In this document: positions 1 through 64,000 of the stretch, piece after piece
How positions within the stretch are numbered: the first letter of the stretch is position 1
Layout: every line of letters starts with the position of its first letter
Position numbers and translations under genes: made by a program
Notes under the pieces: model-generated
What the model saw: only the letters and a program-made list of their open reading frames with translations
The model's database searches: none
Told to the model about the DNA's origin: nothing
Source: Owenia fusiformis
Taxonomy: Eukaryota; Annelida; Polychaeta; Sabellida; Oweniidae
Assembly: GCA_903813345.2 (NCBI GenBank)
Contig: CAIIXF020000005.1
Span: 21,207,375-21,271,374 of the forward strand
Direction of reading: 5' to 3'
DNA length: 64,000 bases

Positions 1-416
1 GGGTGGGTCTATTGAGCCACATTTGGACAGACTGAAGAAGAAAAGAATTTGTTTTATAAGCATACAAATGTATATTGAGTATGCATGGTTCAAAACCTTA
101 ATGAAAACAATATATAATATCCAACAATTAAGAAAGTCTCATGACAATGTTGCAATTTTAAACTGAACAGAAAGATTTGGTAGAAATAGGCTATTGTTCG
201 CAAAATCGATGAAAATTGAAAAGGTGTTTTTTTACCCCCATCTCACATAATTGGTTATATCTCTAGACAGGATTGTTGAAATTTGTTCTATTATATATCA
301 TTTTGTTGCAAATTAAATTATCTTTAAAATGATATATCATTGTTGGTGTGTTTGTTGAAAAATAAATATTTATCAGGAATATTGTCTAGGGGGTGTTTTT
401 TTTGGCCCACCCTGTA
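1..416. mobile_element. MITE cut by window edge
   Basis: The right end reads GGCCCACCCTGTA followed by TA; its reverse complement TACAGGGTGGGCC is a common Tc1/mariner-type terminus in invertebrates. The window begins with GGGTGGGTC, which matches the same terminus from its seventh base, so the left end appears to be cut by the window edge. No coding sequence is visible inside. The family is an inference from the termini only. Confidence 0.4.
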
Positions 417-479
417 TAATGATGATGGGTTATTTCATAGTAAGCTACCCCAACATAGGATTTTGTGATTTTCTGGAGT

Positions 480-1300
480 TTTGGCACACACTATATATCT
501 TGAAATGTAGAAATGATAGCAGCATAATTAATTTGTCTAAACTCGTGTTTTGAGGGTGACTAAACAAGATATTGTTAAAATATACAAGAATAACTTATTA
601 GTGCATAATTGCAACTTAGTATATTTTATTATTGAAATATCGCATTTATTCAGATATCAAGCTTGTAAGCTTTTGTTCAATGAATATTACTGACTAATTG
701 ACTAAATTAAGGTTTTATTATTGATTTAATTTGGTTGCCAAAAATAACTAATTTTGGGGAAAATTATATATGCAAATAAGGGCAGCCATTATTGAAATAT
801 CTTACATAATTTAAAAAGTAATAATGATAGCATCACAATTGTTGTGCCCTTACATACTCATGTTTTCAGGCTCAATGAATAAGATAATGTAAAAAGATAC
901 AAGAATAATTTGTTATATTTTAATGTACTACATTATATGCAAATTAGCCAAAAAAAATTTTTCAAGATCAGTCAGATATACAGTAATGTTAAAAGATACA
1001 ATGATAACTTATTAAATATTGTGCATATATGCAAATAAGCATATTTATTATTGGTATTTCACATTTATTCAAAATATTTTGATAAGCAAGCTTGCAGTAC
1101 AAACACCATTAATTGGTGGTTTCCATAAATTCTTAGTAGTTTAATTGGGTTACCAATTATTGAATTTCTAACATATCTTAGAAAGGAAAAATGATAGCCC
1201 TGGGACCCATGTTTTCAGCGTCAATGAATTAGATAATGTTAAAATACACAAAAATAACTTATCAGATACAGTGAACATATTTTATGGTATCATGTATATT
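480..1300. repeat. Diverged AT-rich tandem repeat
   Basis: Three degraded units share the order: AATGATAGC (near 513, 823 and 1191), a 'catgttttcagg...caatgaat' segment, 'aagataatgttaaaatacaagaataacttatta', and a TTATTATTG segment. Spacing of the anchors is about 310 and 368 bp. Units are too diverged to give a clean consensus by eye. The flanking 1300-1737 is AT-rich and shows nothing recognisable. Confidence 0.45.
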
Positions 1301-2389
1301 TAAAGATATCACAGTTTTTATGATGAAATTAGATCACCAATAGTGACAAATAAATCAATAAATTACTTGATTATGCAGGTGTTTAATGTATAGAAAAATA
1401 ATATAACATGAAACAGATCCCTGAATCACACCATGAGTTAATAATTAAGTATGGTTGAATGAGACACTGTGTTGGTGTTCTTACTGTCTTAGCTATTAAA
1501 CCATGTTACCACTATTCCACAGTTGATTTCAAAGTTTGTAAGTTTATTATTAAACAAAATAGTATGGTCAATTGAGTCGAAGGCTTTCAAAAAATTGCTT
1601 TTAGATAATGGACACCTTCATTTGCATATGTAATTTTTTCCCCAATGTTGCCATTTTTCCAACCCAGCTAAATCACTTCATAAAACCCTTATGATAGTGA
1701 TTCCACAATAAAACATCGTGTTTTTACAAATTCAAAGGTATAGCGAGATCAATAGTGCAAGAAAACAGGCAAATAGTTCATTCATGGAACGAAGCATGAA
1801 ACCTTCCACATATGATCAGAATACCTTTCCCTTTGATTTAAGAGCCAGAGCCATTTGTGTGGTCCACTACAATTGTCAAAAAATAGTCAGTACCCCCTCC
1901 CACCAAATCCCATGGGGGTGGGGAGATATAGGACTATTTTTTTCATAAAAAAATTCTTTGAATATGGTCATACTACAGTTTTAGTGTGCTATTTTCATGG
2001 TAAACAAATTTTGCAAACATAACAAGATGATTTATCATTGATTTCCATCATTGTTAAAGACTAATCATGGGCGACGCCCACTTTTCATACCTTGAACATT
2101 TAGGTTATTAAATCTCTATCATGGGTTGAACAAATGAATTTAATTCAGTTTTCTGGATAATACCACATACCTTTTTGATGTTAGGTGCTATAATTAATGT
2201 TAGCAATTGACTTTTTAAAGGCTTACACCATATCACAACCCTGTTTAGAAGAAGAAAGCAAGCAACAAATGTCCTAGATCTACAACATGTGTCCACTGTT
2301 CTATGTACATGTATGTCGAGTCTCTATTTTCTCCTGAAGAGAACCTATGCTACAGATACAACTTTCCAGAATTTAGATGATGATGTGCT

Positions 2390-2461
2390 TAAACAGTTTG
2401 ATGAATGGTGTGCTGACCCAGTGCCTAAACAGTTTGATGAATGGTGTGCTGACCAACAGAA
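2390..2461 (+). repeat. 36-bp direct repeat (12 codons)
   Basis: Two in-phase 36-bp copies begin at 2390 and 2426, and a third partial copy begins near 2612. In the open frame 2289-2486 each copy encodes the core QFDEWCAD. The same block is present, inverted, in the right arm (4484-4548). The multiple-of-three length and preserved frame hint at former coding sequence of the palindromic element, but no family was recognised. Confidence 0.5.
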
Positions 2462-3055
2462 TGTACCAGTACCAGTGAACATTTAGGCTATTAAACCTCT
2501 TTCATGGTTTGAACCAAAACCAGAAAGGCCGCCACAGTCACAGCCTGCAGTCTCTAAATTCTCAAGAGAGCCTATACTACATACACAGCTGTCCAGAATC
2601 TAGATAATGAAGTGATAAACAGTTTGATGAATGGTGTGCTGACCAACAGAATGTACCAGTCTTTAAGTTTTGGTTTCTGATTATTTGAATCGAAATACTG
2701 TGCCTTAACTAAGTGTGGGCTATCAGAGAGGGAAATATCTCTCTTTATCTCCAGTCAATTAGCAATCTTATCACCTGTTTTTTTGTTGTTGTTTTTTTGA
2801 CCTTGTCAATATGTTTCCTGAGTACCAGTTTAGTATATCATCAGAACTCAAAGTTCAAAAATGGATAGCTTTTGGAAAATTAAAAATTAGAGATATCTCA
2901 CTTCCCATGAAATTGCAGCTGCCCTTTGACATGGTAGGACTATGTGTCTCCCCTTATTTCATGCCCCAACAGGTTCAGACACCATATCTGGATTCCAATC
3001 ATTGAACATTTTGTTGTGATTTTATACAATAGAGACAACAATGAAATAACTGTAA

Positions 3056-3400
3056 ATGCTGCAAGACAAGAAATGTTCACAAAGAAAACAACTCAAATTG
3101 AGAACATCCTACCATAAGTTGCATAAGTTGGTTCCAGACAATTATACCTATGTCAGTCCTCGCTTCACCCTCACAATTGAGTTGGGAATCCATTACCACA
3201 AAGGCTGGGAAAATAATTTGGGTGCCAGTGTGGAAAACATTGCCCAAGCTTCAGATGTATGCCAAATTCTAGTAAAATGCAGCTGCAAACAACAGTGCTC
3301 AACAAAAAGATGCAAGTGCTTTTTTTGTCATTCTAGTGAACCATAAAAATGGCTCTGGCTCTTAAATCAAAGGGACTGTTGTCCTGATGATATCTGAAAA
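3056..3400 (+). pseudogene. Cys-rich transposon protein remnant
   Basis: An open frame of 96 codons ends in a dense cysteine cluster (KCSCKQQCSTKRCKC then CHSSEP) at residues 75-96. It is reminiscent of CXC-type zinc-binding tails found in many uncharacterised invertebrate, often transposon-linked, proteins. It has no ATG near its start (the listed start has no upstream Kozak-like context). After a TAA the same frame continues as KWLWLLNQRD; in the right arm (near 5630-5680) that stop codon is CAA, so the stop is a private mutation. The right-arm copy keeps DHSSGPQKWLWLLNQRE. The reading as a decayed protein is supported by two copies; the function is not known. Confidence 0.45.
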
Positions 3401-4548
3401 ATTGTAAAATGCCCCCTCCGATCAAATCCTGGGGGGGGAGGGGGAGGGAAATATTTTTTTGTTGATTTTTTTTAATATGATCTATATTCATTTTTAGTAT
3501 GTTATTTTCAGTGTATAAAAACAATTTTCAAGATTGCATTCGTATTTCTAATGGATATTCATTATTAAAGCCTGACGCCCACTTTATCGACATGTTAATA
3601 TACAAGTTAATGAGTCTTCTATTATGAATAGGAAAATTACCTAATAAGGCTGAATAAAATTGATAAGATTAAGTCAGTTATTTATGTTAAGATGATGAAT
3701 TCTTTAAGTAAGTCAATTGAAAGGCCACATCCCTTTTAGATATAAAGATATAATAATATATAATTCACAATTAATGATTCATTATTTTGGCTTTAAATGA
3801 GAGCACTTTACTAGCGTTTGGCATGCATCTGAAGCTTGGGGCAATGTTTTCTATACTGGCACCCAAATCATTTTCCCAGCCTTTGCTGGTATAGTGTCTG
3901 AACCTGTGGGAGCATGAAACAAGGGGAGACACATAGGCCTACCATGTCAAAGGACAGCTGCAATTTCATGGGAAGTGAGATATCTCTTAATTTTTTACTT
4001 TTCCAAAAGCTATCCATTTTTGAACTTTGAGTTCTGATGATATACTGAACTGGTACTCAGCAAGCATATTGGCAGGGTCGAAAAACGAAAAACCAGGTGA
4101 CAAGCTTGCTAATTGACTGGAGATAAAGAGGAAAATTTCCCTCTCTAATAGCCTACACTTAGTTAAGGCACAGTATTTCGATTCAAATAATCTGAAACCA
4201 AAACTTAAAGACTGGTAAATTCTGTTGTTGACTGCAGGCTGTGACTGTGGCAGCCCTTCTGGTTCTGGTTCAACCCATGAAAGAGGTTTAATAGCCTAAA
4301 TGTTCAGCATATGAAAAGTGGGCGTCGCCCATGACTAGTCTTTAACAACTATGAAAATCAAAGAGAAACCATCTGGAAATAAAGAGGAAAATTCTCCTGT
4401 CCTATAGTCCTCACATAGTCAAGGCACAGTATTTCAATTTGAATAATCAGAAACCAAAGCTTGAAGACTGGTACATTCTGTTGGTCAGCACGACATTCAT
4501 CAAACTGTTTAGGCACTTGGTCAGCACACCATTCATCAAACTGTTTAA

Positions 4549-5068
4549 AGATTCCGATAAATCGGGCTACATATACCGCGTATTTACATAAGGGGATTAG
4601 AAGGGTTTATTTTTTATTTAGGTATGCAAGCTATATAAAATTAGGCCTTCTAGCATGCATGTACTCGTGTGTACAATCAGTATGCCCTTCAATATTATAT
4701 AAACACAGTGTTACTATACCAGGCTATTCAATATGTACTACATAATGTACACTATTTATGTGTGTACTATATGGGAATACGATTCCCCGTGAAACAAAAG
4801 ACAAATACTTTTTATATGTCCAAAATGAGACATTTGATTGATACATACACTAAATAGCTTCATAAATAACATCTTCAAAGTATATGTAATAGTAATGTTC
4901 AATTTCAATGGTGAAACTTCCCTGGTTACGATTATACGGGAAATCATCACGAGACGAAGATTGTTCGCCTTCCTGGCTTACCTCTGAATCGTGTACCTGG
5001 TAATCTCTTTATATAGTTTAGCGAGAGCGGTGCGCCTGCGCAGTTTTAAACTTTGGCGCACACTTTAA
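4549..5068. mobile_element. 520-bp insertion with TTTAA duplication
   Basis: Compared with the left arm of the palindrome, where CTGTTTAAGCAC is continuous (inverted), the right arm reads CTG-TTTAA then 515 bp of unrelated DNA then TTTAA-GCAC. This is a clean filled site against an empty site, with a 5-bp (or TTAA 4-bp) target duplication at 4544-4548 and 5064-5068. The termini AGATTCC and GCGCACAC are not inverted repeats. The insert contains a GC-rich TGCGCCTGCGCAG segment at 5030-5045, unlike its surroundings. Confidence 0.55.
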
Positions 5069-5760
5069 GCACATCATCATCTAAATTCTGGACAGTTGTG
5101 TCTGTAGCATAGGTTCTCTTCAGGAGAGTATAGAGACTCGACATACATGTTCATGGAATAGTGGATACATGTTGTAGATCTGGGACATTTGTTGCTTGCT
5201 TTCTTCTTCTAAACAGGGGTGTGATATGGTCTAAGCCTTCAAGAAGTCAAATGCTAAGATTAATTAAAGCACCTTACATCAAAAAGGTATCTGGTGTTAT
5301 CCAGAAAACTGAATTAAATTCATTTGTTCAACCCATCTGTATCTGGTGTTATCCAGAAAACTGAATTACATTCATTTGTTCAACCCATGATAGAGATTTA
5401 ATAACCTAAATGTTCAAGGTATGAAAAGTGGGCGTCGCCCATGATTAGTCTTTAACAATGATGAAAATCGATGATAAATCATCTTGTTATGTTTGCAAAA
5501 TTTGTTTACCATGAAAATAGCACTCTAAAACTGTAGTATGACCATATTCAAAGAAATTTTTTATGAAAAAAATATTTCGATATCTCCCCACCCCCATGGG
5601 ATTTGGTGGGATGGGGTACTTACTATTTTTTGATCATTCTAGTGGACCACAAAAATGGCTCTGGCTCTTAAATCAAAGGGAATGGTATTCTGATGATATG
5701 TGGAAAGTTTCACGCTTTGTTCTGAATGAACTATTTTTGCACTATTGATCTCGCTATACA

Positions 5761-6000
5761 AGGGGAGGAAGAAAATCAGCAATCTAGAACACTTTCATAT
5801 CCAACAATGTTAAGGCTGAGGCTATAATATTAGAGAGCTTTCAATATAAGTTACATGTATTTGGTAAACTTGTACATAAACTTCTACTAGTAAATGAAAA
5901 TACATGGTGTTACATAATGGGGGCTATTAGTCAAAAATCTCTGGATGTCGGATGTGATATAACATTCAAATGGATACCATTTATAACTTTTAACTGTATT
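5761..6000. other. No recognised feature
   Basis: About 240 bp of AT-rich sequence between two mobile elements; no gene or repeat was recognised. Confidence 0.5.
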
Positions 6001-7230
6001 TATCCCAACGAACGAAGTTCGGTAGGGATATAGTGAAGCCCTCCGTCCGTCCGTCCGTCTGTCCGTCTGTCCGGAAGATAACTCAAATATTAGTTGACGG
6101 ATTTTCTTCATAATTGGTGGAAAGCTGTATATTGATAAATAGTTTTACGCAAAAAAAAATTTTTTCAAGATGGCCGCCGCTTTAAAAATGACGGGACTTT
6201 TTCGCAAAAATCATAAATTTTTCATTCTAAACCAAAGTAATTAATATTATTGTTTGAAATTTTGGTAGTATATACGCAACATCTATCTATTTCACATATA
6301 TTCCGTGTTTTTCATCCTGACCCCAAGGGGCCGTGTATGGGGGGTCAGGAAAACAGAAATTTTCGCTAATTTTTAGATCTTTCTGAATTATAGCTTTATT
6401 ATACTCAAATGAAAGGCAATTAAGAGTAGATTGCAAATATTGTATCTTTTTTCTGATTCGAGCCTCGTAAAATTCAAAATGGCCGTCTAATGTACGATTT
6501 CGCAATAATTTTTCGATCCCTTCAAAGTATGGCTATATAATACTCAAATTGAAGGAATTTTGGAGTTGATAACAATTATGGTATTATTTTTCAGATTTGT
6601 ACCTCAGAAAATTCAAAATGGATTTTTTCAAGATGGCCACCGCTTTAAAAATGACGGGACTTTTTCGCAAAAATCATAAATTTTTCATTCTAAACCAAAG
6701 TAATTAATATTATTGTTTGAAATTTTGGTAGTATGTTCCCAACATTTATCTATTTCACATATATTCTGTGTTTTTCATCCTGACCCCCAGGGGCCGTGTA
6801 TGGGGGGGGGGGGGGTCAGGAAAACAGAAATTTTCGCTAATTTTTAGATCTTTCTGAAGTATAGCTTTATTATACTCAAATGAAAGGCAATTAAGAGTAG
6901 ATTGCAAACATTGTATCTTTTTTCTGATTTGAGCCTTGTAAAATTCAAAATGGCCGTCTAATGTACGATTTCGCAACAATTTTTCGATCCCTGCAACGTA
7001 TGGCTATATAATACTCAAATTGAAGGAATTTTGGAGTAGATCACAATTATGGTATTATTTTTTCAGATTTGTACCTCAGAAAATTCAAAATGGCTGCTTT
7101 GCAGGAATTCGCAATTCTAAAATCTAAATTTTTCAATTTTAACCAAAGTAATGAGTATAATTGATTGGAATTCGGTAATTGATATTTTGTTCGTTGGGAT
7201 TTGCTACTCCGCGGAGTTGCCATTATCTAG
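6001..7230 (+). mobile_element. Rolling-circle element, family A copy 1
   Basis: Non-autonomous Helentron/HINE-like element. The 5' end TATCCCAACGAACG is followed by a GTCCGTCC/GTCTGTCC simple run (6048-6075). The core is two tandem copies of a 463-bp unit (6161-6623 and 6624-7086), each with 'caagatggccgccgc'. The 3' end has GTTCGTTGGGAT (7189-7200), the exact inverse of 5' bases 6002-6013, then a perfect palindrome ACTCCGCGGAGT (7206-7217), then CTAG at 7227-7230 followed by TT. An asymmetric inverted repeat, a hairpin about 13 nt from a CTAG end and a T-rich target are hallmarks of Helentron-type elements. There is no replicase/helicase, so it depends on a helper. Frames inside it are repeat shadows. 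Confidence 0.75.
7189..7230 (+). other. 3' terminal hairpin, family A copy 1
   Basis: Subterminal inverted motif (7189-7200), 12-bp palindromic stem (7206-7217) and the terminal CTAG (7227-7230) of the rolling-circle element. This is the expected termination signal region. Confidence 0.7.
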
Positions 7231-7958
7231 TTATTATCTGTCAGATGTCTTGGTCTAAAATAAAACAGGTTTCTTTATGATATGTACATTATAGGTCTAT
7301 CTTATCTCAAACTGAGTTTGGAGGTGAACATTACGAAACACCCTATACAAATACTGGAGATAGATTTTGTTATATACCCAAATGGCTCGCTCCAGGAATC
7401 GTTAACACAGATTGGATTGATTAATACATGTATATCAAAATGGTAGTCAAAGTGTTTGGTCTGTTTCTTTTACATATTCATCTTATTAATTTTGAATGGA
7501 CTTACAGTTAATTGTATGACACACATGAGCATGTTATGGTTTACATGTAAATCCAATTTATAAGTTTACCATCATCATGCATTTGTCTTTTTATATGTTC
7601 TAAACTTACCACTTAAACTTTTGTATGAACTGTGAAACATTTCCCGCGTTAATTGAAATGAACCATGTTAAAGGGTCCTGTTTGTAGAACACCATGCCAC
7701 AATATTGAGTTGATAATTGTTGATTACACTGATGCCATGGATATTACTTTCGCAGTCACTGATTGATGAATGAGGTTCATAAAAACTATATAATTTCAAC
7801 TGGGTACAATTCCTGAAAATCAAATTCAAATTGATTTTAGTGTGACAAGTACAAGTTTACGTATACGTTTTCAAAGCAACTTTTATCGAAGCTCTCTGTT
7901 AATGAATATGAAACTTTTAAATATTTTCTATTATTATTTATTTCTCTTATACATTTAG
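7231..7958. other. Probable intron, no feature seen
   Basis: Low-complexity-free AT-rich DNA upstream of an exon. No repeats, RNA genes or further exons were recognised. A pyrimidine-rich tract ending TTATACATTTAG at 7958 is the acceptor of the following exon. Confidence 0.5.
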
Positions 7959-8170
7959 GTCACAGCCTTATTAGAGAAGCAACAACTTGAAGCTGCTCTA
8001 GATTGTGCACCTTCCAGAGGCTCTCTAGGCCCCGTTATTGGCACCCAAGCCCCTAGTACTACTAATACAAGCCCCGTTTTTAACCAGTCCAGTTTAGGTT
8101 CCGGCCAAAGCTTCTCTACAAGACTGCCCAGTAACATGGATGTCATGGATGATTTCTACAATCTTATAAA
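7959..8170 (+). CDS. Host gene exon (partial, internal)
   Basis: A 212-bp exon bounded by a pyrimidine-rich acceptor (TTATACATTTAG) and a good donor (AAA|GTATGT). It is open in one frame and encodes 70 residues plus two bases. The start is VTALLEKQQLEAAL, helical and possibly the end of a coiled coil, then a Ser/Thr/Pro/Gly-rich linker, ending NMDVMDDFYNLIK. It leaves AA, which joins T of the exon at 17174 to make Asn, and the frame then stays open for 144 codons. The smooth join, composition and splice sites make this the best-supported gene here. I do not recognise the family. Earlier exons were not found and presumably lie left of the window. Confidence 0.7.
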
Positions 8171-8924
8171 GTATGTGTGTTAATTTGTTTGTTGTTTGTT
8201 TATTTGTTTGTTTGTGGTGCCTCGTTTTTATAGCTAATTTAATTAAGAATTAAGTGCCATGTGATGGAGCACTGTAGTGTGGGTCTTAGGATTTTTCTAT
8301 TACTCGCCAATTGCCAAGTAACTTGTGTTTTACACTCGCCAGTGAAAAATTATGTTCGCCAGTGTATATCTTTGTTTTTGAAATGTTGCCCATTGTTCCC
8401 TTTTGTCAAACCTATGTATATAAACAATCAAGTGGTGGAAGCTTAATTTAATTGACTACTTGTCAGAGGTCTGGACTAAAAAAAATAAATTAGCCAAAAT
8501 AAAATAAAAAAAAAATTTGCAAAAATATCAATTGTCAGCCACTTTACCCGATTCATGCGAGCGAAGCAAGCTCAAGGAGGGGCCTAAGTCTCCCCCAAGA
8601 AAATTTCTATATTTATACCTTCAAAATTGTGCAATCTAAGCATTTCCAGGAAATCTTTCAAAAGCTTACCTTGATGCATTTTTTAAATTTCACATTTTGT
8701 ATATCCTAATCATATTTTATTCCATGTCAAATTCTAAATCCCAGTCAATGCAATGAAATGTAATCACAGCTGTATATCTGAATGGCTTTGTATAAAAAAC
8801 CTCCTACCTCATACCCACCTACCCATATGTGGGACATGATACAGTCATTGAAGGGTTCAAGATTTTTAAATCTCAAAATAGCTCTCTAATTATTAACATT
8901 TCTACAATTCCGGCTTTATTTTAT
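8171..8924. other. Start of 9-kb intron, no feature seen
   Basis: AT-rich intron sequence with TTTG-type low complexity just after the donor (8185-8215). The motif 'actcgccagtg' recurs near 8305-8365. Nothing coding was recognised. Confidence 0.45.
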
Positions 8925-9102
8925 GACTAGACGGATGCCAGATCCATAAATAAAGACATATGGGTGCATTGTAATGTGTTAATGACCCAAGGGCACCCCA
9001 GGGGAATAACTAACTAACGACCGCGAGCATAGGTCCAACAAGCCAAGATAAAGAAATTGAAAGAAAGTGTGCTAAATTCGATGCCCGAGTGGGAATCGAA
9101 CC
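8925..9102 (-). mobile_element. tRNA-derived SINE, head truncated
   Basis: Read on the minus strand it starts with TGGGTTCGATTCCCACTCG, a T-arm/B box plus acceptor-like GGGCA (9079-9102), followed by a non-tRNA body. The A box and D arm are missing: the element breaks abruptly at 9103, where the family C repeat array begins. It is either 5'-truncated or cut by the later array. Confidence 0.55.
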
Positions 9103-10530
9103 CAGCTTGTCTGTCAAGGCTTGTCTACAGGTTTCCAGCCAAATCGTTTGAGGGATTCATTTGAAATTCTCAGGGATGTTTCTATCTATGAAAGTTTAGA
9201 AGTGATTAGTTTTTCGGCATTCTGGGTAAATGTTAAGGCGGCCGTTTTAGATTTTCCGTCCTAAAATCTTGTCTGTCAAGGCTTGTCTACAGGTTTCCAG
9301 CCAAACCGTTTGAGGGATTCATTTGGAATTCTCAGGGATGTTTCTACCTATGAAAGTTTAGAACTGATCAGTTTTTCGGCATTCTGTGTAAATGTTAAGG
9401 CGGCCACTTTGAATTTTCCGTCCTAAAATCTTGTCTGTCAAGGCTTGTCAACAGGTTTCCAGCCAAACCGTTGAGGGATTCATTTGAAATTCTCAGGGAT
9501 GTTTCTACCTATGAAAGTTTAGAACTGATTAGTTTTTCGACATTCTGGATAAATGTTAAGACGGTCATTTTGGATTTTCCGTCCTAAAATCTTGTCTGTC
9601 AAGGCTTGTCTAAAGGTTTCCAGCCAAACCGTTTGAAGGATTCATTTAAAATTCTCAGGGATGTTTCTACCTATAAAAGTTTAGAACTGATTAGTTTTTC
9701 GGCATTCTTGGTAAATGTTAAGGTGGCCATTTTGGACTTTTCGTCCTAAAATCTTGTCTTTCAAGGTTTCCAGCCAAACTGTTTGAGGGAGGTCGCCGGG
9801 TTGGCCTAGTGGTTAAGGCATTGGTCTGAAAAGCAGGAAGTCTGGCTTCAGGCTGAAAAAGTAGAGGTCTTGGGTTCAAACCCAGGTCACAGCACTTCTT
9901 GTGATTTGTCTTTGACCTATGACTGCTGACCTATACTGGCGATTACTAGAGTGCTGCTAACTCGATAAAAGGCTGGCGCTGGCTAGAATTGTCTATGGTT
10001 CTAGCCAGGATAAATATACCAGTTCTTCAACTCGACAATGGGAAGAACTGCTCTACCTTAGTGACTAATATGTCATGATATGACATCTAAAGAGTCAATA
10101 AAAAAGATATATATTCATTTGAAATTTTCAGGGATGTTTCTACCTATAAAAGTTTAGAATTCATTAGTTTTTCGGCGTTCTGGGTAAATGTTAAGGTGGC
10201 CATTTTGGATTTTCCGTCCTAAAATCTTGTCTGATAAATGTTAAGGTGGCAATTTTGGATTTTCCGTCTTAAAATCTGGAGGCTTGTCTACAGTTTCCAG
10301 CCAAACCGTTTGAAACTGATTCGTTTTTCGGCATTCTGGGTAAAAGTTAAGGCAGCCATTTTGAATTTTACGTCCTTAATCATGTCTGTGAAGGCTTGTC
10401 TACAGGTTTCCAGCCAAACCGTTTGACGGATGCATTTGAAATTTTCAGGGATGTTTCTCATATTGTAGTCCTCCCTAAACCATGATTCTTTATCTTTGTT
10501 CAAGGGTGCGATATTGTTCACCATGTGTGT
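9103..10530 (+). mobile_element. Rolling-circle element, family C copy 1
   Basis: A tandem array of 161-162-bp units (anchors 'cttgtctgtcaaggc' at 9106, 9268, 9430, 9591), each with 'ccagccaaaccgtttgaggg', 'agggatgtttctacctatga', 'ggcattctgggtaaatgtta' and 'ggccattttggattttccgt'. It is interrupted by a SINE at 9791-10113. The right end carries CAAGGGTGCGAT (10501-10512), the inverse of the 5' motif of copy 2, followed by a GGTG/CACC hairpin. The 5' terminus is missing. No protein is encoded. Confidence 0.6.
9791..10113 (+). mobile_element. tRNA-derived SINE
   Basis: Pol III-type SINE. The A box TGGCCTAGTGG is at 9802-9812 and the B box GGTTCAAACCC at 9873-9883. A long variable region like that of class II (Leu/Ser-type) tRNAs lies between them. 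A roughly 220-bp non-tRNA body follows, ending in an A-rich/TA-rich tail (10095-10113). It splits a 162-bp repeat unit between GAGGGA and TTCATTT, so the empty site is known from sister units. No target duplication is visible, which is odd for a LINE-mobilised SINE. Confidence 0.75.
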
Positions 10531-10612
10531 ATTATTTAAGTGTAAGTTGTATAAGCTTGATTTTTTAGGTTAAACTTGGAGAAAATGTCGTTTGACCTAA
10601 AATAATATTTTT

Positions 10613-12530
10613 ATCGCACCCTAGGGTGCTATATTGTAATCAGTTTGCCGGGCGGTTGGGCGCGCGGGCGTCCCAAATAATCTTGTCTACAGGTTTCCAG
10701 CCAAACCGTTTGAGGGATTCATTTGAAATTCTCAGGGATGTTTCTACCTATGGTGGTTAAGAAATGATTAGTTTTTCGCCATTCTGGGTAAATGTTAAGG
10801 TGGCCATTTTGGATTTTCCGTCCTAAAATCTTGTCTGTCAAGACTTTTCTACAGGTTTCCAGCCAAACCGTTTGAAGGATTCATTTGAAATTCTCAGGGA
10901 TGTTTCTACCTATGAAAGTTTAGAACTGATTAGTTTTTCGGCATTCTGGGTAAATGTAAAGGCAGCCATTTTGGATTTTCCGTCCTAAAATCTTGTCTGT
11001 CAAGGCTTGTCTACTGGTTTAACCGTCTGAGGGATTCATTTGAAATTCTCAGGGATGTTTCTACCTATGAAAGTTTAGAACTGATTAGTTTTTCGGCATT
11101 CTTGGTAAATGTTAAGGCGGCCATTTTGGATTTCCGTCCTAAAATCTTTTCTGTCAAGGCTTGTCTACAGGTTTCCAGCCAAACCGTTTGAGGGATTCAT
11201 TTGAAATTTTCAGGGATGTTTCTACCTATGAAAGTTTAGAACTGATTAGTTTTTTGACATTCTGGGTAAATGTTAAGGCGGCCATTTTGGATTTTCCATC
11301 CTAAAATCTTGTCTTTCAAGGCTTTTCTACAGGTTTCCAGCCAAACCGTTTGAAGGATTCATTTAAAATTCTCAGGGATGTTTCTACCTATGAAAGTTTA
11401 GGGATGATTAGTTTTTCGGCATTCTGGGTAAATGTTAAGGCAGCCATTTTGGATTTTCCGTCCTAAAATCTTGTCTGTCAAGGCTTGTCTACTGGTTTAA
11501 CCGTCTGAGGGATTCATTTGAAATTCTCAGGGATGTTTCTACCTATGAAAGTTTAGAACTGATTAGTTTTTCGACATTCTGGATAAATGTTAAGACGGTC
11601 ATTTTGGATTTTCCGTCCTAAAATCTTTTTGTCAAGGCTTGTCTACAGGTTTCCAGCCAAACCGTTTGAGGGATTCATTTGAAATTTTCAGGGATGTTTC
11701 TACCTATGAAAGTTTAGAACTGATTAGTTTTTTGGCATTCGGGGTAAATGTTAAGGCAGCCATTTTGGATTTTCCATCCTAAAATCTTGTCTGTCAAGGC
11801 TTGTCTACGTGTTTCCAGCCAAACCGTTTGAGGGATTCATTTGAAATTATCAGGGATGTTTTTCCCTATGAAAGTTTGGAATTGATTAGTTTTTCGACAT
11901 TCTGGATAAATGTTAAGACGGCCATTTTGGATTTTCCGTCCTAAAATCTTGTCTGTCAAGGCTTGTCAACAGGTTTCCAGCCAAACCGTTTGAGGGATTC
12001 ATTTGAAATTCTCAGGGATGTTTCTACCGATAAAAGTTCAGAACTGATTAGTTTTTTTTGCACTCTTGGTAAATGTTAAGGTGGCCATTTTGGATTTTTC
12101 GTCCTAAAACCGTGTCTGTGAAGGCTTGTTTTAAAAAATAAAAAAGAATTTCCCATTGAGAGCAATGTTAAATTAAAACATTTTTTAGAAATAACTATAA
12201 ACAGTCAATCTTTCCAATTTTCACATATTTTTTTGTAATACATTAGTATATCTTTTACCAGGATTTTTGTTCAGGAAAATCTGAATTGTAGAAAAAAAGC
12301 TGATACACTGTGAAGTAATACCTTAAAACGTGTCTCTTGAGGGTTGTTTACAGGTTTCATGGATTCATCCTAAAATTTTAGAGATGTTTCTATGGAAAGT
12401 TTAGAACTGATTAGTTTTTAGGCAGTCTGGGTAAATGTTAAGGCGGCCATTTTGAATTTTCCAATTTTCCATCCCGAAAAATGTATTCTGTTCAAGGGTG
12501 CGATTCTGTTCACCATGTGGCTTATTTTCT
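10613..12530 (+). mobile_element. Rolling-circle element, family C copy 2
   Basis: The 5' end ATCGCACCCTAGGGTGC (10613-10629) is followed by a GC-rich 'gccgggcggttgggcgcgcg' segment (10648-10667). About nine 160-bp tandem units with the same sequence as copy 1 follow, then a spacer (12130-12345) and one decayed unit. The 3' end has CAAGGGTGCGAT (12493-12504), complementary to the 5' ATCGCACCC, then CACC (12511-12514) able to pair with GGTG. The design parallels families A and B, but I cannot fix the last base. Confidence 0.6.
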
Positions 12531-13439
12531 ATTGTTTTCATTTCATTTACTTTCGACTCAAAGAAATTATGTCCGCCTGGGGCGATTGTCAAGTGGATAC
12601 GACCTATACTGCACTGTCGTGCTCGATGTTGGTTTTTCATAAAAATAGAAAAAATATCAATTGATTTATTGGATTAAATGTGGAATCTGTCATGGGGTAA
12701 GAGAATTTCAAAATTGAATGACAGTTTAGATAACCTAGACTATATCCTCTAGTTTGATTTTTTTTTGAAATTTGGAATGAAAATATTTAGACTATAGCCC
12801 ACATATGTTAAAATTTGGGATTGAAAATTATTTGTTTACATAGGAAGTGCCATTCAAAATGGCCGATTGGGTAAATTAATTTGCATATTTGTTACTTCTC
12901 CTAGCTTTATTTCCATCTGACAATATGCTGTGTTACTTTTTATAGCATTTAATTGTACCTTACTGCTTAATTGAATTGTTATAATGCTTATTTTTGGGAA
13001 GTGAAGTTTCCTAAAATTGAAAATTGTGTGCAGGAAATTTCCTGTATTTTCCCACCGGAGGGACATAATGATCAATAGACTGAATTCTCAGGAAATTCAG
13101 TCTATTGGGTATAGACTATTAGATAACCACTGTGTTCTTTATCACAACAAATAGAACAATAAATCCCTGAGACATTATCAAAGTGTACATACATGTACAG
13201 TTATTTCAAAGATTTAATGCAGAAATAGTCCAATCAAGTGTTCACATTGAAATAATATCTTCATATTAAAGAAGTTCTGATATTTTGTGGAGTCAGTGGG
13301 AAATTCTAAAGGAGTGGTATCGATATGGAGAACTGAATTCAACAATGTTTTTCTTTTAAACCAATCATTGAAAACATTCTGTAAAAGAACACAGTATTTT
13401 CAGGGCTTGCATTAACGGCGTCCTGTACATGTTTGTTTG
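12531..13439. other. Intron sequence with one strong hairpin
   Basis: AT-rich DNA without recognisable genes. The only marked structure is the 14-bp perfect stem at 13073-13107. The short segment 'aggagtggtatcgatatgga' (13303-13322) returns inverted just upstream of the next exon (near 17065-17095). Confidence 0.4.
13073..13107. other. 14-bp perfect stem-loop
   Basis: CAATAGACTGAATT, a 7-nt loop (CTCAGGA), then AATTCAGTCTATTG. It has the same outline as the family B 5' hairpins (TAGACT...AGTCTATTG), so it may be the 5' terminus of a related rolling-circle element. Confidence 0.5.
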
Positions 13440-14728
13440 TTTTTATTTTTTATTTATAGTGGTATTTATACAAAATAAAGTCAAACAAAATAAGTTTATG
13501 TAAAACAACCCAGCCTACTTTGGGCTTACTAACCACTTCTAATAACATTTAATAACAAGTTCAAAATATAAATATAAGTAACAGGTTCATGGATCATTAT
13601 AAATCAGCTGCTGTCTTCTTACATGTGCCTCTCTAATATATTTAACAATGTTACAAGTCTTATTTTCAAAAAGATATTTAATTCTTAAGCCATCAGGCTG
13701 TATATGATGATTCAAATTACCAAAATATTTCTCCCAAAGGTCCTTATATACCTCACAATAAAATAGGAAATGGGCCTCTGACTCAACCTCATTATTGTTA
13801 CATAGGGTACAAATTCTATTTTCAACTTTTTCTCCTCTAAATCGCCCTGTTTCTATGTGCAGGGGTAAAATTCCTAATCTTAATTGAGCCGAAAGGCTCG
13901 GCTCAATTTTGTAAAATTAAGTGAAAGGTATTTTTCTGCTTTAAAATCTGTCTTAAATGTTGCATATGTTCTTAATTTAGGTTTTGCCTTTACATTATTT
14001 AACCATTCTAGAGTATAATTATTTAAGAGCCTCCTTTTTAAAAGGGTTAAATCAACAAAATCAGTATTTACATATTTTGCTTCCATTTCAACAGATTGTA
14101 ATATACATGTACTTCTAACTGCCTTCATCCAGTTATTATTGCGGTCTTTACTCCATTTAAAAATTCTTTTAGTAAGGCGACCACTTTCAAGATTTACAAA
14201 CCTGTTCCACAATCTTACAGTTTCTATCTTATGTACAATCTCTAATGGGAGATACCCTGTCTCTCTCCGAACACCTACTAGAGGGGCAAAGCGATGAACT
14301 CCAAGTAAAAATCGTTGTGCCCTATTATGAAACTTATTACATACTTTAAGCATGTGTTGGTCACATCCCCAGACTCTTACAGCATAATTTAAAACAGGGG
14401 TTACACAAGAATTGTAAAGTTTTGTGAATGTCTTAAAACCTATATCACTGACACCCTTACAACGATTAATGATAGAACCAAGGGCTCTGCTTGCAGCATC
14501 AGACAATGTATTGGCGGTTTTAACAAAATTTCCAAACTCACTGAAGAAAATCCCAAGGTGTTTATAATCACTAGCAATTTTAAGTCTTTTACCCTCAAGT
14601 GTAAATATGTAATCAGTTACTTTATTGTTTTTGGGTCTAAAGTGTAAAATATTTGATTTGTCAATATTTGTCCTCAATCTCCATTTGAAGCACCATTTAC
14701 TTACAATATCTAGCATTTGCTGCAATTT
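13440..14728 (-). mobile_element. Non-LTR retrotransposon, 5'-truncated
   Basis: LINE copy running right to left. It starts abruptly near 14728 in the reverse-transcriptase region, contains the decayed ORF2 end, a 3' UTR of about 140 bp and an A/T-rich tail (13440-13460 on the plus strand, rich in AAATAAAAA when read on the minus strand). 5' truncation is typical of target-primed insertion. It lies inside the host gene's intron, antisense to the gene. Confidence 0.75.
13587..14725 (-). pseudogene. LINE reverse transcriptase C-terminal part
   Basis: 281 open codons (14725-13880) give the RT tail: LRTNIDKSNILHFRPK near the start, then DYKHLGIFFS, and the thumb-like TPVLNYAVRVWG around residue 115. 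It then ends early at TAA. The next frame carries on at once with LRLGILPLHIETGRFRG, then a CxxC...HFLFYC knuckle typical of LINE C-termini, and stops with TGA at 13587. One base is therefore gained or lost near 13890-13900. The catalytic YxDD region is absent because of the 5' truncation. It is dead. Confidence 0.8.
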
Positions 14729-15277
14729 ATGTTAAGGACTCAAAAATAATTTGGAGGATGCAAAAATTGAAAATATTTCCGTTTTTTGGACGCAAAATTT
14801 TTTAGGTCAATACTACAATGTGTTTACAACGATACCTAACAAAAACAAATAATTATGATCTCTCACCTTTATTTGAATCATAAATAAGGCTCAACATGAT
14901 GAATATTTACAAATAATCATGATTCTCTTGAATTTTTTCGACTTAGATTTGAAACCATGACACGCCACAGTTTTTCCTATTCAGAAACAAATATAAGGTT
15001 ATTCATGAAATAAAATGTATTCATTGTCGAATGAACAAACATGCATTTATTCAGTCCGTACTTAACGTTTACGTCCGTTTTAAATTCACGGCAAGATTAA
15101 TTAACTTCAAGGTGTTTTGGTAAAAAATGCTTTTAAAATAAAGTTATACCTAAAAACAGGCTAGAAATAGGGGACACACTTTTTTCAAAGGACACACTTT
15201 TTTAAAAAATTGCGTCCTTGGGACTCACAAATTTTCTAACCTAATGCAAGCGCTGATTTTATGTAATGTTGACTGAT
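14729..15277. other. Intron sequence, nothing recognised
   Basis: AT-rich DNA with a short direct repeat 'gacacacttttttnaaa' (15172-15205). 'ggactcaaaa' near 14735 and 'ggactcacaaattttctaac' near 15230 are similar. No gene was seen. Confidence 0.4.
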
Positions 15278-16576
15278 TATCCCACCGAATGTAGTTCGAG
15301 AGGGATATAGGAAAGCCGTCCATCCGTCCATTCGTCCGTCCGTCCGTCTGTTTGTCCGGGCGATAACTCAAATACCGTTTCACGGATTTGATTCAAATTT
15401 TATAGGCTTATGCCTTATGGGTGTAGGACCTCTGCTCGAGAAGGAATTTTCAATATGGCCACTGAATTCAAAAAGGCCGCGATTTTTTGTAAAAAATGTA
15501 ATCTTTAATAACTCAAATACTAGTTAGCGCATTTGGTTCAAATTTTATATGCTGATGCCTAGGGACAAAGTAGATATTTTCGAGTAAAAATTTTCAAGAT
15601 GGCGGCTAGATTTCAAAATGGCAGCCATTTTTCGTAAAAAAACTTAATCTTTGATAACTCAAATACCAGTGAACGGATTTGGTTCAAATTGTATATGATG
15701 ATGCCAAGGGACACAGTAGATCTGTTCGAGTTACAATTTTCAAGATGGCCGCTGAATTTCAAAATCGCGGCCATTTTTCGTAAAAAAACGTAATCTCTGG
15801 TAACTCAAATACCAGTTTTGGTTCAAATTTTATATGATGATGCCTAGGGACAAAGGAGCTTCGCTCAAGATGGAATTTTCGAAATGGCCACTGAATTTCA
15901 AAATGGCAGCCATTTTTCGTAAAAAAACGTAATCTTTGATAACTCAAATACCAGTGAACGGATTTGGCTCAAATTTTATATGATAATGCCTAGGGACACA
16001 ATAGATCTGTTCAAGAAAGAATTTTCAAGATGGCGGCTTGATATTCAAAATGGTGGCCATTTATCGTAAAAAAGATAATCTTTGATAAATCAAATACCAG
16101 TGAACGGATTTGGCTCAAATTTTATATCATGATGCCTAGGGACAAAGGAGATCTGTTCGAGAAAAGGTTTTCAAGATGACGGCTGAATTTCAAAATGGAC
16201 GCCATTTTTCGTAAAAAAACGTAATCTTTGATAACTCAAATACCAGTGAACAGATTTGGCTCATTTTTTATATGATGAATCCTAGGGACACAGTAGATCT
16301 GTTCGAGAACATTTTTTCAAGATGGTGGCTGAATTTCAAAATGGTAGCCATTTTTCATAAGAAAAAACGTAATCTTTGATAAGTCAAATACCAGTGAACA
16401 GATTTGGTTCAAATTTTATATGCTGATGCCTAGAAACACAGTAGCTCTGTTCGAGAAAAAATTTTAAGATGGCGGCTGATCTTCAGAATGGCTGCCATTT
16501 TTCATTTTCATAATCTTTGGTAACTCAACTGCCATTCGGTGGGATTTGCTACTCCGTGGAGTTGCTGTTTTTCTAG
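15278..16576 (+). mobile_element. Rolling-circle element, family A copy 2
   Basis: The 5' end TATCCCACCGAATG is followed by a (GTCC)n run (15319-15356). The core is about eight diverged copies of a 115-120-bp unit ('gataactcaaataccagtga', 'tttatatgatgatgcctagg', 'aagatggcggctgaatttca'). The 3' end has CATTCGGTGGGAT (16533-16545), a perfect 13-bp inverse of the 5' end, then the palindrome ACTCCGTGGAGT (16551-16562) and CTAG (16573-16576) before TT. There is no transposition protein. Confidence 0.8.
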
Positions 16577-16689
16577 TTGACAACAATTTAATGCAAAAAT
16601 TATTTAGAAATATTTTATATAACTGTTTTTGTTAACATTTTTTTTTTTTTTTAGTGCAATTATTTTTGCTCCTTTCTACCAATTCTTGA

Positions 16690-17012
16690 GAATAAAATAA
16701 AATGTCTTTCCGAACCTTGTTGGAACAAAATAGCATATACATGTACAGATGTACAACATATTTTAGACCTCTCAATATTATATAGTTATACGAAGGAATT
16801 TTTGGTTGATTTTAAAAAAGTATTCAAAAAATTAAAACAAAATCCCCCCAAAATAGATAAAAATCAAGATAAACCTTTTATTTCATTAACAAGATACTTT
16901 TTTAAAATCAACCAAAATTTCCTTTGTATAATTACAATATTGAGAGACCTAAACATGCTGTGTTTATGTCGTTTTGTTCCAATGAGATTCGGAAAGATGT
17001 TTCATTTCACTC
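16690..17012. mobile_element. Foldback MITE-like palindrome
   Basis: TCTTTCCGAA at 16705 returns as TTCGGAAAGA at 16988-16997. In between, 'ctctcaatatt', 'aggaatttttggttgatttt' and AAAAAAGTA are mirrored (16765-16820 with 16893-16950). Arms are about 120 bp, imperfect, with a short A-rich centre. It lies 160 bp before an exon and could form a hairpin in the pre-mRNA. Confidence 0.6.
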
Positions 17013-17173
17013 TGGAAACATGATACGAAGAACAAAACAAGTGTTTTGATGTGTTCAAAAAGTTCTCCATATCGATACTACTCCTTTGTTAAAATTTCGC
17101 ATTTTGAGGTCTTTAAAGAAATGTTCAAATATGCCATATGGTTCTCCAAAATATACTAGTTTGCTTATTTCAG

Positions 17174-17609
17174 TGAGGACCAAGAGGCAGGTGCTCCGCC
17201 AAAAGGAAAAGGATTAAAGTCAGTGATAAAAAACATTGCCAAACCAGGGTCACCCTTAGCAACCAAAAAGATGGACTATAGCGTCCCAAAACTTGCTGAC
17301 CCAGGAATAACATCATCTCAGAAGAAAGATGTTAAACAACCAAGTGCAATAAGAAAATCCAGTCCAGGGCCAATCAGAGACAATAAAGACACTAAACAGA
17401 GAATAACTAAAAGTGAATCTATCAAAATAAAATCAGAAAATGTCCAAACTGTGCCAAGTAATGATGATGTTACAAAGCCAACATCGAGTATAGGTGGTGG
17501 GTCATTGGATCAAGTGAAGCAGAAACAACAGGAGCACGAGCAACAACGTAGAGAGCTTCTTGGTCTGTCTAGCAGAGATAAGGTACTCTCGGAGAAGATG
17601 TCCCCTTGA
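17174..17609 (+). CDS. Host gene terminal exon (C-terminus)
   Basis: Acceptor TTGCTTATTTCAG at 17161-17173; the first base completes an Asn codon with the exon at 7959-8170. 144 further codons are rich in Lys, Ser, Pro and Gln, probably disordered, and end in a charged helical stretch (LDQVKQKQQEHEQQRRELLG) then SSRDKVLSEKMSP and TGA. The family is unknown. A rolling-circle element begins 12 bp after the stop, so any 3' UTR is transposon-derived. Alternatively the true exon ends at AAG|GTACTC (17582/17583), which would remove the last nine residues and splice to an exon further right; that donor is weak after +3. Confidence 0.7.
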
Positions 17610-17830
17610 ACTTGCTTAATTATCCCACCGAACGAAGTTCAAGGGGGATATAGAGAAGCCGTCCGTCCGTTTGTCCGGGCGATAACTCCAATACCGGTTG
17701 ACGGGTTTGGTTCAAATTTTATAGGCTTATGCCTTATGAGTGTAGGACCTCTGCTCGAGAAGAAATTTTCAATATAGCTGCTCAATTCAAAATAGCTGCC
17801 ATTTTTCGTAAAAAATGTAATCGTTGATAA

Positions 17831-18272
17831 GGCCATAAGAAGTAGATTCTTTGTTTTCCGTCCCCTTGCTTGCACGATTTTGAGTAAATCAGAAAAAACA
17901 AACACACCCAAATAGCAATCATAAGGGTCTAAAAGTACCACCGCATTTCGTTCAATCGGAATCAGACAAAATGGCGGATAATTTGATGTGCGTCAAAATT
18001 AACAGTGTTATTGATTACTTTGGCATATATTGTGTATTTTCTTATTTTTTACTATTGAATAATAGCTATGTTTAAACATATTGCATAAAATGTATAGATA
18101 TGTGTTTGTAATCACCGCAAATTGGTATGTCATCCCTTTTTATGCCCCTAAACTGCATACATTTCTCAGCAACAAGTTTGTGTTTTTCTTGAGTTTGTGT
18201 TTGTTTTCCTTGTACCCTTGCATGATTTGGATTTTGCCAGGACGCAAAACAAAGAATCTACTTCTTATGGCC
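17831..18272. mobile_element. Harbinger-like MITE, TAA duplication
   Basis: Perfect terminal inverted repeats of about 27 bp beginning GGCCATAAGAAGTAGATTCT, with TAA on both sides (17828-17830, 18273-18275). The interrupted sequence is the family A unit 'gataactcaaata', so the empty site is known. A 3-bp TWA duplication and a GG-start terminus suit PIF/Harbinger. There is no transposase, and the internal frame is not protein-like. Confidence 0.75.
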
Positions 18273-18853
18273 TAACTCAAATACAAGTTGACAGATTTGG
18301 TTCAAAATTTATACGCTAATGCCTAGGGACAAAGAAGTTTCGCACAAAAAGAGATTTTCAAGATGGCCGCTTAATTTCAAAATGGCGGCCATTTTTCGTA
18401 AAAATATGTAATCTTTGATAACCCAAATACCAGTGAACGGATTGGGTTCAAATTTTACATGATGATGCTTAGGGATACAGTCATGGTTCGACAAATTTTT
18501 TTCAAGATGGCCGCTTAATTTCAAAATGGCGGCAATTTTTTGTAAAAAACGAAATCTTTGATAACTCAAATACCAGTGAACAGATTTGGTTGAAATTTTA
18601 TATGATTATGCCTAGGGACACAGTAGCTCTGGTCAAGAAATAATTTTCAAGATGGCAGCTTAAATTTCAAGATGGCGGCCAATTTTCGTAAAAAAACGTA
18701 ATCTTTGATAACTCATATACCAGTGAACAGATTTGGTTCAAATTTTATATGATGATGCCTAGTTCACAATGGTATAAACTAACTTTGTGCCAAATTTTAT
18801 GCTTCTATCACAAAGTGCACAAACATTTCAACATTTACACTAGCTATAATAAT

Positions 18854-19871
18854 TAGTGGTGTCAATTTACAGCAAAAATCATTGGTCGATTAACTGAAGA
18901 TTTGACGGTTAAAGTCGGTTAACTGACAAAAGAATTACTCGATGATTTCAAAGAAAGATTTAAAAATACATTAATTCCCCGGGATTAATTCTATCAGAAT
19001 GATTTGAAAAATGATTAATCCGTGTTTATTTCTCAAATTCGTCAAGCTGTACCATATTGGTTTCACAGTTACACTACCCTTGAGTTACATACCACATTGG
19101 TTATCCTTTAGTTTCACTATAAACGCATAATAATAGAAAGAATAGCACTCGATTTTGGGTTGTTTGCAATTTGATTTTCACAATATCAAAGAGAGGCTAT
19201 GACCTTTGACATATAAGCTAGTACTGACAAAAACAATATGATCATGAATATAATTTAATGATCGTATCTCCCAATCGAATTTGTCTTATTAAATTAAAAC
19301 CAACACATATACTTTCGAGGGAAGTAATGCCTTGGTCACATTTGCTCTGATTTTCACTACGGTGCCCAGGCGATTGAGTATTTTGTTCAGAATTGAATAC
19401 AATATTGTACAAAACACTCAATTTGCTGGGCGCCGGCTGATGGATCGGAGCATATGTGACCCAGGCATTACATAAGGATTACAATGTTTCTGATCAGGAA
19501 GTAATTATCTGTCATGTGAGCGGCTGACACTTGGAAACGGATAAGCACAGGAATACTAAAGGATTAAAATGTTTCTGATTGCGTTTTTGTTGGAAGAATT
19601 ATGTGACGTATGAAGCCTAACTGGATCCAATTTTGACTGGTTATTGGTCAATTATGAGGGATTTATTTTTAGCGCCAAAACTTTCGAGCCAGTCACATTG
19701 CTTGAGCTTGACATGTGACCCTGGCATTTGAGAAAAACAAACAGATTAAGGGAAATTAATAAAACAAATAGGATTAAGTATTTATGGTCAACTAATTTGA
19801 GTGAAAATTTCTTACTCGATCAAGCTACTATCCGCGGTTAACCTTTTATCGGTTAACCATCGACAGCCCTA
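18854..19871. mobile_element. hAT-like element, 8-bp duplication
   Basis: The left end is TAGTGGTGTCAATTTACAG; the right end is the inverse of TAGGGCTGTCGATGGTTAAC. Flanks ATAATAAT and ATAATAAG are a near-perfect 8-bp target duplication. Subterminal GGTTAAC/CGATTAACTG motifs recur at both ends (18890-18920, 19838-19860). It carries the nested palindromic MITE at 19325-19470 and no transposase. Confidence 0.55.
19325..19470. mobile_element. Palindromic MITE, copy 1
   Basis: TAATGCCTTGGTCACAT at the left mirrors ATGTGACCCAGGCATTA at the right. Inside, GATTGAGTATTTTGTTCA mirrors 'tgtacaaaacactcaat' and both flank a GGYGCCC motif. Nearly the whole 146 bp is a hairpin. A second copy is at 26402-26545. 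Confidence 0.65.
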
Positions 19872-19935
19872 ATAATAAGCATAATATGTTTTGTTCGGTG
19901 GGATTTGCTACTCCGTGGAGTTGCTGTTTTTCTAG

Positions 19936-20736
19936 TTAAAATTCACATTGTGCTGTGAAATCACTTAGCATTAAGGTAGTCAGAGTACATCAAAGTTCAA
20001 GCCTTCTTGCAAATTATTCCAGGATTCTGTCTGATGTGTAAAATTTTGTAATACCAAAAGTATTCCTTAAGTTTGAAAAGAGGGCTTAGTATGCATGTTT
20101 TACAAATGTCCTCTCATTTCTGCATATTTTCTCCTTTAAATTCCGGCTTGTTGAGAATATGACATGTTGATTTCTCTTCATTTCACCTGCACATTATTTA
20201 ACTGCTATGAAATCTGTCATTTAATTGTTATACAATTTGTATTAGAGAGGTTAAGCTACATGTATTTAGCAAAACGTGAACTTCAATGCGTGCACATATA
20301 AATGATGTCAGATTTGTTTATTTTCTGTGGGTCAGCGTGGAGTTTACAGGATTTTACATGAGATTATCATATTGGTGCAATAACTCAGATGCGAGTCAGT
20401 ACACTGTTGCTCATGAATATGGAATATTTTATAGATACAAACTGATGGAATTTCTACAAAATGATAACATTTTGATGAAAATTTGTAATGTGTTCTCATT
20501 CCCTCATCAGTTTTGCATATAAAACTGATTGGTATGAAAAGCTAAAACATTTATGGTTGTTTAAACTTGTATTCACTTATTTGACCCCATGACCCCATGA
20601 TATTGGTAACTTGAAAGAGGTGACCAAATCTAATAGTTGTAATCATTGTGCACATTTTATAAAATTTTAATTTAGTGTTAGAAGAGTTTTTAGAAGGCAT
20701 ACCCCATAGAATAGGAGAAAAAGAGCATGGCTGGTC
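19936..20736. other. No gene; short dispersed repeat
   Basis: AT-rich. The segment near 20284-20365 (AATGATGTCAGATTTGTTTA...) resembles 22805-22880 (AATGACGTCAGATTAGTCTA...), so an old dispersed repeat is present. Nothing coding was recognised. Confidence 0.4.
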
Positions 20737-21677
20737 ATAGGGATGGCACTCTCTGGCATGAAACAAACTGCCATTGCCAGGAATAGTCTCTAAAATTCTG
20801 CAGTGGTACCAAAGTCACTGGAATGTGACTCCAGGTCACAGCAATAGTAGCCCTAGAGAGTAAAATGTAAGGAAAGACCACCACCTGCTACTGTCATCAA
20901 AATTGCTTTATATCAACCAGTAGTCTATGAGATGAATGGCTGTCTCACCTCAAAACCAGTGTTTCATATCTATAGTCAATCAATGATTTCTTTATAACGG
21001 ATGCAAGGCCATGGACCTTTAAAGAGACCACAGCTGACTGATCATAACAAAGAAAGGTGCCTTCAATGGGCAGGAAAGCACCAAAACGTTGGACCTAATC
21101 TTTGGTGTCATTTGACAGCATGTGAAGAGAAAAGATGTGTCCTCCACAAAGTTGATAATTGTGTTCCTTTCTGCCATAGACCAGAGGAAAGAGACAATAA
21201 GGACAGTGATGTGGCAGTCCATGAAGGCGATCCTATTTATGTTTTGAGCAGTATGACAGAGGTTGTTTGGAGCAGTAATACAGAAGTTGCACCCCCTTGG
21301 TTATTCCCAAACATAATTTCTAAGTAAATTGACCTTTTGGACCTCCACCAAGTACCAAATGTAAACAGAGTGTTTTGGGGCAACATTCAACTGCAGAATA
21401 ATCATGCTGTTGCATATGCTAGTGGCATCGTGTTGGATTACATCAGAGCAGGCAATGTGGACCAGCAACCATGGGCACAAAAGTCAGCCAATCAGGCTAA
21501 TGCAGAGCAAATGTGGGACGACCTTGGTAATGAGATTCGTGACAAAGACCCCCACCTCAAAATTTAGACATGTTACGCACTGCCCAGATTGAGGAATGGG
21601 GCCTTATTTCAGGTTTTATTCAATGCTGGTCCTGTAGGGTTGATGATTGCAGCAAAAGAGGACATAACACATATTAG
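20737..21677 (+). pseudogene. Tc1-like transposase, decayed
   Basis: Fragments in order match a Tc1/mariner-superfamily transposase. IGMALSGMKQTAIAR (near 20740) and VSKILQWYQSHWNVT (near 20790) are helix-turn-helix remains. PLKRPQLTDHNKERCLQWAGK starts near 21012, and a catalytic-core remnant with HKVDN and RPEERDNKD follows. VLDYIRAGNVDQQPW and QMWDDLGNEIRD (21433-21550) belong to the C-terminal DDE region. The last fragment is LDMLRTAQIEEWG up to TAG at 21675-21677. Several stops and frameshifts separate the pieces. The catalytic Asp residues are not intact and terminal inverted repeats were not found. Confidence 0.75.
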
Positions 21678-22065
21678 TGCTATCATTGGGCAGAGGACAC
21701 TTAAATCTTCATGACCAGATGTTTATTTTGTTTGATCTGTTTTACATGACGATTTGGATCGGGGTGTTTTGAAAATGCAAAAATTCTTAGTGTACCCCTG
21801 TCTAACTAACAGTAAGTTTCTAAACTTAAATGTGAATATTTTTTCTCTAAAAAATGTGATTTGTAGGTGAAATATGTGTTTATAATTTGTCTAGAAAATA
21901 AATGTTTGAACCGACTCCAAATAAATGTTCTCTTACTCCAAAATTTGAATTCTGAGCTGCCAAATCTAATATTCCATATTTATGAGCAACAGTGTAGTTA
22001 CCAGTTTTGCCACCAGGTGGCTCGTTCGGGTCAGATAGCATGCCAGGTATTGTAGAAAGTTTAAC
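21678..22065. other. No recognised feature
   Basis: AT-rich flank of the Tc1-like pseudogene; an old non-coding end of that element is possible but no terminal repeat was seen. Confidence 0.4.
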
Positions 22066-22069
22066 TTAA

Positions 22070-22560
22070 AGGCGCACTATACTTAATTTAGAAGAAAAAA
22101 AATAATAATCATTGAAACATGTTACTCACACACTAGCTCAAATATGACACAAAGTTTGATTTGCTTTTATATTGAACCAAGAAAAAAGTAATCACATAGA
22201 AAAAAGCATTTGAAGTTCAGAGATCATTACACATGCATGCACATGTTAAACAAAGTGCATGTTTTAGATTACTATTGATTTAAAAGATGGCGACACTTCT
22301 ATAAAAATGAATGTATCAAGTAATACAAACAACTCTGCCATCTTTCAATGACATTGATAAAAATTTGATAAATGTATATAAAGCTTGACAGATCGAAAAT
22401 ATTTTTTGATAATTTATTGTAAGCTTTGATGTGGTCCGTTTGAGCTGTTTTTGAAGTCAAATGAAAGATAAGGTTCTTATCAACACATTGGACATACTAT
22501 GAAATTTAAATGTCAGTCTTTATTTTGCACAAAAAAGTTGAAAATTCCCAAAGTGCACCT
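22070..22560. mobile_element. TTAA-flanked MITE
   Basis: AGGCGCACTATAC at the left and the inverse of AGGTGCACTTTGG at the right, with TTAA on both sides (22066-22069 and 22561-22564). TTAA duplication is the piggyBac rule, although these termini do not start with the usual CCC. 491 bp, no coding sequence. Confidence 0.55.
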
Positions 22561-22564
22561 TTAA

Positions 22565-23065
22565 TATTCATCTGTTTTAGTGGTTCAATTTTTATATCAC
22601 CCTTATGTATCTAATAGTTATGCAAATTAAAATATGTCCAGTAAAAGAAAATGTTATTTGTCCAATACAAGAAAAGATATTTCACTTTTTGTTTATCTCC
22701 CCGAACTAGAAGTCACATTTTCCAAAAAATTTTATTTTCAAAGTTGATAAACAAGTTTCAAAACCATTTTTATAGATGCATTTTTACATGTAGATTTCAA
22801 ATGCACGTGCAGAAAAATGACGTCAGATTAGTCTACTTTCTACAGGTAAGCATGAAAATTACAGGTTTTTACGTTGCTCTGATTCCATGATTGATTTTAG
22901 CTATGTTCTAGGATGGCCCGTAGCCCATATTTGATACAGATACTCTTGCTTGTTATATTGGTTAACCCCAATCCTTAATAGGAAATAAGAATACTGTTTT
23001 AATTTGTAAATGACAACTTCAAATATGATAGTTTTGTTGATTTCGTATAATATAAATAGACAGGG
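22565..23065. other. No gene; dispersed repeat relic
   Basis: AT-rich. 22805-22880 is a diverged relative of 20284-20365. Otherwise nothing recognised. Confidence 0.35.
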
Positions 23066-23372
23066 CTAGTTTAATACCCGGCGCTTATAACATAATATTA
23101 GTACAGTATGTATACTAAACGAAATGAAATGACAACCAGGGCCTACTATTGCCTTATCACTACATTTGATTTGTGAATGAGACATTTTCTTTGTATTATG
23201 TCCGCAAATTATGAGCAAAAAGACACTAAAGTAATTGAATTGTGGTTGAATATGAAATAAAGCAAAAATAAAAAAACAAGAAGTATTCAACTGACTGGAT
23301 TTGAACCCATGCCTAACGGAAACAAGTCCTAAGTGCTAACCATTACACCATTGAGCTAGCTCTTAGGGACAG
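23066..23372 (-). mobile_element. tRNA-derived SINE
   Basis: On the minus strand, TAGCTCAATGG (A box, plus-strand 23348-23358) and GGTTCAAATCC (B box, 23297-23307) lie about 40 bp apart in a tRNA-like head (23278-23372), followed by an AT-rich body. The anticodon and acceptor stems do not pair properly, so this is not a working tRNA. The body end at 23066 is approximate. Confidence 0.5.
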
Positions 23373-23720
23373 TCATCACATAAATATCTCCACTGAAATG
23401 GATTCAGACGTGTAGCTTAACAGAAAATGTTCTTAAACGTGTACTTGAGTGTGAACTTACGCGTTCAGGTTCATGGTTTGCATTTGAGCATCTAACTTAA
23501 CCTCTCTAATGATCATTTCAAACTACACCACAGTAGATTTGTTGAAGTGATGTATTAAGCTGGGATGTACTGAAATTAATGTAAACTAAAGCACTAGACA
23601 TCTCTGATTGCCGCCACTGCTTCACTAACACGCATAATACAAGGGCATTCTTGAAACTATATAGTTACCTACCATTCCTAAAAGAGATTATACTGTTGAA
23701 CTAGAAAGTGTGCAACTAAT
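23373..23720. other. No recognised feature
   Basis: Non-repetitive AT-rich DNA between a SINE and a rolling-circle element; nothing supported. Confidence 0.4.
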
Positions 23721-24360
23721 TATCCCATAGAACAAAGTTCAGAAGGGATATAGTGAAGCCCTCTGTCTGTCCGTCAATATGTCTGTCCTGGCGATAACTC
23801 AAATACCGCTGGCCCGATTTTGTTCATATTTTATACACACGTGGCCTATGTCATAGAAGCTCTGCTCGAAAGTCAATTTTCAAAATGGCGACTTGTTTCA
23901 AAATGGCAGGTATTTTAGTGCCTATTTTACAGTAATTTTTGTACAAATGAAAAACTGTAATATTTATACGTTTTCAAGGTAAAACGTTTGATAAGAAATT
24001 AATAAAATTAGAAATCTAGATATTTTGGAAACACATGGCTCCAAAATGGCAGCCGTTACACGCTATTTTACGATTTTGCTATAACTTCAAAAGTAGTGGA
24101 GCGATTTTGTTCTTATTTAATATGTAAAATCATGGTACACTTTGGCTTTTAGGCAGCCATTTTGAAAATGGCTGACATGTTGTTTATATGTTTTTTTATG
24201 ATAATACAGAATGTATGTAAACTGTAATATTTGTATGTTTTCAAGGTAAAAAAGTTTAATAAAACATTAATAAAGGTCGAAATGTAGATATTTAAGAAAC
24301 AAATGGCAGCCATCTTGGAAAATGGTGGGCTGGGATAAGTTTGGGATAAGCGTACTATCA
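23721..24360 (+). mobile_element. Family A rolling-circle element, 3' lost
   Basis: The 5' end TATCCCATAGAAC is followed by a GTCTGTCC-type run and 'ggcgataactcaaatacc'. The core has two diverged units containing 'aaaatggc', 'aaaactgtaatatttatacg' and 'ttttcaaggtaaaa'. These units match the element at 55430-56195 better than copies 1-3. No inverted motif, hairpin or CTAG end was found, so the 3' end is deleted or decayed. Confidence 0.6.
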
Positions 24361-25320
24361 ATTTTTCACGAGGAATTCATTTCTGGAGTCCATATGGAAT
24401 GTTTTCTGCTTCATTATTTGTATTTTACTATATGTATTCGTAAATTGAACTTCTGCATTTGTTGAATGCACATTTATGTTCGTAACTTTAGTATTTTCAT
24501 TCATTTTTTGTATTTTCCGTTCGTGAATCTAATTTGTTTCGTTAAAACAAATATGTACATGTTTTATACTGAAATACATTCAGAATTCCTTATAAGCATT
24601 TGTAAGTGACACATTATATATCCGTATACAAATAAATTTGAGTTCATTTTGTACAGTTATCATTGTTTCTGCAAATATATTAGTTTAGTATCTACGAAAT
24701 GAATGTCAAATTTATCAATGAAAAAGTACTATAATATTGGCATTTTATTTTTTAATTGTGGAATTTATTTTCGTAACAAGGAAAAATGTTTTCGTAAAAG
24801 TGCACATTTATTGTTCGTAAATATTGTCATTTGTATTCGTAAATTGCACTTATATATTCATTTTTCATTGGTTCATTGAGATCACGTGATCATTCTTAAC
24901 GAGACATGGTCAACCCATGGACGAAGTCATCACCCCCTCCCACACACACCAAAAACTCTCGTGTCACGTGACCTATGCCTGGATACTAGCATTTTATATT
25001 CGTTGACTCAGTATTCGTAAACTCACATTTATATTCGTAAATTTTCATTTTATTATACGCTAATATACGAATATTTCTTTGCTTTCTGCAATACTTTATG
25101 GGTAATATGCAAGATTATTATTCGTGAAAATACATTTCTTCGATAAAATAACGGGCAACTTTTTGAAATTTACGAATTCTAATCTTCAGTTTGCGAATGA
25201 TAAATTGTTAGTTTTACAAATGTTTATAGTCCTTACAAACATAAAATGCACCCGATTTTAGGATCTGTTTGTCTATTTGATACATCATAATATGTCCAAA
25301 TATTCATCGGTTAGGTAAAG
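24361..25320. repeat. AT-rich, TTCGTAAA-motif-rich DNA
   Basis: The motif ATTCGTAAA or its close variants (TTCGTAA, and inverted TTTACGAAT) recurs more than ten times. No clear period exists, so it may be decayed satellite or element DNA. A CACGTGA motif appears twice (24892, 24965). No gene was seen. Confidence 0.35.
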
Positions 25321-25374
25321 ATAATTAATTTGTATTACTTTCCTCAAATCACTAACCAAAATAACTTACTTTTT

Positions 25375-25915
25375 CGAGCTTTCGGTAGCAGCTATTACCT
25401 TTGTCAAGATGATATATTGGCGGGAAATGGGCTGACCCTTGACCTGGTTTGGGTTTTACTCCTGTGTAGTTCCAACAGTCCCGGGGAAACCTTAAATCCA
25501 GAGTCCCTGTTAAGTTGTGGCTTGCTTGTATGAATATGAAGTGCTTCCTTTACTTTCCGTTTAAAGTAATGGGATTCTCTATCTAGAATTTTGTACTCCC
25601 AGTTAATCCTATGCGCTTTGGAAACTATATGTTCAGCGATGGCGGATTTATTGGGATTGTTCAGTCTAAAAGCGTCCTTGTGTTCTTAATTCTTGTATCA
25701 ATCGCTCTACCGGTTTCACCTATGTAGAGTTCACTACAGTCCTAACATTCAATTTGGTATATTAATCCTGATCTCTCACCTTTGGGGGTGGGATCTTTGG
25801 GTGATACTAACATTTGACGTAAGGATTGAACAGACTTAAAACTAGTCTTAACTCCTGCTTCTTGAAAGATGCGTTGAAGTTTGGGAGCGATAGTACTAAT
25901 ATAAGGTAACACTAC
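25375..25915 (-). pseudogene. Penelope-like element, GIY-YIG fragment
   Basis: Minus-strand translation runs from about 25915: YISTIAPKLQRIFQEAG, then SLRQMLVSPKDP, then the GIY-YIG nuclease start GLIYQIEC, an in-frame TAG, then DCSELYIGETGRAIDTRI. A one-base loss near 25685 moves the rest into another frame: KDAFRLNNPNKSAIAEH, then WEYKILDRESHYFKRKVKEA and the C-terminal tail. The order GIY...YIG...R...H is diagnostic for the endonuclease of Penelope-like retroelements. The RT part is missing (5'-truncated). The stop and frameshift make it dead. Confidence 0.8.
25377..25412 (-). other. Degenerate hammerhead-like motif
   Basis: Just downstream of the Penelope-like ORF the minus strand reads TTGACAAAGGTA, a loop, then TACCGAAAGC. 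This resembles the hammerhead core (CTGANGA, stem II, GAAA) with two core mismatches; a 4-bp stem GGTA/TACC is kept. Penelope-like elements carry hammerhead motifs, so a relic is plausible, but it would not be expected to cleave. Confidence 0.4.
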
Positions 25916-25993
25916 ACTAATTTTGTATCTAATTGTAGATAGGGATGAATTTATCAGTATAAATTTTATCTTTTTTGTTCAGGCTAATATTTG

Positions 25994-26231
25994 GTGAATT
26001 CGTACGATCCTAAAATTAGGGGGAATCCCCAAGATTACAATGGAATTCAGATAAAATTTATCCAAAAAGTAATCCACCTCAATAGGTTGATTGAGATTTA
26101 TACCGGGGATTTAGGCTGAGATTATTCCCAGGATTGTATGAATTCACAGATTTTTTGGATTAATTCTACAATCCCACAATGCATCATTAGCGAAATTTAT
26201 CTGGATCGCCTCACGGATCGTACGAATTCAC
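25994..26231. mobile_element. Short MITE, 17-bp inverted termini
   Basis: GTGAATTCGTACGATCC at 25994-26010 and its perfect inverse at 26215-26231. 238 bp, AT-rich, no coding. Target duplication is not clear. Confidence 0.55.
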
Positions 26232-26401
26232 AGCCCCTAGATTTTTAAAAAAGAGAAATCCCCTTCAAATTCTTGCTATGGGCCTGGATAAATTGAGTAC
26301 TTTATTTCCGGTCATACTAATCCATCAAAATCAAAATACATTTCAGTTTGTCTAATGGCTAGCCTAATTTACTCGAGTCTCTATACAAATTATACTTCTC
26401 A

Positions 26402-26545
26402 ATGCATTGGTTACATACATGCTCCAATCAATCGGCCGGCGCCCGGACGATTGAGTGTTTTGTTCAATATTGTATTCAATTTTGAACAAAATACTCAATC
26501 GGCCGGGCGCCGTAGTGAAAATAGGCGCAAATGTGACCAAGGCAG
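26402..26545. mobile_element. Palindromic MITE, copy 2
   Basis: Same family as 19325-19470: GATTGAGTGTTTTGTTCAA mirrors 'ttgaacaaaatactcaatc', and both flank GGCGCCCGG motifs. The outer arms are ATGCATTGGTTACAT and ATGTGACCAAGGCA. The stem is more perfect than in copy 1. Confidence 0.65.
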
Positions 26546-26552
26546 TTCTTGG

Positions 26553-26909
26553 GCTTAAAATGAGATAGCTATAACTTAGATGAAATTATCGTTCAAATGT
26601 TATTACATTTTTTGAATCACTCGATATATCCACCTTTCTAACTAAGTTACCTAAACAGAAGTCAACGATGTCTTGACCCGTTTCAGTGCAGCATTTGCAA
26701 CTCATTGACATAATTTCAAAGATATAGTCCTGCGTAAGGACACTAGTGGTTACTGTTAGTGATTTGGTTTTCTGTATAAAAAAGTCATTTTTATCCTTCC
26801 CTCCCCATTGGAGGGCCATCTGGCGTTTAGGAAGTGAATCGCGACTCGATATTTATAAGGTAGGTCCTAATTTATCTGAAACATGTCAGTGGGAAATCTC
26901 ATTTTAAGC
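26553..26909. mobile_element. Possible MITE with 14-bp termini
   Basis: GCTTAAAATGAGAT at 26553-26566 returns as its exact inverse at 26896-26909. The 357-bp span directly abuts the palindromic MITE on its left and the duplicated segment on its right. No target duplication was identified. Confidence 0.4.
26586..26819 (-). CDS. Small orphan ORF, 77 codons
   Basis: Starts with a true ATG on the minus strand (MALQWGGKDKNDFF) and ends VDISSDSKNVITFER. It has mixed amino-acid composition and a CKCC motif near residue 41. It lies inside the 14-bp inverted repeats of 26553-26909. No family was recognised and chance cannot be excluded. Confidence 0.2.
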   Translation of the reverse strand: MALQWGGKDKNDFFIQKTKSLTVTTSVLTQDYIFEIMSMSCKCCTETGQDIVDFCLGNLVRKVDISSDSKNVITFER

Positions 26910-26921
26910 TAAAAATTCAAT

Positions 26922-27693
26922 GCTTCTAGCGCTACATTACCGTTGTCTTTCTAGATACCGTTGTCAAATATTACCGTTGTCATCTGAATTTTAGAGCACA
27001 TTTGACCCACATTTACCGTTGTCATTTTTACAGTATCCGATGTCCCATACCATATCTTAATCGGTTAAATTGAAGGTTTTATTTAGATGGTAGAACATTA
27101 TCAACTATACGGTGAGTACCAAGACACTTTTATTGATTCGTGTGCCAAATGAATTTAATAAACGTGCTCTATTGAACTTAAAATTCGTGAAAATCAAATC
27201 AAATACGAACATGTGTCAGCCATTTGTGACAACGGGATCTGACTTTACAGTAGTCAGGCTATTCCGGTGTGGTATGAAGTTCAAACAAAAGAAAGCAGAT
27301 TTGACATTATTTGTAACAAAAAAAGTTCATTCAGTGAACTTAATCAATTACTGACCCTGTTATAGCCTTTTTACTTTTGTCATGTTCCTTTTAAAGATAT
27401 GGTGGATTTATCCAAAATATTTACTTTTTCACACTTAAGTTGTGTTGTTATGGCAACCACCAATCATGATCGAACTTAAACCATAGCATCTAAATTATAT
27501 ATAGATACATAAACCCTAAAAATATGAATGTGATTGAAGGTATATAACAGAAATGATTGATGAATATCATAGTACCCCCTCATAAAAGTAGCCAGGGGGG
27601 GGGGGTATAAATGGCAATAATTCGCAGATGCTGAAAATCTAGACCCTATTATTTTCAAAATCAATGAGAAATGATATGCTACACATAATTAAC
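26922..27693. repeat. 770-bp duplicated segment, copy 1
   Basis: Almost identical to 29079-29848: a few substitutions plus a difference in a poly-G run near 27598. Both copies contain four ACCGTTGTC motifs, a GGTGAGTACC splice-donor-like site near 27110, and an 80-codon frame that lacks ATG. Its own flanks are not rolling-circle sequence, so this copy may be the source. Confidence 0.85.
26939..27023. promoter_or_regulatory. Cluster of four ACCGTTGTC motifs
   Basis: Copies at 26939, 26957, 26973 and 27015, all in one orientation. CCGTTG is the inverse of the CAACGG core bound by Myb proteins. They are kept in the second copy (29096-29181). A regulatory role is only a suggestion. Confidence 0.3.
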
Positions 27694-28065
27694 ATAATTA
27701 GAAAAATGCAATACTGTAAGCAAAAACATGGTCCAAGCTTATCCAGTACCTTTATATCAGTCAAAATCAGTCAGTCATATTCTGTATTTAATTAGATGGG
27801 CAGAATACTGTGTAAGTGGTTAGTTTGCCGAGACATTTAATTTTCCAATTTCGGATTTATGCTTAGTGAATTAGTTTACATTGTGTGATTGAAGCCGTCA
27901 TGATAAGAGTCAAGTCAAGCTATGGGACTGGCATGATAGTTTCGGCGCTAAAAATAAATCCCTTGTAATTAACCATTCAGCAGGAGGAAATAAAGATTAA
28001 ACAAACAAACTCGCATGTCACATAATTCCTCTCAAAAACGCAATCAAAACATTTTAATCCTTTTT
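27694..28065. other. No gene; shared repeat fragment
   Basis: The segment near 27900-27990 ('ggcgctaaaaataaatccct') is an inverted, diverged copy of 19635-19720. Otherwise AT-rich and featureless. Confidence 0.4.
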
Positions 28066-28500
28066 ATGTCCCCACCACATAGTGTGGGGCCATATTGTCG
28101 GCCTCGCGTCCGTCTGTCTGTCCGTCTGTCCGTCCGTACATCCGGCAGTTTTCTCCAAAACCACTACAGATATCACCTTCAAATGTTCAGGGATAACTTA
28201 TGAGTGCCTACAGATGTGGATGAAAAAAAATTAACTCGATACCTACTTCCTGTTGGCCATTTTGAAGTCAAATGCTAAAATCCTTGTCTGCAAACTTTAA
28301 GAAAAATGGCTTCACTGTTGCTTTTGAAATGTTGATATCTTGTTCAGCTCACTTCATTCTACATCTGATTAGGTTTTGGACCTGTTAGCTCAGTCATGTC
28401 AGCCATTTTGAATGTTTTAAGAAAAGTTAGCGCGTGATAATACTTTGTATCATATTGAATGGTGTTTTTCAGTTTTCATACTTTAACTATTTAGTAGCTT
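28066..28500 (+). mobile_element. Rolling-circle-like 5' fragment, family D
   Basis: ATGTCCCCACCACATAGTG begins the fragment and contains a CCCCAC/GTGGGG stem. A (GTCC/GTCT)n run (28108-28142) and a gene-free body with 'ggccattttgaagtcaaatg' follow. The layout is that of family A 5' ends with a different terminal motif. The 3' end is missing: the next element starts at 28508. Confidence 0.45.
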
Positions 28501-28507
28501 TATAATT

Positions 28508-28718
28508 AGACTCCAGATTGAAAATCTGGAGTCTATTGCTTTTGCCAGTTTTCTTATTAGACTGTCTATTGTTTTCGTCAGTTTTCTTATTAGACTCCAG
28601 ATGTAAATCTGGAGTCTATTGTTTTCGTCAGTATTCTTCTTTATTTAAGACTCCAGATGTAAATCTGGAGTCTATTACTTTTGCCAGTATTCTTCTTCTT
28701 CTTCTTTATTATTATTAT
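28508..28718 (+). repeat. Stacked family B 5' hairpins (three)
   Basis: Hairpins AGACTCCAGAT...ATCTGGAGTCT at 28508-28534, 28592-28617 and 28648-28673, plus a damaged one near 28556. Each is followed by CTATTG-TTTT-CGTCAG-TATTCTT and then the next head. Bodies are missing. Confidence 0.75.
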
Positions 28719-29078
28719 ATTGTTTTCGTAGCTTTTCTTTTTCTTATTTTTATTTTTCTAACCACGTTTTCTCAGAAACTATGAGGTCTCCAGTAAAGAC
28801 AAGTATATGGTTTATCAAGGTTAGAGGCCGGGTCGCTCGGAAATTGGGTCAATTTTTTATCTAGGTCAAAGGTCAAGAACTAGGTCAAAACCTAATTTTT
28901 CCAGTTTTCTCCATTATTCTTCAGTTTTACGTCTCGATTTATGTTCCATTGCATTCCTATGAAATAAACCTATGAAAAAAACCATGGGACCTTTTTTCGA
29001 TTACTCTTCCCAATTTTGAGATATGGCGTCCGGAAAGAAGGTCAGAAAATAAAGTTCTCCGAATTCAACGTGTAAGGT
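28719..29078 (+). repeat. Family B unit start, copy 1 of pair
   Basis: 360 bp from 'ttgttttcgtagcttttc' to 'attcaacgtgtaaggt', nearly identical to 30009-30368 (offset 1290 bp). It contains the family B 5' body (CTAACCACGTTTTCTCAG, 'ctaggtcaaaggtcaagaac'). It breaks off exactly where the duplicated segment 29079-29848 begins. Confidence 0.75.
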
Positions 29079-29848
29079 GCTTCTAGCGCTACATTACCGT
29101 TGTCTTTCTAGATACCGTTGTCAAATATTACCGTTGTCATCTGAATTTTAGAGCACATTTGACCCACATTTACCGTTGTCATTTTTACAGTATCCGATGT
29201 CCCATACCATATCTTAATCGGTTAAATTGAAGGTTTTATTTAGATGGTAGAACATTATCAACTATACGGTGAGTACCAAGACACTTTTATTGATTCGTGT
29301 GCCAAATGAATTTAATATACGTGCTCTATTGAACTTAAAATTCGTGAAAATCAAATCAAATACGAACATGTGTCAGCCATTTGTGACAACGGCATCTGAC
29401 TTTACCGTAGTCAGGCTATTCCGGTGTGGTATGAAGTTCAAACAAAAGAAAGCAGATTTGACATTATTTGTAACAAAAAAAGTTCATTCAGTGAACTTAA
29501 TCAATTACTGACCCTGTTATAGCCTTTTTACTTTTGTCATGTTCCTTTTAAAGATATGGTGGATTTATCCAAAATATTTACAATTTTTCACACTTAAGTT
29601 GTGTTGTTATGGCAACCACCAATCATGATCGAACTTAAACCATAGCATCTAAATTATATATAGATACATAAACCCTAAAAATATGAATGTGATTGAAGGT
29701 ATATAACAGAAATGATTGATGAATATCATAGTACCCCCTCATAAAAGTAGCCAGGGGGGGTATAAATGGCAATAATTCGCAGATGCTGAAAATCTAGACC
29801 CTATTATTTTCAAAATCAATGAGAAATGATATGCTACACATAATTAAC
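29079..29848. repeat. 770-bp duplicated segment, copy 2
   Basis: Near-identical to 26922-27693. It interrupts a family B unit: the uninterrupted counterpart at 30350-30370 reads straight through the left junction (AAGGT|GTCAAA). The right junction runs into 'ttctccgtaaaacatcg', also rolling-circle-like. This copy therefore looks inserted or captured. The inner 80-codon frame (29269-29511) has no ATG. Confidence 0.8.
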
Positions 29849-31040
29849 TTCTCCGTAAAACATCGAATTCGATCGCCTGCAATCTGCCTTGAAAGCGGAC
29901 GTCATGAGCATTTCAGAACTGTAAACCAAATTGAAATCGGTCCATTATTTCTCGAGTTATAAGCCTTTACTTTTTCCCTTATTATACTCCAGATGAAATC
30001 TGGAGTATATTGTTTTCGTAGCTTTTCTTTTTCTTATTTTTATTTTTCTAACCACGTTTTCTCAGAAACTATGAGGTCTCCAGTAAAGACAAGTATATGG
30101 TTTATCAAGGTTAGAGGCCGGGTCGCTCGGAAATTGGGTCAATTTTTTATCTAGGTCAAAGGTCAAGAACTAGGTCAAAACCTAACTTTTCCAGTTTTCT
30201 CCATTATTCTTCAGTTTTACGTCTCGATTTATGTTCCATTGCATTCCTATGAAATAAACCTATGAAAAAAACCTGGGACCTTTTTTCGATTACTCTTCCC
30301 AATTTTGAGATATGGCGTCCGGAAAGAAGGTCAGAAAATAAAGTTCTCCGAATTCAACGTGTAAGGTGTCAAAATAATGGGAAATTTTCTCAGGATTCCG
30401 AATCTACAAACCGAATTGAAATCCGACGACCCGTTGACTTTCTACGGCCTTTTAAAGTGAAAAATGTCAACTTTTCAAAATCATAATTTTCACTTTAATA
30501 TAGATAAAAACGATTCATTAGAGACCTAAAAATGTCAGTAAACTCAAAATTTTAAGCTTAAAGGTCAAGGTCACAATCTATGTAATTTCATTAGTTTTGC
30601 CGATAGACGCCTTACACTTCAATATTTTCGTCTAAAATTCGGGGAAAGCATTCCTTTAAAGCTTCTATACGTTTTAGTAAATCGTTATTTTCAAAGATTA
30701 TCCAAATTGGAAGTGTTAATTTTCAGATTTGTGTCAGGATGAAAGCGAAGGTAAGGGTTAAAACTATGATTATAGTTAAACCCAGGGTCGTGGCTTGAGC
30801 TAGTATTGGGGTTAGTCCTTGAGCTACAGTTAGGTTTAGGGTTGTGATTAGAGTTAAACTAGCCCGATTGTTAAAGCTAGGGTTAGAGTTATAATTTAGT
30901 ATTTCACGTGTGTATTGGTGTTGGTGTCAGAATATTCAAAGCTCAATAAGGGGAATAATATTTTCAGTGTTTTGTCCTTCGGGGCCTTCATGATCGCAGA
31001 ATATTAAATTCAAATATCACTAAATTGTCTCGAAGGCAAA
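29849..31040 (+). mobile_element. Family B unit with 5' hairpin
   Basis: A tail remnant (29849-29980) is followed by a complete 5' hairpin TACTCCAGATGAAATCTGG at 29984-30008 and the unit body (30009-30760). From 30760 the sequence drifts into 'gggttagg'-like text. No 3' terminus was seen, so the unit is truncated. Confidence 0.55.
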
Positions 31041-31245
31041 TATCCTGAGGATTTCAGAACTGTCAACCAAATTAAAATCGGGCCATTAGTTATAAGTGTT
31101 TGAAGGTCTCCCCTGAAGATGGAAAGGTGCTCTATTTGCGCAAAAAACGTTATTTGAGCAAAAACCATATAGGGTTGGAGACAGCTTAAGGATTAGCGTT
31201 AGAATTAGAACCAGGGTTAGGGTTAGCTCCGAGTTAGGGTTGTAG
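30770..31245. repeat. Degenerate GGGTTAG-like repeats
   Basis: Many interspersed GGGTTAG / TTAGGGTT words (30780-30900, 31190-31245), for example 'cagggttagggttagctcc'. They resemble the TTAGGG telomere repeat but are broken by other bases and never form a clean run. Confidence 0.45.
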
Positions 31246-32150
31246 AATCTTCTTAGGAATCCGAATATCAAATTTCAATCCAACTTATTCTAAAATGTTG
31301 AGAGCTCAAATGTCAAGGTCGAAGTTTTGGTCGATTTGTCAGGTTCGCCAATACTTGTACTGTATTAAATAGTTTTGTCTGAAATTCGAGGAAGATATTC
31401 CTTTGAAGGATACAAAAAGCATTTCGTATTTGATCTATTTTCATATCTAGAGCCTCCCAGAAATATTTAACAACACTGTCTATCCGCCTTGAAAGAAGAC
31501 ATCCCGAGCATTCCAGAACAAAAAATCAAATTTAAATCGCCCCATTATTTTATCTGGTTATAAGCTTTTGAAAATTTCGTATGACAACCTTACCAAACTT
31601 CACCTTCCTCCATCAAAAATTCCCCAAACGAAATGGTACGAGAAATTAATACGATTTCCTTCATCAAACTAACAATTACGGAATGCAGAACGATGTGTAC
31701 GTTACTCAGATTGAAGCCAAGGTATCACAATCATGCCTAGTGTCACATGCATTTAGTATTATATGGACAATGCGTAAGACAGATGTGTCGCCAAACTTGG
31801 CTTATCAGTGGATTTAAAACGTCACATTTTGCACTGGACACTATCCCCTCCCTCTGCTGCCACAGATTGAAATTCTTTAAAAATAAAGCCAAAATCAATA
31901 CGCCATTTGACTCCAAATTGTCCTTCAAATTACCTAAATAAACACACTTTAGAAGAATCGCATACTGTCATTGCAAAAAGGAGACAATTGTACCAATATA
32001 TGAGCTCACTGACTCGACATCATCACAATTTTGTGGGGACTACATTCAGTTTTTAAACTACTTTTTTCTATTCAGCGGAAGTGACATAGCAAATATACGT
32101 TAAAATTGCGACCGCCTTAAACTTACATGCGTTATTACGTTCTCAGTATT
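31246..32150. other. Family B remnants and unique DNA
   Basis: 31246-31580 has eroded family B text ('agaacaaaaaatcaaatttaaatcg'). 31580-32150 is unlike its surroundings and unrecognised; its open frames are short and lack coding character. Confidence 0.4.
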
Positions 32151-33389
32151 ATCATAATGAGTTAATTTTTGCTACTTTCTCAATAACCATTACACCTTCA
32201 GTAAAGACAAGCATACGGTCAATTAAGTTACTATATCTAGTTCCTCGGAAATTGGGTCACATTTTTATGTAGGTCAAAGGTCAAGAACTAGAGTAAATCA
32301 AGTACTCTGTCACTTTTCTCAATTTTCTCGGTTGTCCTTCAATATTTTTGTTATGGTTTCTTCATTGTGTTCTCGATAAAAATAGAATAACTTTTAACGA
32401 TTTAGATTTCAAACCTATTTCGAGATATCAGTGTCCGAAAACGAGGTCCAAAATAAAGTTCTCAGTGCAAGTGCAAGTTTAATACTAAATTTTCAGGATA
32501 CTAAATCTGAAAACCAAATTGAAATCCGACTTCCGGTTCAGGAGTTATGACCTTTTGAAATCTCAAAAGAACGATATGATGATATCCCCATGTTAAGTCA
32601 ATGGAAAAAAAATTGAAAAATACCAGATACGGACTAGTTTGAAGTAAAATTAGAGATTGACTACAATAGTTAGAGGACCAGTAAAGCTATCCTAATTCAA
32701 AATTTGGACACTTGAATGCCAAGGTCAAAATCTATGAGTTTTCTTATTTTCACGATCCTGACACTACACTTAAATATTTAGTATTTTTGAAAAATCTATG
32801 CTTATTGTGTTAGCCATTCGCTGTCTAAAGGAATTTTGACCCAGTTTTAAGATAAAGTATCCAGACAGTAGATCAACTAAAAAGTTAAGGTGGCAAAAAC
32901 ATTTCTCAAAAGTTTTTCGGGATGCCGAATCTGAAATCAGAATTGCAATTTCACTTCTGGTTCAGATTATTACGCCATTTTGAAATTTTGGAAAATAAGG
33001 TAATATGTTGATATCATGATACAAAGACAAGAGTATTAAAAACAATATTGGAAAAATACCATTATCAGTCAAGTCAGGTCAGGTCATCAGTCAGGTCATC
33101 AGTCCGGTCATCAGTCAGGCCATATGTCAGGTCACCAATCGGTTCATCAGTCGTGTCATCAGTCAGGTCAGGTCATCGGTCAGGTCATCGGTCAGGTCAG
33201 GTCATCAGTCAGGTCATTAGTAAGGTCATTAGTTAAGTCATCAGTCAGATCATCCGTCGTGTCATCAGTCAGGTCACAAGTCAGGTCATCACTCAGGTCT
33301 AGTCAGGTCAGGTAAGACAGTCAGTTAGTTTAAAAACAAATCTGTCATCTGGAGTATGAAATTGAACTTGTTCAATTTCCCCAGTCTAG
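32151..33389 (+). mobile_element. Family B unit, minisatellite-bearing
   Basis: The body starts 'tactttctcaataaccatta' and ends at CTAG 33386-33389 after the hairpin GAAATTGAAC/GTTCAATTTC. The usual CTTCCTATC run is replaced by a TCAGGTCATCAG minisatellite. Confidence 0.65.
33060..33318 (+). repeat. TCAGGTCATCAG minisatellite
   Basis: About 20 imperfect units of (CATCAGTCAGGT)n. Open frames here (RSSVRSSVRS) only reflect the repeat. Confidence 0.85.
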
Positions 33390-34777
33390 TTATTTTTCTC
33401 TACACATTTTCTCAATAACTAGAAGACATTGAGTCAAGTCCTTTATACAGTCAATTTAGGTTCAGTATCTAGTTTCTCGGAAATTGAGTCAATTTTTTAT
33501 CTAGGTCAAAGGTCAAGAACTAGGTCAAATCTTGTATTTTCATCATTTTACCAATTTTCTCAGTCGTTCTTCAATATTTTTTCTCGATCTTTTTTCATCA
33601 TGTTCCTTGGAAACAAAGCTAATTCCGTAAGGCAAATTGTTTTTTGATTGCTCTTACCGATTTTGAAATATGCCGTCCGGAAAATAGGTCACACCAAATC
33701 GTACTCCAAATTCAATGTATGAGTTATGAATTAGGGGTAGAATTTTGTCAGGAATCTGAATCTGCAAATCAAATTTCGATCCGACTTCCGATTCGGAAGT
33801 TATGTCGTTTTAAAACCTCAAAAATCGCTAAATTTGGTGCCCATGTTAAGTCAATGGGAAAAAAGATTTTTTTGAAGTGAGAAATACGAAATATAGACTG
33901 AGTTCAGCTTAATTTAATGAAAGCTTTTAAAAGAAGGGGACCTCAAAAGCCATCTAGCTTCAAAATTTTGACATCAAAATACCTAGGTCAAAATCTAGGT
34001 CAAATCCAAAGGTTTTCCTTATTTTTGCGATTCTGACACTACACTTTAATTATATTCCTCGAAATTGTGTATACATGTAGCCAAGAGTGTGCTAATAGTG
34101 TTAGCCTTTTGCCGTCAGAAAGTATTTTGACCCACTTTTGAGATATGATGTCCGAAAAGTAGGTCAAAATAAAAAGTTCTCCAAATTTAACGTTTGAGTT
34201 ATGAAATAAGAAATGAATTTTCTCAGAAATCCGAATCTGCAAACCAAATTTCGATCTGACTTCCGGTTCCGAAGTAATGGCGTGTCCGAAAAGTAGGTCA
34301 AAATAAAAATTCGCCAAATTTAACGTATGAGTTATGAATTAGGGGTAGAATTTTGTCAGGAATTCGAATCTTTAAATCAAATTTCGATCTGACTTCCAGT
34401 TCGTTTTGAAATTTCGGAAAATCGATCTGATGGTATCCTGATAGAAGGTCAAGAGTAGAGAAGTCGAAAATATTGAAAAATTTATCCATCCTTCCTATCT
34501 GATCTTATCCTATCCTATCCTTCCTATCTATCCTTTCTTCGTATCTTTTCCTTCCTACTTCCTATCCTCTCCTATCATATCCTTTCTTCCTATTCTGTTC
34601 TATCCTATCCATCTTTCTTATTCTATCTTATCGTTCCTTCCTATTCTATCCTATCCTACCTTCCTATTTTATTCATCCATCTTTTTCTGGATGACTCAGC
34701 TTATTCTGGATGACTCGGCTAAAAATGGTCTAAATCTGGAGTCTGAAATTGAACTTCATTCAATTTCCAAAGTCTAG
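33390..34777 (+). mobile_element. Family B unit, 1.39 kb
   Basis: Body without 5' hairpin, two subunits, a CTATCCTTC-type microsatellite (34490-34690), GGATGACTCGGCT repeats, then the 3' hairpin (loop TTC replaced by TTCA) and CTAG at 34774-34777. Confidence 0.75.
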
Positions 34778-34788
34778 TTATTATTATT

Positions 34789-35150
34789 AGACTCCAGATT
34801 GAAAATCTGGAGTCTATTGTTTTTGCCAGTATTCTTCTTATTATTAGACTCCAGATGTAAATCTGGAGTCTATTGTTTTCGTCAGTATTCTTCTTTATTA
34901 TTATTAGACTCCAGATTGAAAATCTGGAGTCTATTGCTTTTGCCAGTTTTCTTATTATTATAAGACTCCAGATGTCAATCTGGAGTCTATTGTTTTTGCC
35001 AGTATTCTTCTTTATTATTATTTTTATTATTAGACTCCAGATTGAAAATCTGGAGTCTATTGTTTTTGCCAGTATTCTTTATTATTATTAGACTCCAGAT
35101 GAAATCTGGAGTCTATTGTTTTCGTCAGTTTTCTTATTCTTCTTCTTCTT
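34789..35150 (+). repeat. Stacked family B 5' hairpins (six)
   Basis: Six heads in a row: 34789-34815, 34846-34871, 34906-34932, 34963-34988, 35032-35058 and 35090-35114. Each is AGACTCCAGAT, a short loop and ATCTGGAGTCT, followed by CTATTGTTTTTGCCAGTATT and a CTT/ATT run in which the next head starts. Loops vary (TGAAA, GTA, GTC). Only the last head has a body. Confidence 0.85.
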
Positions 35151-38121
35151 CTTATTATTATTCTAAACCAGTTTTCTCAATAACCATAAAATTTTCAGTA
35201 AAGTCAGTCATTTGGTCAATTTAGGTCCAGAATCTAGTTCCTCGGAAATTGGGTCAAATTTTTATCTAGGTCAAAGGTCAAGAACTAGGTCAAATCCAGT
35301 ACTTTGTCACTTTTTTCGATTTTCTCGGTTGTCCTTTAATATTTTCGATCCGGGTTTTTTTCATTGTGTTCCTTATAAAAAAGTAGAAAATCTAGGTTCG
35401 ATTTAGTTTTTTGATATCTCAAACCGATTTCGAGATATCAGTGTCCAAAAACGAGGTCCAAAAAAAAGTTCTCCGAATAAAATGTCCAGGATATTAGTCT
35501 TATAGGAAATTTTCTCAGGATTCCGAATCTGAAAACCAAATTCGAATCAGACTTCCGGTTCGGAAGTTATGGCGTTTTGAAAGCTCAAAAATCGCTAAAT
35601 TTGGTGCCCATGTTAAGTCAATGGGAAAAAAGATTTTTTTGAAGTGGAAAATACGAAATATAGACTGAGTTCAGCTAAATATAATGAAAGCTTTTAAAAG
35701 AATGGGACCTCAAAAGCCATCTAGCTTCAAAATTTGGACACCAAAATGCATAGGTCAAAATCTAAGTCAAATTCAAAGTTTTTCCTTATTTTTGCTATTC
35801 TGACACTACAGATTAATTATATTCTTCGAAATTTTGTATGCATGTAGCCAAGAGTGTGCTAATAGTGTTAGCCTTTTGCCGTCAGAAAGTATTTTGCACC
35901 ACTTTTGAGATATGGTGTCAGAAAAGTAGGTCAAAATAAAGAATTCTCCAAATTTAACGTGTGACTTATGAACTAAGTATAGAATTTTCTCAGGAATCCG
36001 AATCTGCACACTAAATTTCGATCCGACATCCAGTTCGGAAGTTATGACATTTTAAAAGCTCAAAAATCGCTAAATTTGGTGCCCCATGTTATGTCAATGG
36101 GAAAAAAGATTTTTTTGAAGTGTAAAATACGAGATATAGACTAAGTACAGCTTAAAATAATGAAAGCCTATGAAAGAAGGGAACCTCGAAGGCTACCTAA
36201 CTTCAAAATTTGGACACCAAAATCCCTAGGTCAAAATCTAGGTCAAATTCATAGTTTATCCTTATTTTTGCGATTCTGACACTACACTTTAATTATATTC
36301 CTCGAAATTGTGTATACATGTAGCCAAGAGTGTGCTAATAGCGTTAGCCTTTTGCCGTCAGAAAGTATTTTGACCCACTTTTGAGATACGGTGTCCGAAA
36401 AGTAGGTCAAAATAAAAAAAATTCCAAATTTAACGTCTGAGTTATGAATTAAGAATAGAATTTTCTCAGAAATCCGAATCTGCAAACTAAATTTCAATTC
36501 GACTTCTGGTTCCAAAGTTATGGCGTGTCCGAAAAGTAGGTCAAAATAAAAATTCGCCAAATTTAACGTATGAGTTATGAATTAGGGGTAGAATTTTCTC
36601 AGGATTCCGAATCTGAAAACCAAATTCGAATCAGACTTCCGGTTCGGAAGTTATGGCGTTTTGAAAGCTCAAAAATCGCTAAATTTGGTGCCCATGTTAA
36701 GTCAATGGGAAAAAAGATTTTTTTGAAGTGGAAAATACGAAATATAGACTGAGTTCAGCTAAATATAATGAAAGCTTTTAAAAGAATGGGACCTCAAAAG
36801 CCATCTAGCTTCAAAATTTGGACACCAAAATGCATAGGTCAAAATCTAAGTCAAATTCAAAGTTTTTCCTTATTTTTGCTATTCTGACACTACAGATTAA
36901 TTATATTCTTCGAAATTTTGTATGCATGTAGCCAAGAGTGTGCTAATAGTGTTAGCCTTTTGCCGTCAGAAAGTATTTTGCACCACTTTTGAGATATGGT
37001 GTCCGAAAAGTAGGTCAAAATAAAGAATTCTCCAAATTTAACGTGTGACTTATGAACTAAGTATAGAATTTTCTCAGGAATCCGAATCTGCACACTAAAT
37101 TTCGATCCGACATCCAGTTCGGAAGTTATGACATTTTGAAAGCTCAAAAATCGCTAAATTTGGTGCCCCATGTTATGTCAATGGGAAAAAAGATTTTTTT
37201 GAAGTGTAAAATACGAGATATAGACTAAGTACAGCTTAAAATAATGAAAGCCTATGAAAGAAGGGAACCTCGAAGGCTACCTAACTTCAAAATTTGGACA
37301 CCAAAATCCCTAGGTCAAAATCTAGGTCAAATTCATAGTTTATCCTTATTTTTGCGATTCTGACACTACACTTTAATTATATTCCTCGAAATTGTGTATA
37401 CATGTAGCCAAGAGTGTGCTAATAGCGTTAGCCTTTTGCCGTCAGAAAGTATTTTGACCCACTTTTGAGATACGGTGTCCGAAAAGTAGGTCAAAATAAA
37501 AAAAATTCCAAATTTAACGTTTGAGTTATGAATTAAGAATAGAATTTTCTCAGAAATCCGAATCTGCAAACTAAATTTCAATTCGACTTATGGTTCCAAA
37601 GTTATGGCGTGTCCGAAAAGTAGGTCAAAATAAAAATTCGCCAAATTTAACGTATGAGTTATGAATTAGGGGTAGAATTAGGAATCCGAATCTGCAAATC
37701 AAATTTCGATCCGACTTCCGGTCCGGAAGTTATGGCGTTTTTAAATTTCAAGAAAAATCAATCTGATGGTATCCTGATAGAAAGTCAAGAGTAGAGAAGA
37801 AAATATTGAAAAATGCATCCATCCTTCCTTTCTGATCCTATCCTATCCTTCCTATCTACCCTTGCTTCGTATCCTCTCCTTCCTATCCTTCCTATTCTAT
37901 CCCTTCTTTCTATTCTATTCTATCCTTCTTTCCTATTCTATCCTATCGTTCCTTCCTATTCTATCCTATACTTCCTTCCTTTTCATCCATCCATCCATCC
38001 ATCCATCTTTTGCTGAATGACTTAGCTTATTTTGGATGACTTGGCTTAATCTGGATGACTCGGCTAAAAAAAGTCTAGATCTGGAGTCTGAAATTGAACT
38101 CGTTCAATTTCCAAAATCTAG
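35090..38121 (+). mobile_element. Family B unit with tandem duplication
   Basis: The most complete unit: 5' hairpin (35090-35114), body, a 1084-bp internal tandem duplication (35511-37678), microsatellite (37808-38005), 3' hairpin and CTAG at 38118-38121. Confidence 0.8.
35511..37678 (+). repeat. 1084-bp tandem duplication
   Basis: 35511-36594 and 36595-37678 match at a constant 1084-bp offset with only a handful of differences (for example GTGTCAGAAA against GTGTCCGAAA, and CTTCTGG against CTTATGG). Each copy holds two 481-bp-spaced subunits. Confidence 0.9.
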
Positions 38122-39911
38122 TTATTATTCTAAACACGTTTTCTCAGTATCTAGAAGTCATTGAGTCAAGTCCTGTATATGGTCAATTTAGGTCCAGTAT
38201 CTAGTTTCTGGGAAATTGGGTCAATTTTTTATCTAGGTCAAAGGTCAAGAACTAGGTCAAATCCAGTACTTTGTCACTTTTTCCCATTATCTCGGTCGTC
38301 CTTCAATATTTTTGATCCAGGGTTTTTTTTCATTGTGTTCCTTATAAAAAAGTAGGAAAGCTAGGGTGATTTAGTTTTTTGATATCTCAAACCGATTTCG
38401 AGATATCAGTGTCCGAAAACGAGGTCCAAAAAAAGGTTCTCCGAATCAAATGTCCAGGATATAAGTCTTATAGGAAATTTTCTCAGGATTCCGAATCTGA
38501 AAACCAAATTCGAATCAGACTTCCGGTTGGGAAGTTATGGCGTTTTGAAAGCTCAAAAATTGCTAAATTTGGTGCCCATGTAAAGTCAATGGGAAAAATT
38601 ATTGTTTTGAAGTGAAAAATATGGAATATAGACTGAGTTCAGCTGCATTTAATAAAAGCTTTTAAAAGAAAGGGACCTAAAAAGCCATCTAGCTTCAAAA
38701 TTTGGACACCAAAATGCCAAGGTCAAATCTAGGTCAAATTCAAAGGTTTTCCTTATTTTTGCGATTCTGACACTACACTTCAATAATATTCTTCGAAATT
38801 GTGTATACATGTAGCTAAGAATGTGCTTATAGTGTTAGCCTTTTGCCGTCAGAAAGTATTTTGACCCACTTTTGAGATATGGTGTCAGAAATGTAGATCA
38901 AAATAAAAAGTTCTCCAAATTTTACGTTTGAGTTATGAATTAAGTGAAGAATTTTCTCAGGAATCCGAATCTGCAAACCAAATTTCAATCCGACTTCCGG
39001 TTCCGAAGTTATGGCGTGTCCGAAAAAGTAGGTCAAAATAAAAATTCGCCAAATTTAACGTATGAGTTATGAATTAGGAGTAGAATTTTGTCAGGAATCC
39101 GAATCTTTAAACCAAATTTCGATCCGACTTCCGGTTCGGAAGTTATGGCGTGTCCGAAAAGTAGGTCAAAATAAAAATTTGCCAAATTTAACGTATGAGT
39201 TATGAATAAGGGGTAGAATTTTGTCAGGAATCCGAATCTTTAAACCAAATTTCGATCTGACTTTCGGTTGGAAAGTTAATGCGTTTTGAAATTTCGGAAA
39301 ATCGATCTGATGGTATCCTGATAGAAAGTCAAGAGTAGCGAAGAAAATGTTGGAAAATCCATCTATCCTTCCATCCATCCTTCCTATCCTATCCTTCCTA
39401 TCTATCCTTCCTTCATATCTTTTCCTTCCTATCCTATCCTATCCTTCCTTCTTATTCTATCCTATCCTTCTTTCCAATTCTATCCTATTCTATCCTATCG
39501 TTCCTTCCTATTCTATCCTATCCTTTCTTATCCATCTTTCGTATTCGATCCTATTTTTCCTTCCTATTCTATCCTATCCTTCCTTCCTATTCAATCCATC
39601 CATCTTTTTCTTGATGACTCGGCTTATTCTGGATGACTTGGCTTATTCTGGATGACTCGGCTTATTCCTGACAACCCGGGTTATTCCGGATGACTCGGCT
39701 TATCATTGGTGACTCAGCTTATTCTGGATGACTCAGCTTATCATTGGTGACTCAGCTTTGTTCTGGATGACTCGGCTTATCATTTGTGACTCAGCTTATT
39801 CTGGATGACTTGGCTTATTCAAGATGACTTGGCTTATTGTGGATGACTCGGCTTAAAAAAAGTCTAGATCTGGAGTCTGAAATTGAACTTCGTTCAATTT
39901 CCAAAGTCTAG
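38122..39911 (+). mobile_element. Family B unit, 1.79 kb
   Basis: Starts CTAAACACGTTTTCTCAG without a 5' hairpin. It contains a long microsatellite/minisatellite block (39358-39855) and ends with the hairpin and CTAG 39908-39911. Confidence 0.75.
39358..39855 (+). repeat. CTATCCTTC and GGATGACTCGGCT repeats
   Basis: 39358-39600 is (CTATCCTTC)-type microsatellite. 39605-39855 is about 12 imperfect 19-20-bp units of TTATTCTGGATGACTCGGC, the longest such run in the array. Confidence 0.85.
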
Positions 39912-41286
39912 TTATTATTATTCTAAACACGTTTTCTCAATAACTAGAAGACATTGAGTCAAGTCCTGTATATGGTTAATTTAGGTCAATTATCTAGTTT
40001 CTCGGAAATTTGGTCAAATTTTTATCTAGGTCAAAGGTCAAGAACTAGGTCAAATCCAGTACTTTGTCACTTTTTTCGATTTTCTCGGTCGTCCTTCAAT
40101 ATTTTTGATCCGGGTTTTTTTCATTGTGTTCCTTATAAAAAAGTAGGAAAGCTAGGGTCGATTTAGTTTTTTGATATCTCAAACCGATTTCGAGATATCA
40201 GTGTCCGAAAACGAGGTCCAAAAAAAAATTCTCCGAATCAAATGTCCAGGATATTAGTCTTATAGAAAATTTTCTCAGGATTCCGAATCTGAAAACCAAA
40301 TTCGGATTGGACTTGGGGCTCGGAAGTTATGGCGTTTTGAAAGCTCAAAAATCGCTAAATTTGGTGCCCATGTTAAGTCAATTGGAAAAAAGATTTTTTT
40401 GAAGTAAAAAATACGAAATATAGACTAAGTTTAGCTTAATTTAATGAAAGCTTTTAAAAGAAGGGGACCTCAAAAGCCATCTAGCTTCAAAATGTTAATA
40501 TCAAAATACCTAGGTCAAAATCTAGGTCAAAGCCAAAGGTTTTCCTTATTTTTGTGATTCTGAAACCACACTTTAATTATATTCCTCGAAATTGTGTATA
40601 TATGTAGCCAGGAGTGTGTTAATAGTGTTAGCCTTTTGCCGTCAGAAAGTATTTTGACCCACTTTTGAGATATGGTGTCTGAAAAGTAGGTCAAAATAAA
40701 AAGTTCTCCAAATTTAACGTTTGAGTTATGAATTAATAGTAGAATTTTCTCAGAAATCCGAATCTGCAAACCAAATTTCGATCCGACTTCCGGTTGCGAA
40801 GTAATGGCGTGTCCGAAAAGTAGGTCAAAATAAAAATTCACCAAATTTAACATATGAGTTATGAATTAGGGGTAGAATTTTGTCAGGAATCCGAATCTTT
40901 AAATTAAATTTCGATCCGACTTCCGGTTCGGAAGTTATGGCGTTATGAAATTTCAGAAAATCGATCTGATGGTATCCTGATAGAAAGTCAAGAGTAGAGA
41001 AGAAAATATTGAAAAATGCATCCATCCTTCCTATCTGATTCTATCCTATCCTTCCTATCTATCCTTCCTTCGTATCTTTTCCTTCCTATCCTTCCTATCC
41101 TCTCCCATCATATCCTTTCTTCCTATTCTGTTCTATCCTATCCTTCTTATTATTCTACCCTATCCTACCTTCCTATTTTATCCATCCATCTTATTCTGGA
41201 TGACTCAGTTTATTCTGGATGACTCGGCTAAAAAATGTCTAAATCTGGAGTCTGAAATTGAACTTCGTTCAATTTCCAAAGTCTAG
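39912..41286 (+). mobile_element. Family B unit, 1.38 kb
   Basis: Same order as the 33390-34777 unit, with microsatellite at 41018-41190 and CTAG at 41283-41286, followed by a TTCTTTC run. Confidence 0.75.
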
Positions 41287-43742
41287 TTATTCTTTCTTTC
41301 TTTCTTTGCACGTTTTCTCAGCAACTAGAAGAGCTTACTTTAACCTACTCACATGGCTAACATAGCCCATCGACCTAGTTTCTGGGAAATTAGGTCAACT
41401 TTTTATCTAGGTCAAAGGTTAAGAACTAGGTCAAATTTTACATTTTTAACATTCTGTCAATTATCTTCGTCAATATTTATCGAAACACCTGGATGTACAT
41501 TTTATTGTGTAGCTTAGAAAAAAACAAATCGAGAGTGTGCCATCCGTTTTTTGATTACTCTTACCGAGTTTAAGATATGGCGTCCGGAAAGTAGGTCAAA
41601 CTAAAAAGTTCTCCAAATTAAAGATATGAGCTATGAAATAAGTGTAGAATTTTCTCAGGAATCCGAATCTGCAAACCAAATTTCAATCCAACTTCCGGCT
41701 TGAAAGTTATGGCGTTTTGAAAGCTCAAAAATCACGAAATTTGTGTCCAATGTTAAGTCAATGGGAAAAAAGATTTTTTTGAAGTGTAAAATACGAGATA
41801 TAGACTGCATATAGCTTAGCATAATGAATGCCTGCACAAGAAGGGGACCTCAAAAGCTACATAGCTTCGAAATTTGGACACCAAAATGCCTAGGTCAAAA
41901 TCTAGGTCAAATTCATAGTTTTTCCTTATTTTTGCGATTCTGGCACTACACTTTTAGGATTTGCTTCAAAATTATGTATACAGGTAGCAAAGAGTGTGCT
42001 AATAGTGAGAGCCTTTTGCCGTCACAAAGTATTTTGACCCACTTTTGAGATATGGTGTCCGTAAAGTAGGTCAAAATAAAAATTTCTCATAATTTAACTT
42101 ATGAGTTATGAATTAAGGGTAGAATTTTCTCAGGAATCCGAATCTGCAAACCAAATTTCAATCCGACTTTTCGTTGGGATGTTATGGCGTTTTGAAAGCT
42201 CAAAAATCGCTAATTTTGGTGCCTCATGTTATGTCAATGAGAAAAAAGATTTTTTTGAAGTGTAAAATACCAGATAAAGACTGAGTACATCTTAAGATTC
42301 TGAAAGTCTATAAAAGAAGGGGACCTCGAAGGCTATCTAGCTTTAAAATTTGGACACCAAAATCCCTAGGTCAAAATCTAGGTCAAATACATAGTTTTTC
42401 CTTATTTTTATGATTCTGACACTACACTTTAATAGTTTACTTCAAAATTTTGTATACAGGTAGCAAAGAGTGTGCTTATAGTGTTAGCTTTTTGCCGTCA
42501 GAAAGTATTTTGACCCACTTCTAAGATATGGTGTCCGAAAAGTAGGTCAAAATGAAAAGTTCTCCAAATTTAACATATGAGCTATGAATTAAGGGTAGAA
42601 TTTTCCCAGGAATCCGAATCTGCAAACCAAATTCCAATCCGACTTTCGGTTCGGAAGTTAAAGCGTTTTGAAAGCTCAAAAATCGCTAAATTTGGTGCCC
42701 CATGTTATGTCAATGAGAAAAAAGATTTTTTTGAAGTGTAAAATACCAGATATAAACTGAGTACAGCTTAACATTCTGAAAGCCTATAAAAGAAGGGGAC
42801 CTCGAAGGCTATCTAGCTTTAAAATTTGGACACCAAAATGCCTAGGTCAAAATCTAGGTCAAATTCATAGTTTTTCCTTATTTTTGCGATTCTGGCACTA
42901 CACTTTTAGGATTTGCTTCAAAATTTTGTATACAGGTAGCAAAGAGTGTGCTAATAGTGAGAGCCTTTTGCCGTCAGAAAGTATTTTGACCCACTTTTGA
43001 GATATGGTGTCCGTAAAGTAGGTCAAAATAAAAATTTCTCATAATTTAACTTACGAGTTATGAATTAAGAGTAGAATTTTCTCAGGAATCCGAATCTGCA
43101 AACCAAATTTCGATCAGACTTCCGGTTCCAAAGTTATGGCGTGTCCGAAAAGTAGGTCAAAATAAAAATTCGCCAAATTTAACGTATGAGTTATGAATAA
43201 GGGGAAGAATTTTGTCAAAATCTAGGTCAAATTCATAGTTTTTCCTTATTTTTGCGATTCTGGCACTACACTTTTAGGATTTGCTTCAAAATTTTGTATA
43301 CAGGTAGCAAAGAGTGTGCTAATAGTGTTAGCCTTTTGCCGTCAGAGAGTATTTTGACCCACTTTTGAGATATGGTGTCCGTAAAGTAGGTCAAAATAAA
43401 ATGAGTTATGAATTAAGGGTAGAATTTTCTCAGGAATCCAAATCTGCAAACCAAATTTCAATCCGACTTCCGGTCAAAAATTCCTACTTACCTACCTACT
43501 TACCTACTCGGCTACCTACTTAGCTACCTACTCAGCTACCTACTCAGCTACTTACTCAGCTACCTACTCAGCTACTTACTCAGCTACCTGCTCAGCTGCT
43601 TACTCAGCTACCTACTCAGCTACTTACTAAATTACTTAATCATCTACTTACTCAGCTTCCTACTCAGTTACTTACTCAGCTCTTTACTCAAGTAAATCAA
43701 TCTGGAGTCTTAAATTGAACTTTGTTCAATTTACAAATCTAG
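41287..43742 (+). mobile_element. Family B unit, TACTCAGC 3' subtype
   Basis: The body holds four to five 475-bp subunits (anchors near 41931, 42411, 42885, 43252). The 3' part carries a CAGCTACCTACT minisatellite (43485-43692) instead of CTATCCTTC. It ends TAAATTGAAC...CTAG 43739-43742, immediately followed by the next unit's 5' hairpin. Confidence 0.75.
43485..43692 (+). repeat. CAGCTACCTACT minisatellite
   Basis: Alternating 12-bp units (TACCTACTCAGC / TACTTACTCAGC). The same block recurs at 53930-54132 next to the same 3' end variant. Confidence 0.85.
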
Positions 43743-43747
43743 TTATT

Positions 43748-45230
43748 AGACTCCAGATGTCAATCTGGAGTCTATTGTTTTTGCCAGTATTCTTCTTATT
43801 ATTATTATTTTTCTTTAAGAGTTTTTTCAATAACTATAAGGTATCCAGTAAAGATCATAATACAGTATATTTAGGTTCAGTATCTAGTTGGTGGGAAATT
43901 GGGTCAAATTTTTATCTAGGTCAAAGGTCAAGAACTAGGTCAAATCCAGTACTTTGTCACTTTTTTCGATTTTCTCAGTCGTCCTTCAATATTTTCGATC
44001 CGGTTTTTTTTCATTGTGTTCCTCATAAAAAAGTAGTATCAAGAAACACGATTTAGATTTTTGATATCTCGAACCGATTTCGAGATATCAGTGTCCGAAG
44101 ACGAGGTCCAAAAAAAAATTCTCCGAATCAAATGTCCAGGATATTAGTCTTATAGGAAATTTTCTCAGGATTCCGAATCTGAAAACCAAATTTGGATTGG
44201 ACTTCCGGTTCAGAAGTTATGGCGTTTTGAAAGCTCAAAAGTCGCTAAATTTGGTGCCCATGTTAAGTCAATGGGAAAAAATATTTTTTTGAAGTGAAAA
44301 ATACGAAATATAGACTGAGTTCAGCTTACTATAATGATAGCTTTTAAAAAAATGGGACCTCAAAAGCCATCTAGCTTCAAAATTTGGACCCCAAAATGCC
44401 TAGGTCAAAATCTAGGTCAAATTCAAGGTTTTTCCTTATTTTTGCGATTCTGACACTACAGATTAATTATATTCTTCGAAATTTTGTATACATGTAGACA
44501 AGTGTGTGCTAATAGTGTTAGCCTTTTGCCGTCAGGAAGTATTTTGCCCCACTTTTGAGATATGGTGTCCAAAAAGTAGGTTAAAATAAAAAATTCTCCA
44601 AATTTAACGTTTGAGTTATGCAGTAAGTATAGAATTTTCTCAGGAATCCGAATCTACAAACCAAATTTTGATCCGACTTCCGGTTCAGAAGTTATGGCGT
44701 GTCCGAAAAGTAGGTCAAAATAAAAATTTGCCAAATTTAACGTATGAGTTATGAATTAGGGGTAGAATTTTGTCAGGAATCCGAATCTTTAAATCAAATT
44801 TCGATTTGACTCCTGGTTCGGAAGTTATGGCGTTTTGAAATTTCGGAAAATCGATCTGATGGTATCCTGATAGAAAGTCAAGAGTAGAGAACAAAATATT
44901 GAAAAATTCATCCATCCTTCCTATCTGATCTTACCCTATCCTATCCTATCCTTCCTATCTATCCTTCCTTCGTATCATTTCCTTCCTATCCTTCCTATCC
45001 TCTCCTATCATATCCTTTCTTCCTATTCTGTTCTATCCTATCCTTCTTTCTTATTCTATCCTATCGTTCCTTCCCATTCTATCCTATCCTACCTTCCTAT
45101 TTTATCCATCCATCTTTTTCTGGATGACTCGGCTTATTTTGGATGACTCAGCTTATTCTGGATGACTCGGCTAAAAAAAAGTCTAGATCTGGAGTCTGAA
45201 ATTGAACTTCGTTCAATTTCCAAAGTCTAG
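43748..45230 (+). mobile_element. Full-length family B unit, both ends
   Basis: The 5' hairpin is at 43748-43773, 5 bp after the previous CTAG. The 3' motif TCTGGAGTCT is at 45188-45197, perfect 10-bp stem at 45198-45207/45211-45220, CTAG at 45227-45230. A good type copy: 1483 bp with both termini. Confidence 0.85.
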
Positions 45231-47143
45231 TTATTATTATTTTTCTCTACACGTTTTCTCAATAACTAGAAGACATTGAGTCAAGTCCTGTATACAGTCA
45301 ATTTAGGTCCAGTATCTAGTTTCTCGGAAATTGGGTAAATTTTTTATCTCGGTCAAAGGTCAAGAACTAGGTCAAATCTTGTATTTTCATCATTTTACCA
45401 ATTTTCTCAGTCGTTCTTCAATATTTTTTCTCGGTTTTTTTTTTCATCATGTTCCTTGAAAACAAAGCTAATTCCGAAAGGCAAATTGTTTTTTGATTAC
45501 TCCTACCGATTTTGAAATATGTCGTCCGGAAAGTAGGTCACACCAAAATGTGCTCCAAATTCAATGTATGAGTTATGAATTAGGGGTAGAATTTTGTCAG
45601 GAATCTGAATCTGCAAACCAAATTTCGATCCGACTTCCGGTTTGGAAGTTATGTCGTTTTAAAAGCTCAAAAATCGCTAAATTTGGTGCCCATGTTAAGT
45701 CAATGGGAAAAAAGATTTTTTTGAAGTGAAAAATACGAAATATAGACTGAGTTCAGCTTAATTTAATGAAAGCTTTGAAAAGAATGGGACCTTAAAAGCC
45801 ATCTAGCTTCAAAATTTGGACACCATAATGCCTAGGTCAAAATCTAGGTCAAATTCAAAGGTTTTCCTTATTTTTGCGATTCTGACACTACACTTCAATA
45901 ATATTCTTCAAAATTGTGTATACATGTAGCCAAGAGTGTGCTAATAGTGTTAGCCTTTTGCCGTCAGAAAGTATTTTGACCCACTTTTGAGATATGGTGT
46001 CCGAAAAGTAGGTCAAAATAGAAAGTTCTCCAAAGTTGACTTTTGAGTTATGAATTAAGTGTAGAATTTTCTCAGGAATCCGAATCTGCAAACCAAATTT
46101 CGATCCGACTCCCGGTTCGAAAGTTATGACGTTTTGAAAGCTCAAAAATCGCTAAATTTGGTGCCCCATGTTATGTTAATGGCAAAAAAGATTTTTTTGA
46201 ACTGTAAAATACAAGATATAGACTGAGTACAGCTTAACATAATGAAAGTCCATAAAAGAAGGGGACCTCGAAGGCTACTTAGCTTCAAAATTTGGACACC
46301 AAACTCCCTAGGTCAAAATCTAGGTCAAATCCAAAGGTTTTCCTCATTTTTGCGATTCTGACACTACACTTTAATTATATTCCTCGAAATTGTGTATATA
46401 TGTAGCCACGAGTGTGCTAATAGTGTTAGCCTTTTGCCGTCAGAAAGTATTTTGACCCACTTTTGAGATATGGTGTCCGAAAAGTAGGTCAAAATAAAAA
46501 GTTCTCCAAATTTAACGTTTGAGTTATGAATTAGGGGTAGAATTTTCTCAGAAATCCGGATCTGCAAACCAAATTTCGATCCAACTTCTGGTTCTGAAGT
46601 TATGGCGTGTCCAAAAAGTAGGTCAAAATAAAAATTCGCCAAATTTAACGTATGAGAACGTATGAGTTATGAATTAGGGGTAGAATTTTGTCAGGAATCC
46701 GAATCTTTAAATCAAATTTAGATCCGACTTCCGGTTCGGAAGTTATGGCGTTTTGAAATTTTGGAAAATCAATCTGATGGTATCCTGATAGAAAATCAAG
46801 AGTAGAGCAGAAAATATTGAAAAATTCATCCATCCTTCCTATCTGATCTTATCCCATCCTATCCTTCCTATCTATCCTTCCTTCGTATCCTTTCCTTCCT
46901 ATCCTTCCTATCCTCTCCTATCATATCCTTTCTTCCTATTCTGTTCTATCCTATCCTTCTTTCTTATTCTATCCTATCGTTCCTTCCCATTCTATCCTAT
47001 CCTACCTTCCTATTTTATCCATCCATCTTATTCTGGATGACTCAGCTTATTCTGGATGACTCGGCTTATATATAGATGACTGGGCTTAAAAAAGTCTAGA
47101 TCTGGAGTCTGAAATTGAACTTCGTTCAATTTCCAAAGTCTAG
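45231..47143 (+). mobile_element. Family B unit, 1.91 kb
   Basis: No 5' hairpin. Three subunits, microsatellite at 46828-47030, CTAG 47140-47143. A 10-bp duplication AACGTATGAG occurs near 46650. Confidence 0.75.
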
Positions 47144-49055
47144 TTATTCTTATTCTTATTCTTATTATTATTCTAAACCAGTTTTCTCAATAACCATAAG
47201 GTTTTCAGTAAAGTCAGTCATTTGGTCAATTTAGGTCCAGAATCTAGTTCCTCGGAAATTGGGTCAATTTTTTATCTAGGTCAAAGGTCAAGAACTAGGT
47301 CAAATCTAGTACTTTGTCACTTTTTTCGATTTTCTCGGTCGTCCTTCAATATTTTTGATCCGGGTTTTTTTCATTGTGTTCCTTATAAAAAAGTAGGAAA
47401 GCTAGGGTCATTTAGTTTTTTGATATCTCAAACCGATTTCGAGATATCAGTGTCCGAAAACGAGGTCCAAAAAAAAGTTCTCCGAATCAAATGTCCAGGA
47501 TATTAGTCTTATAGGAAATTTTCTCAGGATTCCGAATCTGAAAACCAAATTCGAATCAGACTTCCAGTTCGGAAGTTATGGCGTTTTGAAAGCTCAAAAA
47601 TCGCTAAATTTGGTGCCCATGTTAAGTCAATGGGAAAAAAGATTTTTTTGAAGTGGAAAATACGAAATATAGACTGAGTTCAGCTAAATATAATGAAAGC
47701 TTTTAAAAGAATGGGACCTCAAAAGCCATCTAGCTTCAAAATTTGGACACCAAAATGCATAGGTCAAAATCTAGGTCAAATTCAAAGTTTTTCTGTATTT
47801 TTGCTATTCTGACACTACAGATTAATTATATTCTTCGAAATTGTGTATGCATGTAGCCAAGAGTGTGCTTATAGTGTTAGCCTTTTGCCGTCAGAAAGTA
47901 TTTTGCCCCACTTTTGAGATATGGTGTCCGAAAAGTAGGTCAAAATAAAGAATTCTCCAAATTTAACGTGTGAGTTATGAACTAAGTATAGAATTTTCTC
48001 AGGAATCCGAATCTGCAAACCAAATTTCGATCCGACATCCAGTTCGGAAGTTATGACATTTTGAAAGCTCAAAAATCGCTAAATTTGGTGCCCCATGTTA
48101 TGTCAATAGGAAAAAAGATTTTTTTGAAGTGTAAAATACGAGATATAGACTAAGTACAGCTTAAAATAATGAAAGCCTATGAAAGAAGGGAACCTCGAAG
48201 GCTACCTAACTTCAAAATTTGGACACCAAAATGCCTAGGTCAAAATCTAGGTCAAATTCATAGTTTATCCTTATTTTTGCGATTCTGACACTACACTTTA
48301 ATTATATTCCTCGAAATTGTGTATACATGTAGCCAAGAGTGTTCTAATAGCGTTAGCCTTTTGCCGTCAGAAAGTATTTTGACCCAATTTTGAGATATGG
48401 TGTCTGAAAAGTAGGTCAAAATAAAAAGTTCTCCAAATTTAACGTTTGAGTTATGAATTAAGAGTAGAATTTTCTCAGAAATCCGAATCTGCAAACCAAA
48501 TTTCAATCCGACTTCCGGTTCCGAAGTTATGGCGTGTCCGAAAAGTAGGTCAAAATAAAAATTCGCCAAATTTAACGTATGAGTTATGAATTAGGGGGAG
48601 AATTTTGTCAGGAATCTGAATCTGCAAATCAAATTTCGATCCGACTTCCGGTTCGGAAGTTTTGGCGTTTTGAAATTTCAAGAAAAATCAATCAGATGGT
48701 ATCCTGATAGAAAGTCAAGAGTAGAGAAGAAAATATTGAAAAATGCATCCATCCTTCCTTTCTGATCCTATCCTATCCTTCCTATCTACCCTTGCTTCGT
48801 TTCCTCTCCTTCCTATTCTATCCCTTCTTCCTATTCTATTCTATCCTTCTTTCCTATTCTATCCTATCGTTCCTTTCTATTCTATCCTATCCTTCCTTCC
48901 TTTTTCATCCATCCATCCATCCATCCATCCATCCATTCTTCTTTTTCTTGATGACTTAGTTTATTTTGGATGACTTGGCTTATTCTGGATGACTCGGCTA
49001 AAAAAAGTCTAGATCTGGAGTCTGAAATTGAACTCGTTCAATTTCCAAAATCTAG
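47144..49055 (+). mobile_element. Family B unit, 1.91 kb
   Basis: Layout close to the preceding unit in length; microsatellite 48745-48938 ends in an ATCC run; CTAG 49052-49055. Confidence 0.75.
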
Positions 49056-50441
49056 TTATTTTTCTCTACACGTTTTCTCAATAACTAGATGACATTGAGT
49101 CAAGTCCTGTATACAGTCAATTTAGGTCCAGTATCTAGTTTCTCGGAAATTGGGTCAATTTTTTATCCAGGTCAAAGGTCAAGAACTAGGTCAAATCTTG
49201 TATTTTCATCATTTTAACAATTTTCTCAGTCATTCTTCAATATTTTTTTTCATCATGTTCCTTGGAAACAAAGCTCATTCCGAAGGTAAATCGTTTTTTG
49301 ATTACTCTTACCGATTTTGAGATATGGCGTCCAGAAAGTAGGTCACACCAAAACGTGCTCCAAATTCAATGTATGAGTTATGAATTAGGGGTAGAATTAT
49401 GTCAGGAATCCGAATCTGCAAAGCAAATTCCGATCTGACTTCCGGTTTGGAAGTTATGGCGTTTTGAAAACTCAAAAATCGCTAAATTTGGTGCCCATGT
49501 TAAGTCAATGGGAAAAAAGATTTTTTTGAAGTGAAAAATACGAAATATAGACTGAGTTCAGCTTCATATAATCAAAGCCTTTAAAAGAAGGTTACCTCAA
49601 AAGCCACATAGCTTCAAAATTTGGACACTGAAATGCTAAGGTCAAAATCTAGGTCAAATTCAAAGTTTTTTCTTATTTTTGCGATTCTGACATTACACTT
49701 TAATTATATTCTTCGAAATTGTCTATACATGTAGCCAAGAGTGTGCTAATAGCGTTAGCCCTTTGCTGACAGAAAGTATTTTGACCCACTTTTGAGATAT
49801 GGTGTCCGAAAAGAAGGTCAAAATAAAAAGTTCTCCAAATTTAACGTTTGAGTTATGAATTCTATTCTCAGAAATCCGAATCTGCAAACCAAATTTCGAT
49901 CCAACTTCCGGTTCCGAAGTTATGGCGTGTCCAAAAAGTAGGTCAAAATAAAAATTCGCCAAATTTAACGTATGAGTTATGAATTAGGGGTAGAATTTTG
50001 TCAGGAATCCGAATCTTTAAATCAAATTTAGATCCGACTTCCGGTTCGGAAGTTATGGCGTTTTGAAATTTCGGAAAATCGATCTGATGGTATCCTGATA
50101 GAAAGTCAAGAGTAGAGAAGAAAATATTGAAAAATTCATCCATCCTTCCTATCTGATCCTATCCTTCCTATCTATCCTTCCTTCGTATCCTTTCCTTCCT
50201 ATCCTCTCCTATCATATCCGTTCTTCCTATTCTGTTCTATCCTATCCTTCTTTCTTATTCTATCCTATCGTTCCTTCCCATTCTATTCTATCCTACCTTC
50301 CTATTTTATCCATCCATCTTATTCTGGATGACTCAGCTTATTCTGGATGACTCAGCTTATTTTAGATGACTGGGCTTAAAAAAGTCTCGAGTCTGAGATC
50401 TCGAGTCTGAAATTGAACTTCGTTCAATTTCCAAAGTCTAG
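49056..50441 (+). mobile_element. Family B unit, 1.39 kb
   Basis: Same size class as 33390-34777 and 39912-41286; microsatellite 50133-50320; the 3' motif is changed to TCGAGTCT; CTAG 50438-50441. Confidence 0.75.
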
Positions 50442-52523
50442 TTCTTATTCTTATTCTAAGCAAGTTTTCTCAATAACCATAAGGTCTTCAGTAAAGTCAA
50501 TCATTTGGTCAATTTAGGTTCAGTATCTAGTTTCTCGGAAATTGGGTCAAATTTTTATCTAGGTCAAAGGTCAAGAACTAGGTCAAATCCAGTACTTTGT
50601 CACTTTTTTCGATTTTCTCGGTCATCCTTCAATATTTTCGATCCGTTTTTTTTTCAATGTGTTCCTTATAAAAAAGTAGGAAAGCCAGGGTCATTTAGTT
50701 TTTTGATATCTCAAACCGATTTCAAGATATCAGTGTCCGAAAACGAGGTCCAAAAACAGTTCTCTGAATCAAATGTCGAGGATATTAGTTTTATAGGAAA
50801 TTTTCTCAGGATTCCGAATCTGAAAACCAAATTTGGATCAGCCTTCCGGTTCGGAAGTTATGGCGTTTTGAAAGCTCAAAAATCGCTAAATTTGGAGCCC
50901 ATGTTAAGTCAATGGGAAAAAAAGATTTTATTGAAGTGAAAAATACGAAATATAGACTGAGTTCAGCTAAATATAATGAAACCTTTTAAAAGAATGGTAC
51001 CTCAAAAGCCATCTAGCTTTAAAATTTGGAAACCAAAATGCCTAGGTCAAAATCTAGGTCAAATTCAAAGTTTTTCCTTATTTTTGTGATTCTGACACTA
51101 CAGATTAATTATATTCTTCAGAATTTTGTATACATATAGCCAAGAGTGTGCTAATAGTGTTAGCCTTTTGCCGTCAGAAAGTACTTTGCCCCACTTTTGA
51201 GATATGGTGTCCGAAAAGTAGGTCAAAATAAAAAAATTCTCCAAATTTGACGTTTGAGTTATGAATTAAGTATAGAATTTTTTCAGGAATCTGAAGCTGC
51301 AAACCAAATCTCAATCCGACTTCTGGTTCGGAAGTTATGACATTTTGAAAGCTCAAAAATCGCTAAAGGACGATTCTCGGTTTGGAGAACGAAGTTTATC
51401 AATCTAAATGGGCATTATCCCTGCTTCGGACAAATTTGATTTTTTTACATAATATAGATTTGAATGTCTCCTTTTGAATAGTCATAATTTAATTTGGGTA
51501 ATATTTCTAGATTTTTCGCAAAAAAATATTAGCGCAGTACACTGATGAACTTCTTTCCCCAAATCGAGACTTGTATTTTATTGAATCGGTCTATTTGAGC
51601 ATTATCCCTGCTTCAGACCAATTTGTAATTTTTACATCTTGTAGATTTAATTGTCCTCTTTTGAATATTCATAGTTTAATTTGGGTAATATTTCTATATT
51701 TTTCATGAAAAATTTTTTAGCCCAGGAGGCTGTTCTCCAAACCGAGAATCGTCCTTTGGGGCCCCATGTTATGTCAATCTGAAAAAAGATTTTTTTGAAG
51801 TGTAAAATACAAGATATAGACTAATTACAGCTTAAAATAATGAAAGCCTATGAAAGAAGGGGACCTTATGAGTATGAGTTATGAGTTAGGGGTAGAATTT
51901 TGTCAGGAATCCGAATCTGCAAACCAAATTTCGATCCGACTTCCGAATCGGAAATTATGGCGTTTTGAAATTTCGAGAAAAATCGATCTGATGATATCCT
52001 GATAGAAAGTCAAGAATAGCAAAGAAAATATTGAAACATCCATCCATCCTTCCATCCATCATTCCTATCCTATCTGATCCTATTCTATCCTTCCTATCTA
52101 TCCTTCCTTCATATCTTTTCCTTCCTATCCTCCCTATCCTATCATTTCTTCCTATTCTATACTATCCTTCTTTCCTATTCTATCCTATTCCATCCTATCG
52201 TTCCTTTCTATTCTATTCTATCCTATCCTTCCTATCCTATCTCCTCTTATCCCATCCTCTCCTTCCTATCCTATCCCCTCTTATCCTATCCTCTCCTTCC
52301 TATCATTTCCTTCCTATCCTATCCATCCTTGCTATTCTATCCTATCCTTCTTTTCTATTCTATCCTATCGTTCCTTCCTATTCTATCCTATCCTACCTTC
52401 CTATCTTATCCATCCAACTTTTCTGGATGACTCAGCTTATTTTGGATGACTCTTATTCTGGATGACTGGGCTAAAAAAAGTCTTGATCTTGAGTCTGAAA
52501 TTGAACTCCTTTCCAAAATCTAG
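50442..52523 (+). mobile_element. Family B unit carrying Spy-like MITE
   Basis: Interrupted by the MITE 51368-51754. Long microsatellite 52037-52420. The 3' hairpin is damaged (GAAATTGAACTCCTTTCC), CTAG 52520-52523. Confidence 0.75.
51368..51754. mobile_element. Spy-like MITE between AAA and TTT
   Basis: Perfect 23-bp inverted termini starting GGACGATTCTCGGTTTGGAG. It interrupts 'cgctaaatttggtgcc', known from about ten sister units, exactly between AAA and TTT, with no bases duplicated or lost at the junction. Insertion at AAA|TTT without duplication is the rule of the Spy group (PIF/Harbinger-ISL2EU-related). Internal 'ttcaagaatag' style direct similarity (51400-51500 with 51590-51700) suggests an internal duplication. 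No transposase. Confidence 0.8.
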
Positions 52524-53034
52524 TTATCATTATTCTTCCTCCTTCCCAGATTTCTCACCAACTAGAAGAGCTTGATTTAAGCTGCTTCCCATGATCAACT
52601 AGGGAATGTATCTGGGATGATGGGAAATTAGGTCAAATTTTTATCTAGGTCAAAGGTCAAGAACTAGGTCAAATCTTGCATTTTCAACATTCTATCAATT
52701 ATCTTCGTCATTGTTTATGGGAACAACTTTGTCTTTTTTTCATCATGTAGCTTAGAAACAGCTCTTTCATTCGTGTGCAAACAGAATTTTGATTACTCGT
52801 ACCGATTTTGAGATATGGCGTCCTCAAAGTAGGTCAAAACAAAAAGTTCTCCAAATTCAACATGTGAGTTATGGAATAAGTGTAGAATGATCTCAGAAAT
52901 CCGAATCTGCAAACCAAATTTTGATCCAACTTCTGGTTTGGAAGTTATGGCATTTTGAAATTTTGAGAAAAATCGATCTGATGATAACTTTATAGAATGT
53001 CGAGAAAAGTGAAAACAAAATTGAAAAAATACCA

Positions 53035-53135
53035 GTCAAGTCCATTTCTAGGTCCAAGTCAAGGTCCAGTACAGGTCCAAGTCCAGTATTTGTCCAGGTC
53101 CAAGTCAAGTCTAGGTCCAAATCCAGTCCAGGACC
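53035..53135 (+). repeat. GTCCAAGTC minisatellite
   Basis: About 100 bp of irregular AGGTCCAAGTC units; the frames across it (DLDLTWTWTN) are repeat artefacts. Confidence 0.75.
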
Positions 53136-53929
53136 TATGTCAAAATCTAGGTCAAATTCATAGTTTTTCCTTATTTTTGCGATTCTGACACTACACTTTG
53201 ATTATATTCTTCAAAATTTTGTATACATGTAGCCAAGAGTGTGCCTATAGTGTTAGCCTTTTGCCGTCAGAAAGTATTTTGACCCGCTTTTGAGATATGG
53301 TGTCCCAAAAGTAGGTCAAAATAAAAAGATCTTCAAATTTAACGTATGAGTTATGAATCCGAATCTGCAAACCAAATTTCGATTAGACTTCCTGTTCGGA
53401 AGTTATGGCGTTTTGAAAGCTCAAAAACCGCTAAATTTGCTTCCCCATGTTATGGCAACGGGAAAAAAAGATTTTTTGAAGTGTAAAATACGAGATATAG
53501 ACTGAGTACAGCTTAATATATTGAAAGCCTATTAAAAAGGGGACCTCGAAGGCTACTTAGCATCAAAATTTGGACACCAAAATCCCTAGGTCAAAATCTA
53601 GGTCAAATTCATAGTTTTTTCTTATTTTTGCGATTCTGACACTATGTTTAAATGATTTCCTTTAAAATTTTGTATACAGGTAGCAAAGAGTATGCTAATA
53701 GTGTGAACCTTTTGCCATCAGAAAGTATTTTGACCCACTTTTGAGATATGGTGTCCGAAAAGTAGGTAAAAATAAAAAAAATATCCAAATTTAACTTATG
53801 AGTTATGAATTAAGGGTAGAATCCAAATCTGCAAATCACCGACTCCCGGTTTAAATTCTAAGCCATTTTAGATTCACATTTGCCAGTATCCACAATGCAG
53901 ATCCATCAAATATACTTTCAAAAATTCCT

Positions 53930-54132
53930 ACTTACCTACCTACCTCGGCTACCTACTTAGCTACCTACTTTTCAGCTACCTACTCAGCTACTTACTCAGC
54001 TACCTACTCAGCTACTTACTCAGTTACCTACTCAGCTGCTTACTCAGCTACCTACTCAGCTACTTACTCAATTACTTAATCATCTACGTACTCAGCTTGC
54101 TACTCAGTTACTTACTCAGCTCTTTACTCAAG
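53930..54132 (+). repeat. CAGCTACCTACT minisatellite, second block
   Basis: Near-identical in order to 43485-43692, including the terminal 'ctcagctctttactcaagta', so both units share a recent ancestor. Confidence 0.85.
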
Positions 54133-54182
54133 TAAATCAATCTGGAGTCTTATATTGAACTTTGTTCAATTTACAAATCTAG

Positions 54183-55360
54183 TTATTTATAATTTATAAT
54201 TTCAGGTGTACTTTGTTGTAAAAGCCTATGTTATTGTTAACAGTAGTTATATGTGATAAATTTGTAAAAAGAAATCAGCAAAAACTCATAATCACCTTTT
54301 TATTGTTGGCCATTTTGGATTTTCCATCCTAAAATCTTGTCTGTAAAGTCTTGTCTACACATTTTCAGGTGAATCATTTGGTAGATCAATTTCAAATTTT
54401 CAGGTATGATTCTTACTTTGAAAATCTAGATCTGATTAGTTTTTTGGCATTCTGGGTAAATGTCAAGGGAGCCATTTTGGATTTTCCGTCTTAAAATCTT
54501 GCCTGTAAGTCTTGTCTACGCGTTTTTAGGTGAACCGTGTGGTAGATCAATTTCAAATTTTCAGAAATGATTCTTACTATGAAAATCTAGATCAAATTAG
54601 TTTTTTGGCATTCTGGGTAAATGTCAATGCAGCCATTTTGGATTATCTGCCCTAAGATCTTGTCTGTAAAGTCTTGTCTACGCATTTCAAGGTGAACCGT
54701 TTGGTAGATCAATTTCAAATTTTCAGGGATGATTCTTAGTATGAAAATCTAGATCTGATTAGTTTTTTTGCATTCTGGATAAATGTCAAGGCAGCAATTT
54801 TGGATTTTTTGTCTTAAAATCTTGCCCGTAAAGTCTTGTCTACTCATTTTAAGTGAACCGTTCTGTAGATCAATTTCAAATTTTCAGGGATGATTCTTAG
54901 TATGAAAATCTAGATCTGATTAGTTTTTGGGCATTCTGGGTAAATGTCAAGGCAGCCATTTTGGATTTTCTGTCTTAAAATCTTGTCTGTAAAGTCTTGT
55001 CTACGCATTTCCAGGTGAACCGTTTGGTAGATCAATTTCAAATTTTCAGGGATGATTCTTAGTATGAAAATCTCGAAGAGATTAGTTTTTTTGCATTCTG
55101 GATAAATGTCAAGGCAGCCATTTTGGATTTTCCGTCCAAAAATCTTGCTTGTAAAGTCTTGTTTACATGTTTTCTGGTTAAGTGTGTGAGGGATCAATTT
55201 CAAATTTTCAGTTGTGGTTCTTAGTAGGAAAATCTAGAACCGACTAATTTTTTGGCATTCTGGGTAAATTTTAAGGTGGCCATTTGGGATATTCCGTCCT
55301 CAAATTGTGTCGGTAAAGTCTTGTCTACTCGTTTTTTAGGATAACCATTTGACGGGATCA
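54183..55360 (+). repeat. 165-bp tandem repeat block
   Basis: Six to seven units of about 165 bp ('aaaatcttgtctgtaaagtc', 'gtagatcaatttcaaatttt', 'gcattctgggtaaatgtcaa', 'gccattttggattttc'). A diverged relative of the 162-bp family C core at 9103-12130. The leading 54200-54300 ('agtagttatatgtgataaat', 'aaatcagcaaaaa') matches the 61640-62820 repeat. Confidence 0.75.
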
Positions 55361-56196
55361 CCCATAGGTGGGGACATTTTGTACACATTTGTGTTCTTGT
55401 ATAGCATTTCCCTCGCTTATATCTGTATTCCGTCCGTCTGTCCGGGCAGTAACTCAAATATCGTTGGCCTGATTTTGTTCATATTTTTTAAACATATACC
55501 CTATGAGGGTAGAAGTTCTGCTCGAAAGCGATTTTCAAAATGGCCTCTCATTCAAAAATTGCGGCCATTTTAGTGCCGATTTTACAGTAATTTAGGTACA
55601 ATATGTAAAACTGTAATAGCAATATGTTTTAAATGTAAAACAATTATATAGGACATTAATTAAGCTAGAAATATAGATATTAAAGAAGCACATGGCAGCC
55701 ATCTTGAAAAATGGCGGCCTTTACTCCCTATTTTACGATTTTTGCTGTAACTCAAAAAGTAGTGGAGCGATTTTGTTCATATTTTGTATGTGAATACTAT
55801 AAGCATGGCACACTGTCTAATGACACTTTTGGTAGAAGGCAGCCATTTTGAAAAATGGCCACCATTTTATCCTAATTTACTATAACTCGAAAAGTAGTAG
55901 AGGGATTCTGTTCATATTTGGTATGTGAATAATTATTGCACACTGTCTAATGTCACTTTTGGTAGAAGGCGGCCATTTTTCAAAATGGCCACCATTTTAT
56001 CCTAATTTACTATAACTCGAAAAGTAGTGGAGGGATTCTGTTCATATTTGGTTTGTGAATACTATAAGCATGACAAGTGGTAGAAGGTGTTCATTTTGAA
56101 AAATGGCTGCCAATTTTGCTATATACTTTGTTTGTAAAAATGACAGCCATGGCTGTTTGATGGGATTTGCTATGCTTTGGCGTTGCTCCTCTTGTT
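55361..56196 (+). mobile_element. Degraded family A relative
   Basis: Contains 'ccgtccgtctgtccgggcag' (55431-55450), then three diverged units with 'aaaagtagtggagcgattttg', 'ggcagccattttgaaaaatg'. The 3' end is a decayed version of the family A terminus: GATGGGATTTGCTATGC...GCGTTGCTCCTC. The 5' motif is unclear ('atcacccataggtggggaca'). Confidence 0.55.
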
Positions 56197-56960
56197 CTCA
56201 ATGAGCCTATTTTTATATTACCTGGTAATAATCTTTCAGAGCTCATCAGACATTAGCTGGTAATTGTTAATTAATAACTCAAATATATATATAATAGGAT
56301 TTTATTTGTACTGATGCCCTTTTAGGGCCAAACGTACATCCAACACACAATTTTCAATAACAGTAAAAATAGCAATAAAGTAAAGAAAATAGGATTGCAT
56401 TCTTCAAACAACACATAAAATGTTATTTTGATACAAGAATCCTTTCTCTACCAATCAATTCATCATGTCAGCAGATTCTTTTAATATGTTCTCCTCACTC
56501 GTCAATAGAAAAATTGTCTTTTGATGGTAATTCATGTTTTTAAAATTACTTCACAGGTTTTCAAGTTTTTGAGATTTTCTGATATACTCCAATTGTTTAC
56601 ATTTGAATAAAAAGTGTATTCATCTTCTATAGCAGTCCTTACATATAGAGTCTTTACATATTTTACAAAATGAAGTAAAATGAAATTAAAATGAGAATAT
56701 GTGCATGTTTATAGTTTGCATCAAAATACTTTATTTTATTAACATTTTTCATTACAAAAATTGAAGAACATTTTTCATTTATATAAATACCTGGTGACTA
56801 TCTGCAATGAGGTCTTGTTTAAAGCTTTCTTTCTGAACAAGGCTATTTAATATTTATTGTACTTATATTAGAAACACATTTTGTGCTTGTACTTTACATA
56901 AATATTATGTACTTTTGACATGTGTAGTAGACCTGATCAAATAATGTTGAAAAGGGAAGA
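56197..56960. other. No recognised feature
   Basis: AT-rich DNA; no repeats, RNA genes or coding stretches recognised. Confidence 0.4.
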
Positions 56961-56984
56961 ATTGAAGCTAAGATGTCATTGAAG

Positions 56985-57925
56985 TGAACTCCAAAGTTGA
57001 ACCCATAGTTTGAAGCTAATATGTTATTAAAGTGAACCTATAGTTGAACTCGTGGTTTCATGCTTCAGTTGAACCTATAGTTGAACCCTAGGTTTGAAGT
57101 TGAAATGTCATTGATGTGAATCTAAAGTTGAACCCATTCTTCAGAGCTAACATGACATTGCAGTGAACCTATGGTTGAACCCATAGTTTGAAGCTAACAT
57201 GTCATTGAAGTGAACCTATAGTTGAAACTGTAGTTTGAACCTAACATGGCATTAAAGCGAACCTATAGTTGAACCCATGGTTTGAAGCTAACATGACATT
57301 GAAATGAACCTATAATTGAACCAGTAGTTAGGAGCTAACATGACAATGAAATGAACCTTTAGTTGAAACTGTAGTTTGAACCTAACATGGCATTAAAGTG
57401 AACCTATAGTTGAACCCGTGGTTTGAAGCTAACATGACATTGAAATGAACCTATAATTGAACCAGTAGTTAGGAGCTAACATGACAATGAAATGAACCTT
57501 TAGTTGAAACTGTAGTTTGAACCTAACATGGCATTAAAGTGAACCTATAGTTGAACCCGTGGTTTGAAGCTAACATGACATTGTATTAAACCTATAGTTG
57601 AATCCATAGTTGAAGCTAACCTGGCATTAAAGTGAACCTATAGTTGAACTGGTAGTTGAACCTATGGTTTGAAGTTTCATCTTATTCAATTGAACCTTTA
57701 GTTGAACCAGTAGTTTGAAGCTAACAAACCTGAACCTGTAGTTTTAAGCATCTTTTTATTAAATTGCTTCTACAGTTGAACCCTTTTAGCTAAAATGTCA
57801 TTGAAGTGAACCTATAGTCAAATCTGTGGTTTGAAGTTTACGTTTGATTCAATTGAACCTATAGCTGAACCCATGGTTACAAGTTAATATGTCATTACAG
57901 TGAACCTATACTTGAACCTTTGGTT
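56985..57925 (+). repeat. 47-bp minisatellite, 141-bp order
   Basis: Unit 'gaacctatagttgaacccgt' plus 'ggtttgaagctaacatgaca' plus about 7 bp. In 57231-57560 three different 47-bp units repeat as a 141-bp higher-order unit ('tagtttgaac' anchors at 57231, 57372, 57513). Outside this core units are diverged. Confidence 0.85.
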
Positions 57926-58056
57926 TCAAGTATGTAACCAAATCATGACGGAATCATGGAATCAGTTTAACTCAATGTCTCTGAATCTATACAGGGGGTT
58001 GTAACTGGCCGTGCTTTAAAGCGCTCCTTGGGGGATAAGGGTTAATTGAACCTATA
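57926..58056. other. Non-repeat break in minisatellite
   Basis: A 130-bp segment ('aaccaaatcatgacggaatc', 'ggccgtgctttaaagcgctc') without the 47-bp unit, between the array and the foldback. Confidence 0.4.
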
Positions 58057-59986
58057 GTGGGCTGTATAGCAAGGTTGGTCAGGGTCGGGAGCTGGGGATA
58101 ATTTTATTGCTTAAATATAACCATATCATCGTCCTTCATTAGAATCCACTCAGTCTAACATCAATTTCTGGTGCGAAAGTTGTCATTTTTGAGTTTAAGC
58201 CCCATTGAAGACAAATTCTTGGAGGTACTATGACAAATGCTTATAACTAAAGAAGTATTCATTTGATCATCTTCATTTTTGGCATGGGTAATTAACAGGT
58301 ATGTAAAAGTAAAATTTGAAAAATTCATACAAATCGGGTGATTAATCCATTCTTAAGATAATAATTCAGGTATTTATAAGGGTCAATTTCAACATTTTCT
58401 GAATGTCGACATGAAGTAAAAATAACATTTTGACCCAATGACATATTTATTGAATGTTTTTAGGATTTAGAAAATAATTTGACTATATAAGCTAAAATAA
58501 TGACATATGAATTGTACCATATTGATAATTCTTCATTGCCATCCAGGCACAAATAAACCCCACCCCCTCCCCATTTTCGATTATAAAGGTCTATACCTGA
58601 AACTTCCTCAAATAGCTATATTTCAGAAACTATTTCAGCCTACATTCTAAAATTTCTCATTGTGATAAAACAAATCATACTCTGCATAATAGACATAAAA
58701 TTTAGATTTATTCATTCTATAGCTAATAATTAAGGCATTTTCAAGGTTCAATTTCAGCATTTTCAGAATGTTGCCATGAAGTAAAAACTACATGACCCAA
58801 TGACATATTTATCAAATGTTTTTAGGCTTTAGAAAATAATTTGACTTTATATGCTAAGATAATAACATAGAAATTGTATGATATTGATAATTCTTCATCG
58901 CAATCCATATATTTTGATTTCTAAGATGTCTAATAAATATACTATTATTATTAGCTACACCCTCAAAAAAGTGTTAAGACTTCAATTATATGTATAATAT
59001 GCAGAGTATGATGTGTATAATCAACAAGAGAAATTTTGGAATGGAGGCTGTAATAGTTTCTGAAATATAGCTATTTGAGAAAGTTTCAGATAAAAACCTT
59101 TATTTTCGCAAATGGGGGGGGGGGGGCTATTTATCCCTGGATGGCGATGAAGAATTATCAATATCCTACAATTCCTATGTTATTATCTTAGCTTATATAG
59201 TCAAATTATTTTCCAAAGCCTAAAAACATTTAATAAATATGTCATTGGGTCATGTAATTTTTACTTCATGGCAACATTCTGGAAATGCTGAAATTGAACC
59301 TTGAAAATACCTTAATTATTAGCTTTAAAATGGATAAATCTCAATTTTATGTCTATTATGCAGAGTATGATGTGTTTAATCACAATGAGAAATTTTGGAA
59401 TGTAGGCTGAAACAGTTTCTGAAATATAGCTATTTGAGGAAGTTTCAGGTATAGACCTTTATAATCGAAAATGGGGAGGGGGTGGGGTTTATTTGTGCCT
59501 GGATGGCGATGAAGAATTATCAATATGGTACAATTCATAAGTTATTATTTAAGCTTATAGTCAAATTATTTTCTAAATCCTAAAAACATTCAATAAATAT
59601 GTCATTGGGTCAAAATGTTATTTTTACTTCATGTCGACATTCAGAAAATGTTGAAATTGACCCTTGAAAATACCTGAATTATTATCTTAAGAATGGATTA
59701 ATCAACCGATTTGTATGAATTTTTCGAATTTTACTTTTACATACCTGTTAATTACCAATGCCAAAAATGAAGATGATCAAATGAATACTTCTTTAGTTAT
59801 AAGCATTTGTCATAGTACCCCCAAGAATCTGTCTTCAAGGGGGGTAAAACTCAAAAATGACAACTTTCACACCAGAAATTGATTATAGACTGAGTGGATT
59901 CTAATGAAGGACGATGATATGGTTATATTTAAGCAATAAAATTATCCCCAGCTCCCGACCCCGACCAACCTTGCTATACAGCCCAC
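58057..59986. mobile_element. 1.93-kb foldback element
   Basis: GTGGGCTGTATAGCAAGGTT at 58057 returns inverted, ending at 59986. Arms of roughly 0.95 kb are mirrored almost throughout: 'ggtcagggtcgggagctggg', 'catatcatcgtccttcatta', 'aatgacatatttattgaatg', 'ttcattgccatccaggcaca'. The centre is near 58950-59000. Within each arm a 400-bp piece is also repeated. It interrupts the 47-bp minisatellite, which resumes at 60000. No coding sequence. Confidence 0.8.
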
Positions 59987-59999
59987 TACTATACTACCA

Positions 60000-60170
60000 T
60001 TAGTAGTTGAACCCGTGGTTTGAAGTTTACATTTTACTTAATTGAACCTATGGTTGAACCCATGATTTGAAGCTATGTAGTTCACTTGAACATAGTTGAA
60101 ACCATGATTTTGATATTATTTACTTGAACTTATGGTAGCCATGGATTGAAGTTTGAATATTATTGAATTA
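60000..60170 (+). repeat. 47-bp minisatellite, right remainder
   Basis: Three to four diverged units ('agttgaacccgtggtttgaa', 'ttgaacctatggttgaaccc') that continue the array 56985-57925 beyond the foldback. Confidence 0.75.
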
Positions 60171-60725
60171 TTTAAGTTATTGTTCGGTTTCTTTTGATAT
60201 TTGATTCGAGACTAAATTTTACCCTGTTTGTCGGTCGGTCGGTTGTATGGCATGAATTCCGTGTCTAAAGTAATACTGAGCTAATAAGTAGTTTTTGTGC
60301 ACGCTTTCATTTAAACCGCAGTACATTAACATGACCCATCTTAATATTGCCTGACGCTATTTGAGAAAATAGCCTCACGGTTTTTAAGAAAAAGCATCAT
60401 GTGGTATTCACGGTATTTTCTAAAATACTGTGACACTTTTTCTAAACTACTCAATCTTAATTAAGCGATTGTCTCATAATAGCGTTCGGTATTTCATGAT
60501 CTAATCCAGTTTGTACGGTATACCCGTCACGGTATACCCGACGCTTTTACCGAAATTCTCCCATGCACTCTTCTCGTTCGCTGCCGTGAAATACTGGACA
60601 GTCTACCAACGCGACATCTTTTAATGATGGCATGCATTCATACCGTTCATTGTATTTTTACCAGACGCTTTTAAAGGGTGACGCATATCGTTTAGCAAAT
60701 CGAACGCTCGTTTCTGGTGTTGCTC
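60171..60725. other. Upstream region with short inverted repeats
   Basis: Unique DNA with CACGGTATTTTCTAAAATAC (60408-60431), an 11-bp near-perfect stem, a doubled ACGGTATACCCG (60515-60540), and GACGCTTTTA twice (60540, 60664). It lies directly upstream of the TATA box at 60735, so a promoter role is possible. Confidence 0.35.
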
Positions 60726-60734
60726 ACCGTTTAG

Positions 60735-60742
60735 TATAAAAG
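60735..60742 (+). promoter_or_regulatory. TATA box
   Basis: TATAAAAG followed by GCCC, a consensus-quality Pol II core promoter element in otherwise non-repetitive DNA. A start site would be expected around 60765, about 70 bp before the open frame at 60833. Confidence 0.4.
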
Positions 60743-60832
60743 GCCCGATCCCGGAATAATACTCAAGGGTTCACAGGTTCGAGATCGTTGTGTCAACACC
60801 TCTAACTGCTATATAGCATAAGTATATTATAG

Positions 60833-61237
60833 ATCGTCACACATTTATCAAAGTGTGATTTTTATTTTGACAAATCAATTCCACATTTATGGGTGAAGTT
60901 TCAGGATCTTCTATTTGTGTATAATAAGGAAAAATTGGCATCTAAATTTCCCCATAACGTAATAGCACACAGCTTGGCATATAGAAATATCCTACAAATG
61001 AAACAAAGCAAGACAAACCGGTTTCTAATACAAGGATTCATATTGGCTGTTGTACATGTATTCTTTGAACGCAATCACTATTTGGATAACGTTTTCAAAA
61101 TCATTATAAACGGATTACTTTATCTCAAAGACAATTTCAATACACTGGATTTTACAGAACTCCCCTTATTTCTTAATAATGGACCGATCCAGTTGATTCG
61201 CCTGGAGCCGCGATATTGTTTTTATACGGGATGCTAA
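60833..61237 (+). CDS. Unassigned ORF downstream of TATA box
   Basis: 134 codons open after an upstream TAG. The first ATG is 60998, leaving 79 codons; the upstream 55 codons (for example CDFYFDKSIPHLWVKFQDLL) could be read only if spliced from an earlier exon or started at a non-ATG. Composition looks protein-like and mixed, with a hydrophobic stretch FLIQGFILAVVHVFF and the end IQLIRLEPRYCFYTGC. I recognise no domain. It is either a small taxon-specific gene, an exon, or a relic. Confidence 0.3.
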   Translation: MVTHLSKCDFYFDKSIPHLWVKFQDLLFVYNKEKLASKFPHNVIAHSLAYRNILQMKQSKTNRFLIQGFILAVVHVFFERNHYLDNVFKIIINGLLYLKDNFNTLDFTELPLFLNNGPIQLIRLEPRYCFYTGC

Positions 61238-61286
61238 TCGGAACCCTTTAACAGTAGTTCTGTATATTATGCTTGGTTAATAGACT

Positions 61287-61481
61287 TTGTGTAATCTGAA
61301 CCAAACAACCGTGTTTGTATTGGGTTCCACTTCCCAATCGTTCAATGGGTCTCATAGATACATTATGATTTCATTTCAAATTATGAACCTGATTTTTTCC
61401 GATCAACGTCTTGAAGACCCCTTGTACTCGCATAAAGGAATGATTACTTGTTGTACTGTGCTGCCATCTTTCAATGAGTGA
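61287..61481 (+). CDS. Second small open frame, doubtful
   Basis: 65 codons in another frame, from just after TAG at 61281, ending SFNE. No ATG before codon 26. It is noted only because it lies between the ORF above and a strong hairpin; chance is likely. Confidence 0.12.
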   Translation: MCNLNQTTVFVLGSTSQSFNGSHRYIMISFQIMNLIFSDQRLEDPLYSHKGMITCCTVLPSFNE

Positions 61482-61524
61482 CATTTGAATTATTATTCTA
61501 TACCTGTATACCTTTCATATTGAG

Positions 61525-61545
61525 GACTGGAATGATGTTCCAGTC
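61525..61545 (+). other. 8-bp perfect stem-loop followed by TTTT
   Basis: GACTGGAA, loop TGATG, TTCCAGTC, then TTTTAC. It lies about 290 bp after the unassigned ORF. It is not the histone 3' stem-loop consensus. Confidence 0.45.
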
Positions 61546-61639
61546 TTTTACAATATTTTGTTTTATTTCAAAATTGGAAAAATAGAAAACATTTGCATCA
61601 TTTTTGGTTGTTATTAGTTTACATGGGGAGCTTTTGCAA

Positions 61640-62825
61640 TCATTCACTTGTCCGTCTGTCTGTCCGTGCGTGCGTGCATGCGTCCGTCTGTCCGTCCGTC
61701 AACAATAGTGGCACGTTTTAAAACCTCTGTCAATAGGATTCCCGTTTTAAGTTATTTTTGTTTAACATCAATACAAAAAACTCCCCTCTGACTCCTGGTT
61801 CAAAAACTCGCCTATTTCCAAGATGGCTGCCATTTTTGTCTCGTGAAATTCATTTTTGACCCATTTCCTAGCTTTACAAATAATGTCAGGTGTCCTGCAT
61901 TGTTAAAATCCATGTCAATGTGAAGAGTAGTTATATGAAATAATTTTGTTACAAAAAATCAGCAAAAAATTATATCAGTTTTTTTTATTTTTAGCCATTT
62001 TAGTTAACATTGATTTGTCCATCTGACTCAAAAAAACACTTTTCCGTCAACAATAGTGGCATGTTTTAAAACCTCTGTCGTTAGGATACCTGTTTTAAGT
62101 TATTTCTGTTCAACATCAATACAGAAAACTCCCCTATGACTCCTGGCTCAAAAGCTCGCCTATTTTCAAAATGGCCGCCATTTTTGTCTCGCGAAATTCA
62201 TTTTTGACCAATTTCCTAGCTTTACAAATAATTTCAGGTGTCCTGCATTGTAAAAATCCATGTCAATGTAAAGAGTAGTTGTATGAAATAATTTTGTTAC
62301 AAAAATTTGGCAAAGAATTATATCCGTTTTTTTTATTTTCAGCCATTTTATAGTTAACATTGATTTGTCCATCTGCTCACGAAATCCACTTTTGGATCAT
62401 TTGTGTTAAAACCTCTGTCGATAGGATTCCTGTTTAAAGTTATTTTTGTTCAACATCAATACAGAAAACTCCCCTCAGATAGTGGCAAGTTTAAAAACTA
62501 ATGTCTGTCAACATTGGCTCTTTTTGAATCCTCTGTAGATAGGATTCCTGTTTTAGAATATTTTTGTTCAGCATCACTAAAGAAAAAACCCCTGTGACTC
62601 CTGCTTCAAAAGCTTGCCTATTTTCAAAACGGCCACCATTTTTGTCTTGTGAAATTCACTTTTGGCCCATTCCCTAGCTTTATGAATAATTCCAGGTGTC
62701 CTGCATTGTAAAAAGCCTTGTCTTTGTAAAGTTGTATGAAATAATTTTGTTACAAAAAATCGGCAAAAAAATTATATCTTAAAATTATATTTTCTGTCAT
62801 TTTAGCCATCATTCACTTTTTAGCA
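61640..62825 (+). repeat. 350-bp tandem repeat after (GTCC)n run
   Basis: A GTCCGTCTGTCTGTCC / GTGCGTGC run (61650-61700) leads into about three and a half units of roughly 350 bp (starts near 61699, 62045, 62400, 62507). Units contain 'caacaatagtggcacgtttt', 'cgcctatttccaagatggct', 'ccaggtgtcctgcattgtaa'. The layout is like a rolling-circle element core, but no termini were identified. The frame 62166-62372 (minus) is a repeat shadow. Confidence 0.65.
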
Positions 62826-63009
62826 ACACAATGTGAGCCCAGTACCCACGGTACTTATTTTTTTTTATTTTCACTGCTTCAAAGTTTTCAATTCAAAATT
62901 TTTATTTTGCATGCGATTCACAAAACTATGTTCAGACCGTTTATTTATTGAGTTGATATGGTGCATTCTAAGCATTTCAAACTATAATTTGTTATGTTCT
63001 TCCAACAAA

Positions 63010-63213
63010 GGACAAGTTTTGGTTTGGACAACAGTCTCCTGGGCTAATAATTCTTTTCATGAAAAATATAGAAATATCACCCAAATTGAATTTTGAATAT
63101 TCAAAAGAGGACATTTAAATCTACAAGATGTAAAAATATAATAATTGTCAAATGCACCAAAGCAGGTGAAATGTGCAGTAGACTGATGAACTTCGTTCTC
63201 CGAACAGAGAGTC
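63010..63213. mobile_element. Spy-like MITE, diverged copy
   Basis: Diverged inverse-oriented relative of 51368-51754: left GGACAAGTTTTGGTTTGGAC, then CTCCTGGGCTAA; right 'gaacttcgttctccgaacag' ...GAGTC. It also lies exactly between AAA (63007-63009) and TTT (63214-63216). Confidence 0.7.
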
Positions 63214-63216
63214 TTT

Positions 63217-63553
63217 CTACACACAGTTACTTTTATATTTTTTATTATTTTTTGTGCGTGTAATTGGTTGAATGTCATCACTGAGTGATGTAGTCTTCCA
63301 TGATCCTTTCAATTCACATCTACTGAAATAAGGACAACACACATATTTCATACAAACTTATTATATTTGTCACTATTTCTCTCTCTTAAACATACTCTAC
63401 GTAAAGGTTTTACTTTATAATTCATGATTATTTGTACATTAGGCTATGTTTGTACATCATTTTTAAATATATACCCAGTCACCAAATCCTGTTTACATTC
63501 ACAGTTCGTACTCCATTAGGCCATGCAAAATTTAATATTATGATTAACATCCT
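63217..63553. other. No recognised feature
   Basis: AT-rich DNA between two MITEs; nothing supported. Confidence 0.4.
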
Positions 63554-63985
63554 ATCTCACTGTTTGTGCAAATAAAACCAAACAAAAAAGGAGGAGGCCG
63601 GACATCCAAACAAAGAAGGAGGAGGCCGGACATCCCGATCCTGTAGCGGATCTTCTCCCTTATGTGTTGTTTCCGGTGGTTCCGGTGGTTCCTCCTTTTT
63701 TTGTTCTTTGGTGTGTGATTTTGATTTAATGTTGATTTTGTCTTTCTGTTTCTTGGTGTTGAGATGTTGATTTAAATGGACTGGCCGATTCTCGTTTCGG
63801 TATTCTGGAATGTTGATTTATTAGTTTGGTATCCGAGTTGTTTGGTTATTGGGTTGTTTGGTGTGGTGGTAATTATTCCAGTGTAGATATATCTTATTGT
63901 TGAGATATCAATTTGGTGGGGGTGCTGTTTATCCATACGTGTTCTGATATTTTCCGTTTTGTTTTATTTGCACAAACAGTGAGAT
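63554..63985. mobile_element. MITE with 25-bp inverted termini
   Basis: ATCTCACTGTTTGTGCAAAT at the left and its exact inverse at the right (63961-63985), 25 bp perfect. Inside is a doubled 'aggaggaggccggacatcc' (63590-63640) and a doubled TTCCGGTGG (63670-63692). 432 bp, non-coding; target duplication not clear, so the superfamily is open. Confidence 0.7.
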
Positions 63986-64000
63986 GGGCGCTAGTGTCGT

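Follow-up and report, generated by a model that had tools for sequence, protein, structure and literature searches.

The elements closest to those described here carry inverted repeats at both of their ends. In DINE-1, as described from 12 Drosophila species (PMC2374699), the subterminal inverted repeats (subTIRs) are 13 bp long and vary between species yet stay inverted, and a partial inverted repeat lies beside the 5' subTIR; both traits recur in the copies presented below. In DINE-1 of D. mojavensis, according to the same description, the subTIRs of the two ends differ by a mismatch. Compensatory changes between the repeats of both ends were reported in 2013 (PMC3627910), together with a pairing-switch hypothesis in which pairing of the ends terminates rolling-circle replication. 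In the literature that we compared, the recognition and the matching of two distant Helentron ends are proposed only, and the listings of a search in a library with few subscription journals showed no study that traces covariation of the ends of Helentrons or Helitron2 across many copies. A text search for six end sequences matched 20 papers, none of them on transposons, judged by title and the start of the abstract. The pattern of matched ends is an already described Helentron-type design, to which the three copies add one example.

Anatomy of three family A copies

The window, a stretch of 64,000 nucleotides of Owenia fusiformis DNA (contig CAIIXF020000005.1, positions 21,207,375 to 21,271,374), contains three copies of an element that we call family A, all on the + strand and each running from a flanking TT to CTAG. 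Copy 1 (6000-7230) begins with a 5' subterminal repeat, arm A (ATCCCAACGAAC, 6002-6013), followed by a local partial complement, arm B (GTTCGGTAGGGAT, 6017-6029), a TCCG microsatellite (6042-6073), central repeats of 471 bp x 2.0 (6159-7093), a 3' subterminal repeat, arm C (GTTCGTTGGGAT, 7189-7200), and a 3' palindrome (GCTACTCCGCGGAGTTGC, 7203-7220). Copy 2 (15277-16576) has the same order: arm A (ATCCCACCGAATG, 15279-15291), arm B (GTTCGAGAGGGAT, 15294-15306), a GTCC-type microsatellite (15316-15359, limits set by eye), central repeats of 146 bp x 7.9 (15362-16503), arm C (CATTCGGTGGGAT, 16533-16545) and the palindrome (GCTACTCCGTGGAGTTGC, 16548-16565). Copy 3 (17620-19935) consists of arm A (ATCCCACCGAAC, 17622-17633), arm B (GTTCAAGGGGGAT, 17637-17649), a short GTCC-type microsatellite (17660-17678, again delimited by eye), central repeats of 146 bp x 3.4 (18273-18762), arm C (GTTCGGTGGGAT, 19893-19904) and the same palindrome as in copy 2 (19907-19924). 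Its spacing between A and C is enlarged because of two nested insertions foreign to the element, one at 17831-18272 with inverted ends (GGCCATAAG...) and TAA on either side, the other at 18854-19871 with the ends TAGTGGTGTC and TAGGGCTGTC and 8-bp flanks alike at 7/8 positions.

This layout is that of a HINE. The subterminal inverted repeats measure 12, 13 and 12 bp, within the 12-15 bp of HINEs (11-12 bp in oyster); the 5' repeat lies near the 5' end, with ATCCC directly after the flanking TT, and the 3' repeat is internal. In 3/3 copies an imperfect, partly complementary local inverted repeat (arm B) adjoins the 5' repeat, as in DINE-1 and Cg_HINE, a palindrome with a weak stem (GCTACTCCGYGGAGTTGC) stands downstream of the 3' repeat, and a GTCY-type microsatellite accompanies central tandem repeats, a common trait that some HINEs do not have. 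TT borders the element on either side in all three, as would be expected of the HINE type of insertion, within TT and with no target-site duplication. CTAG ends 30-31 bases past arm C; this CTAG is compatible with the CTRR of the canonical Helitron. No stop-to-stop frame of at least 120 aa occurs within the three copy spans, which fits a non-autonomous HINE. Judged from the ends alone, the features of the Helitron2 (ATIR) group are also present, namely asymmetric terminal inverted repeats and hairpins at both ends. A canonical Helitron (Helitron1: 5' TC, 3' CTRR, insertion between A and T, no inverted repeats) was rejected, the copies having inverted repeats, a 5' end TTATCCC and TT flanks. 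Thus the Helentron-type element claimed in the initial annotation is supported by the HINE-like layout, and the three copies are best explained as non-autonomous Helentrons (HINEs) of related subfamilies, within a reading to which we give, taken whole, an even chance.

The 3' end pattern TTCGKTGGGATTTGCTACTCCG, with up to 3 mismatches, has 3 matches in the window, which are the three 3' ends, against 0.00 expected in shuffles; copies can therefore be selected by the 3' end, independently of the 5' end. In a GTCC-anchored search of the window for 5' ends, all six anchors lay on the + strand, and only copies 1 and 2 yielded arms of at least 12 with a downstream partner, the microsatellite of copy 3 being too short for an anchor. 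Pairs of arms starting with TATC at 2837, 2895 and 13319, and on the - strand at 5391, 3981, 3391, 55103, 54780 and 59918, were set aside, their contexts, judged by eye, being without HINE features. A degraded relative at about 55429-56200, with a recognisable 3' end and a leader identical to those of copies 1, 2 and 3 at 67%, 75% and 77%, was left out of the pair count: of the 12 positions in its best 5' arm candidate (sought in 55001-55440), 5 are mismatched, and the 5' end may be lost, so that this relative counts neither for nor against matching. Scans of viral and prokaryotic contig collections by the 3' end, the 5' end and the central repeat gave no further family A copies, which tells little, since the contigs were viral and prokaryotic; one viral-contig locus matched the 3' end pattern, and, the 201 bases around it being without other family A features, this was taken as chance.

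A second element in the window, of a family B used for comparison (10613-12504, + strand), has its arms in the same order as family A. Its A (ATCGCACCCT, 10613-10622) pairs with its C (AGGGTGCGAT, 12495-12504) at 10/10 positions and with its B (AGGGTGCTAT, 10623-10632) at 9/10, with one mismatch.

Exact A:C matches, two compensated columns and an arm B that did not follow

In each family A copy, A and C are perfect reverse complements, all 36/36 cells (12 columns x 3 copies) being Watson-Crick pairs. Two columns differ between copies, and in both the change in one arm is compensated in the other: column 7 reads A/C/C in the 5' arm and T/G/G in the 3' arm of copies 1/2/3, and column 12 reads C/T/C and G/A/G. 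The initial annotation had stated that the ends vary between copies yet complement each other within a copy, and this is confirmed, positions and letters included. It had also credited copy 2 with an extra matched base. The substitution in column 12 is indeed matched in both arms, but column 13 changed in one arm only: its 5' base is G in 3/3 copies and its 3' base T, C and T, giving G.T, G-C and G.T in copies 1, 2 and 3. A compensated insertion is ruled out by this one-sided change.

The covariation thus amounts to two columns, in three copies of one window. Reshuffling the ends among the three copies cannot bring p under 1/6. When the arms were made to change independently, with two changes imposed per arm, both matches arose with p = 0.00017-0.00040, in a test designed post hoc. 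That the arms drifted independently and match by chance gains some room from there being three copies only and from the feature having been chosen, after the fact, from a long window; in view of the simulated p and of the parallels described in PMC2374699 and PMC3627910, we regard coincidence as very improbable, the least probable of the explanations weighed here.

If G.T is allowed, A:C pairing continues unbroken over 17 columns in copies 1 and 3 and over 13 in copy 2. At randomly chosen places, five extra pairs of this kind would arise with a probability of about 0.011; copies 1 and 3 being related and the stretch T-rich, they carry little weight. Predicted pairing energies point the same way as the exact match: among six partners (three C and three B), each A is strongest with its own C (-15.6, -16.4 and -16.4 kcal/mol), against -9.7 to -14.6 kcal/mol with the C of other copies and -8.1 to -10.8 with its own B.

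The most informative part is the third arm, B, which was absent from the initial annotation. Situated 2-3 bases 3' of the 5' repeat and partially complementary to A, it mirrored neither of the two A/C changes. The reverse complement of B has kept ACCGAAC in copy 1, whereas A is now AACGAAC, with C changed along; in copy 2 it still ends in CGAAC, whereas A has CGAAT, again with C changed along. B1 prefers A3 (-13.6 kcal/mol) over its own A1 (-10.8), and B2 prefers A3 (-10.1) over its own A2 (-8.1). These observations suggest an ancestral state like that of copy 3, with each change mirrored 1.2 kb away and not 2-3 bases away.

Arm B also bears on the proposal, made in the initial annotation, that a new 5' end is copied off the 3' end, or the reverse. 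Conversion or template switching during transposition or repair would make A and C alike within each copy just as well, their likeness then being due to descent and not to selection. Nevertheless, A and C are strictly identical over no more than 12, 13 and 12 bp, and the first two outward positions are T opposite T in 3/3 copies; further inward, G.T occurs among the pairs of copies 1 and 3, and copying would not leave such pairs; the adjacent B, a possible local template, stayed unconverted; and in every oyster HINE type but two, as described in PMC7492417, a single mismatch between the arms predominates. The proposal therefore finds no support here, and we consider end copying improbable.

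Possible mechanisms: strand pairing or recognition by one protein

Recognition by a single protein is the default interpretation of the inverted-repeat ends of transposons. One Rep-type protein might read both ends as inverted copies of one site, each subfamily having its own protein variant and correspondingly matched ends, with no pairing of strands. Copy 1 leaves space for this: its central repeats (471 bp against 146 bp in copies 2 and 3) and the 27 bases after C (22/27 alike) set it apart, and it may follow another protein variant. The scheme given in PMC4067079, moreover, defines families by identical subTIRs over 11 bp or more. Copies 2 and 3 are harder to accommodate. They are alike at 27/27 bases after C and at 91% of 131 aligned leader columns, so that a shared machinery is probable; even so, column 12 differs between them in both arms together, whereas a position tolerated by the protein would vary separately in each arm. 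This single event fits pairing more easily than reading by a protein. We hold the protein explanation to be a serious contender, with somewhat less than an even chance.

Strand pairing is the putative mechanism that we favour. The 5' arm A could pair either with the nearby, imperfect B or with the distant C, which the 3' palindrome closely follows. Exact complementarity of A and C would be maintained because transposition requires an element to have matching ends. During rolling-circle replication, C emerging on the displaced strand might pull A off B, and the A:C pairing, together with the 3' palindrome, would mark where the replicated unit ends. Subfamilies would then drift as A and C change in pairs, with B, which need not be an exact partner, staying behind. 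Selection would thus be the cause of the A:C match, and we infer it as the best account of the matched ends. The account as a whole (HINEs, A and C matched through the need of transposition, and a switch from A:B to A:C as the most likely reason) appears to us evenly balanced between right and wrong. Against it stand the small number of compensated events, two in three copies of one window, and the subTIR mismatch of D. mojavensis DINE-1 (PMC2374699). Within each subfamily, a match would likewise be expected of inverted repeats that a single protein reads, and the oyster HINE mismatches (PMC7492417, as described there) indicate that an exact match is not universal in resident copies, for which decay after insertion may be responsible. 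The pairing required for transposition according to the initial annotation is therefore plausible and is favoured here; it had, however, been put forward in 2013 on the same kind of evidence, as presented in PMC3627910, and it is not separated from recognition by one protein.

A stronger version holds that, within one machinery, any complementary A and C would work provided that A:C is tighter than A:B, the sequence itself hardly mattering and the switch from A:B to A:C serving as the end-of-unit signal. We think this rather unlikely; if true, elements would be free to drift by pair-preserving changes. The extra clue on end matching that the B control provides is small. With variation at the level of copies and the local arm B as a built-in control, the pairing-switch idea of 2013 becomes countable in a high-copy genome.

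Comparison with described elements

Cg_HINE of Crassostrea gigas, as described in PMC7492417, resembles the window copies in its 5' subTIR of 11-12 bp, in a local complementary inverted repeat of 7-12 bp at a distance of 1-12 bp, in its microsatellite (GTCY/GTCC in several types), in its tandem central repeats and in its 3' subTIR followed by a palindrome. The likeness is one of layout. With two exceptions among its 11 types, one arm mismatch predominates, whereas 0/3 window copies are mismatched. Among oyster Helitrons more generally, the survey in PMC7992393 gives subTIRs in 257/751 intact elements, 33% of these with a 5' inverted repeat, as in our copies; unlike them, only 1 has a microsatellite, and insertion is mostly between A and T.

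DINE-1 further shares, in the account of PMC2374699, a (CCGT)n(CTGT)n microsatellite, central repeats, a 3' stem-loop and insertion between TT. Its subTIRs start with ATACC, TATACC or TACCC, those of the window copies with ATCCC, and its variation is between species or types, whereas ours is between copies of one window. The Helentrons and HINEs of mite, Culex and Drosophila (PMC4067079) also have, as described, subTIRs, a 3' palindrome, TT insertion and, in some copies, tandem repeats. The mite subTIRs, however, are themselves palindromic, while the local inverted repeat of the window copies is separate, as in DINE-1, and the 30-31 bases between the 3' repeat and the end fall outside the mite range of 38-60 bp. 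FoHeli of Fusarium oxysporum, according to PMC5148889, has ATIRs partly inside hairpins and subgroups with differing but matched ends, as here, but its elements are longer, some 5 to 11 kb, and joined ends are supported by PCR in one subgroup.

The Helitron2 ATIR elements Helitron-1N1_CQu and Helitron-1N2_CQu, in the description of PMC3627910, have a 5' ATIR 0-2 bp from the end that forms a hairpin with downstream bases, a 3' ATIR directly before the 3' hairpin, and compensatory changes in complementary segments, all of which recall the window copies; the distance from the 3' repeat to the end, about 20-30 bp, is a near match to our 30-31 bases. The compensatory changes of these elements keep both the ATIRs and the 5' hairpin, whereas in the window A and C changed together and arm B was left behind.

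Matched ends of the family A copies

The three pairs of 5' and 3' ends claimed by the initial annotation are present in the window exactly as given, in the HINE-like family A copies 1, 2 and 3 (6000-7230, 15277-16576 and 17620-19935). Each copy has the same order of parts: a flanking TT, arm A (the 5' subterminal repeat), arm B (a local, partial complement of A), a GTCC-type microsatellite, tandem central repeats, arm C (the 3' subterminal repeat), the palindrome GCTACTCCGYGGAGTTGC, CTAG and then TT. The central repeat unit is 471 bp long in copy 1, copies 2 and 3 have a unit of 146 bp, and no stop-to-stop frame of at least 120 aa lies within the three copies. At up to 3 mismatches, the window contains three matches to the 3' end motif TTCGKTGGGATTTGCTACTCCG and shuffled sequence none, so that copies can be found independently of their 5' ends. 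The greater apparent length of copy 3 is due to two other elements with inverted ends inserted within it, at 17831-18272 (TAA on either flank) and 18854-19871 (near-identical 8-bp flanks), which we take to be candidate PIF/Harbinger-like and hAT-like elements.

When A is aligned with C, all 36 cells (12 columns, three copies) are Watson-Crick pairs. The variable columns, 7 and 12, are both mirrored, in the correct copy and with the correct base. The claim that each difference at one end is matched at the other holds for these columns and only in part for the extra base of copy 2, which is made up of the column 12 change and a 13th pair in which the 3' base alone varies (G.T, G-C, G.T). Independent change of the two arms would produce both matches with a probability of 0.00017 to 0.00040, varying with transition bias and computed post hoc for two changes per arm on an assumed star tree; for reshuffling of the ends, the minimum attainable with three copies is 1 in 6. 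The covariation therefore looks real but thin, amounting to two events.

Arm B and the edge of the match

Since arm B is complementary to A along much of its length and lies only 2-3 bases away, it provides a natural control. The column 7 change of copy 1 is found in both A and C, while B1 still fits the sequence of copy 3 (-13.6 kcal/mol for A3 with B1 versus -10.8 for A1 with B1). Similarly, the column 12 change of copy 2 is in both A and C, and B2 keeps the old base (-10.1 kcal/mol with A3 versus -8.1 with A2). We infer that arm B retains the ancestral state. Among the six arms tested (three C, three B), the strongest partner of each A is its own C in all three copies, at -15.6 to -16.4 kcal/mol versus -8.1 to -10.8 when A is paired with the B of the same copy. 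The comparison family B element (10613-12504), the only complete one in the window, gives the same ranking (A:C 10/10 pairs, A:B 9/10). Together with the unchanged B of copies 1 and 2, this indicates a coupling specific to the distant ends.

The initial annotation proposed either pairing of the ends or the copying of one from the other. The matched-end observation is confirmed, and its interpretation stands in part: end copying is disfavoured, because strict Watson-Crick pairing of A with C stops near a common boundary in the three copies (12, 13 and 12 columns) and arm B was left unconverted. At the first two positions outward of the arms, T is opposite T in every copy. With G.T allowed, A:C extends to column 17 in copies 1 and 3 and to 13 in copy 2; in the family B element it still ends at column 10. 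Such G.T pairs are easier to reconcile with pairing than with copying, and random positions in the window give at least 5 extra pairs about 1% of the time. We place little weight on this extension, since copies 1 and 3 are related and C is preceded by a T-rich stretch.

Selection for matching is the best account of these ends. An open alternative to A:C pairing is that a single protein reads both inverted sites. Against it, copies 2 and 3, which share 27/27 bases after C and an aligned leader 91% identical, were probably mobilised by one machinery, yet at column 12 they differ in A and C together. This one event leans towards pairing.

Other repeats in the window

The second HINE-like family, family B, has 162-bp central repeats and occupies 9100-12520, with a 5' end ATCGCACCCTAGGGTGCTAT at 10613 and 3' ends AGGGTGCGAT at 10503 and 12495; in this region only 10613-12504 has both ends. 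Within its array, 9785-10110 looks by eye like a tRNA-derived SINE (GTGGTTAAGGC ... GGTTCAAACCC); ARAGORN called no tRNA in 5000-21000, a range including this stretch. A further 162-bp repeat array lies at 54309-55335. At 28066-28140, ATGTCCCCACCACATAGTGTGGGGCCAT precedes a GTCC microsatellite and may be another HINE 5' end, whose best downstream partners among those listed are 9-10 bp long and outside the ATGTCCCCACCACATAGTGTGGGGCCAT motif; GTGGGGACAT, from the same region, is found again at 55368. Recurring 133- and 476-bp tandem repeat blocks, TATCC-type microsatellites and 19-bp repeats CTTATTCTGGATGACTCGG lie within 34149-52470.

Relation to known Helentrons

Judged from sequence, the family A layout is that of HINEs, non-autonomous Helentrons; the same layout is described for oyster HINEs (PMC7492417), Drosophila DINE-1 (PMC2374699) and mite and Culex HINEs (PMC4067079). 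Viral and prokaryotic contig collections yielded no further family A copies, a lone match being taken as chance. Resident copies do not always show an exact A:C match. In oyster, one subTIR mismatch predominates in all but two of 11 HINE types, and in those types perfect pairs make up less than half (PMC7492417); one mismatch between subTIRs is likewise given for D. mojavensis DINE-1 (PMC2374699). In the window, a degraded family A relative at about 55429-56200 has 130-bp central repeats, a leader sharing 67-77% identity with copies 1, 2 and 3, and the 3' end GTTTGATGGGATTTGCTATGC at 56155, but no recognisable or matching 5' subterminal repeat. All three cases are consistent with decay after insertion.

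On the displaced single strand, C would displace B from A, and this displacement would mark the end of the replicated unit. This end-point model was proposed by Bao and Jurka (2013; PMC3627910), who reported alongside it compensatory mutations in two Culex elements. Thus both the phenomenon and its leading explanation are already published; new here are the control provided by the third arm, B, and a change that separates copies 2 and 3 within one subfamily.
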